Origin: Terfezia claveryi
Lineage: Eukaryota; Ascomycota; Pezizomycetes; Pezizales; Pezizaceae
Length of the DNA: 64,000 bases
Direction of reading: 5' to 3'
NCBI GenBank assembly: GCA_015179025.1
Contig: WHUX01000184.1
Span: 40,576-104,575, forward strand
Shown here piece after piece: positions 1-64,000 of the stretch (within the stretch, counting starts at the first letter, position 1; each line of letters begins with the position of its first letter). The notes beneath the pieces were generated by a model. That model was not told where the DNA came from. It saw only the letters and a program-made list of their open reading frames with translations, and searched no databases. Position numbers and translations under genes: made by a program.

Positions 1-1962
1 GGTGGTGAAGTACACAAGATTCTTATGATCGGATAGCACCTCGATGATCCCCTTGGCTGACTCCAGGTGTGGCCTCCACTCCTCGAATGCTCGCACAATG
101 GCCATTAACTCTTTATCATAGATTTCATAATTACACTCAGCCGGAGAGTGCTTTTTTGAGAAGTATGCCACTAAGTGGAGGATCCCATTGACATATTGAG
201 ACAAGATTCCCACGGAGACATAGTCGGAGGCGTCAGTCTCCACGATACATTCGCTGTCCGGATCGAAATGGGCTAGGATTGGTGCTGAGCAGAAAGCTTC
301 CTTGAGGTTCTGGAAGGCAGATTGGGCTTCTAGATTCTAGTCGAAGCGCCGGTCTTTCTTGGTCAGGGCGGTGAGGGGGGCTACGATCTTCAAATACCCT
401 AGAATGAACCGCCGGTAAAAGTTAGCGAACCTCAGGAAGGCTTGGACATCCTTGAGATTTGCTGGGATTTGCCATTCCTGGACAGCGGTAACCTTGGTGG
501 GATTTATCCTGATACCTTCGGTAGTGATAATCAACCCCAGATACTTGACCTCCTATACATGAAACTCGCATTTCTCGGGCTTGAGGTATAATCCGGCTTG
601 CTCCAGCTTTTCCAGCACTTGTCGGACATGGATTTTGTACTCTGCCAGGGTGTCTGAATAGATCAGGATATTGTCCAGGTAGGCTATGCAGAACACATCC
701 AAAAAGTCTCATAGGGTATTATTAATAAAGTGCTGGAAAGAGGCCGGGGCGTTGGTTAAGCCGAAAGGCATGACATTGTACTCCAAGTGCCCGTACCAGG
801 TGCGGAAGGCTGTTTTACACTCTTTACCTTCAGCTATTCGGACCAAGTTATAGGCTCCCCTTAAATCCAGTTTAGTGAACCATTTTGCCTTGGAAAGCCT
901 GACTAATGTTTCCTGGATCAGAGGTAGGGGATACCTGTTCTTGACCGTTATCTTGTTCAGGCCACGATAATCAATGTACAACCGAAGAGAGCCGTCCGAC
1001 TTCTTCACGAACAGCACAGGAGCACCCGCTGGGGAGGAGCTATGGCGAATGAAGCTCTTGTTGAGGTTTTCCTCCAAGTACTTTTTTAGGGCTTCCAGCT
1101 CTACTCGGGACATTCCATAGAGGGGCCCATAGGGAGGGGTTTTACCTTCTATCAGCGGAATCGTGTGGTCATATGGTTGGTGAGGTGCCAACTTCTCTGC
1201 GGCTTTTTCTGAGAACAGGTCAATGAACTCGTGGTACTCATCTGGAACCAAGGATTTCCACTCCTCCCTGGACCTGGTCTTGTTAATTTCCAGATTGATC
1301 TCATAAATTGAGAGGGTATGCGCCTTGAGCTTATGCCTCCTGGTGAGATGAGCAAAGGCCCCTGCTCCAATAAAGTTAATATTCAGGGGTTTTGCGGGGG
1401 CGGGGGATATCGGGGAAACTGGGGGAATGGTGGCATTAATGTATGCAGGCGGGATTACTACCTGAGTCGGGTGGATTATTGGGGGTGGCAATGCGCACAG
1501 CCCAGTGATAGTGGTTTTTGGATCTCCACAGTGTTTTTTGCAATAAGGGCTGTTGAATCGCAAGGTGTAAGAGCCGAAGCTGACTGATACATCGTGCATC
1601 CTAAGCCAGGGGATCCTAAGGACAATTGGATACTTTAGCTTGGTTACGAACATTAGAAGATCTTCCGAGTGATTACCCATAGCGCTGAGTAGGCATGCGA
1701 GGTCGGTTATCACCCCAGAAGAGATAGGGCGGCCGTCAATAATATCAAGGAGGCGGGGGGTCTTTAGCTCGGAGGTTGGTATAGAGTTTCTACTGACGAA
1801 GGTTTGGTCAATAAATGCTATTCCTGAAGCACCACAATCTATGAGAGCTGAGGTAACTACTGTTTTATCATTAAACTTGACAGTTATAGGTACAATGAAG
1901 TGCTCGCCAAACAGGCGAGACTCATCAACAGACATAGATGTAGGCAAAGAAAACGTAGACAA
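1..1962 (-). pseudogene. pol: gypsy copy 1 pol remnant (protease, RT, start of RNase H)
   Basis: The minus-strand frame shows a retropepsin-like ALIDCGASG motif near 1840, then RT motifs ([24 protein letters not shown]) and RNase H (VETDASDY near 235, [15 protein letters not shown] near 95). A stop follows the RT segment at about 709. The catalytic RT motif near 685 reads YLDN instead of YLDD, a G-to-A change that should abolish polymerase activity. Further stops lie near 340 and 550. The 3' remainder (integrase, chromodomain) is beyond the left edge. The family role is reverse transcription of the element RNA; this copy is not functional. Confidence 0.85.
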
Positions 1963-1989
1963 AGATAAATGACCTGGAGCAGGTTCCTT

Positions 1990-3167
1990 GCTAGTGTTAG
2001 TAACTAGGCAAGGGACAGGGCTTTTCCCGACTCATCAAGCTCCTCAATCCTGGGCACTGGGGTATCGGATATTGCGTGGATGGCGAGGGAGCGATTCTTT
2101 CGAAGTGGGCAAGCCGCGATGAAGTGGTCGGCCTTCCCACAGGCTATGCATAGCCCATTATTCCGGCGGCGTTCCCTCTCTTCTTAGGTCAGGCGGGGTC
2201 TGCCAGTGGATAAGTCCATAGGGGCTGGTCCACCCGCCACGAGAGAAGGGTGGGCTGGCTTGTTCGGGGGGGTTACAGGGGCTTGTGGCTAGGGGCGAGG
2301 TACTGAAAAGGTCGATCGTGGGGGTGATGTTGTAGGGGAGGCCTTAAGGCTATTTCTAAACCTGGCCATCTTTTGCTCCAATCGGCTGGCCTGATCAATG
2401 AATTCTTTAAGGGTGTGGATATCTGGGAAGTTGATAAGTGCCTGTCTCAGTTCCACACTTAAGCCTTCCTAGAATTGATCCAGTTTGATCTTGTCGCTCC
2501 ATTAGACCTCCACAGCTAGCCTAGAGAATTCAGCCACATAGGTGGCCAGGTCGGTGTTTCTTTGTCAGAGGGCCCGGAGGGCTAGGGTGGCCATTCCCTT
2601 TGTGTCCGGGTCTCCAAACACTCGGTCGAGGATCACAAATAGGGCAGGGATATCCGCTAGTTTGATACCTGTTTCCAAAACATAGGGCTGGACTTGGTCC
2701 AGAGCCTTACCCTCCAGTAGGCCGTAAACGTAAGCGAGTTTGTGCTAGGTGGTTGGAAACTTAGCAGCGTCTCCGTTGAGCTTAATATTGATGGAGTTTT
2801 TCCAGGCCTTGAGGTGGGCCCGTTCGCTGTTAAATTTGGGTGGGGTGGGAAGGTCTTGGGTTTTGGTGGGCGTGGCGGTCACAGGTGCCTGTGTGGTTAC
2901 AGCGGCAAGGGCATGGTTGAGATTGCGCATGGTTACTCGGTCGTCTGCGAGGTCTTCTCGAAGAAGCAGGATTTCATCTTCGGCTTCTTTCAGCCTTCGT
3001 TGGGTGTCCTGGAGCTCCGCTCCTTATTTTTTGCCAATCTTATAGGTGGCGGTGAAGATATCGATAGCCATTCGGCAGTATTCCAACAGCTGGGCTAGGT
3101 CTGAGGGTATTGGGGTTTCCCGCCATGCTTGGAACCTGTCGGTAGGTAACAGGGTTGGTTCGGACAT
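1990..3167 (-). pseudogene. gag: gypsy copy 1 gag remnant with zinc knuckle
   Basis: Starts at ATG 3167, just inside the 5' LTR, and runs toward 1990. A CCHC zinc knuckle (CIACGKADHFIAACPL) lies at about 2105-2155, typical of retroviral-type nucleocapsid. It matches gag of the second gypsy copy (15776-16942) throughout, including the region PTPPKFN near 2845. Several frame breaks and stops are present, for example a TAA inside the LT-EERERR segment near 2185, where copy 2 reads CAA. Non-functional capsid precursor. Confidence 0.75.
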
Positions 3168-3198
3168 TGTACCGGTTGGTCAGAGCGATCCAACGTAG

Positions 3199-3830
3199 TG
3201 TAACGACGGCTCTGGGACAAGGCAACCAAGGGGTACGCCGGGGCGAGGGCAGGAACGAGGTGAGACACACGTAGGAGCGCTACGTGTGTGACTAGGAAAA
3301 CTAGGTTTATTACAGACACCTGTCACGGATGTCACGGACGATGTCACGGGGGGCAGGATGTTTGGAAAGCCGGGGCTAGGGCAAGACACATGTAGAAACG
3401 CTACATGTGTGATCAGGGAAAGGCTGGGATGGGGGGCAAGGGCAAGAGGCAAGAGAGGCAGAGGGCAAGGGGCATGAGACATATGGAGGCAGTTGCCGTA
3501 TATGTCGGAGGGGGGCAGCAGTGCTGCAGAGCTGTTCATGAGACAAGGAGGTGCACAAGGGAGGTGCATAAGCGCTGGGAGAGGCAAGGCCCTATATTGG
3601 ATATACAAGATGTTGGATGGGGATCCAATGACAGTACGAGGGACAGGCTCTATATATACATAACCCGGCCAGAGCAATGGGGGAAATAAGCTTCCCTATC
3701 TCGGAAGCCAAGCAAGGTAACGATAACAATAACCTATCACCTGCGATCACAGGTGATGACAAAGACAACAATGGCAATGACCCGTCACCTGCGATCGCAG
3801 GTGATGACAACTGAACACACAGTTGTTATA
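3199..3830 (-). repeat. 5' LTR of gypsy copy 1
   Basis: In minus orientation it begins tataacaactgtgtgttc and ends gagccgtcgttaca, the same ends as the 520-bp LTRs at 15220 and 23121. It contains the palindrome acctgcgatcgcaggt and the repeated acacgtag/cgctacgtgtgt palindromes. At 632 bp it is longer than the copy 2 LTRs, so it holds extra sequence. A TATA-like tatatata lies near 3650. Confidence 0.85.
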
Positions 3831-4429
3831 CTGCTCTAAGTTTATATCCTGAAGTATGTCTTCTGTATTCTCTATTAATTTTCCACCTAGACTTACATTT
3901 ATTATAGAATTCCTGCAAGTGCAAGGGTAAATGCCAAACCCAACAATACAGCTGTATTAAATCCGATTTGCATTGTAGCAGCTGCTGCCACCCATCATAT
4001 AGCTACCTGAATACTCCTATCGTTCAAGAAGCATAGTCACAATCTGACTTAGAAGTGGAAGTAGAAGTGGAGGATCATAGTGATATTTTATTACTAAGTA
4101 CAATTTATATTCGCAAGTATTGGTGTATTTATTTACTGTTGAGGACAATTCATGTTTCGCAAGCATTGATATATTTTATTTTACTATTGCAGACAATTCA
4201 TATTTGTCAGTACTGATATATTTTCATCTTGCATGTACTCTCACTAATTTACTATATTTTATAATTACATTCCCAGGGAGACCAACCCATGATCTGGCCT
4301 CCGAAGGAATTTCAATTTTGCATTCCCAGGCAAGTCAATATTTGTGCATAGGCCAGCCCTCCCAAGAATCATATGGCTTCCCGTGCAGGCTAGCCCAGTC
4401 GTGACTGGGCTAGCCTATTCGTGAATCAG
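3831..4429. other. AT-rich sequence, no gene recognised
   Basis: No convincing ORF. It holds an imperfect tandem motif around gaggacaattcat / gcaagtatt (4110-4220) and a short palindrome, ctagcccagtcgtgactgggctag, near 4390-4413. Confidence 0.4.
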
Positions 4430-6071
4430 CAAAATTCCTAGGTAGACTAGAACATTGCTATGTATATAGTTCATATTATATATAATAGTAAGTAGAGATA
4501 TTCATACATAATATTGGATAGTAAGGGGCATATAGTTTCATATAAACAAGATATACATGATAGAGCATTATAAGATAGCTATGAATATGGCAATTGCTTC
4601 ATCTAGATAAGTTTTTTCAACGGAGCCTCCTGTAGACCTGCAACAGAATTGCGCTATGCCATATTGGTAAGAAATGGGCCTGAGTGTTGTACTTTCTGCA
4701 AGTGCACCTGCATTGCGCACATGCTAGCAGCTATTTCTAGTAGCTACTACTAACAGGTTGCTGAGAGAAGGAGATCAAACAAATGGGTATTGTAAGTTAG
4801 ACACATCTAGTCTTATAGAACAAATCCTTTACTGATTAGCTAATGGCAAGTACAAAGATTATGAGTTAAATGAGCTTGATATCCAGCATGCAATTTGGCC
4901 CTTCCCCAGCTGAATATTCAGCCTGCAATCTATCCCACTATTCACTCCTTCCTCAGCTGGATATTCCGCCTATAATATATGCAAGATTCACCCCTTTCCC
5001 AGCTGGATATTCAGCCTGCGATATCTCTAGTATTAGGATAGCATTATCCAGCGGGGCAGATAATGGACAGCATTAGCCAGCGGGGGAGGTAATAGACAGC
5101 ACTAGCCAGCGGAGGAGGTAACGGACAGTTTTTTTTATTTTTATTAAAACTAGTTACTACCTATGCAGCCCTATTGGGAGGGCCATGAGGAGCCACCTGA
5201 AAACCCGGGTGGATTAAAGGATAAGACAAGTTAATCTGCCAGACCCGTGCGATCTAGATACAAATATGAACTTATTGATAAAGGGACTCGTGATAAGTGG
5301 ACAAAGGAATAACTAATGGATAACTGATAGGAGGACTGGGACAGAAACTGTGAAATGACAAAACTAATATGACAAGGATGAGACAGAACCAGAAAAATGA
5401 GGTAACAGACAGCATTAGCCAGCGGGGGAGGTAACAGACAGCATTAGCTAGCGGGGGAGGTAATGGATAGCATTATCTAGCATAGGATGTAAGGGATAGC
5501 ATTAGCTAGCGAGGGAGGTAATGGACAGCATTAGCCAGTGGGGGAGGTAATGGACAGCATTAGAGGGACAGCACTACCTCTAGAGATTCCAGTATGGATA
5601 ATATGTCAGATACTATTGTCCTGCAGAGGCCTAGTTAATATGGGGTTTTTGTTTTTTATTGAGGTTTTTTTTTTATTGGGGGTTTTTTTTTTTATTAGCG
5701 TTTTTTAATTTAATTTTCTCTATATTCTCTCATCACATTATATTTTGAGTTATATTTTATTAATTTATTTTCTTGTGTTTTCGCATTCTATGTCTTTTTG
5801 TTTTTATTTTTAAATTTTTATTTTATTGAATTTTTGTTTCTTTGCTGGTGTAGTGATAATTTCACTTCCTTTGTTTATGTATGCAATGTGGACGGTGGTG
5901 ATTATTTTGTATGCAACGTACATTAAGCATTTCGTGAGACCGGTGCATGCGAGGAGATTGGTGGTGAGGGCGGTCGTTAGTGCCATTTGGTCTCTAGGTC
6001 GACCCTACTGCCCCATTGGCCAATGGGTCGGTATATTTGCCAATGTAGCACCTTGGCCTTTGGGTCAGAAC
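4430..6071 (+). mobile_element. Degenerate copy of the foldback-like element (right half)
   Basis: This matches, in order, the centre, the subrepeats (gatattcagcctgcaatat), the minisatellite (attagccagcgggggaggta), the AT-rich stretch and the outer end of the right arm of the element at 37326-42430. It ends gggtcagaac at 6071, against gggacagaac at 42430. No left arm is visible. Divergence is much higher than between the two arms of the 37-42 kb element, so this is an older copy. Minisatellite units lie at about 5037-5128 and 5400-5580. Confidence 0.7.
5129..5398 (-). mobile_element. 5'-truncated LINE 3' tail inserted in a minisatellite
   Basis: On the minus strand this ends in an A-rich tail and carries the tail block shared by all copies in the window (ggtggctcctcatgg). 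It is flanked by gaggtaacggacag (5115-5128) and gaggtaacagacag (5399-5412), a probable 14-bp target duplication. The host is itself a repeat containing this string, so the duplication could be coincidental. Confidence 0.6.
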
Positions 6072-6240
6072 ATTGCTGTTTTGGGAAAAGGTGACTGGTG
6101 TGGCTGGGCAGGAGTAGTGGCTGTTGCCGACTGTGGACTGTGGATGAGGTGGCTGGTTCCTGGCGATCAAGCTTTCCCGGATTAGTCCCTTCCTACGAAG
6201 GGCTTGTGCCAACCAGACTAGTCGGGGTGTAGTCTGGCTA

Positions 6241-6443
6241 TTTTTTTTGTTTTTTAAATACTTAGTACTCCTATGCAGCCCCGTTAGGGGGCCTATGAGG
6301 AGCCACACGGAAACCCGGTGGATTCAAGGGTGAGGCAAGTTAATCTGCCAGACCCACGCGAGATAAATACACATAACGAACCCGAAATGAGGCCCCATGC
6401 TGTCACATACGGACTAGCCGATGACCCGGAGGCCTGACTGAGC
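6241..6443 (-). mobile_element. 5'-truncated LINE 3' tail
   Basis: A poly-T run at 6241 (poly-A on minus) is followed by the shared tail block (gcagccccgttagggggc, gaggagccacacggaaaccc). Flanking ctggcta at 6234-6240 and 6444-6450 may be a 7-bp target duplication. No coding capacity. Confidence 0.65.
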
Positions 6444-7783
6444 CTGGCTAGCACTGGCCTCTCGTAGAAAGTCGGGGTGACTGTAGTCGCTGTTGGCTGT
6501 GATGGTGTGGGAGTTACCTGTGATGTGAACCCGGTGACTGATTGGCTGAGAGCCAGGTATGTAGTCCAGGTATGGGAGTTAATTTTCACCGTATTGGGCA
6601 GCGCGTGGTTGCTGGTTGTGCTCTGAATGTTGTGGACCAATGCCCGTGAGGGAACGATTTGGGTGAGAGCGAGGAGGAAGAAGAACGAGGAAGAGGGGAA
6701 AAAGCTTCAATCGAGGGGGAAAGGGTCGCGGTACTTGTTCCCGAGGTTCGAGTAGATATTCCTGTTGTGGGCGGCGAGGCCTTTCTCGTGTTGCCGTCCG
6801 TTTGTCTGTAATTTCTCTGGGTGTTGAGATATACCAAGTGGGCTCGTCCTGCACGTTGTTGTTGCTGAGCGCTTTATAAGAGATTGAAGAGAATAAGCCT
6901 AGAGGTGGAATTTGTAGGCACCATGAGATACATTCTTTTGCCATAATATGTAATTCAAAGACAAGTACTACCTATTTATCAGCATAAAACAAATGTTCCT
7001 TTTTAATTTCCACATTTGAACGTAATGTAGTAATTTTATCTAGCTGTTACGCTGAGACCCAATATATGCATATGCTTCCCTCCTATGCTCCATCCCATTA
7101 TACGGCAATTAGAGCACACTCTAAGATATTCCATACATTACTACTCACAAATTTTCTCCCCATTCCTCTGCACTCAGATCTACTTTGCCAGTTATTTTGT
7201 CTCCAGTTTTGGTTGATAATTCACTTGATTGCTTCTAGAGGTATACCTCATGGCAGCTTGGCAATTGGACGCAGTGGGTGGGGATACCAGATCTACCGTG
7301 GATAGGACTTTAAAAACCATGGGACGAAGCTAATCGGAATTGCATTGGGAAGGGTATTTGTTAGGTTTATCTATAGTCAGGACCTATTTTGTGGAGATGG
7401 ACCGTGAGTTTAGTTTCAGATAGAGCAGACTGTGCACACACTGCTGGTTCCTCGCATACCATTTGATAGCGGGTTTAGTTGTCACATGAACAGAGTGTGG
7501 AGCTCAACTAGAAAAATGGTTTCATAATAGGAGAGACAAAAATATTGATGAAGGAAATTGCAGCTGGACACAAGTGGCAAACCAACCAACCCCGACTGGT
7601 TGGCTATATCCTCAGTACGAAACTTTCCGTTGGCATCGTGCCGAGACAGGTAGTGTTATGGGAGCTCGGGCCGCTGATGAAACTATCATTCATGCAACAC
7701 GCAAGGTCAAAGTTAACAATCCACTTGTTTGATGCATGATAAAAACAAATATTGACAGGTTATGCTCACCAACCTACCCTCAT
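6444..7783. other. No gene recognised; transposon end-like motif upstream
   Basis: Several short ORFs on both strands show no family signature. Just upstream, 6203-6220 reads cttgtgccaaccagacta, the terminal motif of the large transposon at 10244-27076. A diverged form lies near 7580. Confidence 0.3.
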
Positions 7784-8083
7784 TTAGTTGCTCTGGGTCA
7801 CGCCCAATAGTTTACTTAGATAGCTGTCTACCTGGCCATAAACCATAGCTTTAACCTCCTCTAGAGTCATGCCTTGAATCGTTTCAAATTCGTTCATGTC
7901 TGTGATGCCTTGGGCCTCCCATCCCGCAACAATGTCGGTGCCCAAGCGAAAAAGTATCTCGACGCCCAGCCCGCACCCCATCATGTTGCACCAGTAGTGC
8001 TTGTTGTCGTCCTTGTTGAAGGTTATTATCTCCCAGGCTGTCAGACTTACAAAGAACTGGTGCTTCAGCTGTTGGGTAGCCAT
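7784..8083 (-). CDS. Small hypothetical protein (99 aa)
   Basis: ATG at 8083, open to 7784 with no interruption. The product is 99 residues and slightly acidic, with aromatic and Cys residues near the middle (HYWCNMMGCGLG) and a predicted amphipathic end (TLEEVKAMVYGQVDSYLSKL). I do not recognise a family. A TATA-like element, tatataac on minus, lies near 8180. Its upstream side contains a transposon end motif at 8258-8282, so it may be cargo of a decayed element rather than a host gene. The lack of stops in such decayed surroundings is mild support for coding. Confidence 0.4.
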   Translation of the reverse strand: MATQQLKHQFFVSLTAWEIITFNKDDNKHYWCNMMGCGLGVEILFRLGTDIVAGWEAQGITDMNEFETIQGMTLEEVKAMVYGQVDSYLSKLLGVTQSN

Positions 8084-8257
8084 CGTTGGTGTTTTTGTGT
8101 TCGTTGTGTTTGCTTTTGTTTGTTAAGGAAGGGTGGTGGAGATGGTATGGATCCAAGATGGGAACACAGACAAGTAGGTGTTATATACTTGTATCTGTGG
8201 CCCCGTCTCGGCATTTAAGCCCACCACCCAAAACGCATCCTCGGTCAATACAAATGT

Positions 8258-8282
8258 TAGTCTGGTTGGCACAACACCCTCC
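8258..8282 (+). repeat. Isolated left-end motif of the large transposon family
   Basis: Starting tagtctggttggcacaacac, this is identical over 25 bases to the start of the large transposon at 10244, but the sequence inside diverges at once. No partner right end with a matching target duplication was found: 27519-27542 is the nearest candidate by sequence, but its flanks do not match. Confidence 0.6.
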
Positions 8283-8354
8283 ACAATATAAAGAAACAGC
8301 CGGTGCCTCCTGCCGCAGGCATGTAGTAGGCGTGGTATGGCTAGGTATGGGCGG

Positions 8355-9527
8355 AATGGCATGTGACATGCACGGCATTCTAACAGCTGCGAAACTGGAG
8401 CCGATGCGGAGGCTGGAGTACCAGGCTTTGCGGAAAATCAGAGGAGCTTATCAGCAGCCATGAAAGGCTTGGTTGGATCACTGATGTGGAGCCCCTGCAG
8501 GATAACTTCGATGATCTTTCGAGGTCGTGGGTAGCACGCGCTCTCTGCACCGGTGACCCGGAGACATCGCTAAGGCCCCGGCTCCTGCGTATGCAACATT
8601 GTCTGACGGCTCCTCCCCCTTTTGCTAACGTGATAATCCCATCTCAGAGGCCTTCTATTTAACTTCACTGAATCCTCATGAACTTTCATTCGGTGACAGG
8701 GAGGACGAGACCCTTCCCCTTGATTACAGAGGCCGTTATAGAGACAAGCTCCGAGGGGTCACAATACCAGGAGTATTGTGCAGCGTAATAGAGTCGATCT
8801 TGGAGGAAGGGTCGAGAGCATGTTTCACCGACGGCACGGGAAGGCAGGGGATAGTGGTCAGCGAAGCATATAGCATCGACTGGAAGGGCGGTTTGGACGC
8901 AACATACGGCAGCTTTCTGGGTACCGTAATATGGCCACAGTTGCTTAAAGCTATGACCCTGTTGTCAACACGGAGACTCCGGAGGTGATACACAATCCTA
9001 TCAGATTCCCAGGCTGCGGTCCAAACAATGTAAGGGCCACCCCTAGGGCAGGCGTCGAGGTGGAGATCAAGAGGCTTCTCGTGAATTTCGTAGATTCCAA
9101 GGACGTGAGGATCTCCTGGGTTAGAGGCCATGTTGCCATACAGGGCAATGAGAACGCGGACCAGAGGGTGTCCTTCGAGTCGTGCCTGGGAGAGTTCATA
9201 GTCACAGGACGTACGACAACGCAAGGGGGCGTACGCGCCGCCTCCAAAACCGTCCGGAAGAAAGCCAGGACCAGGGCAGGGTTCTGGGTAAGAAGATGCG
9301 AATGGGGAGGACAGGCGCTCTCAGCTTACACTTGGATGCGGACAGAACGAGGTCCCAGCAAGGCTGGCTGCACAGATCGGCCAAGCGGAGTCCACACCCA
9401 TTGGAGAATGGACAGCACATCACCTTCAATTGCCCACGGTTCAGACGCATCAGAACCAGTCTCCTGGGGGACAAGCGCAGCTGAGAAGTAAAAGTAAGAA
9501 GTATTGAAAAAAAAGATTTAAAAAAGC
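8355..9527 (+). pseudogene. Tad-like LINE fragment: post-RT region, RNase H and C-terminus
   Basis: The translated pieces, in shifting frames, match the C-terminal part of fungal Tad-type LINE ORF2. A linker segment comes first (LEYQALRKIRGAY near 8420). RNase H follows, with FTDGTGRQG near 8830 and ISWVRGHVAIQGNENAD at about 9112-9160. The last piece is a C-terminal segment with a HITFNCPRFRRIR end near 9430. Stops and frame changes make it non-functional. It ends in an A-rich stretch near 9500-9525, right beside the stop codon of the next minus-strand frame. No target duplication was found. Confidence 0.75.
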
Positions 9528-9529
9528 AA

Positions 9530-10243
9530 TTAAGTTGTCTCGTCTAGGACGTACATTGGCATGGAGCGGCGTCGCCCGCCTCGGACTGTCACCCACGCCA
9601 CCAATTCACTTTCCACTGGTACATTTTCGATTCTTATAACATGGGGGGCATTATTACAACTTACGTTGAAACCGTTGCAATAACAAATGCCCTTGCGAAT
9701 TGGGGACAGGTCCACCCACTCTAATAGCATTACAGCCGGCTCTCGTCTGTCCCCCGGACCTTGTGCCTTCCAATGTTTCTCCAGCTCCACCCCGAGATGC
9801 CCGATCAACTCTGGCCTCTGAGGTGATACCTCAGTGCGTAGGTGTGGTTGATGTTTGGCAAAACATAATGCACAGACGACTTGATATATCAGCTTCCACC
9901 TTATAATGGTATGGTGCTTGTGTTGGGACTCCTCTCGCAGGAATCTTAATATATTCTGCCGTGATCCCGGACTGCCCCCATACACGAGACCGTAAATAAC
10001 GTGTCTTGCTACCTCGGCTGGCCACTCGAGACGAGAGGTCCGTTCTTGGCAGTCTGCACACATAGGGATTTGGCAGTGGATGCAGACCTTCCGGTTTCTT
10101 GTGTGAACTAATTGACAGGTAAAAGAGACAGAGGACACAGAAACAACTGCTGCGAAAGGTGCTATACAAAAGGGTAGGAGGAGCTGGTGGGGTTGGAATC
10201 TTTTGAATCGGTTGGAATGTGGTGCCGAGACTAGATGGAATGC
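9530..10243 (-). pseudogene. Unknown Cys-rich protein frame truncated by the large transposon
   Basis: An uninterrupted minus-strand frame of about 238 codons runs from the transposon junction at 10243 to a TAA at 9530. Cys pairs are visible (CIHCQIPMCADCQE near 10050-10090; CALCFAKH near 9850; CYCNGFNVSCNN near 9650), suggesting metal binding, but no family is recognised. The only start codon is a GTG inside the transposon end, so the real 5' part must lie elsewhere. If the transposon is removed, the frame stays open into the sequence right of 27077, so the gene was probably split there. The LINE at 8355-9527 abuts its stop. Confidence 0.4.
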
Positions 10244-10353
10244 TAGTCTGGTTGGCACAACACCCTCCTTTGGAGGGTCTAGTATATAACATTTATTTTT
10301 TGTATGTAGGCCAGTTTATGGCTGGCCGCTTGGCGAAACTGCACCAAACGTAA
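10244..10353 (+). repeat. Left terminal inverted repeat of the large transposon
   Basis: 110 bp, matching the reverse complement of 26967-27076 with about five differences, mostly transitions. An internal palindrome, ccctcctttggaggg, lies at about offset 20-35. The outermost motif recurs elsewhere in the window. Confidence 0.9.
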
Positions 10354-10463
10354 ACAAAGTACCAAGCAACTACAAGTCAAATACAATGGATAAATCAAGT
10401 GAAGATGTAAACAAAGTACCAAGCAACCACAAGTCAAATACAATGGATAAATCAAGTGAAGGC
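10350..10463 (+). repeat. 57-bp tandem duplication at the DUF6589-like gene start
   Basis: Two copies start gtaaacaaagtaccaagcaa at 10350 and 10407. The unit is 19 codons, so the duplication keeps frame and repeats MDKSSE with two possible start ATGs (10386 and 10443). Confidence 0.8.
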
Positions 10464-12976
10464 AAAAAACGAAAGCGAGAGAGCAAGGCGAAGTTCGACA
10501 ATAATGGCAGTCGAATTGAGACTAGAGGTCGACCAAAGAAGATAAGTATTTTACATACAGTGCCTCATTAGAAGACACTTCAAGCACAATAGGAGGCTGC
10601 GCCTAAGCTACAAGCTATACAACATTTGATTCAAGAAGGATTTGGGAGTCTGAGAGATTTTCTTCAAGCTTGGTTTAATAATCCGGTAATGAAGTCTCAA
10701 AGAGATAATTTTATATTAGCAGGAGCTCGAGAAATGATGGAGTTGTGGTTATCAGATGTTCTGGGAATAGAAAGTCCTGCGAGTTTAGAAGACCTTATAA
10801 GAACACAAGCAGAAAATAATGTCGACTGAGAGATTGAAGAACTCGCATGAGAACAAAGCTCAATTATGCGATATGTAAGAGGTTATACCCTAGCAAATAG
10901 GAGGATCATGGCAGGCCTTGAAGAAATGGAGATATACGTTCGAGGGAAGGCACCTATCTTCTGGGGATTATGTGAGAAGGTGGTACTTGGGAATGTTTCC
11001 AAAGGGAAAACATCGATAGTGGTTCTAAGCTCAATCTTGAGCTTGGTCAATAATCGTAATCAAAAGGTCAATGCATATCAAACCTTGGTGGGTGCATTCC
11101 TATATGCGAACCATATTTAAAAGGCCAGGTTGGAAGTATTGTACGAATTGGGGATTTGCTGTTCTTACACTCATTTGAATCATTGCTTTAAATAAATGTC
11201 AGATATTGTACAGTCTGATATAGGCAAAATGGCTTCTAAAAGAGCTATGAAATTAACATTAGACAATGTTAACCAGATGGTTAAAGTCAGGGATAGAAGC
11301 AGCACCAGACAATCCCTGATGGATAATAGTACCCGGAGTTTTGTATGTCCGGTGAGAGGACTGAGATTAGGGGTTCGATTCTTACCTAAAGAGTGGAAGA
11401 CAATAGGTGGAAGAATAAGATTGCAATACAGCGATTTGGGGCCTGAAGACAAGGCATTAGATTACATGAGTGCCTTTAGGAAATTTGTGCTCTATAGCCT
11501 TCTGGAGGGGGAATTAGGAAAGAATAAGCTTCCAGGTGGGAAGGTGTATGAGATGCTAATGGTAGAGGTGGTTGATTCGTCCAAAGAGTTTATATTTCAT
11601 TTAGGTCTATTACGTTCGGAACAAGCTTCCGTACAGGGAAACTTGGATAGAATTAATAATGGATTGTCAGAGCTGGGTTATTCGAAGCAGGATCTATGCA
11701 GTAGATTGTTTTTAGTAGGTGGGGATCAGGTATGTTGGTTTTATGGGACTGTATAGGGGCAGGATCAAGCTAACAGATGATTTGGGGTCAGGTATTGGAA
11801 GAACGTCTAAGAACAATATAAAAATTGAGGGAAAGTGATGTACTTGGGGAGAATTTTAGTGGAGTAATGGCTTTACTTGGGCCATTACATACGAGGATGA
11901 ATTATAAGCATTGTATGCTTAAAGGTCATTTGGGATCAAAAGATGGGTCTTTGGCTGGGAGTCTCTTCAGTTTCAACAAGATATTAAGGAGGCAGTATAT
12001 TGATGAGGGAGCAGGGAATTATTAGAATTGCATTGATTTCATGAAAGATTCCCTGGATGCCGTATTGCGAGAATTGTTGGTAACAAAGGCTTGTTATGAG
12101 AACTGGGAGCAGTTGAGAGTATGTGTGAAGAGTAATGAGTGCAACTGGGAAGCTTTAATTGAAGAGGTAGATAGTTTGCTAGAGTACTACTATATTCCCT
12201 TAGCAAGAGCAAAAAAGGATGAGGAATATGATAGGGTATTTGAAAATATATTGCTTTTCACTAGGCAAGAGTTGGAATTCCAGGCTTACTATAAAGCCAC
12301 AAGGTTAGGAGATGTGGGGGCAATGGAATATCTATTACAATTCTTGGGACCTCAATTTCTGGGTTCAAATCATTCAAAATATGCCAATGCTCTCATGGAA
12401 ATTAGAGTTGGGATGGCAGCGGAATGGTCAGAGGAACTGAAGGAAGTGGTTCGAGCGAATTGGGTAATAAATCCATGGGGAAAAAGGGGGAAGTTCTTAG
12501 GACTTGATGAGTTCATGAAAGAGCTGATAAGGGCATATAAACAGCAATACAACCCAGAAGCTTTAGAGAACCTAGATGAGTATATGAGAAAGGTCATTGC
12601 TCATTATATTGTTTACTTCATGCAGGTCAAGGAGGACATGAGGCATGCAATTGGGCTAAGGCAACATAGTGGGAATCATGTAAAATCAGATCGATCACCA
12701 GATGTGAGGGCCCTATTGGATGACTTATTAGATAAAAAATGGTTGATAGAAGTTAAAGGGAGAGGGAAGCCTGATGAAGGAGAAGGCTTTGTGGGACATC
12801 CGGAGGTGCGAGATATGATGGAAGCCAGTCTTGTCAAGATGATGGATGGGCAATGGTGGGGATCTTTTCTGGCGAGGTCCCTAGGGTGCATATGTATAAT
12901 GAAAATAGATGAAATGTTACTAGGAATAAGTGAGCAGGATATCATGGAGGTTGATCTTAGAGATATGGAGGAATAA
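10386..12976 (+). pseudogene. DUF6589-like protein with N-terminal AT-hook (candidate transposase), multiple stops
   Basis: One frame runs from ATG 10386 to 11729. A probable 47-bp intron (gtatgt at 11730 to cag at 11776) follows, then a second frame to the TAA at 12976, about 847 residues in all. The N-terminus is Lys-rich with an AT-hook, RGRPKK, near 10528. Segments resembling the DUF6589 family are NAYQTLVGAFLYANHI (11070-11117), LTLDNVNQMVKVRD (11250-11292), LFLVGGDQ (11706-11729), LHTRMNYK (11888-11911) and FLGSNHSKYANALMEI (about 12355-12402). The Asp of LTLDNVN and of GGDQ could be RNase H-fold catalytic residues (inference). About eight in-frame stops, each one transition from CAA, CAG, CGA or TGG, show decay. 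It is convergent with the helicase gene. The assignment rests on recalled family patterns. Confidence 0.65.
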
Positions 12977-13349
12977 GTGCCTGGTACTATTATTATATAC
13001 ATTGAAGTAGCTATATGAAAATGTAGGCAATCATGCAATCAAATAAATATCACTAAGTAGATGATGTAGTCCTTAATACTGTAGTTCTATTAGAAGCCCT
13101 AATAGTTACAGGACTAAATTCATATCCTGGAGCTTGAATGGTTTGCCATCGGGGTATAGCTAGAATAGCTGATTGTAATGGCTGGTTGGACTATTCAGTG
13201 AGTTCAGTAACTTCGGTAACGGTATTCCTGTGTAAAGGAGCTGTAGCTGTCTGGCTTGTTCTTCTTGAAGTTGAGAGAGTTATTTGTGGAGGTATATTTT
13301 CCTTATCTCTGGAAAAGCTTGGATTTTGAGAAGATATAGACCTCTCATA

Positions 13350-15214
13350 CTATATAAGAGCTTCAATGAGTTCTGATTTCCGGCCTGATACTGGTTGACT
13401 ACACTTTCTAAGAAAACCCTTGAGTTCAGGGACTGTATGAGAATAATAATGAGCCTCAAATCTTTTGGTTTGGGCCTCTAGTATATTAGTGATAGTAGAA
13501 GGAATTACTGGTTGAAGGGGTGTGGTAAGTTGGGTATCCTGAGAGCAGTCACCAATGATGCGAACATTTATTCTTTGAGAAGGTATTGTAGGTATTCCCA
13601 TAGTTGCGCTAGGTACATCCATATGATTCATGACAGTGTGGCAGATTGTTTCCGAGATTTGCAGACCTGTAGTAGACTTGTTTTAGTTTATAAAGCTGAA
13701 AAGGCAGGCAGTGGGCTTCGAACCATATAATTGGAACTATTTTGCATTAATTGTAAAGCCAGAGATTCTAAGGATGTGTTCTTTGGAGTGGATACCCCGG
13801 CAGTTACTGGCCAAAGATTCGATCTGTGCAGTTGAAAGACTGTATTCTAGTGTCAATATTCTGTGCATATTTTGTAGAAGTGCTTCATACAAGGTATATC
13901 TGAGGCTTATAATACAACTTTTGACAGCTGCATGCAAAGTAGAAGATGCATGAGAAAAGGTTGATGCAGGTCGAATTGGTATTGTGAAGTGAGAAACTGC
14001 ATCCAAAAAGCCAGGTACTAACCTAGTAATTGCCTCAGATGCTCCACAATTGTCACAGCAGGTACTTGGTGATGGACAATTGTATTCTTTATCCCCATAG
14101 AATCCTAATATTATCTTCTGGCAACACTTGATCTGATTTGGCGTATTGATGAATTTAAATAAGCCAATATCCAGTTGATTCCTCTTGTTGTCATCTTTGG
14201 GTTCGCCATCGGGATTTCTTTTCTTAGGATTATGACCGCCTCCTTTATGCGACCCAAACCATTCTTTTTCTGCGAAAAGAATATAAATGCCTTGCAGATT
14301 AGGATCGCGTGCACAACGTCCAAACCGTTGATACAAGGTATCCAGGTTGCCGAGTTCTTTAACTCGCCATTGAATAACTCTCTGAACCCGCTGGTCATTA
14401 ACACCCATGCCCCATACTGAAGTAGCCACCAATATACGACATTCGCTATTCATCCAGTCCCTCTGAATATGCCTTTTGGCTGTTGCGGAAAGAGTAGCAT
14501 GATAGACTGCAATTACCTTCTCACTGACAGCTCAAATATCGCAATCCCAGTCTGGTATGTAATGGTAATCCGGCCTTAGATATGTTGCTTGAGGTAATAG
14601 GCTACGCAATTATGCAGCTACTCCGTGAGCTGTAAGCTTCTGATTGACATAAACAATGGTCAAGCGAATTTGAGTATAATGACTGGTCTGAGGTACCAGG
14701 AAATCTAAGTCCTTTTGACCAAGCATACCTATTCCCTAGATTTCTTGCACTACATAAAACAGATTAGGTCGGTCAATGCCCTCTATAATATATATGCCCT
14801 CTTTTGATATTCCCAAATGTGAGCGTATCCTCTGCATTACTCCTGGACTTGCTCTAGCAGTACATGCCGCAAAGGGAACATCCTGCAAAGAATTGCGGAT
14901 GGTATCCAGCTTTGCAAAAGCTGGTCTGAATTCAGTTCCCCTATTAAAGAAATATGTCAGATTTGATAGGCAAACTGCTCGGAAGCAACCGGATGAAACA
15001 TGCCAAACTGGCTTGTGGATGCTCTAGAAGCAAGTTTGAATACCCAAAAAACATTGGATTATATACCATGTTGGGATAATATGATATTCATCAACAACTA
15101 TAAAGCCGATCTGAGTTCTCAACTCTTGCCCATGTTTAAAGATCAATTTTTGTAATGCACTGTCCCGATCTAGTAATTTCTCTAGTGCTAGATACACTAT
15201 AAACAATATTTGTG
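13350..15214 (-). pseudogene. RecQ-type DNA helicase, 3' part (split by gypsy insertion), with Zn-binding and SAP-like regions
   Basis: This continues the frame of 23641-24022 without shift once the gypsy element and one TSD copy are removed. Visible in order are motif II as VVDEYH (near 15090), a segment with RPNLFYVV (near 14760), GMGVND and the arginine-finger motif QRFGRCARD (14300-14410), and a RecQ zinc-binding cysteine cluster (CC...CPSPSTCCDNCG, 14040-14130). A SAP-like helix pair (VPELKGFLRKCSQPVSGRKS) lies at about 13360-13430. Several TAG, TAA and TGA codons interrupt it. After the TAG at 13350 the frame stays protein-like for about 50 codons (DKENIPPQ), so the true end may be nearer 13.1 kb. 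The family unwinds DNA 3'-5'; here it probably serves element mobility (inference). Confidence 0.75.
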
Positions 15215-15219
15215 AGAAT

Positions 15220-15739
15220 TGTAACAACCGTGTGTTCAGTTGTCATCACCTGCGATCGCAGGTGATGGGTTATTGTTATCGTTACCTTTTCCTTGGCTTC
15301 CGAGATAGGGAAGCTTATTTCCCCCATTGCCCTGACCGAGTTATGTATATATAGAGCCTGTCCCTCGTACTGTCATTGGATCCCCATCCAACGTTTTGTA
15401 TACCTAATACAGGACCTTGCTTCCCCCAGCGCTTGTGCACCTCCCTTGTGCACATCCTTGTCTCGAACAAACAACTCTGCAGTACAGCTGCCTCCCTTGA
15501 CACACGCGGCAACTACCTCCGCGTGTCTCGTATCCCTTGCCCTCTGCCTTTCTTGCCTCTTGCCTCTTGCCCTTGCCCCCCGTCTCTGTCTTCCCCTGGT
15601 CACACACGTAGCGTTCCTACGTGTGTCTTACCCTAGCCTCTCCCCAGATCACACACGTAGCACTCCTATGTGTGCGATTGCCCCTTGCCACTTCCCCGGT
15701 GTACCCCTTGGTCGCCTTACCCCCAGAGCCGTTGTTACA
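15220..15739 (+). repeat. 5' LTR of gypsy copy 2
   Basis: Begins tgtaacaaccgtgtgttcag and ends ccgttgttaca. It contains the palindrome cacctgcgatcgcaggtg and a TATA-like tatatatag at about 15344-15353, likely the promoter for the element transcript. Two acacacgtag palindromes lie in the downstream half. The sequence just after it, acgttggatc, may belong to the primer-binding site. Confidence 0.9.
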
Positions 15740-15775
15740 TTACGTTGGATCTTCTCGACCAACTGGTACGCTGTC

Positions 15776-16942
15776 ATGTCCGGAACCCCTCCACCCGCTG
15801 TCAGGTTTCAAACCTGGAGGAACTCCCCTATACCCTCAGGCCCGAACGAATTGAATGCCTATCGTCGAGAGATCATCAACATCTTCGAGGCTATGGATGC
15901 CATCGGGGCTGAATTCGGCAACAGCATGGCCGTGGCCGAACGAAAGCTGAGATCCACCGACGAAGAGATCATGGTCCTCCAGACGGATCTCGACCATGTG
16001 AACCTTGCCCTAGCTACCGAACGGACTACAGTACAAAACCTCGGCCGCGCGCTGGCGAATCTGGCTATCCCTACGCCAACTACCACCGCCAAAACGGAAA
16101 GTATCCCCACCCCCCCTAAGTTCAATGGGGATAGGGCTCGTCTACGAGCCTAGAAAAATGCGGTGTACTTGAAGTTGAGCGGGGATTCGGCTAGGTTTCC
16201 GTCAGAACAACACCGCCTGGCCTATGTGTTTGCCCTGCTGGAGGGCAAGGCCACGGATCAAATTCAGCCGTATGTGCTCGAGACAAGAATCAAGCTCGAC
16301 AACGTCTCAGCCTTGTTTGTTATCTTAGATCGGGCATTCGGAGATCCTGATGCAGTAGGGACGGCCAGGCGAGTGCTCCGGGCACTGAGACAGCACAAGT
16401 GAGAGCTGTCTACTTACATTGCAGAGTTCTCGAGGCTGGCCGCAGAGGTAAGGTGGAACGACCAGGCTAAGTTCGAGCAATTCCAGGAGGGGCTCAGCGA
16501 TGAGCTCCAACAAGCCATGGTTACCCTCCCCGCAGTTGATACCCTTGAGGAGTTGATCGACCAGGCCTCTCGGGTAGAACAGCAGATGTCCCGGCTCCGC
16601 AACCACCCCCCGTTCAGGCCAGCACTCCGTCTCCCACCACTCCAGCAACACCATGCCACCAAAGCAGATCAGGCCCCTGCCCCCGCCAATCAACCAGCAC
16701 ACCCATCGTTGGTAGCAGGAGGGCCCACCCCCATGGATTTATCATCAGGCAGACCCCGCCTGACCCAAGAAGAGAGGGAACGCCGCCAGAATAATAGGCT
16801 ATGCATAGCCTGTGGGAAGGCTGACCACTTCATTGCAGCTTGCCCCCTTCGAAAGAATCGCTCCCTCGCCATCTACGCCATATCCGAATCACGGATCGAA
16901 GAAGCTGGTGAAGAGTCGGGAAAAGGAGAGTCCCTTGCCTAG
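15776..16942 (+). pseudogene. gag: gypsy copy 2 gag with two nonsense codons
   Basis: The frame opens at ATG 15776, 36 bp after the LTR, and runs 388 codons to 16942 with only two stops: TAG at 16151-16153 (copy 1 indicates Trp) and TGA at 16400-16402 (CGA expected). The N-terminal half is helical (TDLDHVNLALATERTTVQ), followed by a retrotransposon gag core (FSRLAAEVRWNDQAKFEQF) and a CCHC knuckle, CIACGKADHFIAACPL, at about residues 342-357. It forms the particle capsid and binds RNA in the family. Pol starts in another frame 42 bp later, so intact members may use frameshifting or reinitiation. Confidence 0.85.
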
Positions 16943-18435
16943 TTACTGACACTAGCAAGGGACCTGCCCAGGGTCATTTATCTTTGTCTGCATTTTCTTT
17001 GCCTACATCTATGTCTGTTGATGAGTCTCGTCTGTTTGGCGAGCACTTCGTTGTACCTATAACTGTCAAGTTCAATGATAAAACAGTGGTTACATCAGCT
17101 CTCATAGATTGTGGTACTTCAGGAATAGCATTCATTGACCAGACCTTCGTCAGTAGAAACTCTATACCAACCTCCAAGCTAAAAACCCCTCGCCTTCTTG
17201 ATGTCATTGACGGCCGTCCTATCTCTTCTGGGGGATTACTGACCTCGCATGCCTGCCCAGCGCTATGGGTGATCACTCGGAAGATCTCCCAATGTTCGTA
17301 ACTAAGCTAAAGTATTCAATTGTCCTTGGGATCCCTTGGCTTAGGATGCAGGATGTATCAGTCAGTTTCGGCTCTTACACCCTGCGATTCAACAGCTCTT
17401 ATTGCAAAAAACACTGTGGAGATCCAAAAACCACTGTCACTGGGCTGTGCGCATTGCCACCCCCAATAATCCACCCGACTCAGGTGGTACTCCCGCCTGC
17501 ACACATCAATGCCACCATTCCCTCTGTTTCCCTAGTTTCCCTGGTTACCCCTGTTCCCCCAGTCTCCCCGATATCCCCCACCCCCCGCAAAACCCCTGAA
17601 TATTAACTTTATTAGAGCAGAGGCCTTCACTCATCTTACCAGGAGGCATAAGCTCAAGGCGCATACCCTCTCAATTTATGAGATCAATCTGGAAATTAAC
17701 AAGACCAGGTCCAAGGAGGAGTGGAAATCCTTGGTTCCGAATGAGTACCATAAGTTTATTGATTTGTTCTCAGAGAAGGCCACGGAAAAGCTAGCCCCCC
17801 ATCGACCATACGACCACACAATCTCGTTGATTGAAGGAAAAACTCCCCCTTATGGCCCCCTCTATGGAATGTCCCGAGTGGAATTGGAGGCCCTGAAGAA
17901 GTACCTGGAGGAAAACTTGAATAAGAGCTTCATTCGGCACAGCTCTTCCCCGGTGGGTGCTCCTGTACTGTTCGTGAAGAAATCGGATGGATCTCTTCGG
18001 TTGTGTTTTGATTATCGTGGCCTGAACGAGATAACGGTCAAAAACAGGTACCCCTTACCTCTAATTCAGGAGACATTAGCCAGGCTTTCCAAGGCAAAAT
18101 GGTTCACCAAATTGGACTTGAGAGGGGCGTACAACCTGGTACGGATCGCTGAGGGTGAGGAGTGGAAAACTGCCTTCCGGACACGTTACAGCCACTTCGA
18201 GTACAACGTCATGCCCTTTGGCTTAACCAATGCCCCGGCCTCTTTCCAACACTTTATTAACGACACTCTGCGAGACTTCCTGGATGTGTTCTGCATGGCT
18301 TACCTCGACGATATCTTGATCTATTCAAATACTCTGGCAGAGCACAAAATCCATATCAGGCAAGTCTTGGAGAAGCTGGAGCAGGCTGGGCTGTACCTTA
18401 AGCCTGAAAAATGCGAATTCCATGTCCAAGAAGTA

Positions 18436-20687
18436 CTGTATATGACGGGGAAGCGGGACACGACAGGGAAGCGGGACAATTTCGGCTAGATACATGCAAG
18501 TAGAAAAAAAGATACAAAATTCAATTCCGGCGCGGCCTCAATACTCGCTGCTGCTGAGGTGGGTTTGAGGGTACCCTGCGGAGCCTAGGAGCGGGTGTGG
18601 GTGTAGGGGGTACAGAGCTTGTGGTTCTATGGCCTGGTATAGTCCCCGGAGTCCGAACATAGATAGTACTGCCTTCAGAGCCACTTTCAATGCTCTCATA
18701 TTCGGTATCATCAGCCCGAAAACTCGGACCTGATGCGCACGATGATGATGATGAGCTGATAGAAATGCAGGTAGTAGTGGTTGGACGGTTGGACCTTGGT
18801 GGGCGGTTGAATGTGACCGTTTTGGAGGGGCCTGTGCATTGTTTCCTTGGCGTCTTCGGTGTGGACTGCTGGGCCAGTTGTGCGCGACGTAGCTTCAACA
18901 AATCCTCCCCAGTGATAGCCTTAGCTTGTGTGAGCTTTGTACGCTTTCTTGCCTCCTTTGCTTCCTCTACCTTAATTGCCAATGCCGCCTCAATCTGCTT
19001 TGCTCGGTCTTCTCCAAGATACCCCCGTGTCAAACTACCAATAGCTGCATTAGCTAGTTTGTCAACTAATACTTGAAGTTCAGGGTCATCTATAGCTTTC
19101 AGATACTGTTGTATTTGCTGGTGAAGGTGACGGACTCCTCGGTTATTAGCAGGAGTGGCTGGAACTCCTCCAGTTGTAATAGATATTAATGGAGCTTTTG
19201 GATCAGCTGCTGCAGTACCAGTATATTGACCTAAAACTCGACGTGGATTGAATGGATGAATCCCTGTAGTTTCGAATGCAGACAGAATATTTTTGAGTAT
19301 ATATGCTGATATTCGAGCCTCACGGAAGTGTCTAATTAGTATTAGTAGTAGCTCAATATTGATAGACGCTTATACACTTTAGGGTCTTGGTATTCGACTA
19401 GATACTTACGGGAGGAAATTTCTCTTACTAATTGCTTCTCCAGTTAAGCGTAAATGATCCTCTACTCGATGTCCATAATATTTTTGCAAAGGTCCAAATA
19501 GTCCGACATCTAGAGGCTGGAGAATATGTGTGGTATGTGGTGGTAGGCAAAAGAGCTCAATTTGGTTTTTACTACAAAACCGAAGAAAGTCCATACTGAA
19601 ATGTGAGTTGTGTTCATCAACAACTAGTAAACGCTTTTTATTTGGATTCCTCATACTAAAGTCCATTAGTTAATAATAAAAATTAAAAGGATAAGTAGAT
19701 TATAAGTACCGCTTCCGAGTAAGAGGATCAAATAATAAACGTAAATATTCCAAACCAAGAACTTGATTTGTCCAACCTTTAAGTGAAACAGAGAACACTG
19801 TATCTTTATATTTTTCATCAAGATAATTATGCCATTGTGCGAGCTGTGATTTACCCTTATAGATAATCATGGGAGGTAGAAAGGTTCCATCAGCTGCAAC
19901 TGTCTCTATCGCGGTAATTAATTCCCGGTTGCCATCTTTCATTAAAGGTGGACTCTTTCTGCCTCGCACACAAATCACCTTGACACGAGCAGACTTTCCC
20001 ATTTGTAGGCCCTTTTCATCCATATTGTATAGATTGTATGGTTTGATGGCATTTTGCTTTATTAGAGGACCAAGAATATCGAATGACTGCTTAAGCAGCT
20101 TCGGATCTGAGCTCACGATTCGCTGCTTTTTAACTTGTGTACTGAACTTAGATGCAAGGTGTGGATGGCGATCTAAAAACCGACTAATCCAGTGCTTCCC
20201 CAAGCGTGCTGTTTGTTCTATTTGGCCTTCCCGCTCCGCTAATATCCTCAAAGCAGTTTCTCGCACACTATCCACTCGCATCGGAAAACCACGACGATCC
20301 ATATCTTCAATTTGCCTGACTACAGACTGCTCCTCAGCTGCCCCCAGTGTCTGATCCAACTCGTGTGCCTTTCGCCTTGACTTGCGACCTTTTAAACGGG
20401 CATGCACCGTACTTTTGGGCAATCCTTGGCTCTCAGCCGCCTGACGTATGCTTGGGTACTTACCTGTCTTATATCCCTGAATTGCCTTAGCAATATCAGC
20501 CTCGATTGCCGCTTCTTTAAGTTGACGTGGTTTAACTCGTCCCATATTGCTACTTTGGTCGTTGGCAAGTTGTCCAGAGTATTACTTGTCGCGGGGTGGG
20601 GCTTAAAAGGCGGGGCAATGCAGAAAAAGCAATATGAGACATTGTGTCCCGCATCCCTGTCGTGTCTCGCTTCCCCGTCATATACAG
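18436..20687 (-). mobile_element. pogo-type (Tc1/mariner superfamily) transposon nested in gypsy RT
   Basis: A 2252-bp element whose ends read ctgtatatgacggggaagcg inward from both sides. The inverted repeats run about 45 bp with few mismatches and contain two gaagcgggaca-like subrepeats. It is flanked by TA at 18434-18435 and 20688-20689. Removing it restores the gypsy sequence gaagtaaaatacg. It is the innermost and so most recent layer of the nest. It holds one transposase gene with two introns and no stop, so it may be autonomous. Confidence 0.95.
18521..20545 (-). CDS. pogo-like DDE transposase, 630 aa, two introns, apparently intact
   Basis: Exons on minus are 20545-19710, 19655-19410 and 19331-18521. 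Introns of 54 bp (19709-19656; gtactt...tttag) and 78 bp (19409-19332; gtaagt...attag) each contain a ctaa-type branch sequence. Splicing joins codons cleanly (RKR|MRNP and FLP|HFREAR), giving 630 residues. An N-terminal psq-type HTH (residues 5-50, SIRQAAESQGLPKSTVHARL) precedes a CENP-B-type HTH (about 65-135, KHWISRFLDRHPHLASKF). The DDE_1 domain has NMDEKG, VVDEHNSHFS and LQPLDVGLFGPL as the three acidic positions (D-D-D). The C-terminal tail is low complexity and basic (VLRPRRN). It cuts and pastes the flanking element at TA sites in the nucleus. No frameshift or stop was found. Confidence 0.9.
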
Positions 20688-23104
20688 TAAAATACGTGGG
20701 CTTGATCATAACTACGGAAGGTATTAGGATGGACCCCGCCAAAGTTACTGTAATACAAGAGTAGGAAACCCCAGCCAATTTGAAGGATGTGCAAGCCTTC
20801 CTAGGATTTGCTAACTTCTACCGCCGATTTATCCTAGGTTACTTAAGGATCGCGGCACCCCTAACGGCCCTGACGAAAACGAAGGTAGAAGCTGGTTCAC
20901 ACCTGACGAAAAGGGCCTTCCACTGGAATCCAGAAGCCCAATCCACCTTCCAGAACCTCAAGGAAGCTTTCTGCTTAGCACCGATCCTGGCCCATTTCAA
21001 CCCCGAACAGGAGTGTGTCGTCGAAACCGATGCCTCCGACTATGTCTCTGCAGGAATCCTGTCCCAGAACGACAATAACGGCATCCTCCACCCAGTGGCA
21101 TACTTCTCAAAAAAGCACTCCCCGGCGGAGTGTAATTATGAAATCTATGATAAGGAGTTAATGGCCATTGTGCGAGCGTTCGAGGAGTGGAGGCCACACC
21201 TAGAGTCAGCCAAGGGGAATATCGAGGTGCTATCCGAGCATAAGAATCTTGAGTACTTCACCACCACTAAGCTGCTGAACCGACGGCAGGCTAGATGGTC
21301 AGAGTTCTTATCTCGATTCAACTTCAAGATCAAGTATCGGCCTGGAAAAGCTGGGGGTAAGCCGGACGCACTGACTAGGAGATCAGGAGATCTCCCTAAA
21401 GGGGGGATGAAAGGCTGAAGTACCAAAATTAGGTGGTACTGAAACCTGAAAATCTCGACCTAGCGGCCAATAGCCTCGCTGAGGCTGATGCTAAAGCTGA
21501 AGTGAACCCCGGAGCAGATCTCCTTCGGCGGATACGACGGGCATATGCGGAGGACGACCTGGTTAAGGATATAATTGCCATAGTGGAGTCCGGACAGCGC
21601 CGTCACACCAAGATTTCCCTAGCCGATTGCACCACCCAGGACGGCCTCTTATACCACCTAGATCGGCTCTATATACCTGAAGGGGAGCTGCGGTTGCAGC
21701 TTTTCAAGGAACACCATGATACCCTAGCTGCGGGTCATCCTGGGGTAGCTAAAACGTTAGAGCTGCTAGCTAGGCAATATACATGGATTGACCAATGGAA
21801 GGAGGTGGAGCAGTACATACGGAACTGCCATGTTTGCAAGCGTGCTAAGCCTACCCGTCATGCTCCTTATAGGACCCTGAAGCCCCTGGAGATCCCAGAC
21901 CAACCTTGGTAACATCTAACCATAGACTTTGTGACTGGGTTGCCGGAGGATTCGGGGTTTAATGCTATTCTTATGGTAGTAGACCACTTGACTATAATGA
22001 GGCATGTTATACCTTGCCATGATACCTGTTCGGCCCGGGACCTCACCGGCCTCTACCTCAACCATGTATTCCGCTACTATGGTCTCCCCAAGTCAGTCGT
22101 CTCGGACCGCAGCCCCCAATTCGTCTTGGACTTCTGGAAGGTATTCTGCGAGCTTCTAGGAATCAATGTACACCTCTCCATGGTATATCACCCCTAAACA
22201 GATGGTCAGTCCGAGCGAATGAATGCGATCATGTAGCAGTACCTGAGAGCATACGTCAATTACCAGCAAAACAACTGGGTTTTGCTGCTGGCAACCTGTG
22301 AGTTCGCCGCTAACAACCATTTCTCGGAGACTCTAAAAACCTCCCCGTTCCTGGCCAATTATGGCTGGCACCCTCATTTGGTGGACTCCCTAGCACCCCT
22401 GGAAAAGCCTAGGGAGAACACCCCAGCTAAGGAGTTCGCCACGGAGATTGCTGAGTTGCACTCCACCCTAAAGGCCGAACTGGTATATGCTCAAGCCAGG
22501 CAAGCGGAGTATGCCAACGGATCACGGTTGCCAGCCCCCAGGTATCAGCCAGGAGATAAGGTATGGCTCTCCAGCAGGCACTTCCGAACAGAACGGCTAT
22601 CTCGCAAGCTGGATCACAAGTTCCTAGGCCACTATAAGGTATTAGCAGCTGTGGGCACTCATGCTTATCGGCTGAGGTTTCTCAAGGATATCAAGCGCCA
22701 TCAGGTCGTTCATGTCTCGGAGATCGAGCCAGCTGCCGACGATCCCCTTCCTAAGCAAAAGCACCCTCCACCTCCTCCAGTGGTGATTGCAGGTAAAGAG
22801 GAGTGGGAGGTTGAGGAGGTACTGGACTCAAGGAAACACTACGGACGAGTTCAGTATAAGGTCAAGTGGTTAGGGGATGAGGAGACTACCTGGCAACCTG
22901 TGGAGGACTTGGAGAATGCGCAAGATTTGGTCACCCTGTTCCACCAACGATACTCGAGGAAGCCTCGCCCAGTTGAATGATGTCAGACCTTTTGCATTCT
23001 TGTTGTTGTTTGGAGTTGGAGTTCTTGTTTCTACCGTTGTTGTTGTCTTCTGTATTGATTTTGCCGGTTATTGTGCCCAGGCCTCCTAGTCGCTGGAGCT
23101 CCAG

Positions 23105-23120
23105 CCTAAAGGGGGGATAG
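23105..23120 (+). other. Polypurine tract of gypsy copy 2
   Basis: cctaaaggggggatag lies immediately before the 3' LTR at 23121. In this family it primes plus-strand DNA synthesis. Confidence 0.8.
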
Positions 23121-23640
23121 TGTAACAACCGTGTGTTCAGTTGTTATCACCTGCGATCGCAAGTGATGGGTTATTGTTATTGTTACCTTTTCCTTGGCTT
23201 CCGAGATAGAGAAGCTTATTTCCCCCATTGCCCTGACCGAGTTATGTATATATAAAGCCTGTCCCTCGTACTGTCGTTGGATCCCCATCCAATGTCTTGT
23301 ATACCCAATACAGGACCTTGCTTCCCCCAGTGCTTGTGCACCTCCCTTGTGCACATCCTTGTCTCGAACAAACAACTCTGCAATACAGCTGCCTCCCTTG
23401 ACACACGCGGCAACTGCCTCCGCATGTCTCATGTCCCTTGCCCTCTACCTCTCTTGCCTCTTGCCTCTTGCCCTTGCCCCCCGTCTCAGTCTTCCCCTGG
23501 TCACACACGTAGTATTCCTACGTGTGTCTTACCCTAGCCTCTCCCCAGATCACACACGTAGCGCTCCTATGTGTGCGATTGCCCCTTGCCACTTCTCCGG
23601 CGTACCCCTTGGTCGCCTTGCCCCCAGAGCCGTCATTACA
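23121..23640 (+). repeat. 3' LTR of gypsy copy 2
   Basis: 520 bp like the 5' LTR. I count about two dozen differences, one of them a transversion and the rest C/T or G/A. The TATA-like region is at about 23246-23255. It ends ccgtcattaca, followed by TSD agaat. Confidence 0.9.
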
Positions 23641-24022
23641 AGAATCATCCATGAGAAATTGCTTAATGCATACCCAATTGATATCGCCCCTTCTTGATGT
23701 CTTGCATCTTTACAGTGTTTCTGTCTACATCCCCTTCAACTAAGACGACTGCCTTTAGATATATATCAGCACATCTAGCCACTTGATCCTCTCTTAGAGC
23801 TTCAATTGGCGTAATGACAATCCCAAACTGCGAACCAAATAAGAAAGCTGCCATCTGAAAAGCCAAACTCTTGCCAAATCCAGTAGCTGCAACGCAGCTA
23901 ACATCCTTGCCTAAAAGAAGTGCCATAGCAAAGCCGATTTGTGCATCTCTTGGATCCAAACCTGTGCAAGTTTTTGTGATGTTAACTAGGACGTCCCTAA
24001 GTCTCTCATAACGAGGGGTCAA
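23641..24022 (-). pseudogene. RecQ-type DNA helicase, 5' part (split by gypsy insertion)
   Basis: This contains the Walker A motif VAATGFGKS (near 23880-23905), preceded by a Q-motif-like stretch (DPRDAQIGFAMALLLGKD) and followed by motif Ia (VITPIEALREDQ). It runs in frame up to the gypsy insertion, with a TAA and TGA just before it. No ATG opens this segment. The frame continues upstream (QSQEWEL), so the true start is probably in an upstream exon near 24.05-24.15 kb. See the 13350-15214 entry for the rest of the protein. Confidence 0.75.
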
Positions 24023-24186
24023 TTCCCATTCCTGGGATTGGATAATACATTTTGTACAGCTTGACTAGTGGAAGCTATTTTGCGAGAATAGGTGATATGG
24101 ATTGAATATGTGAATAGGATTTCATAGAGTCATATGGGATATGAGGATGTTGTAGAGTAGGAGCTAGATAGTATTTACAAATGTAG

Positions 24187-24417
24187 TCTGGGTGTTGTGC
24201 CAACCAGACTATACAAATGCGGATTGAAGCTGCTAAAGAAACACACTAGCGGAATAGAAAACAAACCTCATCAAAACAAATAGGGGACAACTTGAAGCGA
24301 TAGTATTAGAGTCACGTCATAGATTACATATACGTATACAAAATCACTAGGTCATTTTTACATCATAAGAACAAAAATAACCTAGTGAACAGTGAGGGTG
24401 TTGTGCCAACAAGGCTA
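24187..24417. repeat. Internal copies of the transposon end motif between gene 3 and the helicase
   Basis: 24192-24211 reads gtgttgtgccaaccagacta, and 24394-24417 reads gagggtgttgtgccaac followed by aaggcta. Both are in right-end orientation. They lie in the gap upstream of the helicase and downstream of the unknown gene. They could be transposase-binding or promoter sites, or scars of smaller insertions. Confidence 0.55.
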
Positions 24418-24529
24418 GATATTAGTCTGGTCAATGAGACTAATCGAGGCACATAACTAACCAAACTACCCATTAACCTCAAGTCTGTATTTTCCTCTCT
24501 AACCTAATTAACATAATATCCTCTCTTGT

Positions 24530-26866
24530 CTAATTCCCCCCAGTTCCCAGTGATGCAGGAGCAGTAGAGCTATCTGTACTAGTTTTAGAGATTTCCTCCT
24601 GAGTGCTGCCAGCAACCGGCGTTTCAGACCTAACACGGAGTTCTGTTGCATTGAATACAATATCCCCACCTGGTATCTGCACACTACTAGTAGGCCCCCC
24701 TCCACTAATTCTACTATTGCCTGTGCTCATACTTTGTACCCCATTGTCCCCGCTCAACATTCCTGCTTGCATCAATCTCCCATTACCCATACCTTGTACC
24801 TCTTTCTCTTCCCTCCCGCCCTGCATTACCCCTCCAAATATTCCCGATTGCATTAATCTTCCCTGCTCCATATACATAATACCCCCACTTGGCATTGTGA
24901 AACCTTGTGACATCATATGTGGGGAATACATAGCTCTAGGTTGGAAAAAATTGAATGGATATCCTGTGCCCTGATTCATATGACTGCTCTAATGACTACC
25001 TTCATGAATGCCCCCCCTTCCTTAAGCTAACTGTACCTGAGCCGAATAGCCATTATTTTGAGCAAACTGCTGTTATGTGCCAGAGATGTTGCCAGTATTG
25101 TATGTATTAACTAGCCTACGAAATACCCCATTTTTTCGCATTGCACCAACCCAAGTCGGAAAGGATCCCATCACTTCAATAGCTGTAGGTCTTTTGATAT
25201 CCAATGCCCTATTCTCAATCCTAGCATCCCTCTCACGATCTAATGCGTTGTTGAAACATTTCTTTGCATCTTGTATGAACTTTCCAACAGCCATTTCGAC
25301 TTCTTTGCCCTTTTGCACTCTGTCATAAAAAGCGAATTCGCCCATCATATGTTTTTCTATCTTGTCAGCCTCTTCTTCAATTGCCTTTGCCTTCTGATCC
25401 GCCTCCATAGATAGATTTCGAAGTCCTATAGCCCTTACTTTATGAGTTTCTACCACCTATTTGCAACGTTAATGAAACGGTAGGACATTAAACAAATCCG
25501 GAACATCAGTAAGCTGTGCCTGAATGCCCAATCGATTTTCTGGAGTCTCTAAATACTGATCAATCTCATTCTTCAATACAGACTCTACAATTTGCTTATT
25601 CAAGTGTGTATATTTCAATGCTCTATAAATGCTTACAGGCCCTCGCCGCTTGCTACAAGAAGCTGGCTTCCTGATGGCAGGCCACTCAACTACCCTTCCT
25701 TCATCGGATTCACCACATAATATTTTATTTGCTTTTAAGATCGCTTAGGTTACCAATTCGCTCCTATATGGATATGCCTTAGGAAGGAAATTCGAATTCT
25801 CCCTAGAATTCTCCTCTTTCAAATGGTAAGTGACCATCCAGGCTATAATCGTAGCTGCAGCGTTCTGGAAGCGACCTCTCCAAAAGGGATTCTGATAGAT
25901 GAAATCCAGTTCGACAATATCCAACACTACACTCCAGAAATCCGAAACTAACTCCATATTCCCTTTCAGAAACATTTTTTCAACATCTTCAGCAGCCAAG
26001 TATGAATAATTGTCATTAATGTTCTTTGCACCGCATTGTTCCACAAGGTAGAATAAGGAATCCAAGCATTTTTAAGCCTCTTCACACTTGCAAAACATTT
26101 TCAATAGGCATTCAACATTCTCCCTCAATTTAGCCAATATTCCCTTATGGTATAGCCTCCATTGTCTACATACGATAATACCCAAGAGCTCATGTTTAGT
26201 AGCAGAGTCAGCATCTTTCTCTACATCCAGCAATTGCTTTTCACCCATACCTCAATCAGCCTGAGTAATGCAGTTTCGATCCTTAGTATCATGGTCCAAC
26301 CTCTTCCAAAACATCAAACCAACATGGAAATTCATGGCATTCTTAATCTCATTCCGCCCAATTTTGGCAGCCTCTTCGATCTATTCCTTGAAGTGCAGTT
26401 CAACCCAGTGTATGTTCATCAAAACTGGTAAAATATCTCTTGTCATTCGAGCGCTCTTTGCAGGGGGACATGGCGTACTAGGAGGCATTCGAGAAACTTT
26501 TGCTGGAATCACTGGAGTAATCACTAGGGTTTCTTCCTCCGCAGAACCTTCTTCACTGGAACTAGCCGACCTATCAAAATCGTCTTCCAAATCGCCTTCC
26601 AACCCTGGCTCAATCTTGATGTTCTTTACGAAGGTACCACCTAGGAATGCAACACTATCGTCTTGCCTAGTTGTATTTTGCTGGGGTTTCTTGCGTGTAC
26701 TAGGCCGTTTTACAGGGGTTGCTGTAGTGACTTTAGTTACTTTTGTTCTGCCCTTTATGCTACAGATTCCCCTAGTTAGTGTTTTGATTGCCGACACATT
26801 TGCACTTTGGATCTCTATAGCTGCTGCTAACTGGGGAGGCTTTGTGGCTAAGTTCTTTCCACGCAC
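24530..26866 (-). pseudogene. Unknown 779-codon gene of the large transposon, nine nonsense codons
   Basis: A single minus-strand frame runs from the right TIR side to 24530 with no indel. It is broken only by about nine stops (for example 26381, 25745, 25073), each one transition from CAA, CAG, CGA or TGG. The N-terminus is basic and Ser/Thr-Pro rich (TPVKRPSTRKKPQQ) followed by an acidic patch (GLEGDLEDDFD) and SSSEEGSAEEE. The middle is helical (LDSLFYLVEQCG, WRGRFQNAAATIIAWMV). A coiled-coil-like stretch (DQKAKAIEEEADKIEKHM) is at about 25350. The C-terminus is Met/Gly/Gln-rich and disordered. No family is recognised. There is no ATG at the expected start; the ATA before GTG 26866 could be a mutated ATG. 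It probably has a structural or DNA-binding role in transposition (weak inference). Confidence 0.65.
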
Positions 26867-26966
26867 TATAGTTGAGAGAAAGAAGTGTTGTATTTAAAGA
26901 GGGTTGAATTTGAGCGGTTATTGTAGTGCAAACAGACTATGTATCTATGTAGCTACATTAATATGA

Positions 26967-27076
26967 TTACGTTTGGTGCAGTTTCACCAAGCAGTCAGCC
27001 ATAAACTGGCCTACATACAAAAAATACATGTTATATACTAGACCCTCCAAAGGAGGGTGTTATGCCAACCAGACTA
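26967..27076 (-). repeat. Right terminal inverted repeat of the large transposon
   Basis: Reverse complement of 10244-10353 with about five differences. It is followed directly by the second TSD copy atggaatgc (27077-27085). Confidence 0.9.
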
Positions 27077-27085
27077 ATGGAATGC

Positions 27086-29224
27086 AAATGTAGTTTGATT
27101 CGCAATGTAGAAGTCGAGGGTAGAACTGACACATCCTAAAAGCGTGTAATCAGACTACTTAAAAGGAGGGGGTGGCTTAGTCTGGTTGCACTATGCCTCC
27201 ACAAAGGTCAATTGGTCCACCTATTGGCCAATAGGGCGAAGTCTACATTAGAACTACCTATTCACAAACCGATCACGGGTCTATGCATTGGCCAACGGAG
27301 CACTACATAAGTACCTAACCAAACTAGGGCTACCTATTCAAAAATTTCGTACAGACCGTCATTAACTTTAGTCTGGCTTTGACACTGCAATCAATTTCAT
27401 ATGCACCCCTGCATAAATGCTGGTTGCATTACATGGCCAAAACTTGTTTCAAGTTGTTTGACTCTAACCACAAAAAGTTGACAGAACCGGCCTCGGCAGT
27501 GATGTTTGGAGAGCTGTGGAGGGTGTTGTGCCAACCAGACTATTAGGAGAGGATGCTTTTGAAAGCAACCGATAGCACTCAAACTGGTGCATAGAACAGA
27601 TTTTACATATTCAGGTCTTGGCTTACATTCTATATGCACCGGCGGTGCACTAGTTGGCTGTTTGCCAATTCAGTGTAAGCCACAAGCAAACAGTCAGCTG
27701 TACGTTGATCCATGCCAATCCCTTGATTCAATCTTTTTTTTTTTTTGGCAATTCATTACTAGTACATACCCAACTCAGCTAACGTTATGATAAGGGGCTG
27801 CATCGCCGGCATCGCCCTAACAATTATCCACTCCCCTCCCATGGTCATCTATCCTAAGATTACAGTGTTTACCATCAGAACCCCAGCCCCACAACTGCTA
27901 GCCACCACCTGCCACCCCGCAACTTTGCCACTGAGAGCACTTCAAGTGCCGAAGAATCATAGATGGGCAGTCTAGAATGGTTTGGTTGCTGATTCCCTCT
28001 TAGACCCTGCATGTTGACTCTTCCCTCCTGCTTTATGATTCTTCCCTCCTGCTTTATGATTCTAATTCGTTTCTCTCAGGTTAACGCAAAGAGCAACTAC
28101 GAGTGCTCCCAGAGGGAGCAAACAAGAACTAGGTTTCGAAAAGGAAATAAAATATGGTCTTTTACAGCCTTCCTGACTATCTCATTAGCCACTAGCTCCA
28201 TAAGAAATCCACTTGATTGCCAGGGTACACTTTTTTTTGTTACTCCATGCTAGGGAAAATGGCAAGATACCTGGTGAGGGAGAAATAGAGGGTACCGCTG
28301 GGTTAAAAAAAAAATGGCAGGTGATAGGAATCTGGGTGATGAGTCCTCCAGTACTGTGATGGGGGCAGCTAAGGCGGGGAGGTTAAGAAAGTTCTTGAAG
28401 GTATAAAGAAAGATTATAGCAAGACTGGGTACTTGCGGAAGATTTCTTTGGGAGTGGGAAGAGTCAGCCTTTGAGATCATGGGAGCCTATATCAGATACG
28501 ACGGCAAGTATTGATAAATGCCATAGCTATTGTTCGATTTGCTACAGCTATAGGATATAGAGAAAAATAGAGAAAAAGTAAGAAAAACTACTGTAAATAT
28601 CCCTTTTCTACGGAAACTGGGATGAAAGAGAAGTGTTCGGTCTGAACTACAGGCATATGACCCTGTGAAAACAGAGCATATACCTAAAAAGATAGAGAAA
28701 AGTGTGAAACGCATAAATAACGCAATAAACCTATGTATGAGAGGTTAAGCAAGTGGGTCTTTATACAAGAAAGGCAAGCAAAAGCAAAGTGGTAAAAGAG
28801 AAATAATAATCAGCAAGTAATACAGGAGCTGTTAAATCAAGTTAAAGACCAGGATATTGAGGGAAAAAAAAAAATCCTTTGTGCGGACCATACAACAGGA
28901 AAACTGGAATGTAGGGCTACTTTATTGCAACAAAAGTCAACGTACAGAGGCATCTATGAAGACGTTAGTAGAAGAACCCCAGCAGAAAGAGCACGAGAAC
29001 GTCAGTACCTAGCTTAGAAGCGCAACTCCCTACACTTGTTCCACCAATCCCGGGAGTGAAACGTGACTTCGAAACGAACGTAACCAAATTCCTCGAGCAG
29101 ATACATGTCCTTTCTCAATATTTCTTGCACAGTCATCTTTGACAGAAGTTCCTAGGTGTGGTCTCTTGTACACAGTGGGTTGTCCGGTATTCCTTTTTTT
29201 TTTCTTTTTCTTTAAGATAATTCA
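27086..29224. other. Transposon end motifs and short repeats, no gene recognised
   Basis: 27174-27190 (ttagtctggttgcac) and 27519-27542 (gagggtgttgtgccaaccag) are further copies of the end motif. 28016-28060 holds a 21-bp direct repeat, cttccctcctgctttatgatt. Short ORFs here show no family signature. The part next to 27086 may hold the displaced 5' side of the frame at 9530-10243. Confidence 0.35.
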
Positions 29225-29545
29225 TTGCTCAGAATGTCGTGCATTTCATTCCCGCCCATACCAGCTATACTATACCGACAGAGCCGCGTGACAGACCCAC
29301 ATATGCGCTTCACATGTGTGAAGGTTCCGTGCATGCGTCAAGGTTCCGTACATGTAGAGACGAATACGTGCTTCATACGACGTTCCATATGATCTCATGC
29401 GTGCAGATGTGATCTTTCATGTGTTCGTTCATATATATATAGCTTATGTAGTTCCTACTTTATTGGGGGAAAAGATAAGATCAATACAAAGCAATATGTC
29501 TCACTGAATCTCGGCTTCCCGCTTATATTCATTCCATCTGGACTC
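29225..29545 (+). repeat. LTR-like sequence (possible solo LTR)
   Basis: Similar in order to 42718-43020: caaggttcc/cttccatatgat blocks, catatatatatagct, a ctttattggg or ccttactggg step, caatacaaagc, then ggactcacgg. TATA-like site followed by a U5-like end. No coding sequence adjoins and exact ends are not defined. Confidence 0.3.
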
Positions 29546-30663
29546 ACGGTACATCATATTCCACAAGATCTAACCTAAGAAGACGAGTGACCGCTTCCCC
29601 GGAGTATTTTCAGGGCGAGTCCCTACCATAAAATTGTATAGAAACTAATTAACTAGCATAATCTAACCTGTATCCTCCCTCAGAGCCTCCCACACCTTCT
29701 CGCACCAGTTCCCATCCACCTCCGCTTCCCCACGGGTCCTTTCCTTGGTTGCCTGACTTGCAGGTCATTCCTCTTGCTTTTACGGAGCAACGGAGCTTTT
29801 CACCGTACTAGTTTCGGTGACTTGCATGGTTCCCTTTCACGAGGCTAGGGCTCCCTGAAATGTTTAGTGGTCTTATGAGAATGTCTCGGTGTCTTTGTGT
29901 CGTTTGGTGCCCGAATTGCAGGCAGGAAGCTTGCCAGCAGAAAGCTCCTACAGGTGCCAGACTACGGCAAGTCAGCCGATCATATCTCCCAACCCTTCAC
30001 GGGGATAGGCCAGTCGCTTAATTCAGATCAGCACCACTGCCACGGGGGCTTAGTCGGGGCACTCACAGACCACAAAAATGTAGGTAACCTTGAGCTTTCT
30101 TGCCGCATTATTCCGGTGAGAGGTATGAGAGCAAGCTATACCCATGGACCGATAGACGACGTAGAAGTTGGTTCAGTCGAAGCATTGTCTAGTTTTCCTA
30201 ATACCACATGGCGCGTGAGTCGGAGTAATTCCCGGAACTGGTCGGCACAGAGGGCTAGGAGATTAACTGTTGTTTAACCTACTTACGCTGACGTCTGGAG
30301 TTCACCAGGACAAATGCCCCTTCCTGGGTTTACTCGGGTTTCCTAGTCCGGATCGACACAAGGAATTTATAGTAGGAAAAATAAAACCAATAAGTAACGC
30401 GAACCGAAGGCCTGGTTTTCTGGTAGGCACCGACCTTTCGTTGGCAGTAGATTTCCTCGTAGAAGGAATCTTCCACGCGGTACTGTAAGTAGCTGGTTTT
30501 GTCCCGGTCGTGGAGACATGCTGTGCGGGAAATTGTTCCAAAAGAGAGTCGAGAGAAGGTGGCATTCGGGGGCGGGGGCGTTTTGTACAGGCGGCGCACG
30601 ACACTTGGGTAAGTCAAGTACACGGGCAAACACTTGCTCCAGATATCCGGCGGACAAACTAGG
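29546..30663. other. No gene recognised
   Basis: Overlapping short ORFs on both strands (for example 29897-30277 +, 126 codons) have no recognisable domain. Nothing else stands out before the TIR at 30666. Confidence 0.3.
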
Positions 30664-31149
30664 TACAGTGAAATCGCGTTATAAGAAACCCCCGATATAA
30701 GAAACCCCTCGATATAAGAAACGGTGCCCCGGTCCTGCCAGAATTAGTATGGGAAAATAAGAAACCCTCGATATAAGAATGTTTCTTAAGTTTCTGCTTA
30801 GTAATACATACTATATCGTGACACTTGTTGTATGCAGCCACCACATAAGTAGTTTCTTTACGCATTCACTGCCGAACCAAAAGCACAAGGTTCTATTCTC
30901 TCTACAAGTGTTTATTGTTCGAAGATAAATTACTCTCCATACGTCTACTTTGAACATGGCATTCTCTCATGTCATCTAAGCAGACCCCCACTCAGCAATT
31001 GCAAATCCTTCCTGAGTTTATTGATTCTGTACTTGGACATGAGATGAGTGTGCAAAATATGGCCTAGGCACAAGAGGATCAAAAAAGTAAAATAAAAATG
31101 GCCCAGCCACAATCCTGTGAGGTCGGTCAAACTTGGCCGTGATTCGAAC

Positions 31150-31158
31150 ATATATATA
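31150..31158 (+). promoter_or_regulatory. TATA-like element upstream of the zinc-finger-like ORF
   Basis: atatatata lies about 120 bp before ATG 31277 and is the only such run nearby on this strand. Confidence 0.35.
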
Positions 31159-31276
31159 CCCAGTCGCTCGTGCAAGGTTCTTGTATTCCCAAGTACCATC
31201 CACTCCTGAAGTTGCACTCTACCAGCCAGACTTCAACTTTATATTGTTCTTTACACCAGATATTTCTACCATCAAG

Positions 31277-31768
31277 ATGTCACATGAAGGAGATATCGCT
31301 TCACAACACAACGACTCTCAGGTTCTTGATACCATTGAGGTGCCAAGCAACATTGAGGCCCAAAGCGATACCACAGCGTTGTTGCAAGAACCAGCTCCAT
31401 CCATCCAAGTCCTTCCGGGCCCTATATACCGATCTCCATATGTCGACCCAGGTTGCCCAAAAATACCCACATGGAACTGCTATCGCTGTGACGCATGCGG
31501 CTACACAAGCACAAAGTGTTCGGCGGTGAGCACGCATATCCGAAACCTGGCTGGGCATGATCCACAGAGCGTTAGCGTGTCTTGGGTCGGTGATAACAAT
31601 GTTAAACTCGCTCCCGGGTTCATCAGTGGCGAAATACTTAAGACGAGGTTGGAACGGGCGGCTAGAAAACCTCGAGAACGCAAAGGCCCAAGGACACAGG
31701 AGGAACTACTGAATCCACCCGGGTTTCCGGATGGCTCATCATGGTCCCCTCATTGGGACCGAATATGA
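31277..31768 (+). CDS. Single zinc-finger-like protein, C-terminus replaced by a LINE tail
   Basis: ATG 31277 opens 163 codons to the TGA at 31766-31768. A C2H2-like finger is visible, YRCDACGYTS...THIRNLAGH (about 31476-31556), with CxxC and HxxxxxxH spacing. A basic stretch, RAARKPRERKGPR, follows. From 31709 the frame reads into a LINE tail, adding LNPPGFPDGSSWSPHWDRI. The 15-bp duplication acacaggaggaacta (31694-31708, 31799-31813) shows that before insertion the frame continued VDTQGAE and ended. It may be DNA-binding cargo of the TIR element. The frame is open despite the decayed surroundings. Confidence 0.5.
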   Translation: MSHEGDIASQHNDSQVLDTIEVPSNIEAQSDTTALLQEPAPSIQVLPGPIYRSPYVDPGCPKIPTWNCYRCDACGYTSTKCSAVSTHIRNLAGHDPQSVSVSWVGDNNVKLAPGFISGEILKTRLERAARKPRERKGPRTQEELLNPPGFPDGSSWSPHWDRI

Positions 31769-31798
31769 GTAAATGAGTATTAAAAAAAAAAAAAAAAA
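31709..31798 (+). mobile_element. 5'-truncated LINE tail inserted in the zinc-finger-like ORF
   Basis: 90 bp: gaatccacccgggtttccgg, then the shared tail ending in a run of 17 A. A perfect 15-bp target duplication, acacaggaggaacta, lies at 31694-31708 and 31799-31813. Target-primed reverse transcription of a LINE explains the structure. Confidence 0.9.
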
Positions 31799-33020
31799 AC
31801 ACAGGAGGAACTAGTTGACACGCAAGGAGCAGAGTGAGGAAGATGGCCAGAAGGGGGCGGACACCAATCGCAAAGCAAGGGCCTGAGTTTACTGTAACCC
31901 ATCGCACTGTTAGGATGCACTCGAACCGTTGTGAAACTAATTACTGAATTGCCCCTCCGCTGCTATATATACATGGACCTCTTCGTTCCCAATCTGAGTT
32001 GTTTGCAGTATCTGAATTACCTAGAACCAATATTAGATGTAGCAGTAAAACTATCTCATATTGAAATACCAATTACGCTGCCTGTCACCCAATACACTAT
32101 CTATCTCCATTATTATCCTTATACATTCGTTGTTCAGTTGTATGTAGCCTTGTGACTAATGTCTGTAACATCTGGACGGGATGTTTCCAGGCAGGCCAAA
32201 CCCACCGGCACCAGCCAGTGGCTAGTGGGGAGGAGCAATGCATCTTGGATATCTATGAGACAGCCCCTGTACAGGGGCTAGAGTCCAATCCAGATAACAC
32301 TCCCAATGTCCCTGTTATTTCTAATAAGGTTGCAATTGAAAGTGTAGAGCCCTCCATCTCTTCCGTTTTCAAAATCCTTATGTAGAAAGGTGAGATGTTC
32401 TATATAGAGAAAAGCGGGATATTGTGGGGATACAAGGCATGGCTGGAAGGGCACAATGGCAGACATCAATCACTCGTAATTTTAGGCCACGCTCAGACAT
32501 TTCCTAGTTTTAGTGTACATATCGCGATATAAGAAACCTTGCGTTATGAGAAACCCTCCTCCAGTCCCTAAGGGGTTTCTTATAACGCGACTCCACTGTA
32601 TCCTGCGTTATGTAGTCCATAGGTGCCGACATCTTCAACTACAGTACCGTAGTCTCTGTGATCTACTCCATGTAGTTGTACAGAGTATGTGCACTGTTAT
32701 CTGGAGGATTGAGGTAGATTTCATAACAATTCTGAGAAATTGTAACAAACACTGGATGACAAAGAGGCATTTGCGAGCTCATAAAAATTTTGACAACAAT
32801 TATCTATAGATCTAGTCTGTCCACCCCAAGTACCCCCAGCTGTAAGGGGAAAGCAACCGGTATTCTACAAATGTATAAATCACCCCAGAGGCTCCTCTCG
32901 TCCCTACTGCAACCAGCCCACAGACTTTTCCGCCCTCTGTAATGAACAATGCCGAAGGGCCGACACGGGACTATCAAATGACATCTCCATACCGTGACTC
33001 CTGGCAGCCACTTTGTATGT

Positions 33021-34361
33021 CTATCCACTACAGCAGGATCCTCCTAAGCTTTCAACATTTGCGTCCTCACTTGAAATGTCGACACCATTGCCTATTATTT
33101 CTGTATTCTCGGCAGTGACTCCCCGGATCAATACATTCTCGCCATCGCCTAGGCCAGCCAATGGCCTACTGCAGGTCGTGTTTTGCTGTCTGGTAGTTTC
33201 ACTTCCGACCCCGGATCCTCCACTAGGAATAGATCTATTTTCGGCTGTACTTGGGTTTTCCGCCGCAGATCGACTATCAACCGTATGACCAGACATGATT
33301 ATTCTCTGTGCAGTCCCATGGGTATGCTGCTCGAACAACCCTTCCTCGATCGCTCTCATGAGTTGGGGGCGGCGGTTGATGTCCACGATTGGGACGCGGT
33401 TCTTGTGCGGCAGGTGGGTATTCAGAACTTGGAAGGTGATGTTTACTGTGGTGCCATTCTGACTGTTTCCTTGGGAAGACGTAGAATTTCCGACAGGTAG
33501 TACAACTCTGTCCTTTCTTGCAACTATCTAAGTCGCATTGGCTTTCACATCGACAGTAACCTTCGCCACACTAATATTTCTGTATATAAACAGATTACCA
33601 ACAATGGAGCCTTGTCGTATCGCATTGGTGATGTGGCTACTAGTGTCCAGCCACAAGCCCCACCTCGCTGGGCCGATACCCATAAATACTAATTTGGAAA
33701 AACCGTTGGCAGGGTTTAAGCCGATCTCTTGTCCCAGCTCAACAAGGTCCCCCCAGGATATCGCACCACAGACAACAATTCCATGTGTGAAAAGTGTACT
33801 CCGAAGGGGATATGTTCGCGGTAGGTGTGGTGCAAAAGCTATTTTCTGACTCCTGGGGTCCGGGTAATCATCTTGTAGTTGAAGATGGCACCAATGGGCT
33901 AACTCATCCCACCAGACATCTTTTCGGCACCCCTCCCGCAGGTTATGCACCGTTAACGAAAATACCCAGTTGGTATAAGAACGCAAGAGAGATTCTAATA
34001 ACGTAGAATATAATAGATCCTCTCCTCGCTCGAGTTCATATGATTTTGTTCGCTGTACCGGGGCAATGTGTGCTGGGTGTGGATGCCGTAGTACTAGTCT
34101 GAGGGTGTTTGGGAGTTCACCGTCCATATCCTGTAGTTGATGTAACAAAGTGGGATGTAATCCCGTCATGAAGTCGGCGAAGTATGCCAGCTGGCGGTTC
34201 AACCGGCGTTCGCGTGCATCGACTATCCGCCATTCTCTCACTGTCCAAAATGATGGGAGTCTGAACCGCATCCGGAGGTGTTGGCTGGGGGTGAACGCCA
34301 GAGTGTTGGGGTAGTCGTCTCTATCGCCAAATGAGATGCTGGAGGAAGATGACGGTTCCAT
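33021..34361 (-). pseudogene. Unknown 446-codon frame with a single TAG
   Basis: ATG 34361 opens 277 codons to a TAG at 33528-33530. The same frame then continues without a stop to 33021, so one nonsense codon splits an otherwise open frame of 446 codons. The first part looks folded (SFWTVREWRIVDARERRLN; WWDELAHWCHLQLQDDYPD; GAISWGDLVELGQEIGLNP). The second part is Ser/Gly/Asn-rich and disordered (STAENRSIPSGGSGVGSE). No family recognised. The TAG could come from Trp or Gln by one transition. It could be a host gene remnant or element cargo. No intron with good GT-AG signals was seen at the TAG. Confidence 0.5.
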
Positions 34362-35032
34362 TGTGCCTTTCCGGTCCGTATAACCCGCAACCTATCAACC
34401 TATCACCTGTTGTTAGCTATTAGATCCAACGAAACGACCAGGCACCTTACCAGATGTAGATGTTCCTCTGAGGTGATGATATTTTGACGGGGTTATAGAT
34501 AATACTAATAGGTCTATATGTACTTATGTATCGTTTATCTTGCACGGCTGAGCGAGACTAGGCTGAGGGCGTAACTATTGCCGAGATTGCGGAAGTATCG
34601 AGAGGAGCAGTCGGAGCTTTTGAGTGTGACTAGAACGCAAGAGGCAAGCCGACTGACCCCTCTACGACTGGAATACCCGAATCAACCGGGTATTTAAGGC
34701 GAAGCAAGTCCGGTACGTAGATCAATACAGTATATTACCCCACGCCACACGACGACGACAATAACACCGTGCAGGACGAGCCTACTTGTTCGATCTCAAC
34801 AACCAGCGGGTTTCCGACGTCTGAACTTAGGTAACTACAGCATTCGACAGAGAAGTAGCAGCTGAGCAAGAATATCTGATTTTTGCCAGATATACCTAAG
34901 AACTACAAAATCCCCCACGACCGTCAAGTTTTCATCGCTGTTGAGTTCGACCTGTCAAGGATTTTGTCACACTGCAACCACGGTTTGGTTTGCAGTGGAG
35001 GTTGTAATCTGAAGTAGAGCGGCACGTTGCAA
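34362..35032. other. No gene recognised
   Basis: No family-like ORF and no repeat shared with the rest of the window was noticed. Confidence 0.3.
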
Positions 35033-36800
35033 TGCCAGCTATCGGAGTAAGGGCAGCAGCAATGCCAAAATCGGGAAAGGGCGAAGGCCGGAAGGCCAGC
35101 ATATCAAAACACCAGCTAACACCCCACCGAAACACAACACCGGAGCCTGAGCAAAGATAGCTTGCAACTCCAGCAACAACCCCAAGAGTTGCAGGCAAGG
35201 CTTCAACGTCATTTTCACAGGCATTAGGGTTGATTAGAGAGTTAGGGATAAAGGAAAAGGAAGAATCAGTAGGGAGTTGTCGAAGTGAGATAGAAGATGA
35301 GAAAGAACCCAATGTGATTTGGGATAGGAGGCTGACAGGTTGGAGGGGGTGGTCGAGGAGTGGGAGAGGAAAGAGGTACGATGGAAGGAAGAGTTGACCC
35401 TAGAAAAGATGCTACTTCAATAAGAATTAGCACGTAAGGATGAGAAGACAGGGAAGTTACCTAGAATGAAAGGAGACCTGGAGAAGTTCGATCGAATTTT
35501 AGCAGACTTCACTGGGTGTTAGGGAGACCAGTAGACACTCTCTTAGCTGCGGTCTGGACAAAGGTACAGAAGCCGGAGCGCAATGCAGACCGGGAAAAGA
35601 TACCCAAGCTGGAAAAAGAGGGCAAACAGCTTAAAGAGGACCAGAAGGCGTCAGATAAATTATTACTCATGGAGTTGAATGAAGTGAGTGGTGAGCGAGA
35701 TGACTCGAAAGAGAAGGTGTGGGAATTAGAAGCTCAGATGGCACAGCTCAAGAAAGAGTTATTTTTAATTTTTATTATTATTATTATTATTATTTTTAAT
35801 AAATACTCCTCACTCCTATTTAGTCCCAGTAATGACCATGAGGAGCCACCCGGAAGCCTGGGTGGATTCAGGACAAGGCAAGTTAATCTGTCAGGTCCGC
35901 ACTCATACAGGTACACTGCAAATAACCAAAAGTGTCAAAACATAAGGAAAGTGTGATGAGAGATAGGACGGATCCCCATGCCGTCATTAACCGGCTTCTG
36001 CCAGATGATCAAGAAAGAGGAGGTAAACTTGGTTATGATGGATAAGGAGTTACCTGTATTAGAGGTAACGGGGGATATCCCATTCCGGTCAATATCAACT
36101 CAAACAGGCAATGGAGAAGAAGTGGAAGAGGAATGGGGGAGCAGAAAGGATGGTAAGAGAAAGGAGAGGGCCAAGGGCAGTGGTTCGGCAGGTGGCACAC
36201 CACTTGCCAAAAGTAGGGCACAGGAGGATGTGCAGATGCTCGATGAAGGAAGGTTTGCTCAGCATGAGGACCTATCCGACTACGAGAAGGAGTCGGCGGA
36301 CGAGGCCCCGGTGGCACCCCCCGTCACCACAAAACCCACGGAATGCCAGGTGGAACGACAAGGCAGTGAAACCCCAGCTGCCAAATACCGAAAGCCAGCA
36401 AAGCCAGTCGAGGTGGATGACGAGTATGTCAATACTAGGGCTTTCGTTGTGAATGGAATACCCTGTCAGAGACCGATGGCAGACACAACACAGAATGTGA
36501 GGAAAACAGAATGTGGGGATTATAGGGGCACGTTGGCTGCTGGGAGGTCAGAGGAGAATGGGTAAGACCACCAGCTCGGTGGTCATTTTTCTTAAGAGTC
36601 ATATCTCCTTTCATGTACAGAGCCGTCGGATGGGGATGAAGGTCCGTGTACGCTGGCTCCCTGTGGGGGTATATGATTTCGAGAGAGGAAGGAAGAGAAC
36701 TGGAAGTTACAGTTTCAGACTCGGGTTCGGGCTCGGGTTGGTGATTTGGGTCTATTCACAGTTATTTTACGTTGGCGAGTCAGAGTTGTACGTACCTTTT
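35033..36800 (+). pseudogene. Tad-like LINE ORF1 relic, split by a LINE tail
   Basis: Plus-strand pieces in order: a Pro/Thr-rich N-terminus (TPATTPRVAGKASTSFSQAL near 35190), a coiled-coil-like segment (KIPKLEKEGKQLKEDQKASD and KVWELEAQMAQLKKE, 35590-35757), an insertion, EVNLVMMDKE (36020 on), an acidic/charged region to 36450, and GARWLLGGQRRMGKTTSSVV near 36525. The last motif matches 45280-45440 and resembles the end of ORF1 in fungal Tad-type LINEs. The frame changes several times. In the family ORF1 is an RNA-binding chaperone. The assignment is by pattern memory. Confidence 0.5.
35759..36008 (-). mobile_element. 5'-truncated LINE tail (250 bp) in the ORF1 relic
   Basis: An 11-bp duplication, tcaagaaagag, lies at 35748-35758 and 36009-36019. 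On minus it ends with repeated taa/ata units. Its removal joins the ORF1 frame (QLKKE to EVNLVMMD). It defines the extent of the tail family in this window. Confidence 0.9.
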
Positions 36801-37325
36801 TGACCTTAAGTCGATTGCGGGTAAAGACTACAAAAAAAACGTAGATCAATGGATCGAAATAAGCAGTAAAACAGCGAAAGGCAAATGCAATGGGGCTACC
36901 AAATATACGAAACCTCCAGATCTCATCATAATGCCTCTGTACATTTGAGCCGCCCCGGAACCAAGCAGTCTCCTACAACTTGCAGAAAAATTCCAACTTG
37001 TCAGTAAATGCCTTTCACAAACGCCTTGGGCATTTGGCAAAGTAGCTCTCGCCATCCGTTTACATGCACATCATTGTCTTTTTTAATTTTAAATAAACCA
37101 GACAAGCCATCTAACATATGACGAGGGACACATTCTCTGGGTCGAGGGGTTCTCCAATCCCAGCCCTCTAACCCCGTCAGACATCATAAAATATCGAAAA
37201 CACCACATACTACAAAAACTTCTCATATCTCCGTCTTGCCCTCCACAAAGGCTTCTACACTTGCTTTCTCTCTTGACCATCTCTAACACAGATGCACGCT
37301 ATTATATCTGTTTCATACTGGGTTT
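36801..37325. other. No gene recognised
   Basis: Short minus-strand ORFs without family signature. Nothing repeated elsewhere was noticed. Confidence 0.3.
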
Positions 37326-39918
37326 GTTCTGTCCCATAGAGCGGTGCGTCCCGCCCACGTGTGGGATGTCCCATACACCTGTGGGACGCTATAGCTGGGT
37401 GGGACGACCCACCCAGCTTTGGCACTAGTGACCGGCCCATCCAGCAGTGGGCCCAGACTAGCCCAGCCCATTCACCTTTTCACCGTCGCATGCATCAGTC
37501 GAACGAAATGCTCTATAAACGTTGCATACAAAATAATTATCACCATCCATATTGCATACAAAACAATGACTGCACCAACAAATAAACAACCCCAAAATAT
37601 GACTTAATTATCACCACACTAGTAAACAAACCAATCGAAATAAATTAAAAAACAGAATGTGACAGGCAAAATATAAATAAAATAAAAAAGAATAGAAAAA
37701 AACCCTGAACGCAGGCTACGTCTCATCGGGATTCACAGTGAATATAGAATATAGGCATACGGATAAGTAGGCTCAAGATAATCTTATTATGAAGGCTTGC
37801 TTAATTAACAGAAGGTAGCTAAACTAGAGGATATATATATACATGGAAGTGCGGCTGGTTCATCCTACTCCTTCCCCTGCCCCTTCCCTCTGCCGCTAAG
37901 TTGTGCTGCCCCCTATGCCGCTAGTTCGTACCTTTCCTCCGCCGCTAGTTCGTGCTGCACCATATGAGCCTGCAATTCGGGGTCTATATTAGCCTAGATA
38001 TCCATGTCCACATGAGCCTGGAATTGAGGGCTCCTTAAAGCCTGGATATCTGCGCCCACATGTGCTTGCAATCGGGGGGGGTCTCTATTAGCCTGGATAT
38101 CCGCGTCTACATGAGCCGGCAATCAGGTGGTCTATGTTAGCATGTGTATCCGCATCCGCATGTGCCTGCAATTCGGGGTCTATATTAGACTCTTCCCTCC
38201 TACGTGGAGTGAGAGAAAGAAGACTTACATGTTGGCAAGATTGGGTATATTGCAGGCGGCACATCAAGCTGGTGAATGCGTGAATATTGGATATATCGGG
38301 GTTGGCCAGTTCAGGGTAAATGCGATGGATACGCTGCAGGCCGAATATCCAGCTGGAGAAAGGGCGAATATTGGGTATATTGTGGTCGGTACATCAAGCT
38401 GTCCCTTACCTCCCCCGCTGGCTAATGCTGTCCATTGCCTCCCCCGCTAGCTAATGCTGTCCATTGCCTCCCCCGCTGGCTAGTGCTGTCCATTACCTCC
38501 CCCGCTGGCTAATGCTGTCCATTACCTCCCCCGCTGGCTAATGCTGTCCATTGCCTCCCCCGCTGGCTAATGCTGTCCTTACCTCCCCCGCTGGCTAATG
38601 CTGTCCATTGCCTCCCCCGCTAGCTAATGCTGTCCTTACCTCCCCCGCTGGCTAATGCTGTCCATTACCTCCCCCGCTGGCTAATGCTGTCCATTACCTC
38701 CCCCGCTGGCTAATGCTGTCCTTACCTCCCCCGCTGGCTAATGCTGTCCTTACCTCCCCCGCTGGCTAATGCTGTCCATTGCCTCCCCCGCTGGCTAATG
38801 CTGTCCTTACCTCCCCCGCTGGCTAATGCTGTCCATTGCCTCCCCCGCTGGCTAGTGCTATCCATTACCTCCCCCGCTGGCTAATGCTGTCCATTACCTC
38901 CCCCGCTGGCTAATGCTGTTCCTTACCTCCCCCGCTGGCTAATGCTGTCCATTGCCTCCCCCGCTGGCTAATGCTGTCCTTACCTCCCCCGCTGGCTAAT
39001 GCTGTCCATTGCCTCCCCCGCTGGCTAATGCTGTCCATTACCTCCCCCGCTGGCTAATGCTGTCCATTACCTCCCCCGCTGGCTAATGCTGTCCCTTACC
39101 TCCCCCGCTGGCTAATGCTGTCCGTTACCTCCCCCGCTGGCTAATGCTGTCCTTGCCTCCCCCGCTGGCTAATGCTGTCCCTTACCTCCCCCGCTGGCTA
39201 ATGCTGTCCTTGCCTCCCCCGCTGGCTAATGCTGTCCCTTACCTCCCCGCTGGCTAATGCTGTCCATTGCCTCCCCCGCTGGCTAATGCTGTCCTAATAC
39301 TGGATATATCGCAGGCCTGATATCCAGCTGGAGAAGGGGCGAATATGGGGTATATTGCAGGCCGAATATCTAGCTAGAGAATGGGTGAATATGGGGTATA
39401 TTGCCGGCGGTACATCAAGCTGGAAGGTGTGAATATTGGATATATCGGACGTGGCGAGTTCAGGGTAAACCCAGTGCTCATGCCGCAGGCCGAATATCCA
39501 GCTAGAGAAGGGGCGAATATTTGGTATATTGTAGGCGGAATATCCAGCTAGAGAAGGGGTGAATATTGGGTATATTGCAGGCTGAGTAGGGAAGGCATGA
39601 ATATTACAGGTTGTTTATCCAGCTTGAGTCGGCACGAATATTGAGTATACTGCAGGTTGTTTATCCAGCCGGAGAAGGTACGAATATGGAGTATATTGCA
39701 GGCTGAATAAGGAGCTCAGGCAACCCATGAGTCCGCTGCCTAGATCACACCCCTTTACTTGTCATTATCTCCTGGCATGTCGGCAGTAGCTACCCAAAAC
39801 AGCTGCTAGCGTGTGTGATGCAGGTTGATCTTGCAGAAGACACAACTGTTGGTCCCATTTATTCCCAATACAGTAACGTGTAATACGGGACCTTCCGTTC
39901 GGTAGGGTTGTTATTCCA
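37326..39918 (+). repeat. Left inverted arm of the foldback-like element
   Basis: About 2.59 kb, complementary to 40229-42430. The length difference is mostly extra minisatellite units. The inner limit is set where ccgttcggtagggttgttat stops matching. Confidence 0.8.
38401..39293 (+). repeat. Minisatellite array, left arm (about 31 units of 27-29 bp)
   Basis: The unit is of the type gctggctaatgctgtccatt plus acctccccc. Variants read ccatta, ccattg, cctta and cccttac. Tandem and uninterrupted. Confidence 0.95.
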
Positions 39919-40228
39919 ACTGGCTCTTCGTTGACTTAACTCACTGAGCAGTTACTATTATCCTTCCAAATAATAATACTTATGAGAAGAATCTCACTAT
40001 ACCTAGGTAACATACTTACTACCAAATATATATGAATATGTATATATTGAAGCCTGCAATATATATATATTTCCTATTATATATGATAGCTAGAAAGGGA
40101 TATAGGTATATAACCATAGATATGTAGCAATGGTATGTATTTTGATATGAGCAAGATATATATAACCGGCTGCACAAAATAGGTATGAATCTGGCAATTG
40201 CCTCTTTAAGAATTGCAGATTTTAATTT
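39919..40228. other. Central spacer of the foldback-like element
   Basis: About 310 bp of AT-rich, non-inverted sequence with tatatata runs. The diverged counterpart is at about 4430-4610. No ORF. Confidence 0.6.
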
Positions 40229-42430
40229 GAATAACAACGGAAAGTCCCGTATTACACGTTACAATATTGGGAATAAATGGGACCAATAGTTGTGCCTTCT
40301 GCAAATCAACCTGCATCACGCACACGCTAGCAGCTGTTTTGGGTAGCTACTGCCGACATGCCAGGAGATAATGACAAGTAAAGGGGTGTGATCTAGGCAG
40401 TGGACTCATGGGTTGCCTGAGCTCCTTATTCAGCCTGCAATATACTCCATATTCGTACCTTCCCCGGCTGGATAAACAACCTGCAGTATACTCAATATTC
40501 GTGCCGACTCAAGCTGGATAAACAACCGGTAATATTCATGCCTTCCCTACTCAGCCTGCAATATACCCAATATTCACCCTTCTCTAGCTGGATATTCCGC
40601 CTACAATATACCAAATATTCGCCCCTTCTTAGCTGGATATTCGGCCTGTGGCATGAGCACTGGGTTTACCCTGAACTGCCACGTCCGATATATCCAATAT
40701 TCACACCTTCCAGCTTGATGTACCGCCGGCAATATACCCCATATTCACCCATTCTCTAGCTAGATATTCGGCCTGCAATATACCCCATATTCGCCCCTTC
40801 TCCAGCTGGATATCAGGCCTGCGATATATCCCGTATTAGGACAGCATTAGCCAGCGGGGGAGGCAATGGACAGCATTAGCCAGCGGGGGAGGTAAGGGAC
40901 AGCATTAGCCAGCGGGGGAGGCAATGGACAGCATTAGCAGCGGGGGAGGTAAGGGACAGCATTAGCCAGCGGGGGAGGTAAGGGACAGCATTAGCCAGCG
41001 GGGGAGGTAACGGATAGCATTAGCCAGCGGGGGAGGTAAGGGACAGCATTAGCTAGTGGGGGAGGCAATGGACAGCATTAGCCAGCGGGGGAGGTAAGGA
41101 CAGCATTAGCCAGCGGGGGAGGTAACGGAAGCATTAGCCAGCGGGGGAGGTAAGGACAGCATTAGCTAGCGGGGGAGGCAATGGACAGCATTAGCCAGCG
41201 GGGGAGGTAATGGACAGCATTAGCCAGCGGGGGAGGTAATGGACAGCATTAGCCAGCGGGGGAGGTAAGGACAGCATTAGCCAGCGGGGGAGGTAAGGAA
41301 CAGCATTAGCCAGCGGGGGAGGTAAGGAACAGCATTAGCCAGCGGGGGAGGTAAGGGACAGCTTGATGTACCGACCACAATATACCCAATATTCGCCCTT
41401 TCTCCAGCTGGATATTCGGCCTGCAGCATAACCATCGCATTTACCCTGAACTGGCCAACCCCGATATATCCAATATTCACGCATTCACCAGCTTGATGTG
41501 CCGCCTGCAATATACCCAATCTCGCCAATATGTAAGTCTTCTTTCTCTCACTCCACGTAGGAGGGAAGAGTCTAATATAGACCCCGAATTGCAGGCACAT
41601 GCGGATGCGGATACACATGCTAACATAGACCTCCTGATTGCCGGCTCATGTAGACGCGGATATCCAGGCTAATAGAGACCCCCCCCGATTGCAAGCACAT
41701 GTGGGCGCAGATATCCAGGCTTTAAGGAGCCCTCAATTCCAGGCTCATGTGGACATGGATATCTAGGCTAATATAGACCCCGAATTGCAGGCTCATATGG
41801 TGCAGCACGAACTAGCGGCGAGAAAAGGTACGAACTAGCGGCATAGGGGGCAGCACAACTTAGCGGCAGAGGGAAGGGCAGGGGAAGGAGTAGGATGAAC
41901 CAGCCGCACTTCCATGTATATATATATCCTCTAGTTTAGCTACCTTCTGTTAATTAAGCAAGCCTTCATAATAAGATTATCTTGAGCCTACTTATCCGTA
42001 TGCCTATATTCTATATTCACTGTGAATCCCGATGAGACGTAGCCTGCGTTCAGGGTTTTTTCTATTCTTTTTTATTTTATTTATATTTTGCCTGTCACAT
42101 TCTGTTTTTTAATTTATTTCGATTGGTTTGTTTACTAGTGTGGTGATAATTAAGTCATATTTTGGGGTTGTTTATTTGTTGGTGCAGTCATTGTTTTGTA
42201 TGCAATATGGATGGTGATAATTATTTTGTATGCAACGTTTATAGAGCATTTCGTTCGACTGATGCATGCGACGGTGAAAAGGTGAATGGGCTGGGCTAGT
42301 CTGGCCCACTGCTGGATGGGCCGGTCACTAGTGCCAAAGCTGGGTGGGTCGTCCCACCCAGCTATAGCGTCCCACAGGTGTATGGGACGTCCCACACGTG
42401 GGCGGGACGCACTGCTCTATGGGACAGAAC
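40229..42430 (-). repeat. Right inverted arm of the foldback-like element
   Basis: About 2.20 kb. It mirrors the left arm through the tggtcccatttattcccaat block, the minisatellite, the AT-rich stretch and the GC-rich end. Confidence 0.8.
40839..41360 (-). repeat. Minisatellite array, right arm (about 18 units)
   Basis: Same unit as the left arm, in reverse orientation (attagccagcgggggaggta plus aggacagc). It has about 13 fewer units than the left array. Confidence 0.95.
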
Positions 42431-42640
42431 ACTTGTAACGGGAGTTTTCACACTAAGAAACAAGATACAATAACACGGTCGGTCCCCTCAAGGGACCCCT
42501 CATCCGGCAAGCTGACTGAACAGGAAACGGAATAAAGCCTCTACTGCGTCCCATTCCTCCCGTCAACTTCCTGGATCCACACAGGGTGCTCCAGGTCCTC
42601 CCAGTCTTTGATGCTGCCGAGGGCCGCTCTCTGCTCGTTA

Positions 42641-42696
42641 AAGGTCCCATACTGGGAGCGAATAGGAGTAATAGAGTATTAAAAAAAGAAAAAAAA
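42641..42696 (+). mobile_element. Very short LINE tail (56 bp)
   Basis: Tail sequence aggtcccatactgggagcga followed by A-rich sequence. A perfect 11-bp duplication, tctgctcgtta, lies at 42630-42640 and 42697-42707. Confidence 0.85.
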
Positions 42697-42717
42697 TCTG
42701 CTCGTTATAATCCGGAC

Positions 42718-43020
42718 TGTTGTGTTAGAAGGTTGCTCGTGTCATTCCAGCCCATACCTATTAGCTTAACCTTCGCACGGCTCAACCTTCATGTGATCTT
42801 CCATATGAACTCACACATGAACTCACACATGAACTCACATGTACGTTCATTCATGTATATATAGCTGTGTAATTCCCACCTTACTGGGATATCTCTCAGG
42901 AGATCGATTCATCTCATATAGCTGCTCAATACAAAGCTATTTGCTCATTCACTGTGCTTCTCGACCGTTCTTCCACATTCGTATCTTCCTTCGTTGGACT
43001 CACGGCTCTCACCGCTCACC
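42718..43020 (+). repeat. LTR-like sequence (possible solo LTR)
   Basis: Resembles 29225-29545 block by block, including catgtatatatagctgtg, ccttactggg, caatacaaagc and ggactcacgg. It contains three atgaactcacac tandem units near 42806-42840. Ends not defined. Confidence 0.3.
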
Positions 43021-43974
43021 TATTCTCATATGTTGAAGGTGATATGTCGCCTATCTTGTGTGTAATGATGCCGCTGTGTCAGATTTCCCGACTTTGTGAA
43101 GCCATTGCTTTTGTGGCCCTCTGTCAGTTCGCAGCCAAATGTCGACTGAGAGGACGTGACAGTTCCACTCTAGTTTCTGACCCCGAAACCTATGGATGTG
43201 CGATGCCTCCTTTTAAAGTACTTTGGATGCTTGTCTAATGCCCCTTCTGCTTGGGGTCGAAAGGGAATTTTGACCCAAGCTGGAGGCAAAGGCTGCTAGC
43301 TTATCGGTTCCTCGTTTCTTTGACGCCCATGTGGGAGCGAACCATGAAAATCGTAGGTGTCTTATCATTGTAGGTGTCGCTCGCGAGCATTCCACCATAT
43401 CGGATTCCACTCCTTGCTGGATGTCCTTTGGAGATGTTGATAGAACTCGATATGACTGCAGAGGAGTCAGATAATATGGCTAGCATGTTGGTGTGTTGAT
43501 GTACTCAGAGGCATAATACGATGGTTAGTCGTTCTAAATCTGATACTGTGGACTCCTCTCTCAGGTTTGAGACTACTCTCAGGTACTCATGCATCTTAGA
43601 GGGAATCTTCTATCCTCCGAGACGAAAGCGGATGCTGTGTGACCTGCCCTTCCAGTGCCGTCTGAATAGGTAAAGATGAGGACTATGAGTGACTGGATCT
43701 CGTTCCTTCGGAAGGTTACTGAGTTATATGGCATCTGCTGTGTTAGGTTATGGGCTTCCATCCCTTCGCAGATTGTCCTCCCTCGTGGGATCATATGCTG
43801 TGCGGTTAGCGTTGAAATCACGAAGCACCATGCTCGGTTTTGTGTTACCTGTATACCTAGAGGCCAGGTCGTCGCTTAGATATTCTGGGGAACCAGACTA
43901 ATTCTGGGGAGTCCTTATTATGGCTATCCAGAGCTAGTGTGGAAACCAACGAGGTACTATTCTGTAGTGCAATC
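43021..43974. other. No gene recognised
   Basis: Only short, overlapping ORFs without recognisable domains. Confidence 0.3.
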
Positions 43975-44352
43975 CCTTCATAATCCCCTCCCTCTCACTC
44001 CCAATCACCAAACCCCCCATGGCGCAACGGGTCCCGGTTTCCGGGTTCCGTTCACCTGGGGGGTGCGGTTCGACAACAGTCCAGGGTTCGATTCCCACCT
44101 TAGACGTGGGGATTTAACCACGCTACCCAAGAACGGGTGGCAACTGGCAAGGGAGTACCTCCACCTGACTCAGGCAGGGCGGTGGGAACCCTTTTTGCTG
44201 TCCGACTCAGTGAGATATAATTTTGACTACCTATTCTCCCTTACTCTCCTCCATTTTATATTTCGTGTTTTGGTAGCTTTGTCAATCAGCTCCTGACCTT
44301 GCCCTGAATCCTCCCAGGTTCCGGGTGGCTCCTCATGGTCCCCCTACAGGGA
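43975..44352 (+). mobile_element. tRNA-like SINE with a LINE-type 3' tail
   Basis: A Pol III A-box-like tggcgcaacggg (44020-44031) and B-box-like gggttcgattccc (44084-44096) lie 53 bp apart, after a 45-bp leader. The first about 215 bp match the reverse copy at 49605-49828. Sequence 44300-44352 (gaatcctcccaggttccggg through gaataggagtac) matches the LINE tails, as expected if it borrows LINE machinery. The poly-A is lost: a pogo-like end abuts at 44363. Confidence 0.6.
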
Positions 44353-44364
44353 CGAATAGGAGTA

Positions 44365-45110
44365 CAGAGGACTCTCGATACAAGCATATCGTTCGGACCG
44401 GGGCAAGTATGCTTGAATCCAATATATGCTTATAGCAAGAGAAAATTGGTAACTATGGAATGAAGCTAACTAGCAGTAGAAAATGTTGCGGAATACACTT
44501 ATGAATACTAGCAGAGCATACGAACAAGAAATAGCCAAACGAGTAGGTGTGGAGACGGAAATATCAAGGGGAAAAGATAGCGGAGGCGCCTCCGGGAGGC
44601 ACCAGAAAGTCAGTGATCCTGCGCTGAACATGCAGACGCCTGCGTTGAATTTCTAGAGTCTCTATACATTTATTCTCATGCTGTAGAATATCTTGTAGGT
44701 CCCTGATATTGGCTGTTGAATTGAAAAGAGGAGTAATCCTTCAATATGTGCGAGAGCTGCCTGAGGTGTAACTGGAGGAGGTAATGCAAGTGGAGTTTCA
44801 GCTTCTGGCTCAAGGGCTTCATTAAGATAGGTTGCTAGGATTTCGTTCTCAATATCGCTAACTGGATCTTCAACGATTTCTGTAGATGGATTGATAAATT
44901 GAGTTCACAATGCAACCTGACATAGCTGAAGACCTGAGTGTGCAACTCGAATGCAGTCTAAGATTCCATCCTCAATTTCCTGAATATTGTCAAGCTGCTG
45001 CGGCGGAAGAGGAAAAGGTCCATGAATCTTGACTTGACTCGCTTCAAAACAGTCTGACCCTTGTCCGATATGCTTCGCGGGAAAAAAGGATCCTAAGAGC
45101 GGTACCGTAA
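44365..45110 (-). pseudogene. Decayed pogo-like element end with transposase C-terminus relic
   Basis: A TA then cagaggactctcgatacaag (44365) resembles the MITE end cagtgaactctcgatataag at 60481. On minus, an open segment near 44700-44880 (EIVEDPVSDIENEILATYLN) resembles the acidic tails of pogo transposases, but the catalytic part is absent. No other terminus was seen. Confidence 0.35.
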
Positions 45111-45179
45111 CACCGCTATTTACTAAATCTTATTATACCCTCCGGCATTACCTAGGCTTGAGGAATCTTACTTGGTCTT

Positions 45180-45480
45180 TGGATGCATGTCCATCTGTAC
45201 TCCAGGGCAAAGTAACATTGTGGTGGCGGCCCAGAGAACACCAACAGACGCAGGTCACACCTAGCAGACGGCGAAGGGGTTATGGGAGCGCGTTGGCTCT
45301 TGGGGGGTAAACGGAGATTGTGTAAAGCTACCAGCTCCGTTGTGGTATCATTTGATAGGAAGTTGGCCGTGGGGCGCCACCTGAAGATGAGGGGGCGCTT
45401 GCTCCCAATCGAAGCTTATGACTTTGACGGAGGAAGGAAGAGTGTGGATTTGTGCGGTGACCGGTAATGTATTGCTCTGT
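45180..45480 (+). pseudogene. LINE ORF1 C-terminal fragment
   Basis: GARWLLGGKRRLCKATSSVV (from 45286) and GRLLPIEAYDFDGGRKS align with 36520-36690 of the other ORF1 relic, with frame kept over about 60 codons. Nothing of ORF2 follows. Confidence 0.5.
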
Positions 45481-46400
45481 GATGGCTTTTATCATGCGTC
45501 TTTTACCTTGTTTAGCATTTGGCACCCCCACACAGTTTTAAAAGGGGCAGGTCTTTCACAGTTTATAGTTAGTTGGCTCCTTGTTTCGTGAGCATACCGA
45601 GTCTTTTTTAGATACCTGTAGCTGCTATACTTAACTTAAAGCACTTGAATGCCATAGAACACATACATATCACTCTTGTTCTTTGTTCCTTGTGAAGTCT
45701 TCTTAACTGGACCTATTTGATTTCACGCTGCCACATAACCCTTCAATACGATTGTGGGAACATCTACGCAAGCGGCAAGGGAAATAACTTCATAGACACC
45801 ACAGCTTAAGCCTGCAATATGAGGAGCTAGTAGTGAGCTGGGTAGGGTAATGACGGTAATATGTTTGAAGAATAGCCGGTAGGAATTGGAATGCGTTTGG
45901 AGTTCATCTCAACAGGGATTCGAGGCAAAGGTAAGGTCGATAAGTGAGAACGAAGATCAGTGGGGTATGAGAAGGACTTTTGAGCTTTCCAACTTCTAGC
46001 CTGATTGGAATATGGCTTCGTTGTTTTTTTTTTGTTTTTTTTTTCGGGTAAGGAATTAAGTCTGGAAGATATTTGTCTATCACACTTCCGTTGTTACCCT
46101 GAATTACCCCAAGAGGTTATTGCGCTATTTATTTTCGTTTTTGGACTTATTGACTACTTTCACATATAGGGGGAGATAATTGTACAGACCCGACATATCC
46201 CCTATTTCATCTCTATAGGCATTTGCTTTACGGATATCTTCTTCAATATATTCTATTACCGTCCTTCCTATATCCGGCCATTGGCCCAATACTTTATTCA
46301 CACCTATGCTAACTCTAAAAAGACAATTCAAGACACCCAAGGTCATCGAAATAATTTCTATGACATGTTAACTGTTGGCCTCTTTCTAGATGAAGGCCAA
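45481..46400. other. No gene recognised
   Basis: AT-rich with T-runs near 46020-46045. A short minus ORF at 46125-46346 has no family signature. Confidence 0.3.
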
Positions 46401-47395
46401 CCTTTTTTTTTTTTTTTTTTTAAATACTCAGTACTCCTATGCAGCCCCGTTAGGGGGCTATGAGGAGCCACACGGAAACCCGGTGGATTCAAGGGGAGGT
46501 AAGTTAATCTGCCAACCCCACGCAAATTAAATACACGGACGGAGAGGAGGCCCCATGCTGTCATTAACGGACTGGCCGAAGACCCGTGGCCTGACTGACC
46601 CTCCTAACTTGAAGAACTGAAAGGAACTAAGGATTGGTGACCGGGAGGAAATAACTGAACTTAAGAAATAGTTTTATGGAATGAGAACTGGACTTATGGA
46701 ATAGTTCATGAAATGAGAAAAAGGGACTCGTAAGAATAGAACATCATCAGAATTAAGTAAGCTCATAGTATAAGAGCTTGAAGAAGGCCTCGGTGGCCTC
46801 AACTCTTCCCCCTCCTTTCTCCACTCTGGCTTGTCGAGCTCTTCCCAGCTACTTCTCTCTCCCAGAAGCAAGTTTCTTATGCGACCGAAGCGTGGGCAGG
46901 CAAAAACGATATGGTCTCCTGTTTCAGAGGGGTGACCACATATGCATTCTGGTGATTCCGCTTTCTTGACCTGGTGAAGCCAGCTCTTCTGTGGACCTCG
47001 GTTGGTGCGTAACCAGGTGTATGCTGATTAGGCGTGTCGGTCCCATTCCGTTCTTCTTATGCCGCAGCCTGCCCTTGTGCGTGTCGTCTTCCGTAGAGCC
47101 TTGGAGGTTGCTCGTATGCCTCCTTCTGCCGCAATCTTCTTCTTGCCTGTCCACGTGCCCAGATGTGAATTGAAATTAGCGTTACGATCTGCTCTTTCAT
47201 TGCCATGAATTCTAATGTGCCCCCTGACCCATAATAGCTTGAGGTCCCTGTGCGGATTGTCAATTAATGCAGCCTTGATTTCTTCTTCTATGTGTGACCG
47301 GGGGGGAGGCCTAGGCTTAGGTTTTGGACTGTCTGGATTGCCGCCTGAGAGTCTGATAGGATGGCGAGCATATCTGAGTCTTCTTTTTTAAAGGC
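46401..47395 (-). pseudogene. Tad-like LINE, 5'-truncated: RNase H, zinc knuckle-like C-terminus, 3' tail
   Basis: On minus: LSDSQAAIQTVQNLSLG (near 47350), RNase H LLWVRGHIRIHGNERAD (near 47200), a C-terminal segment AYTWLRTNRGPQKSWLHQ (near 46990) and a CxC-H-C-like cluster, CICGHPSETGDHIVFACP (near 46930). The 3' UTR follows, ending in a 20-base A-run at 46401-46422. That UTR is the same tail block found alone at 5129, 6241, 31709, 35759 and 42641, so those are truncated copies of this LINE. Few stops in this stretch. No target duplication established. Confidence 0.75.
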
Positions 47396-47519
47396 AAGTA
47401 GCATCACATATAATTGAAAATCCTGCTAGTATTGGCCATGTACAAAAAATGTAAAATCCAACAGTGAGACGTAGTAGCCGACTACTTGTAAGCCCTTTTA
47501 CATCATAATGTCTACATTT

Positions 47520-48620
47520 TGGACATAAATGAAGATGGGGAGACTGAATATTAGAAGCTCAACAAAGCTATATATGGGCTAAAACAAGTAGAGTATAAGT
47601 GGTTTAAGACATTGGAAAAGATCCTGGTGCTTGCAGGACTCCATCAATGTATTGGAAATAAAGGGACATATACAAACTATAATAATTCCTTCATTCTTGG
47701 AACCCATGTCAATGACCTTATAGGAATTACACCAAATTAGACAACACTCAACCAGTTTGAAGAGAAAATTGAGGAAAAAATTAAGCTTGAAAAATGTGAG
47801 ATCCTAGAAAAACTCTTAGGAATAGAGCTTAAATAGAACAATACAAATTCCAAAGTCATAATGACTCAAAAAGCTCTTATAGAGATAATAGCCTCAAAAT
47901 ATCTCCTTCAAGGCAAACCATAATATAAGAATTCCTTACCCATTAATCCAGAGGTATATAGTGACTCCGATAACCAGTTTAAAGATATTAAAAAATATCA
48001 GGCACTTACTGGGGGTCTACTCTATATTGCAAGAATGATAAGACTTGAGATATCTATCTATGTTAACCTTCTAGGACAATGAGCCTCTAAACCTTCTACA
48101 ACAAATTATTGAGCTGCCTTAACTATTCTCCAATATCTTAAGAACACTAAGTATTTGGGACTATTCTTTACAAACCTACGAATTTACATCTTATAATATA
48201 TGCAGATGCATCCTATAGTAGCAAACAAGTGAGATCCCAAATAGGAGTGCTTATAACTCTTGGTAATCAACCAATAAGATAGTATAGTTGCTGTCAGGAT
48301 ACTGTATCCCTATCAATTACCGAAGCAGAATATATTGCTGTATATGAAGGGGCCAAAGATATAGCTTGGGCACAACAACTCCTAAATGAGCTTGGACTAT
48401 CACAAAAACCCACCGTAAAAACTGATAGTGAGAGAACCTTCAACCTAGCTTATACCTCTCGCTGCTTAAGACATACTAGGCATATCGAACATCGATACCA
48501 CTATCTATGCCAACAAGTACAAGCCGAAAAACTAGCTATAACAACTATCCCAGGCAAAGAGAACCCGGCAGATATTCTCACCAAAATCACCCCCATAGCT
48601 ACTATAAAAGAATGGCAAGG
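47520..48620 (+). pseudogene. pol: Ty1/copia RT-RNase H relic
   Basis: Fragments in the plus strand: AIYGLKQVEYKWFKTLEKIL (near 47560), LLGIELK, a GGLLYIARMIRLEISIYVN-like segment (48010) and an RNase H end (SITEAEYIAVYEGAKDIAWA near 48315, then HRYHYLCQQ and ENPADILTK at 48560-48590). Many stops and frame shifts; the 5' half is missing. It is a different copia lineage from the 50.5-56.7 kb element. Confidence 0.7.
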
Positions 48621-48652
48621 CCGGTGGATGAGATTGGCAGAGTAGAGGAGGG

Positions 48653-48985
48653 TGTAAGAGATACTCTTCCAATACATGTGCAAACATGTGTGTACGCCAA
48701 CAGCATGTGTATATAGAGGCATGTAGATAAGAAGGCATATGAAAGTATATAACTTACATGTGTGAATATGAGCAAGACATGTATATATAGACCGCTAGAA
48801 ACCCCTAAAAGGGAGGATAGATCAATCAAGCAATACATCTCTCCTACAGATCAATCCCCAATATCTACGTCCATATCCTAATATCTCATAATCCTTACGC
48901 AAATACCCTTGCATCCCAGCGTTTTCAACCTTGTAATGAACCTTTGAATCCAATATCAGCCGGCGATGATTATCCTATTCCAACA
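48653..48985 (+). repeat. Probable 3' LTR of the copia relic
   Basis: Follows a purine-rich gcagagtagagggg-like stretch. Begins tgtaagagatactcttcc and ends cctattccaaca, with a tatatagacc TATA-like site near 48785. No second copy was seen, so the limits are provisional. Confidence 0.5.
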
Positions 48986-49604
48986 CTAGGTCGAGAAAAG
49001 CTGTTCGTGGAGACCTGTTGAGGAAGGCTTTTCGTAGGTGGTCAAATGTATTACGTCAGAGAGATTGTGGCGTAGTGACGAGGGTACATCTTTGTGCTGA
49101 GGGCGACACTCTCGACATTCCTGCCATGGAATACTTCTCGTTCAATGGAAAAAGAATTCTATCCCCAGCGTAGAAAATTTATTTATAGGACGTGGTAGCA
49201 CGCTGAATTGGCGGTCAGAAAAAGACACTCTGCAGTTCTCCCCATAAACCCACTGCTTTTAATAGACCACCTCCCGTGGGTCCCAGTTGATTCGATTGGT
49301 CCCGCAGACCTGAGCAAGTTCTTCCCATTCCCTTCAAATACATCTTGATCAGCATCTGTCCCATCCTCTTCCGTGACTTCTAACTTTCATATCTAGCTCA
49401 CCATCTTCTTCAGCATCTCCTCTGCATCAAGTAGAGATTTTATATCCACTTTGCCTTCCCCCCCCCGAGATGAATAGCATCGAGCATATTATTTCATGTC
49501 TTCGTTTTACCATTTCACTTGTAGCAACATCGAGAACATATCCTACCAGTCAACAACGATCATCAGCAGTAAAAAAAAACATTAGACTCGCGCTCAGTTC
49601 CAAA
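48986..49604. other. No gene recognised
   Basis: No ORF of note; a C-run at 49460-49467. Confidence 0.3.
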
Positions 49605-49828
49605 ACAAAAAAGGGTTCCCACCGCCCTGCCTAAGTCAGGTGGAGGTAGTCCCTTGCCAGTTGCCACCCGTTTTTGGGTAGCGTGGTTAAATCCCCACGT
49701 CTAAGGTGGGAATCGAACCCTGGACTGTTGTCGAACCGCACCCCCCATGTGAAAGGAACCCGGAAACCGAGACCGTTGCGCCATGGGGGGTTTGGTGATT
49801 GGGAGTGAGAGGGAGGGGATTATGAAGG
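49605..49828 (-). mobile_element. tRNA-like SINE, reverse copy
   Basis: Reverse complement of 43975-44190 over its whole length. The B-box lies at 49708-49720 and the A-box at 49773-49783. It ends in a T-run on minus after gtgggaaccc, with no LINE-type tail. Confidence 0.65.
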
Positions 49829-49854
49829 CGATTAGCTTTAGGTGTTATCTTAAG

Positions 49855-50503
49855 CTACAACTGGCAGGCCACGCAACAGCAGCATTCTAGGCAGAGGACC
49901 GCCACGACAACCCGTCAAGCACCATGGCAGATACCAAAAGACAAGCAATCACCCTGGCTCTATGAGAACATAAGAACAACGAGATGCAAACCCTGATTCC
50001 AGACCCCGAAGCAGCTATCCAAACGACGCTACAGGACATCCCTCTCCCTCGGCTATGGAGGCCGAGTTACTGAAATAAATAGAACACCGACAACAATACA
50101 CCACAATCTCATGGGTCCGCGAACATATAGGAATTCCAGGCAACTAACGCGCAGACAGGAAAGCAGCCTTGGAATCGGCTCTGGGACAGATGGCAGGTAA
50201 GCAACGAACAGCTACCGAAGGAGGTATCCGAGCTTGGTCGTAACGATATAGGAAGGAGGCTCGTGAAGATCCAGGGTTCGGCATTAGGATAGTTGTATGG
50301 AACAGACAGGATCCCTCCGCGTGCACCTGGCTTCACCACATTAAGAAGTCCACGTCCAGCACTTGCGACTACTGTCAATACCCTGAGAGGATGACGCCCA
50401 CATCGTGTTCAAGTGTCCAGAATATGTACCACTCAGAACACACTTGAGGGCAGCTAGCAATTCTTATTTATACAGACGCGTGGTAATCAGGGGAGGCAAC
50501 GAG
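49855..50503 (+). pseudogene. Tad-like LINE fragment, 5' side of the copia insertion
   Basis: RNase H segment ISWVREHIGIPGN then RADRKAALESALGQ (50107-50180), C-terminal AWS...RYRKEAREDPGFG (near 50235), ACTWLHHIKKS (50325) and a CDYCQYPE cysteine pair (50360). Stops interrupt it. It continues after the copia element at 56676-56870. Confidence 0.65.
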
Positions 50504-51032
50504 TTTAAGAGATAAAGGAGGGAAGTGCAGCAGTGAGATCCAAATGTCCACTGAAGGATAATACGAATGAGCGAAGTGAGATTGTCACGTAGAGATATGA
50601 AGAAGTGAGAGCTGTATTGCAGCGAAGAGATGCGTTGTTCTGTTATTCTTCTCCTCTATCCAACAGGAAATGAACGAGATATATATACATGAATGAACGT
50701 ACATAAGAAAGTGAAGAAGAAGAAGGACATATGAGTAGCACGCAATGCCTGTGAAGGCCGAAGCACGTAATGCCTGTGAAGGCCGATGCTTGCCATATGA
50801 TCTGCAGGCCAGAGCACGCAATGCCTGTGAAGGCCGAAGCACGCAATGCCTGAGAAGGCCGTTGCTTGCCATAAGATCTGCAGGCCAGAGCACGCAATGC
50901 CTGTGAAGGCCGAAGCACGCAATGCCTGAGAAGGCCGTTGCTTGCCATAAGATCTGCAGGCCGAAGGTCGCTGCGTGTGGAATAGCAAGGCATGGGCGGA
51001 ATGAATGAATGTACGGCATTCAATCACTAACA
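50504..51032 (-). repeat. 3' LTR of the copia element
   Basis: On minus it starts tgttagtgattgaatgccgt and ends ctttatctcttaaa. It contains about 26-bp direct repeats of the type gcctgtgaaggccgaagcac with one set more than the 5' LTR. A purine-rich gaggagggg lies just upstream on minus (51033-51041), the likely polypurine tract. Confidence 0.9.
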
Positions 51033-52849
51033 CCCCTCCTCAGCTCATACTTGCTAGACTCAAGCCCCTCCTATCTTCCTAAATGTACGCAATCAAGTCA
51101 ACCTCATTAAAAAACCTATAAAAAACCATGGATATGGAAAAAAAAAAGATGTATAGGGAAAAGAGTGTTGAATTTGATTGTTTTTATGACTTGCCTAGGA
51201 CGAGATCTCTTAGCAGAGAGAGTCGTGGCTGGGGAAATGGTTTAGTGCATAAGTCAGCTAAATTATCATGGCTAGGAACGTATAGGACCGTGAGTTTCCC
51301 GGACTCAACAAGGTCTCGCACATGATGATAAGCCACTTCGATGTGTTTGCTCTTATCACTGATTCGAGGATTAGATGTCAGATCAATAGAGCCATCGTTA
51401 TCAGCGCTTAGAGCAGCTGGGGCAGTAATTCTGAGCTCATTCAGAGCGAACTGTAGCCACACATGGTGCTTGGCGGTTGTTGAGAGAGCAATGTATTCGG
51501 CTTCGACTGTGGAAGTAGCGACACAGCGCTGTTTAATAGCCCGCCAGCAAATGGTGTTAGTTGCTATCTGGAAGATGTAGCCCGTGGTAGATTTTCGGTC
51601 GGATCGATCACCTGCATAATCTGCATCTGAGAAGCCAGCTAAATGAATAGGGTTTGGGGTATATGAAAGCTTAAGGTTGCGAGTGCCTTTGAGGTATCGC
51701 AAGACTTGCTTGAGTGCCCCTATATGAGCTGTTGTCGGTTTCGAAGAGAATTGAGAGAGTGCCGAGACCATATATGCTAAATCAGGTCATGTGCCAATCA
51801 CAAGGTACATTAGAGAGCCTATAATTTGCTGGTATAGGGAGACATCAGCAAGATCATTGTCTCCTTCATCAGCCTTTACCAGCTTGTAGTGAGGATTGAG
51901 AGGAAGAACAACCGGGTTGCAAGAGTCCATCCCAAATTTTGCCAGTAATTGGTCTATATATGTGTGTTGGGACAAGGTCACCGAATCTTGATGTTGCCAT
52001 TCTATTTGAATCCCAAGCAACCAGTTTAGAGGGCCCATATCGCTGAGATCAAATTCTCTCTTTAGCGATTCCTTTAGCTCCTGTCTAAGTGGACTGGATC
52101 CAAATATAGTAATATCATCAACATAGATTGTGATAATGATATTATGACCGGTATGTACTAAGACGCAAGGGTCAAAGTTGGTTGCTTTGTAGCCCAGCGG
52201 TATGAGGAAGCCAGTCAGCCTAGCATACCACTGCCTTGGACTTTGTTTTAGTCCATATATAGATCGTTTTAATAGAGCGCATGAGTCCAGCTGATCTTCG
52301 AAGAAACCTGGAGGAAGTCGCATATAGACTTCTTCATTGAGATAGCCATATAGAAATGCGCCCTTGATATCGAGCTGATCTGGGGTTGGCCAGTTTGAGC
52401 AAATTGATAGAGCAATGAGCAAGCGGAGTGAGTCATATCTGACAACTGGGGTGAAAACCTCATCAAAATCCGTACCGGGTTGCTGAGAATACCCTTGTGC
52501 CACTAATCTTGCTTTATACCGGCTGATATTGCCAGCAGCATCCCGTTTAATCTTATAGACCCATTTGGAACCGACAATATTACGGTTTGAGGGTGTAGGC
52601 ACAACGTCCCAGACATTTTGGTCGGCTAAAGCTTGTAGCTCTGCTTGCATTGCCGCATACCATTTGCAGGAATCAGGCCCTTTAGAAGCTTGTAGGTATG
52701 TTCTGGGTTCGTTGGTTATGTTGGCTGCTAGCAAGGCTAGCTCGTATGGGATTGCCTTGGGTAGCTGGGTGGGATTGCTAGATTGAGCTTCAGCAAGAAT
52801 AGCTATTTTTGCCTTTTTCCTTGGTCTGAGATCATACCTCGACGCTGGA

Positions 52850-53150
52850 AAGCTTGCTTGATTGCTTGCGCTTGCTGGTAAGCTTGCTTGTGTGCTTGCG
52901 CTTGCTGGTAAGCTTACGCTTGCTGGTAAGCTTGCTTGTGTGCTTGCGCTTGCTGGTAAGCTCGCTGGTAAGCTTGCTTGATTGCTCGCTGGTAAGCTTG
53001 CTTGATTGCTCGCTGGTAAGCTCGCTGGTAAGCTTGCTTGATTGCTCGCTGCTGGTAAGCTTGCTTGATTGCTCGCTGGTAAGCTTGCTTGATTGCTCGC
53101 TGGTAAGCTCGCTGGTAAGCTTGCTTGATTGCTTGCTGGTAAGCTTGTGC
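52850..53150 (-). repeat. In-frame ASLP/ASNQ coding tandem repeat in copia pol
   Basis: 12- and 24-bp units (ggtaagcttgcttgattgct type) encode repeated ASLPASNQ between integrase and RT. All copies keep frame. Confidence 0.9.
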
Positions 53151-54029
53151 TCATTGGAGAGAATGAGCAAAGAGCTGCTCTTATTGTCTTAATATGCTTA
53201 TTTTTAAGCTGTATCCTATATATAGAAGTACTGTCCGTATAACCAACAAATATCGCACTTTCTGCCCGTGGGAGAAGCTTGCTGCCACTTGGTCTATTTT
53301 CCTCGTAGATGTGAGCAAAGCAATGCTGTCCAAAAGGGTGTAAATGACTAATTGATGGTTTTGCCTTATACAGGGCTTCATAGGGTGTTATCCCTTGGAG
53401 ATGTGAATGTAAAAGGCGATTCTTCAAATAAACAGCGGTTGAGCATGCTTCCGCCCACAACCTCTTATCTGAGATATTGGTGAGCATGCCTCTGACCATT
53501 GTCTGTATTGTACGGTTAAAGCGTTCCGCAACACCATTCGATTCATGAGAATAAGGTGGTGTCCTTATATGGCGTATGCCTTGTTGTTTGAAGTAAGTAT
53601 CAACCTTGATATATTCTCCACCGTTATCAGTTAAAACAGCCAGAATAGTGGTATTGTACTGCCTTTGGATAAAGGTGATAAAATCAATAATTACTTGGTT
53701 TGCATTGGATTTGGCTATTAGATAGTGCATCCATGCCATGCGGGTAAAATCGTCTATAAACGTGATGTAATAGAGAGAGTTACCATAAGATGCGATAGGC
53801 TGCTTGCCACTTAGATCGCTATGTATGAGTTCAAATGCCCTAGTAGAGCGAGCATAAGCAAGAGCGAATGGGGTATTATTAGTTGATTTTGACATAATAC
53901 ACGCATTGCAAGCGAAGTTGGCGGGTGCCTTAGGTAAGAGCTCGCCGTCAGCATATGCAGCTGGGTATATATTGGCTGCATGCCCAAATGCATTATGCCA
54001 ATGAATATATGAAGAAGAGCTCATAAGGT

Positions 54030-54480
54030 CGGTATGAGCATTAGAGCTGCTCACAGAGCTTATATGAGGTTGCGAAGTAAGCGAAGAGCTCATAAGGCCG
54101 ATATGAGCATTAGAGCTCATAGGGCTTATATGAGGTTGCGAAGTAAGCGAAGAGCTCATAAGGCCGGTATGAGCATTAGAGCTCATAGGGCTTATATGAG
54201 GTTGCGAAGTAAGCGAAGACCTTATAGGGCTTATATAAGATTGCGAAGTAAGCGAAGAGCTCATAAGGCCGGTATGAGCATTAGAGCTCATAGGGCTTAT
54301 ATGTGATTGCGAAGTAAGCGAAGAGCTCATAAGGCTGGTATGAGCATTAGAGCTCATAGGGCTTATATGAGGTTGCGAAGTAAGCGAAGAGCTTATAGGG
54401 CTTATATGAGATTGCGAAGTAAGTGAAGAGCTCATAAGGCCGGTATGAGCATTAGAGCTCATAGGGCTTATATGAGGTTG
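54030..54480 (-). repeat. In-frame 66-bp coding tandem repeat in copia pol
   Basis: About six to seven units of 22 codons (HISPMSSNAHTGLMSSSLTS), some lacking a part, between protease and the pre-integrase region. All copies keep frame. Confidence 0.9.
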
Positions 54481-56166
54481 CGAATTCGCAGTTTCTCGCA
54501 ACCAGGGAAGCTTGTCCCTAATGTCTGCAACTAAGATCGGAGTCTGAAGATCACTTTTATTGAATATATGAATAACATTATCCCTAGCGACCATAACAAC
54601 CTTAAACTTAACGACATCCCAGGCAAACAGACTATGACTTAGAGTAGGCACATATAACACATCTTTTAAGAACAGACGGTTGATTGTGTTGTTGGGTAGA
54701 GAGGCATGTATTATCACAGTGCCTTTCTCCTCCACAGGAAGGAGGTTGTTACCCCCAACCTTCACAACTCTGTGATGCGGGTAGATGTGGTAGAAATGAC
54801 CTATATCAGATGTCATGTGAGCTGTTGCACATGTATCTAGTTTCCAGGTGTATATTGTACTAACCTGTGGGTTGGTCTGAATAGATTCAGAGACAAAACC
54901 GGAGGGATCGAGTTGTTGGGAGACAAGCGCTTGAGAAACTTGGGCTTCAGAAATGGAGGCTTGCGCAACTTGGGCAACAGCAGCTTGGGGCTGCGCTATT
55001 TGTTTCTTGCTAGCTTGATCATGTTTTAGCTTCCGGCAATCTTGCCAGACATGACCTTTGAATCGATGTCCGTGTCGTTTGCAGTAGGTACAAGACCGAG
55101 TGCCTAGATCTGCAGAGGCTTGCGAAGCTTGTGAAGCTTGCTGGGATTGAGATTTTGTGGCTTGTTGCTGGGATTGTGCAAATTTCTTCCTTCTAGCCTT
55201 ATTCGGGTGACCATTGGCTAGTAGCACTGTGTTGGTCTGGTTTCCGCCATTGTAGCTAGAGAGTTGATTATTGATCGCTAGACCTACTAGCCTCTCCTTC
55301 AAATCATCATACGAGAGATTTTCCTTAGTAGTCAGGTTATCTACCACATTGGGGTAGTGAGTGACTAAGGAAGCGAGGAGGTATTTGCGCTTAGCTTCTT
55401 CAAGTTCTAGCAAAGTCCTATACACAGCCTTGAAGCTGCCAGGACGAGCATTCGAGGTCAATTGGTGCAACCGCATCCATCGAATCTCGAAAGTGTCAAT
55501 GAACTGAGAAATTGATTGCGAGATATCAAGTGTGGAAGCAAGCGAATTAAAGGCATGAATCTCATGTACAAAGGACAGCGGGGTATCTTTGTAGTATGTT
55601 TTGCGGAGATAATGCTAGATCTTATTTGCAGACTTATGCCTACCAATCTGCAGCATGATTTTCTGCGAAACAACTTGAATAAGGAGTAGAAGAGATTCTG
55701 TCTCTATATGCTTATGATGTGTTATTTCTGCAGCTGTTGCTGTGAGCGGAGGAATATAGCCGTTGACAACTACTTGTGTAGCTTCTAGAGCGTCAAAGAT
55801 CATCAGCATCTGTTGTGACCAAAGATCATAGTTCTTTGCGCCTTCAAGAATTGCTAGCTTTTCTAGCTTAATACTAGACCTGAAGTCCCGATGGACAGGA
55901 ATAGGTACTGCCGCTTGCGGTGCTTGTGCAGCAAGCGCTAAAGCCGGTTGAACTTGGGGTGGTGTAGCTTCAGGAGCTAGAGGTTGTGGTTGTGGAATAG
56001 CTAGAGGTTGTGGTTGCGAGAGTACAACGGTTTCGAGGATTTCTTCTTCGCTATCAGGCAGATTTTGTTGAACTCTCGAACGGGTTCGTGGTTGCCTTGA
56101 TGGTCCTGCTTCGGAAGACATGTTGTGCTTGTTCGTAGAGAGTCAAAGCGTAGAGGGCTCAGAACC

Positions 56167-56670
56167 TTTAAGAGATAAAGGAGGGAAGTGCAGCAGTGAG
56201 ATCCAAATGTCCACTAAAGGATAATACGAATGAGCGAAGTGAGATTGTCACGTAGAGATATGAAGAAGTGAGAGCTGTATTGCAGCGAAGAGATGCATTG
56301 TTCTGTTATTCTTCTCCTCTATCCAACAGGAAATGAACGAGATATATATACATGAATGAACGTACATAAGAAAGTGAAGAAGAAGAAGGACATATGAGTA
56401 GCACGCAATGCCTGTGAAGGCCGAAGCACGTAATGCCTGTGAAGGCCGATGCTTGCCATATGATCTGCAGGCCAGAGCACGCAATGCCTGAGAAGGCCGT
56501 TGCTTGCCATAAGATCTGCAGGCCAGAGCACGCAATGCCTGTGAAGGCCGAAGCACACAATGCCTGAGAAGGCCGTTGCTTGCCATAAGATCTGCAGGCC
56601 GAAGGTCGCTGCGTGTGGAATAGCAAGGCATGGGCAGAATGAATGAATGTACGGCATTCAATCACTAACA
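56167..56670 (-). repeat. 5' LTR of the copia element
   Basis: 504 bp, almost identical to 50504-51032 apart from one missing repeat set. TATA-like tatatatat on minus near 56342-56350. Gag starts 46 bp downstream. Confidence 0.9.
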
Positions 56671-56675
56671 ACGAG

Positions 56676-56870
56676 CCACCTTATTGAATTTTTCATAAAA
56701 AAGTTATACTTGCATTAAGATTTCATATCCATCCCAGATCCTGTTCATTCGTTCGATACAAATTCTAGAGCTCTCTATTGTCCTAAATCCATTCAGCTTC
56801 AGGGTCGCTCATCATGCCCCCTCCCTTACTGGGGCCACAAATGAGTAATGAATTTTTCAAATAAAATAAA
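56676..56870 (+). mobile_element. LINE 3' UTR and tail, 3' side of the copia insertion
   Basis: Sequence from 56810 (gctcatcatgccccctccct through aatgagtaat) is a diverged form of the shared LINE tail and ends in aaataaaataaaa. With 49855-50503 it forms one LINE copy split by copia. Confidence 0.55.
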
Positions 56871-58041
56871 ACCGGGTAGCCATCTTTATCTTCCCTCGAA
56901 GTACACTCGATGAAGAGGAATACTGACCGGGCAATTGACCCCAAAGTTCAGACACGGCATGAGGGCAAGGGGGGACAAAAGACAGATTAATGGGTATTCA
57001 GGTCAGCATGGTTCTTGGATCCATGTGTGATAGAATGCAAAAGACTGTTATGAGTCTACAGCAAAGAGGGAACATATTCATTGTGGTCTGATTTGTATAT
57101 GCCAATGGAATAGGAATTATGTTTCATATGAAATTTTTGGATTGCATCTGATTCGATGGGAGGCATGATTAACAAGTACTTGAGCGGTAATCCGTTTCAT
57201 GCTCAAATTCCCGTTATGTATTTCTCCTTCATAATCTTGAACTATATCTCTAGAAATCTGCCTTTTCACCTTCCTCACCATCGGAGATTTACCGAGAGGC
57301 GGGAAGCCCTTGCCCAATTTCTGCTGACAAGTCCTGCTGAGCCTGGATACAAACTTCGGAAAAGTTTATAGGTCACTGGTCAATACTACTGCCCTGGTCC
57401 TCCATCCCCTACCCCTATACCCTCAAATATCCAACAATTCGCAAGCCATAGTAGCCTCCGGGATACTAAAGGTACTTGGAATGCGTCAGCACGATGTCAT
57501 AAGCTCTAATTGGCAACGAAGTTGCCAATTTCAATTGGAACGGAGTGTATTTTATTTCCCTTGGTTTCGTTTCGTTTCGTTTCGTTTGTAGAGGTAGACT
57601 CTGATTGCTTAGCGCTGCCAAGATTGACAGATTGCGTGACCTTGTACACGTGACTCCCTCTTACGCGCAGCTTGCTTGACTACTTTACAACTGTTCTCGC
57701 TAATAATTAATTCTTCACTCCTAACTATAACTGACATCTACTCATGGATCCAATTTGCCTCGCCTGTTGTTATCGTAATATGACCCAGCTCTTTGGACAC
57801 TAACTCAGAATGGCGTACGTATGTATGTAGGAGGAAGAAAATTTTGAAGATGACAGTAAGGACTCCATATAAAAATATAGAATATTGGTCTAACTAACCA
57901 CTTTGCATTGGAAAGAGAGGAGACTTTGAGAGAGTAGGGCTTGAGAGTGGAGAAATTGAGAGAAGAGACCCGATCAAACGCCACCTACAACTTCCTTCTT
58001 ACAAACCTGAGGGTATTTTCTCTACCGACAGTTTACTACAT
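56871..58041. other. No gene recognised; one microsatellite
   Basis: Short ORFs only. A pentanucleotide run, (gtttc)n, lies at about 57563-57588. Confidence 0.3.
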
Positions 58042-59619
58042 TACCATCCATCTTCGGGATGCCGATCACCACCGGGATGCGGATCACCCGGCTATTTATG
58101 CATTTTCAACGATTTCGAGCTCTATACATAATGAAATAAGCCCAGATTCTGGGATCGTATTTGAGATATATAGTACTTTGCAAAATAAAGTATCGCAGGC
58201 CCAAGGTATACTACAGCTTAAATGATGCTGAGAGAAATACCGGGGATTACCGGGTAGGTTTAGCCAAAAGATATATGAATAGATAATGGCGGAGAAAGTT
58301 TCAATGATCAGAAATTACTGTTTCCACTTGGTACTTGTGGTTTGCGCTCACTATATATGCAATTTCATATAATATGCCCATACAGAAGGATCGGTCCGAA
58401 ATGGTAGCTTAGCCGGGAATGCAAATGAAGCTACTTTTTGTCGTAGCTCAACCAAACCAGGCCTAATTCGAAAACCAGATAGGTCAAAAGCAAGCACATG
58501 GGTAGGGAAATACTCTCAGGTAGCTTATACAGGATATCTGAGCAGAACCGGGCAACGTCATGCCCCCAAACGAAGGCCTAGGGATTGTGCATAGAATATA
58601 TTCACTATCATAATTCAATCAAACTAGGTCCAAATCAAATACCTAATGGCACGAAAGTATGCCAATAGGCAGGCCTGTCAATTAGTACTCTACACATGAT
58701 ATCTGTTAAAAATTGAGTGAGGACATATCACTAATGAGCGTTCAGCAGGAGGGCATATAAAATATATCTATGTTATAAGTTAATGAAACCAAGCCCAAAT
58801 CAAGCAAATACTGGCTTATATAAATGCTTGTAGAGACTAGACACTTGTATACATGCTATACAGTAGCTTTGACTGACTAAAGTGAAGTCATCTTGTAAAG
58901 GCCCTTCTCAGAAACAGGCCAACAGGTGGTAGATTTTGGGATACCACTTTCAAGCAAGTACAGGATCAGGTATTTAATATCTTAAAAGCATTAATGTATG
59001 GAGGCAATCTTTTGAACCTATTGCACATATGATTTAGCCTAAATTGATGTAGCTTAGCGTCATAGCCTTTTTGGGAAGAAATATAAAGTCTTAGTATATG
59101 TCAATCTCTATCTACCTAAAATATATATTTAGTTGCTGAGACAAGCTCGTCTGTTCTATTTAGCTATGTGTATTTGTTTGAGCTATAGGGCGATTGATCT
59201 GGGTCTGGTTTGTTGAGCTACGACAAAAAATACCTTCATTTGCATCTCCGCGAAGCTACCATTACGGACCGACCCTTTTGCGTGGCATATTATATGAAAT
59301 TGCATATATAGTGAGTATAAACCACAAGTACCAAGTGGAACAGTAATTTCTGATCATTGAAACCTTCTCCACCATCATCTATTCATATATCTTATGGCTA
59401 AACCTACCCGGTAATCCCCGGTATTTCTCTCAGCATCATTTAAGCTGTAGTGCACCTTGGGCCTGCGATACTTTATTTTGCAAAGTACTATATATCTCAA
59501 ATACGATCCCAGAATCTGGGTCTATTTCGTTGTGTATAGAGCTCGAAATTGTCGAAAATGCATAAATAGCCGGGTGATCCGCATCCAGGTGGTGATCGAC
59601 ATCCCGAGGATGGATGGTA
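58042..59619. mobile_element. Inverted-repeat element, about 1.58 kb, arms of about 430 bp
   Basis: Left arm 58042-58470 and right arm 59200-59619 are reverse complements with moderate divergence. Both carry taccatccatc, cgggatg, catttgaa-type blocks, gcaaagtactatatat, ctacccggtaatccccggta and accaagtggaa. The spacer of about 730 bp has no ORF. No clear target duplication. Probably a non-autonomous foldback or MITE-like element. Confidence 0.65.
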
Positions 59620-60480
59620 GTCTACCTTCGGGTTAGCTGAGGATTCTGAAGAATAAATCCGGTTCTGGGAAATTCTCACCTGGTAGAGATGGTACTTGGT
59701 CTCGAGAGGATTCTTAGTATGAATTCAGGCTCGTGTTCTACGCAGCCTCCCAATCTAAGAAAGACAGCTATTCGGTTGGGCAGCAGGACTCATGGGCACT
59801 CGGGAAGAGGTGAGGGACATAATAATAAACAACTACTGTTGATGAGGTCCCCAGTATGCCGAGTACTTGCCCCCACCTAATATTCTATCTATGGTTAGGA
59901 AGTTGAAATTAGAAAGTGCAGGAGATTTATCCCCAGCATTACTATTGAGTGCCAGAGCCCGTGTGACAATGACAAAAAATCTCTGAGTAGGGGCGGGAAT
60001 AGTTAACAGTTCTATAGGGATTATTCGTAGACTGGTGATGGGAGAATGTCTAAACGGGCTTCGGGCATGCATTCTCGTGGAGTTAGATAACTATTTAGGC
60101 CCTCCTTTTATAGCAGCATATCTTCGAGTAATCCTCATTGGTCCCTTCATAGGTCGTTTTGACTATCAGAGGAATCCATGTTCCCGGATTCAGTTCCCAA
60201 TAGTCCTAGCATGGCTTTAACAATTCAAAGAACACAAGGCTTACCTTACCTTACCTAAGGTGATCGTTGAGTTAGGACCAAAGGAAAGAATTGGAAGATC
60301 TAGCATTCATGAATCCCTTTCCCCTTACTTGGGTTTTCCAATATCACCACCTTAAAGAATACTATGGCTCGTTTAGAAAAGGAATACAAGCTTAATTTCA
60401 TAGATATTCTAAGATTTTTGTGCATATGAAATGCTGATGATTTCTAATACATTATCACTATCCAACTCCATATTGTTATA
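59620..60480. other. No gene recognised
   Basis: Two short overlapping ORFs near 59.8-60.2 kb without family signature. Confidence 0.3.
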
Positions 60481-61100
60481 CAGTGAACTCTCGATATAAG
60501 AATATTTGATATAAGAATATATTTGATATAAGAATATCCCCCTTGCCCCCATACAAAATAAGAATATATTTGATAGAAGAATATTTATATTTTCTCGAGG
60601 TTGTTTAGTACGGTATTCTTATAGCAAGAGTACCTGAATGGGTAACGTATAAACAGCCTAACTGGAATAGGAAGGCTTATCGATAAGAAATACCCCGCAA
60701 CCAACAACACCGCCAAAGACAACGCTGCCAAATACAACGCCGCCAAACACAATACTGCGACCACGATACCGCGACACACAATACCGCGACACACAGTATT
60801 GCTACACCTACAATACTACCTCCGAACCCCGAACTAATTCGATATGCCTGCTAGTGGTGTATTGAAAAGTCAAGGTTGGACGGAAGAAGAACGCAAGTAG
60901 ATATATGACTATGCACATGCGTACTACCTTCTTCACGTCATCCGGGGCAGTTCCTGGTTCTCCTATACCTAGTTCTTCCTCTAATTCTCTTTTTTGATGT
61001 ATGCCTTTAGTAGTTACCCTGACATTTGATATACGAATATATTTGATATAAGAATATTAACCCCCCCGCCGGACGATATTATTATATCGAGAGTTCACTG
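60481..61100. mobile_element. 620-bp MITE with pogo-like ends
   Basis: The left end cagtgaactctcgatataag and its inverse at 61081-61100 (cgagagttcactg) are flanked by TA at 60479-60480 and 61101-61102. Subterminal atatttgatataagaa repeats lie at both ends. The interior holds gccaaacacaa-type short repeats (60700-60790) and no transposase. Confidence 0.8.
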
Positions 61101-62341
61101 TACTAAGGGGTGCTTAGGTTAATATAGCTTGTATCATATGCATTCTTATTATAATTCATCATCATCATCATGTCCAGGATTGGGTTTATCTAGTCAATCT
61201 TTGTAGTTTTGGTCACCTGGCCCTTTTAAATTTTGCAAATACCTACCAGAAATGAATATGCGTGATTATCTAATCTAGCTGCTGGTTTGAGCTTCAATAC
61301 CTGGCTCCTGGCGTCATATTTTCTTTTTCTTTGCTCTGGAGGTTTCGAGATACCAACAGGGGTGAAATCGTGTTCGTGAAACAATGCACAAGACAAAGTT
61401 GGCCCTGGTAAACAATAAAAAATATTGAATCTAGGTCGATATTAATCTGGTTGCACAACCTCTCGTAGGGGGGTCGATATGTGGTTTAATGCACTCGTCG
61501 CTATGTGTAAAACTCCTTATCGTTCCGGTCGGCGGGAAGTATCTCCAGTTCCTCAAAGAAGCAGCAGTACCGTACCGTGTGAGAAGTCTGGTTGGTGTTG
61601 TGCCAACCAGAGTCCCGTGTGAGGTAAATTTTTTAAGTGCAACTAGACTCCATTTATAGTTATTCTCGTGTTATTTTTTCTGTCTAGTAACCCCGCAGCT
61701 AAACCTTATGCATTTACGTATATTATGTGTCCCTTTCAATCATCCACCTGTACCGCCGTTTCGCCCGATAAGCAATCAACAGCAAAGGAAAACAACTATC
61801 TAGCCTTCATTTTGGGCGTGGTCTCAAACCTCCGCCTCCACAGTCCCTCTTCCTCCTGCATTTTATTTATCCGACACCAGGTCCTTCCAGTCCTTCCAAC
61901 ACAAGCGAGGTTGTGTCCTTTCTCTAGTCTGTCTTCTTTTTCGAATGCTACCCTAAGGCGAGGCCCCAACAAGTTCCCGCGCTACCGAACAGTATATTCG
62001 CACCCCGAGAAATCCAGCTCAGGAAACAGTGCTAATGGCGCGAAACGCAAAACAATGGCAATCGATCGGACAATTGTGAAGGCATTCCCTGGATAAATAA
62101 AGCACAGTAGGTAATATTGACAGACAGGAAACAGGGTGAGGATATCGTCAATAATGCAAAATATCTTGGTGTGGAACTTGGCATTTGGTGCAAATATTAG
62201 ACAAGGCAAATTTTTTTTTTCAACTAGAAGCTCAGGAGAAGAGGTAACCCGCAATTGACAAAAGGGATTATTTTAAGAACGTTAGAGAGAGCAGAGGAGG
62301 TTGCAAGGCTCGACCCAGCGAAAGAACTTGGGCGATGAAGC
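61101..62341. other. No gene recognised; fused transposon end motifs
   Basis: 61586-61611 is a palindromic agtctggttgg-tgttg-tgccaaccaga, two ends of the large transposon family facing each other; another end-like motif is near 61442. A 143-codon ORF at 61668-62096 (+) shows no domain I recognise. Confidence 0.4.
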
Positions 62342-63936
62342 CTATGCCCTCTTGAAATTTCCATGTCTGTGCAGTCTACCTCTAGAAATGCCCCTCAATT
62401 GCTGTTCGCCGTCTGAATCCACATACTGCACAGCCAAACTCGCAAGAGCCTGTGAGCCTTTACCTCTACCAAGAGTATTCCTCTCGCCGAAAGCCTCATC
62501 GGGTCTGATGCAGCGCTTCTTCCGCTCTCTCCTCCGCGTACTGCTTGCGTAAGCGTTGAGCTGCGCGGCAAACAAATCATCGAATGCACGATCGCATGCA
62601 GACTCTGGTCTGGGGGGTTGGGCTTCGAAGATTTCACCCTCTTCAAGATCCATGGGGGTGCAAGATCCATGGGGGGTGCAAGATCCATGGGGGGTGCAAG
62701 ATCCATGGGGGGTGCAAGATCCATGGGGGGTGCAAGATCCATGGGGGGTGCAAGATCCATTTGGGGTGCAAGATCAAGGGGGGGGGCAATTTCCCCTTCT
62801 TCAAGGTCCTGAGGGAGATGTTGCCCTGCTGGATTCCCCGGGGAGTCCTCGCCAGTGACTAGATCAAAGGCTGCAACCAGGCAACCGTCGACTGCTGTAG
62901 GGATATGAAGGATCTCCCGAACCATGACTTCGAGTGAGGGGAGATTGATGGCGGGCCCGGGTTCTTGTTCTAGAACAATACTCTCAATTGAGGGAAACCC
63001 AAGGTGGGGCTCGAAGACCTGTTCGAAGATAATGGGGACCTCCGACGGGTGCATGATAGTGGGTTGTTCCGTATTCTTTGTGGGAAGGAGATTGCCCAGG
63101 GACCCCATTGCCCTTTGAACGGATGGCACGCTCCCAATGGTGTTAACCCACAATTGCCAGGCTTGCCAGGCTTGATCGGTGGAAAGTATGCCGATGTCAG
63201 ATCCATCATGTGCAACAGCCTCCTGTATTGGTGCTCCTGTATCATCACATGAGGCAACACTAACGAAATCAGTGAACGGCGGTTCCTCTAGTACCCAATT
63301 CAAGGAAGGGATCGGCTCTGAGAACAACATCTCTGTGTACGTCAGGCTAGTGGGAGAGGTACATTCAGCTTTGATTTCATGCACGTGGGTGTGTTCCTGC
63401 GGGTGAATGGTTTGGATAATTTCAGAGGCATCAAGTGGAGCAGGGGTTGTGGCGGGTGGGTTGTGGTTGTGAACTCTCAGGATGACCTTCTTGGTTTTCA
63501 CGTTCGTCCTCTTGCTAGTTTGGGCCTGTGAATGGGGCTGGGAATCTCCATCAGTTTGAGGAATTGCTTCGTCTCCAGGTTTGGCAACTGGCGTACAGCT
63601 ATCCAAGTTTCCAACGTCCAGCTCCAGGCTGGCGCTAGTGCTGGTCCGGCGTTTGCTATGTTTCTTCTTTGTTGGTTGTGTGTATCGAGAGTAGGCATAA
63701 CTGACGCCATCAATCCAGTACACATTATCGTTGTGGAAATCGGGGGAATGGAGCTTTGTAACTTCTTCCAAGCTCAAAGGAATATATTTGTCTTGGGCCG
63801 ATGCGGATATGATCAGAGCTGCCTCTGGCTTAGGAGTTGTGACCGAATATTGCGTCGGTGGAGAGTCCTGTGGTTGGGCAACGCTCATGTCACATGAGGC
63901 TCGAGACTTGTTCCAGGTATCTATAGCTACATCCAT
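62342..63936 (-). pseudogene. Unknown acidic, repeat-containing protein gene with a one-base frame break
   Basis: ATG 63936 opens to 62395. It encodes a Pro/Thr/Ser-rich protein with a short folded-looking start (DKYIPLSLEEVTKLHSPDFH, YWIDGVSYAYSRY), a basic patch (KKKHSKRRTS), Trp-rich AWQAWQLWVNTIG and a C-terminal PPMDLA tandem repeat. In the last repeat unit the G-run has five instead of six G (62654-62658). The frame then leaves a second open frame (62653-62342) that continues sensibly: DLEEGEIFEAQPPRP, a copy of the DLEEGEI before the repeat, then RRRERKKRC. The unbroken protein would end at 62342. No family is recognised. The cause may be slippage or a sequencing error. Confidence 0.55.
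62648..62775 (-). repeat. 18-bp coding tandem repeat (PPMDLA)
   Basis: About six to seven units of gatccatggggggtgcaa. All but the one nearest 62654 have six G. Other units with cat changed to caa lie at the inner end. Confidence 0.9.
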
Positions 63937-64000
63937 TCGAGTATTAGTGGCCTCTTCGCTAGAGCTAAGGCTTCAACGTCTTGTCCCAGGCTGTCGTCAA

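Follow-up and report, generated by a model that had tools for sequence, protein, structure and literature searches.

A decayed DUF6589–helicase transposon of Terfezia claveryi and short copies of its tips that are likely scars of excision

A broken and decayed DNA transposon lies at 10244–27076 of the window, the 64-kb stretch of the Terfezia claveryi genome analysed here, with terminal inverted repeats (TIRs) inside a perfect 9-bp target site duplication (TSD), and carries a DUF6589 gene, a RecQ-SAP helicase gene and a third gene. On balance, we consider that its family moves by staggered cleavage, with one strand cut about 15 nt inside each element end, and that this probably leaves tip stubs flanked by the TSD. 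Many of the thousands of short tip copies in this genome are likely to be scars of such departures.

Structure of the element

The features located in the window were the following (strand in brackets where assigned).

10235–10243: left TSD, ATGGAATGC, read from the sequence
10244–10353 (+): left TIR, 110 bp, identical to the right TIR at 105 of 110 positions, with a weaker match reaching 10361
10262–10278 (+): subterminal palindrome, ACCCTCC-TTT-GGAGGGT
10464–12976 (+): DUF6589 gene interrupted by stops, its product a predicted transposase (PF20231 match and homology)
13350–13679 (−): C-terminal part of the helicase gene including the SAP domain (SAP match)
13737–14531 (−): RecQ-type helicase C-terminal domain (domain search)
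15220–23420 (+): nested Ty3/gypsy retrotransposon that splits the helicase gene (LTR pair)
23680–24090 (−): N-terminal part of the helicase with the ATGFGKS region, read by eye
24184–24211 (−): 28-nt tip stub within the element, TAGTCTGG...CCAGACTA, with an 8-bp flanking repeat
24632–26893 (−): third gene, broken by stops, with homology to P0004 over 24632–26506
26967–27076 (−): right TIR (repeat search and end comparison)
27077–27085: right TSD, ATGGAATGC, read from the sequence
61584–61614: 31-nt two-ended tip stub with a 9-bp flanking repeat

A repeat search of the window paired 10244–10361 with 26959–27076 in inverted orientation (118 nt, 93% complementary). The 110-bp inverted ends given in the preliminary description of this DNA were recovered with 105 of 110 positions identical, as was its perfect 9-bp duplication, which stands at 10235–10243 and 27077–27085 without mismatch. 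Three genes had also been claimed in about 8.4 kb without the gypsy insertion; the genes are there, and removal of 15220–23420 leaves about 8.6 kb instead. The TIR is not a chance match, because its first 25 nt recur at 610 places in the genome with at most two mismatches (reversed control, 0) and two more three-gene elements have 9-bp TSDs of their own. The CCCTC-nnn-GAGGG core of the palindrome was found in all four TIR families read. The search for an empty site of the window copy yielded no paralogous one: apart from the flanks in the window itself, the joined flanks (300 nt) matched just one place, on contig C212, and that partially (84%).

All three genes are decayed. PF20231 (DUF6589) matches the frame window:12026–12976 on the forward strand (6.3e-37), and homology of this gene spans 10464–12883. 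Close to its start an AT-hook-like motif, RGRPKK, was read by eye, for which the domain models gave no match. The LTRs of the retrotransposon within the helicase gene (15220–15519 and 23121–23420; 300 nt each) are 96% identical. Helicase_C was matched above cut-off in the helicase, and the best NCBIfam match of the fragment is RecQ (TIGR00614, 1.5e-18), with a score below the curated cut-off because the fragment matches part of the model only. Its SAP domain scores 27.0 bits against a Pfam cut-off of 23.9, below which the counterparts in the related elements C235 (19.9) and C135 (15.3) fall. The N-terminal part resembles a frame of C135 (L072:5652–6146) that matches PF00270. The third gene is 49% identical to P0004 over 24632–26506 (reverse strand); P0004 matched no Pfam model above cut-off, nor anything in the PDB at E ≤ 1.

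Related elements and gene linkage

Three further elements with TIRs and TSDs were found at C135:449886–459000 (TIR 120/120, a perfect TSD with CGTTCTGGT on both sides), at C235:51350–59448 (TIR 138/141, TSD identity 8/9) and on C656 (TIR 158/158 leaving aside the first two bases, GGTTGTGTG on both sides). Counting the window copy, all four have a 9-bp TSD (one of them 8/9 identical) and a helicase match. Three of the four (window, C135 and C235) carry DUF6589, helicase and third gene between their own TIRs, in identical order and orientation. Between the ends of C656 there are the helicase and the third gene, and no DUF6589 match was found there, the search with P0002 included. The expected neighbourhood of genes between such ends was seen in three elements and not in the fourth, which speaks against a strict three-gene rule.

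The earlier proposal that DUF6589 and a RecQ-type helicase travel together was borne out, both by this shared gene order and by linkage elsewhere in the genome. A convergent helicase match lies within 12 kb of DUF6589 at 14 of 22 loci (our grouping of 43 matches), 0.17 being expected by chance; at the other eight no helicase match was found within that distance. A later search with P0002 gave partial DUF6589-like matches on seven more contigs, which have no helicase match and stand outside the 22-locus count. Four of the 14 helicase-linked loci are copies of one repeat. A second repeat family with helicase and DUF6589 occupies four contigs (C151, C62, C6 and C154; 97–98% identical), and neither tip nor TSD-flanked TIR was found for it in the DNA read. 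Third-gene matches occur at 10 places.

Tip stubs

The 15-nt tip of the element occurs 2,885 times in the genome (reversed control, 0). That about half of the tips in the DNA read would be short stubs between 9-bp repeats was unexpected, and the preliminary description does not mention them. The 363,543 bases read hold 168 exact tips, 118 of which are far enough from the ends; discounting 14 exact duplicates and 4 near-identical copies leaves 100 distinct tips (37 search targets and 63 others). Directly after a stub of 12–36 nt, an exact 9-mer repeat was detected at 32 of the 100 (control mean 0.37), rising to 49 when one mismatch was allowed (control mean 1.8), with no recognisable repeat within 36 nt at the other 51. 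Among the 63 tips that were not search targets the corresponding numbers are 16 (control 0.17) and 29 (control 1.1).

Tip sites picked by 25-mer were counted separately. These 71 sites come from 70 of the first 100 listed places (30 read as 3-kb loci and 40 as short stretches, one stretch holding two sites), the opposite element end being visible only within about 1.5 kb of a target tip. An exact repeat of at least 9 was present at 41 of the 71, comprising 36 one-ended and 5 two-ended stubs. The controls were less clean where counting was looser or uncollapsed: 24 of 208 against 47 of 71 sites in one count and, in the 71-site analysis, as many as 7 of 70 at certain offsets, which we attribute to six sites being copies of one repeat. 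Genome-wide, 50 two-ended palindromes were detected (control, 0).

Flanking repeats of 56 stubs measured 9 bp in 29 cases, 10 bp in 9, 11–12 bp in 6 and 8 bp, the shortest length sought, in 12. Stub lengths fall into two classes, 12–19 nt and 24–36 nt, and a single fixed stagger therefore does not account for all of them. Within the 65 nt searched, the inner ends concentrate in two narrow intervals, and many of them fall within or past the subterminal palindrome. No site both occupied and scarred was seen. An element bounded by one pair of tips in the window (8258 and 24211; flank match 8/9) would run across the left TIR and stop within the present element; this pair was taken as chance.

Discussion

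The likeliest reading of the stubs is excision through long staggered cuts resembling those of the P element. DUF6589 would cleave the 3′ strands precisely at the termini of the element and the 5′ strands about 14–16 nt further in, immediately after TAGTCTGGTTGGCAC; with the cuts on the two strands so offset, a single-stranded tip would stay on each flank. One tail joined to the opposite recessed 5′ end would give TSD-tip-TSD, and both tails joined would give the palindromic stubs. Stubs of 24–36 nt could arise where the subterminal palindrome is cleaved a second time or brings repair synthesis to a halt. The RecQ helicase encoded by the element may aid the processing or repair of the break, much as Bloom helicase of the host does in the case of P elements, and the third protein may have an accessory part in assembly or DNA binding. 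TSD-flanked stubs of 12–19 and 24–36 nt would fit the long terminal tails that P-element excision leaves beside the TSD.

If excision is the right reading, the likeness to the P element extends to the long staggered cut, the junctions of TSD and tail and the RecQ-type (Bloom) helicase in repair (PMC7776569 and PMC2895639, as excerpted). According to the available part of PMC2895639, P-element donor ends retain 3′ tails of 17 nt, and TSD-tail junctions are what the displayed products of end joining contain; the excerpted PMC7776569 has Bloom helicase taking part in P-element repair. The P element differs in its 8-bp TSD, its 17-nt tails and its use of a host helicase, and no sequence relation of its transposase to DUF6589 was found (P0002 against Pfam; profile against PDB). 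The great excess of one-ended over two-ended stubs speaks against excision, and the few P-element junctions reported in the available part of PMC2895639 retain part of both tails. A literature search on solo TIRs or abortive gap repair together with other terms found nothing.

The prevalence of one-ended stubs (36 of 41) would instead suit abortive one-ended insertions, in which an element end is joined to a target with a 9-bp stagger and helicase-aided copying halts at about 15 nt or at the palindrome, a truncation like that of LINEs. Between its repeats every stub has an outer end that is exact and an inner end that varies, many inner ends lie in or beyond the palindrome, and the helicase is encoded by the element itself. 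Such insertions are possible, if unlikely, given the 50 two-ended palindromes and inner ends that keep to two short ranges and do not run on into the element over the 65 nt searched. The tip copies far exceed the roughly two dozen gene-bearing loci, and one could envisage a DNA transposon with LINE-like insertion, in which a RecQ helicase of its own powers copying that begins at one end on a target staggered by 9 bp, early stops at a hairpin having sown a large share of the 2,885 tips; we consider this unlikely.

We predict that DUF6589, a Pfam family with no assigned function, is a DDE-type transposase, with D265, D416 and E579 of P0002 as candidate residues; in alignment rows having a residue there, these are conserved in 12 of 13, 10 of 11 and 7 of 7, and H450 in 11 of 11, other acidic columns being equally conserved. 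P0002 has no Pfam match above cut-off besides DUF6589, and the DUF6589 profile (A3) matched two designed coiled coils in the PDB (E 0.072 and 0.31) and no transposase. No RNase H fold emerged from two AlphaFold2 models, built from 13 and 15 sequences; both were of low quality (mean pLDDT 52.7 and 54.1), had no Foldseek match in the PDB at E ≤ 0.001 and speak neither for nor against such a fold. None of the papers searched names DUF6589 or ties it to transposition. C656, with TIRs, TSD, helicase and third gene and no DUF6589 match, would fit DUF6589 being a passenger or regulator and another protein, such as the third gene product, being the transposase. This is quite unlikely in view of the helicase pairing at 14 loci, which include the second repeat family without tips in the DNA read, and of the third-gene places, only 5 of 10 of which adjoin DUF6589 or helicase.

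An origin of the stubs as MITEs, the usual short non-autonomous elements, or as a repeat multiplied in some other way is improbable. Stubs and large elements do share tips and flanking repeats, and some stubs sit in a repeat that is itself multiplied; against this, a one-ended stub has no second TIR that would allow its recognition as an element, and the signal persisted after near-identical copies were collapsed. Kolobok transposons duplicate TTAA at the target, whereas the TSD is 9 bp, without TTAA, in the four elements described here. KolobokH, also a transposon of fungi, likewise has a RecQ helicase (PMC9587614, in the part available), but the helicase here has a gene to itself, which lies on the opposite strand in convergent orientation and does not follow the transposase domain, and that the element is KolobokH is scarcely credible. 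A Helitron was rejected, TIRs and TSDs being present.

AcademH transposons have TIRs, and Kojima (2020) is said to have described them as Academ superfamily DNA transposons with a helicase. Compared by description only, AcademH appears to be the nearest known group in gene content and TSD length, and in outline the element is not a new superfamily. The preliminary description knew of no described group with such a gene set; AcademH, however, encodes a helicase and has TSDs of 9–10 bp (PMC10045372, as excerpted), to which the 9-bp TSDs found here correspond, and it is reported from Basidiomycota, Ascomycota and Mucoromycota (available part of PMC10799480). The likeness includes the helicase of the four window-type elements (RecQ family as best, partial match; Helicase_C), TIRs of 110 to more than 150 bp, a putative DDE-type transposase and occurrence in Ascomycota. 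The third gene and the tip stubs are a difference, going unmentioned in the available portions of PMC10045372 and PMC10799480. A literature search for Academ with XPG and other terms found nothing.

DUF6589 and the RecQ helicase lie inside TIR elements with 9-bp TSDs, and the likely reason for their multi-copy state is therefore that they are transposon genes. The stubs matter more than this pairing. If they are excision footprints, the genome would keep a record of perhaps 1,000 or more jumps, a figure obtained by scaling the sampled share up to all 2,885 tips, and the elements that made them are represented by only about two dozen detected gene-bearing loci. The cut on each strand would then be legible from the DNA alone, and the mechanism of this little-studied transposon lineage could be tested directly at the level of single strands; the footprint reading, if true, would suggest a reason why the element bears a helicase.

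Structure of the elements

The window element spans 10244-27076, with ATGGAATGC on both sides and terminal inverted repeats (TIRs) identical at 105 of 110 positions; in a repeat search the TIR match reaches 118 nt at 93%. It carries three genes.

Genes of the window element
DUF6589 gene, + strand, by homology
Helicase gene, - strand, RecQ best NCBIfam match plus a SAP domain
Third gene, - strand, by homology

The inverted ends, the flanking duplication and the gene content of the preliminary description were thus recovered. TIGR00614 (RecQ) is the top NCBIfam match of the helicase (1.5e-18), a partial match below the curated cut-off, and the SAP domain lies above the Pfam cut-off. Stops are present in both the DUF6589 gene and the third gene, and this copy can therefore no longer function as a coding element. 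The helicase gene is split by a Ty3/gypsy-like retrotransposon (15220-23420; 300-nt LTRs, 96% identical), within which a Pogo/Fot1-like element is nested (18434-20689; DDE_1, Tc5-type HTH, 45-nt inverted repeats). Two 55-nt direct repeats, 98% alike, lie at 10350-10461, where the left TIR ends and the DUF6589 gene begins.

The surrounding assembly (72.6 Mb in 794 contigs) contains further TIR elements. Contig C135 was matched by P0001 and by P0004 (reference for the third gene), both Terfezia claveryi database entries.

Further TIR elements, by contig
C135:449886-459000, 9,115 bp; TIRs 120/120 bp identical; TSD CGTTCTGGT both sides
C235:51350-59448, 8,099 bp; TIRs 138/141; two TSDs differing at one base
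C656:44243-56805 (fetched stretches L005-L006); TIRs 158/158 bp identical outside the first two bases; TSD GGTTGTGTG both sides, perfect

In the C135 and C235 elements the third gene, helicase and DUF6589 are arranged and oriented as in the window element. Third-gene identity to C135 is 49% for the window and 26-35% for C235, and the three elements are therefore separate diverged lineages of one gene set. The C656 element holds a helicase and a third gene, arranged differently, but no DUF6589 match in genome searches with PF20231 and P0002 (reference for the DUF6589 gene); it may possibly hold a different or diverged transposase. The set of three genes is shared by the window, C135 and C235 elements, but the C656 element argues against making it a strict rule.

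DUF6589 and its linkage to the helicase

PF20231 matched 43 places in the genome, which we grouped into 22 loci (a count leaving out seven further contigs with partial P0002 matches: C58, C776, C257, C59, C190, C35 and C218, all lacking a helicase match), and none in 14 control genomes. The window helicase domain matched 24 places, also grouped into 22 loci. A convergent helicase lay within 12 kb of DUF6589 at 14 of the 22 DUF6589 loci against a chance expectation of 0.17, in support of the suggestion that the two genes travel together; these 14 are not all independent, since the copies on C151, C62, C6 and C154 are one repeat. C154 has one more pairing, in another orientation, beyond the 14, and no helicase was found within 12 kb of DUF6589 at 8/22 loci. 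The repeat on C151, C62, C6 and C154, a second helicase and DUF6589 repeat (L076 and L077 for C151 and C62), is 97-98% identical between contigs over compared lengths of 6.3 kb (C151 and C62) or 3.2-4.0 kb (C6, C154). Neither TAGTCTGG tips nor the ends of the repeat were found in the DNA read.

Thirteen homologues from database searches, 11 with precomputed PF20231, were aligned. Among rows having a residue at the position, D265 (within LDNVN) is kept in 12/13, D416 (GxDxL) in 10/11, E579 (ELExRAYYK) in 7/7 and H450 (LGPLHT) in 11/11. From sequence conservation, D265, D416 and E579, together with H450, are candidate catalytic positions of DUF6589 as a putative transposase; we infer this choice, as other acidic columns are equally conserved.

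Tips and stubs

Exact copies of TAGTCTGGTTGGCAC, the outermost 15 nt of the TIR, number 2,885 in the genome (1,432 + 1,453; reversed control, 0), and the surrounding sequence showed many of these tips not to be ends of long elements. Short tip pieces (stubs) stand between TSD-like repeats, e.g. TCTCCCGTC-TAGTCTGGTTGGCAC-TCTCCCGTC and CCCCTGGTG-TAGTCTGGTTGGCACAACACCCTCCACAG-CCCCTGGTG. Among 100 distinct tips (duplicates removed; control, 30 offsets), an exact 9-mer repeat directly followed a 12-36-nt stub in 32 (control mean 0.37, maximum 1), rising to 49 with one mismatch allowed (mean 1.8, maximum 8). The 63 of them not used as search targets gave 16 exact repeats (control 0.17) and 29 with one mismatch (control 1.1), the latter with stubs of 12-19 nt (16) or 24-36 nt (13).

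Of 71 tip sites chosen by 25-mer, 41 had an exact repeat of 9 nt or more (36 one-ended, 5 two-ended). Six of these 41 derive from a single repeat, and at three of the one-ended sites the repeats stand 57-60 nt apart; controls gave 0/70 at offsets 4-7 and up to 7/70 at others. A looser count gave 47/71 against a control of 24/208. For 23 of these 36 one-ended stubs, the inner sequence matches the beginning of a known TIR continuation. One stub, with a flank ending AAGTCAA, recurs in stretches L030, L031, L091, L098, L105 and L109, so the scarred repeat has itself been copied.

For the sister tip TAGTCTGGTTGCACTACCCC there are 221 genomic copies (control, 0). Tips of this type also form stubs, among them one 14 nt long whose last bases are GCAC; a relative, TAGTCTGGTTGCACTATGCCTCC, lies at window 27178-27200, beginning ~90 bp beyond the right TSD. 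Fifty two-ended palindromes have 14-nt tips separated by 30 nt or less (each reported for both strands; control, 0). TSD-flanked two-ended elements with exact 11-nt tips within one fetched stretch measured only 35, 50 and 54 bp, leaving out the window element and one pair taken as chance.

A possible origin of the stubs

P transposase is described as making its 5'-strand cut 17 nt into the element (PMC7776569). Donor ends retain 3' tails of 17 nt, and the end-joining products depicted are junctions between TSD and tail (PMC2895639). The stub features fit those that a P-like long staggered cut would predict, i.e. an exact outer end and, in one stub class, an inner end near nt 15. The repeat beginning exactly at the far side of the stub would reflect a tail joined to a recessed 5' end, and the rarer palindromic stubs two joined tails. 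The chief alternative is that stubs are abortive one-ended insertions.

Stubs of the longer class mostly stop within a palindrome, CCCTC-nnn-GAGGG, either in its loop or in its right arm. This palindrome is placed equally in all four TIRs, and as a single strand it folds better than shuffles in two of three TIRs tested (z -2.4 and -2.2; C135, +0.45). Under P-like excision, these stubs may stem from another cut at the palindrome or from repair synthesis that stalled there. A RecQ helicase in the element would fit excision, because Bloom helicase takes part in the repair of P-element breaks (PMC7776569).

Relation to AcademH

AcademH elements are described as combining a helicase with 9-10 bp TSDs (PMC10045372) and as occurring in Ascomycota (PMC10799480), so the earlier view that this gene set lacks a described superfamily is not supported. 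In the Marasmius oreades genome, putative non-autonomous Academ elements are described as inserted at many places (PMC8290104). The present elements show every AcademH feature tested (helicase, TSD length and TIRs). We call the three-gene element AcademH-like, claiming no new superfamily, and count it as a new form because of its third gene and its stubs.
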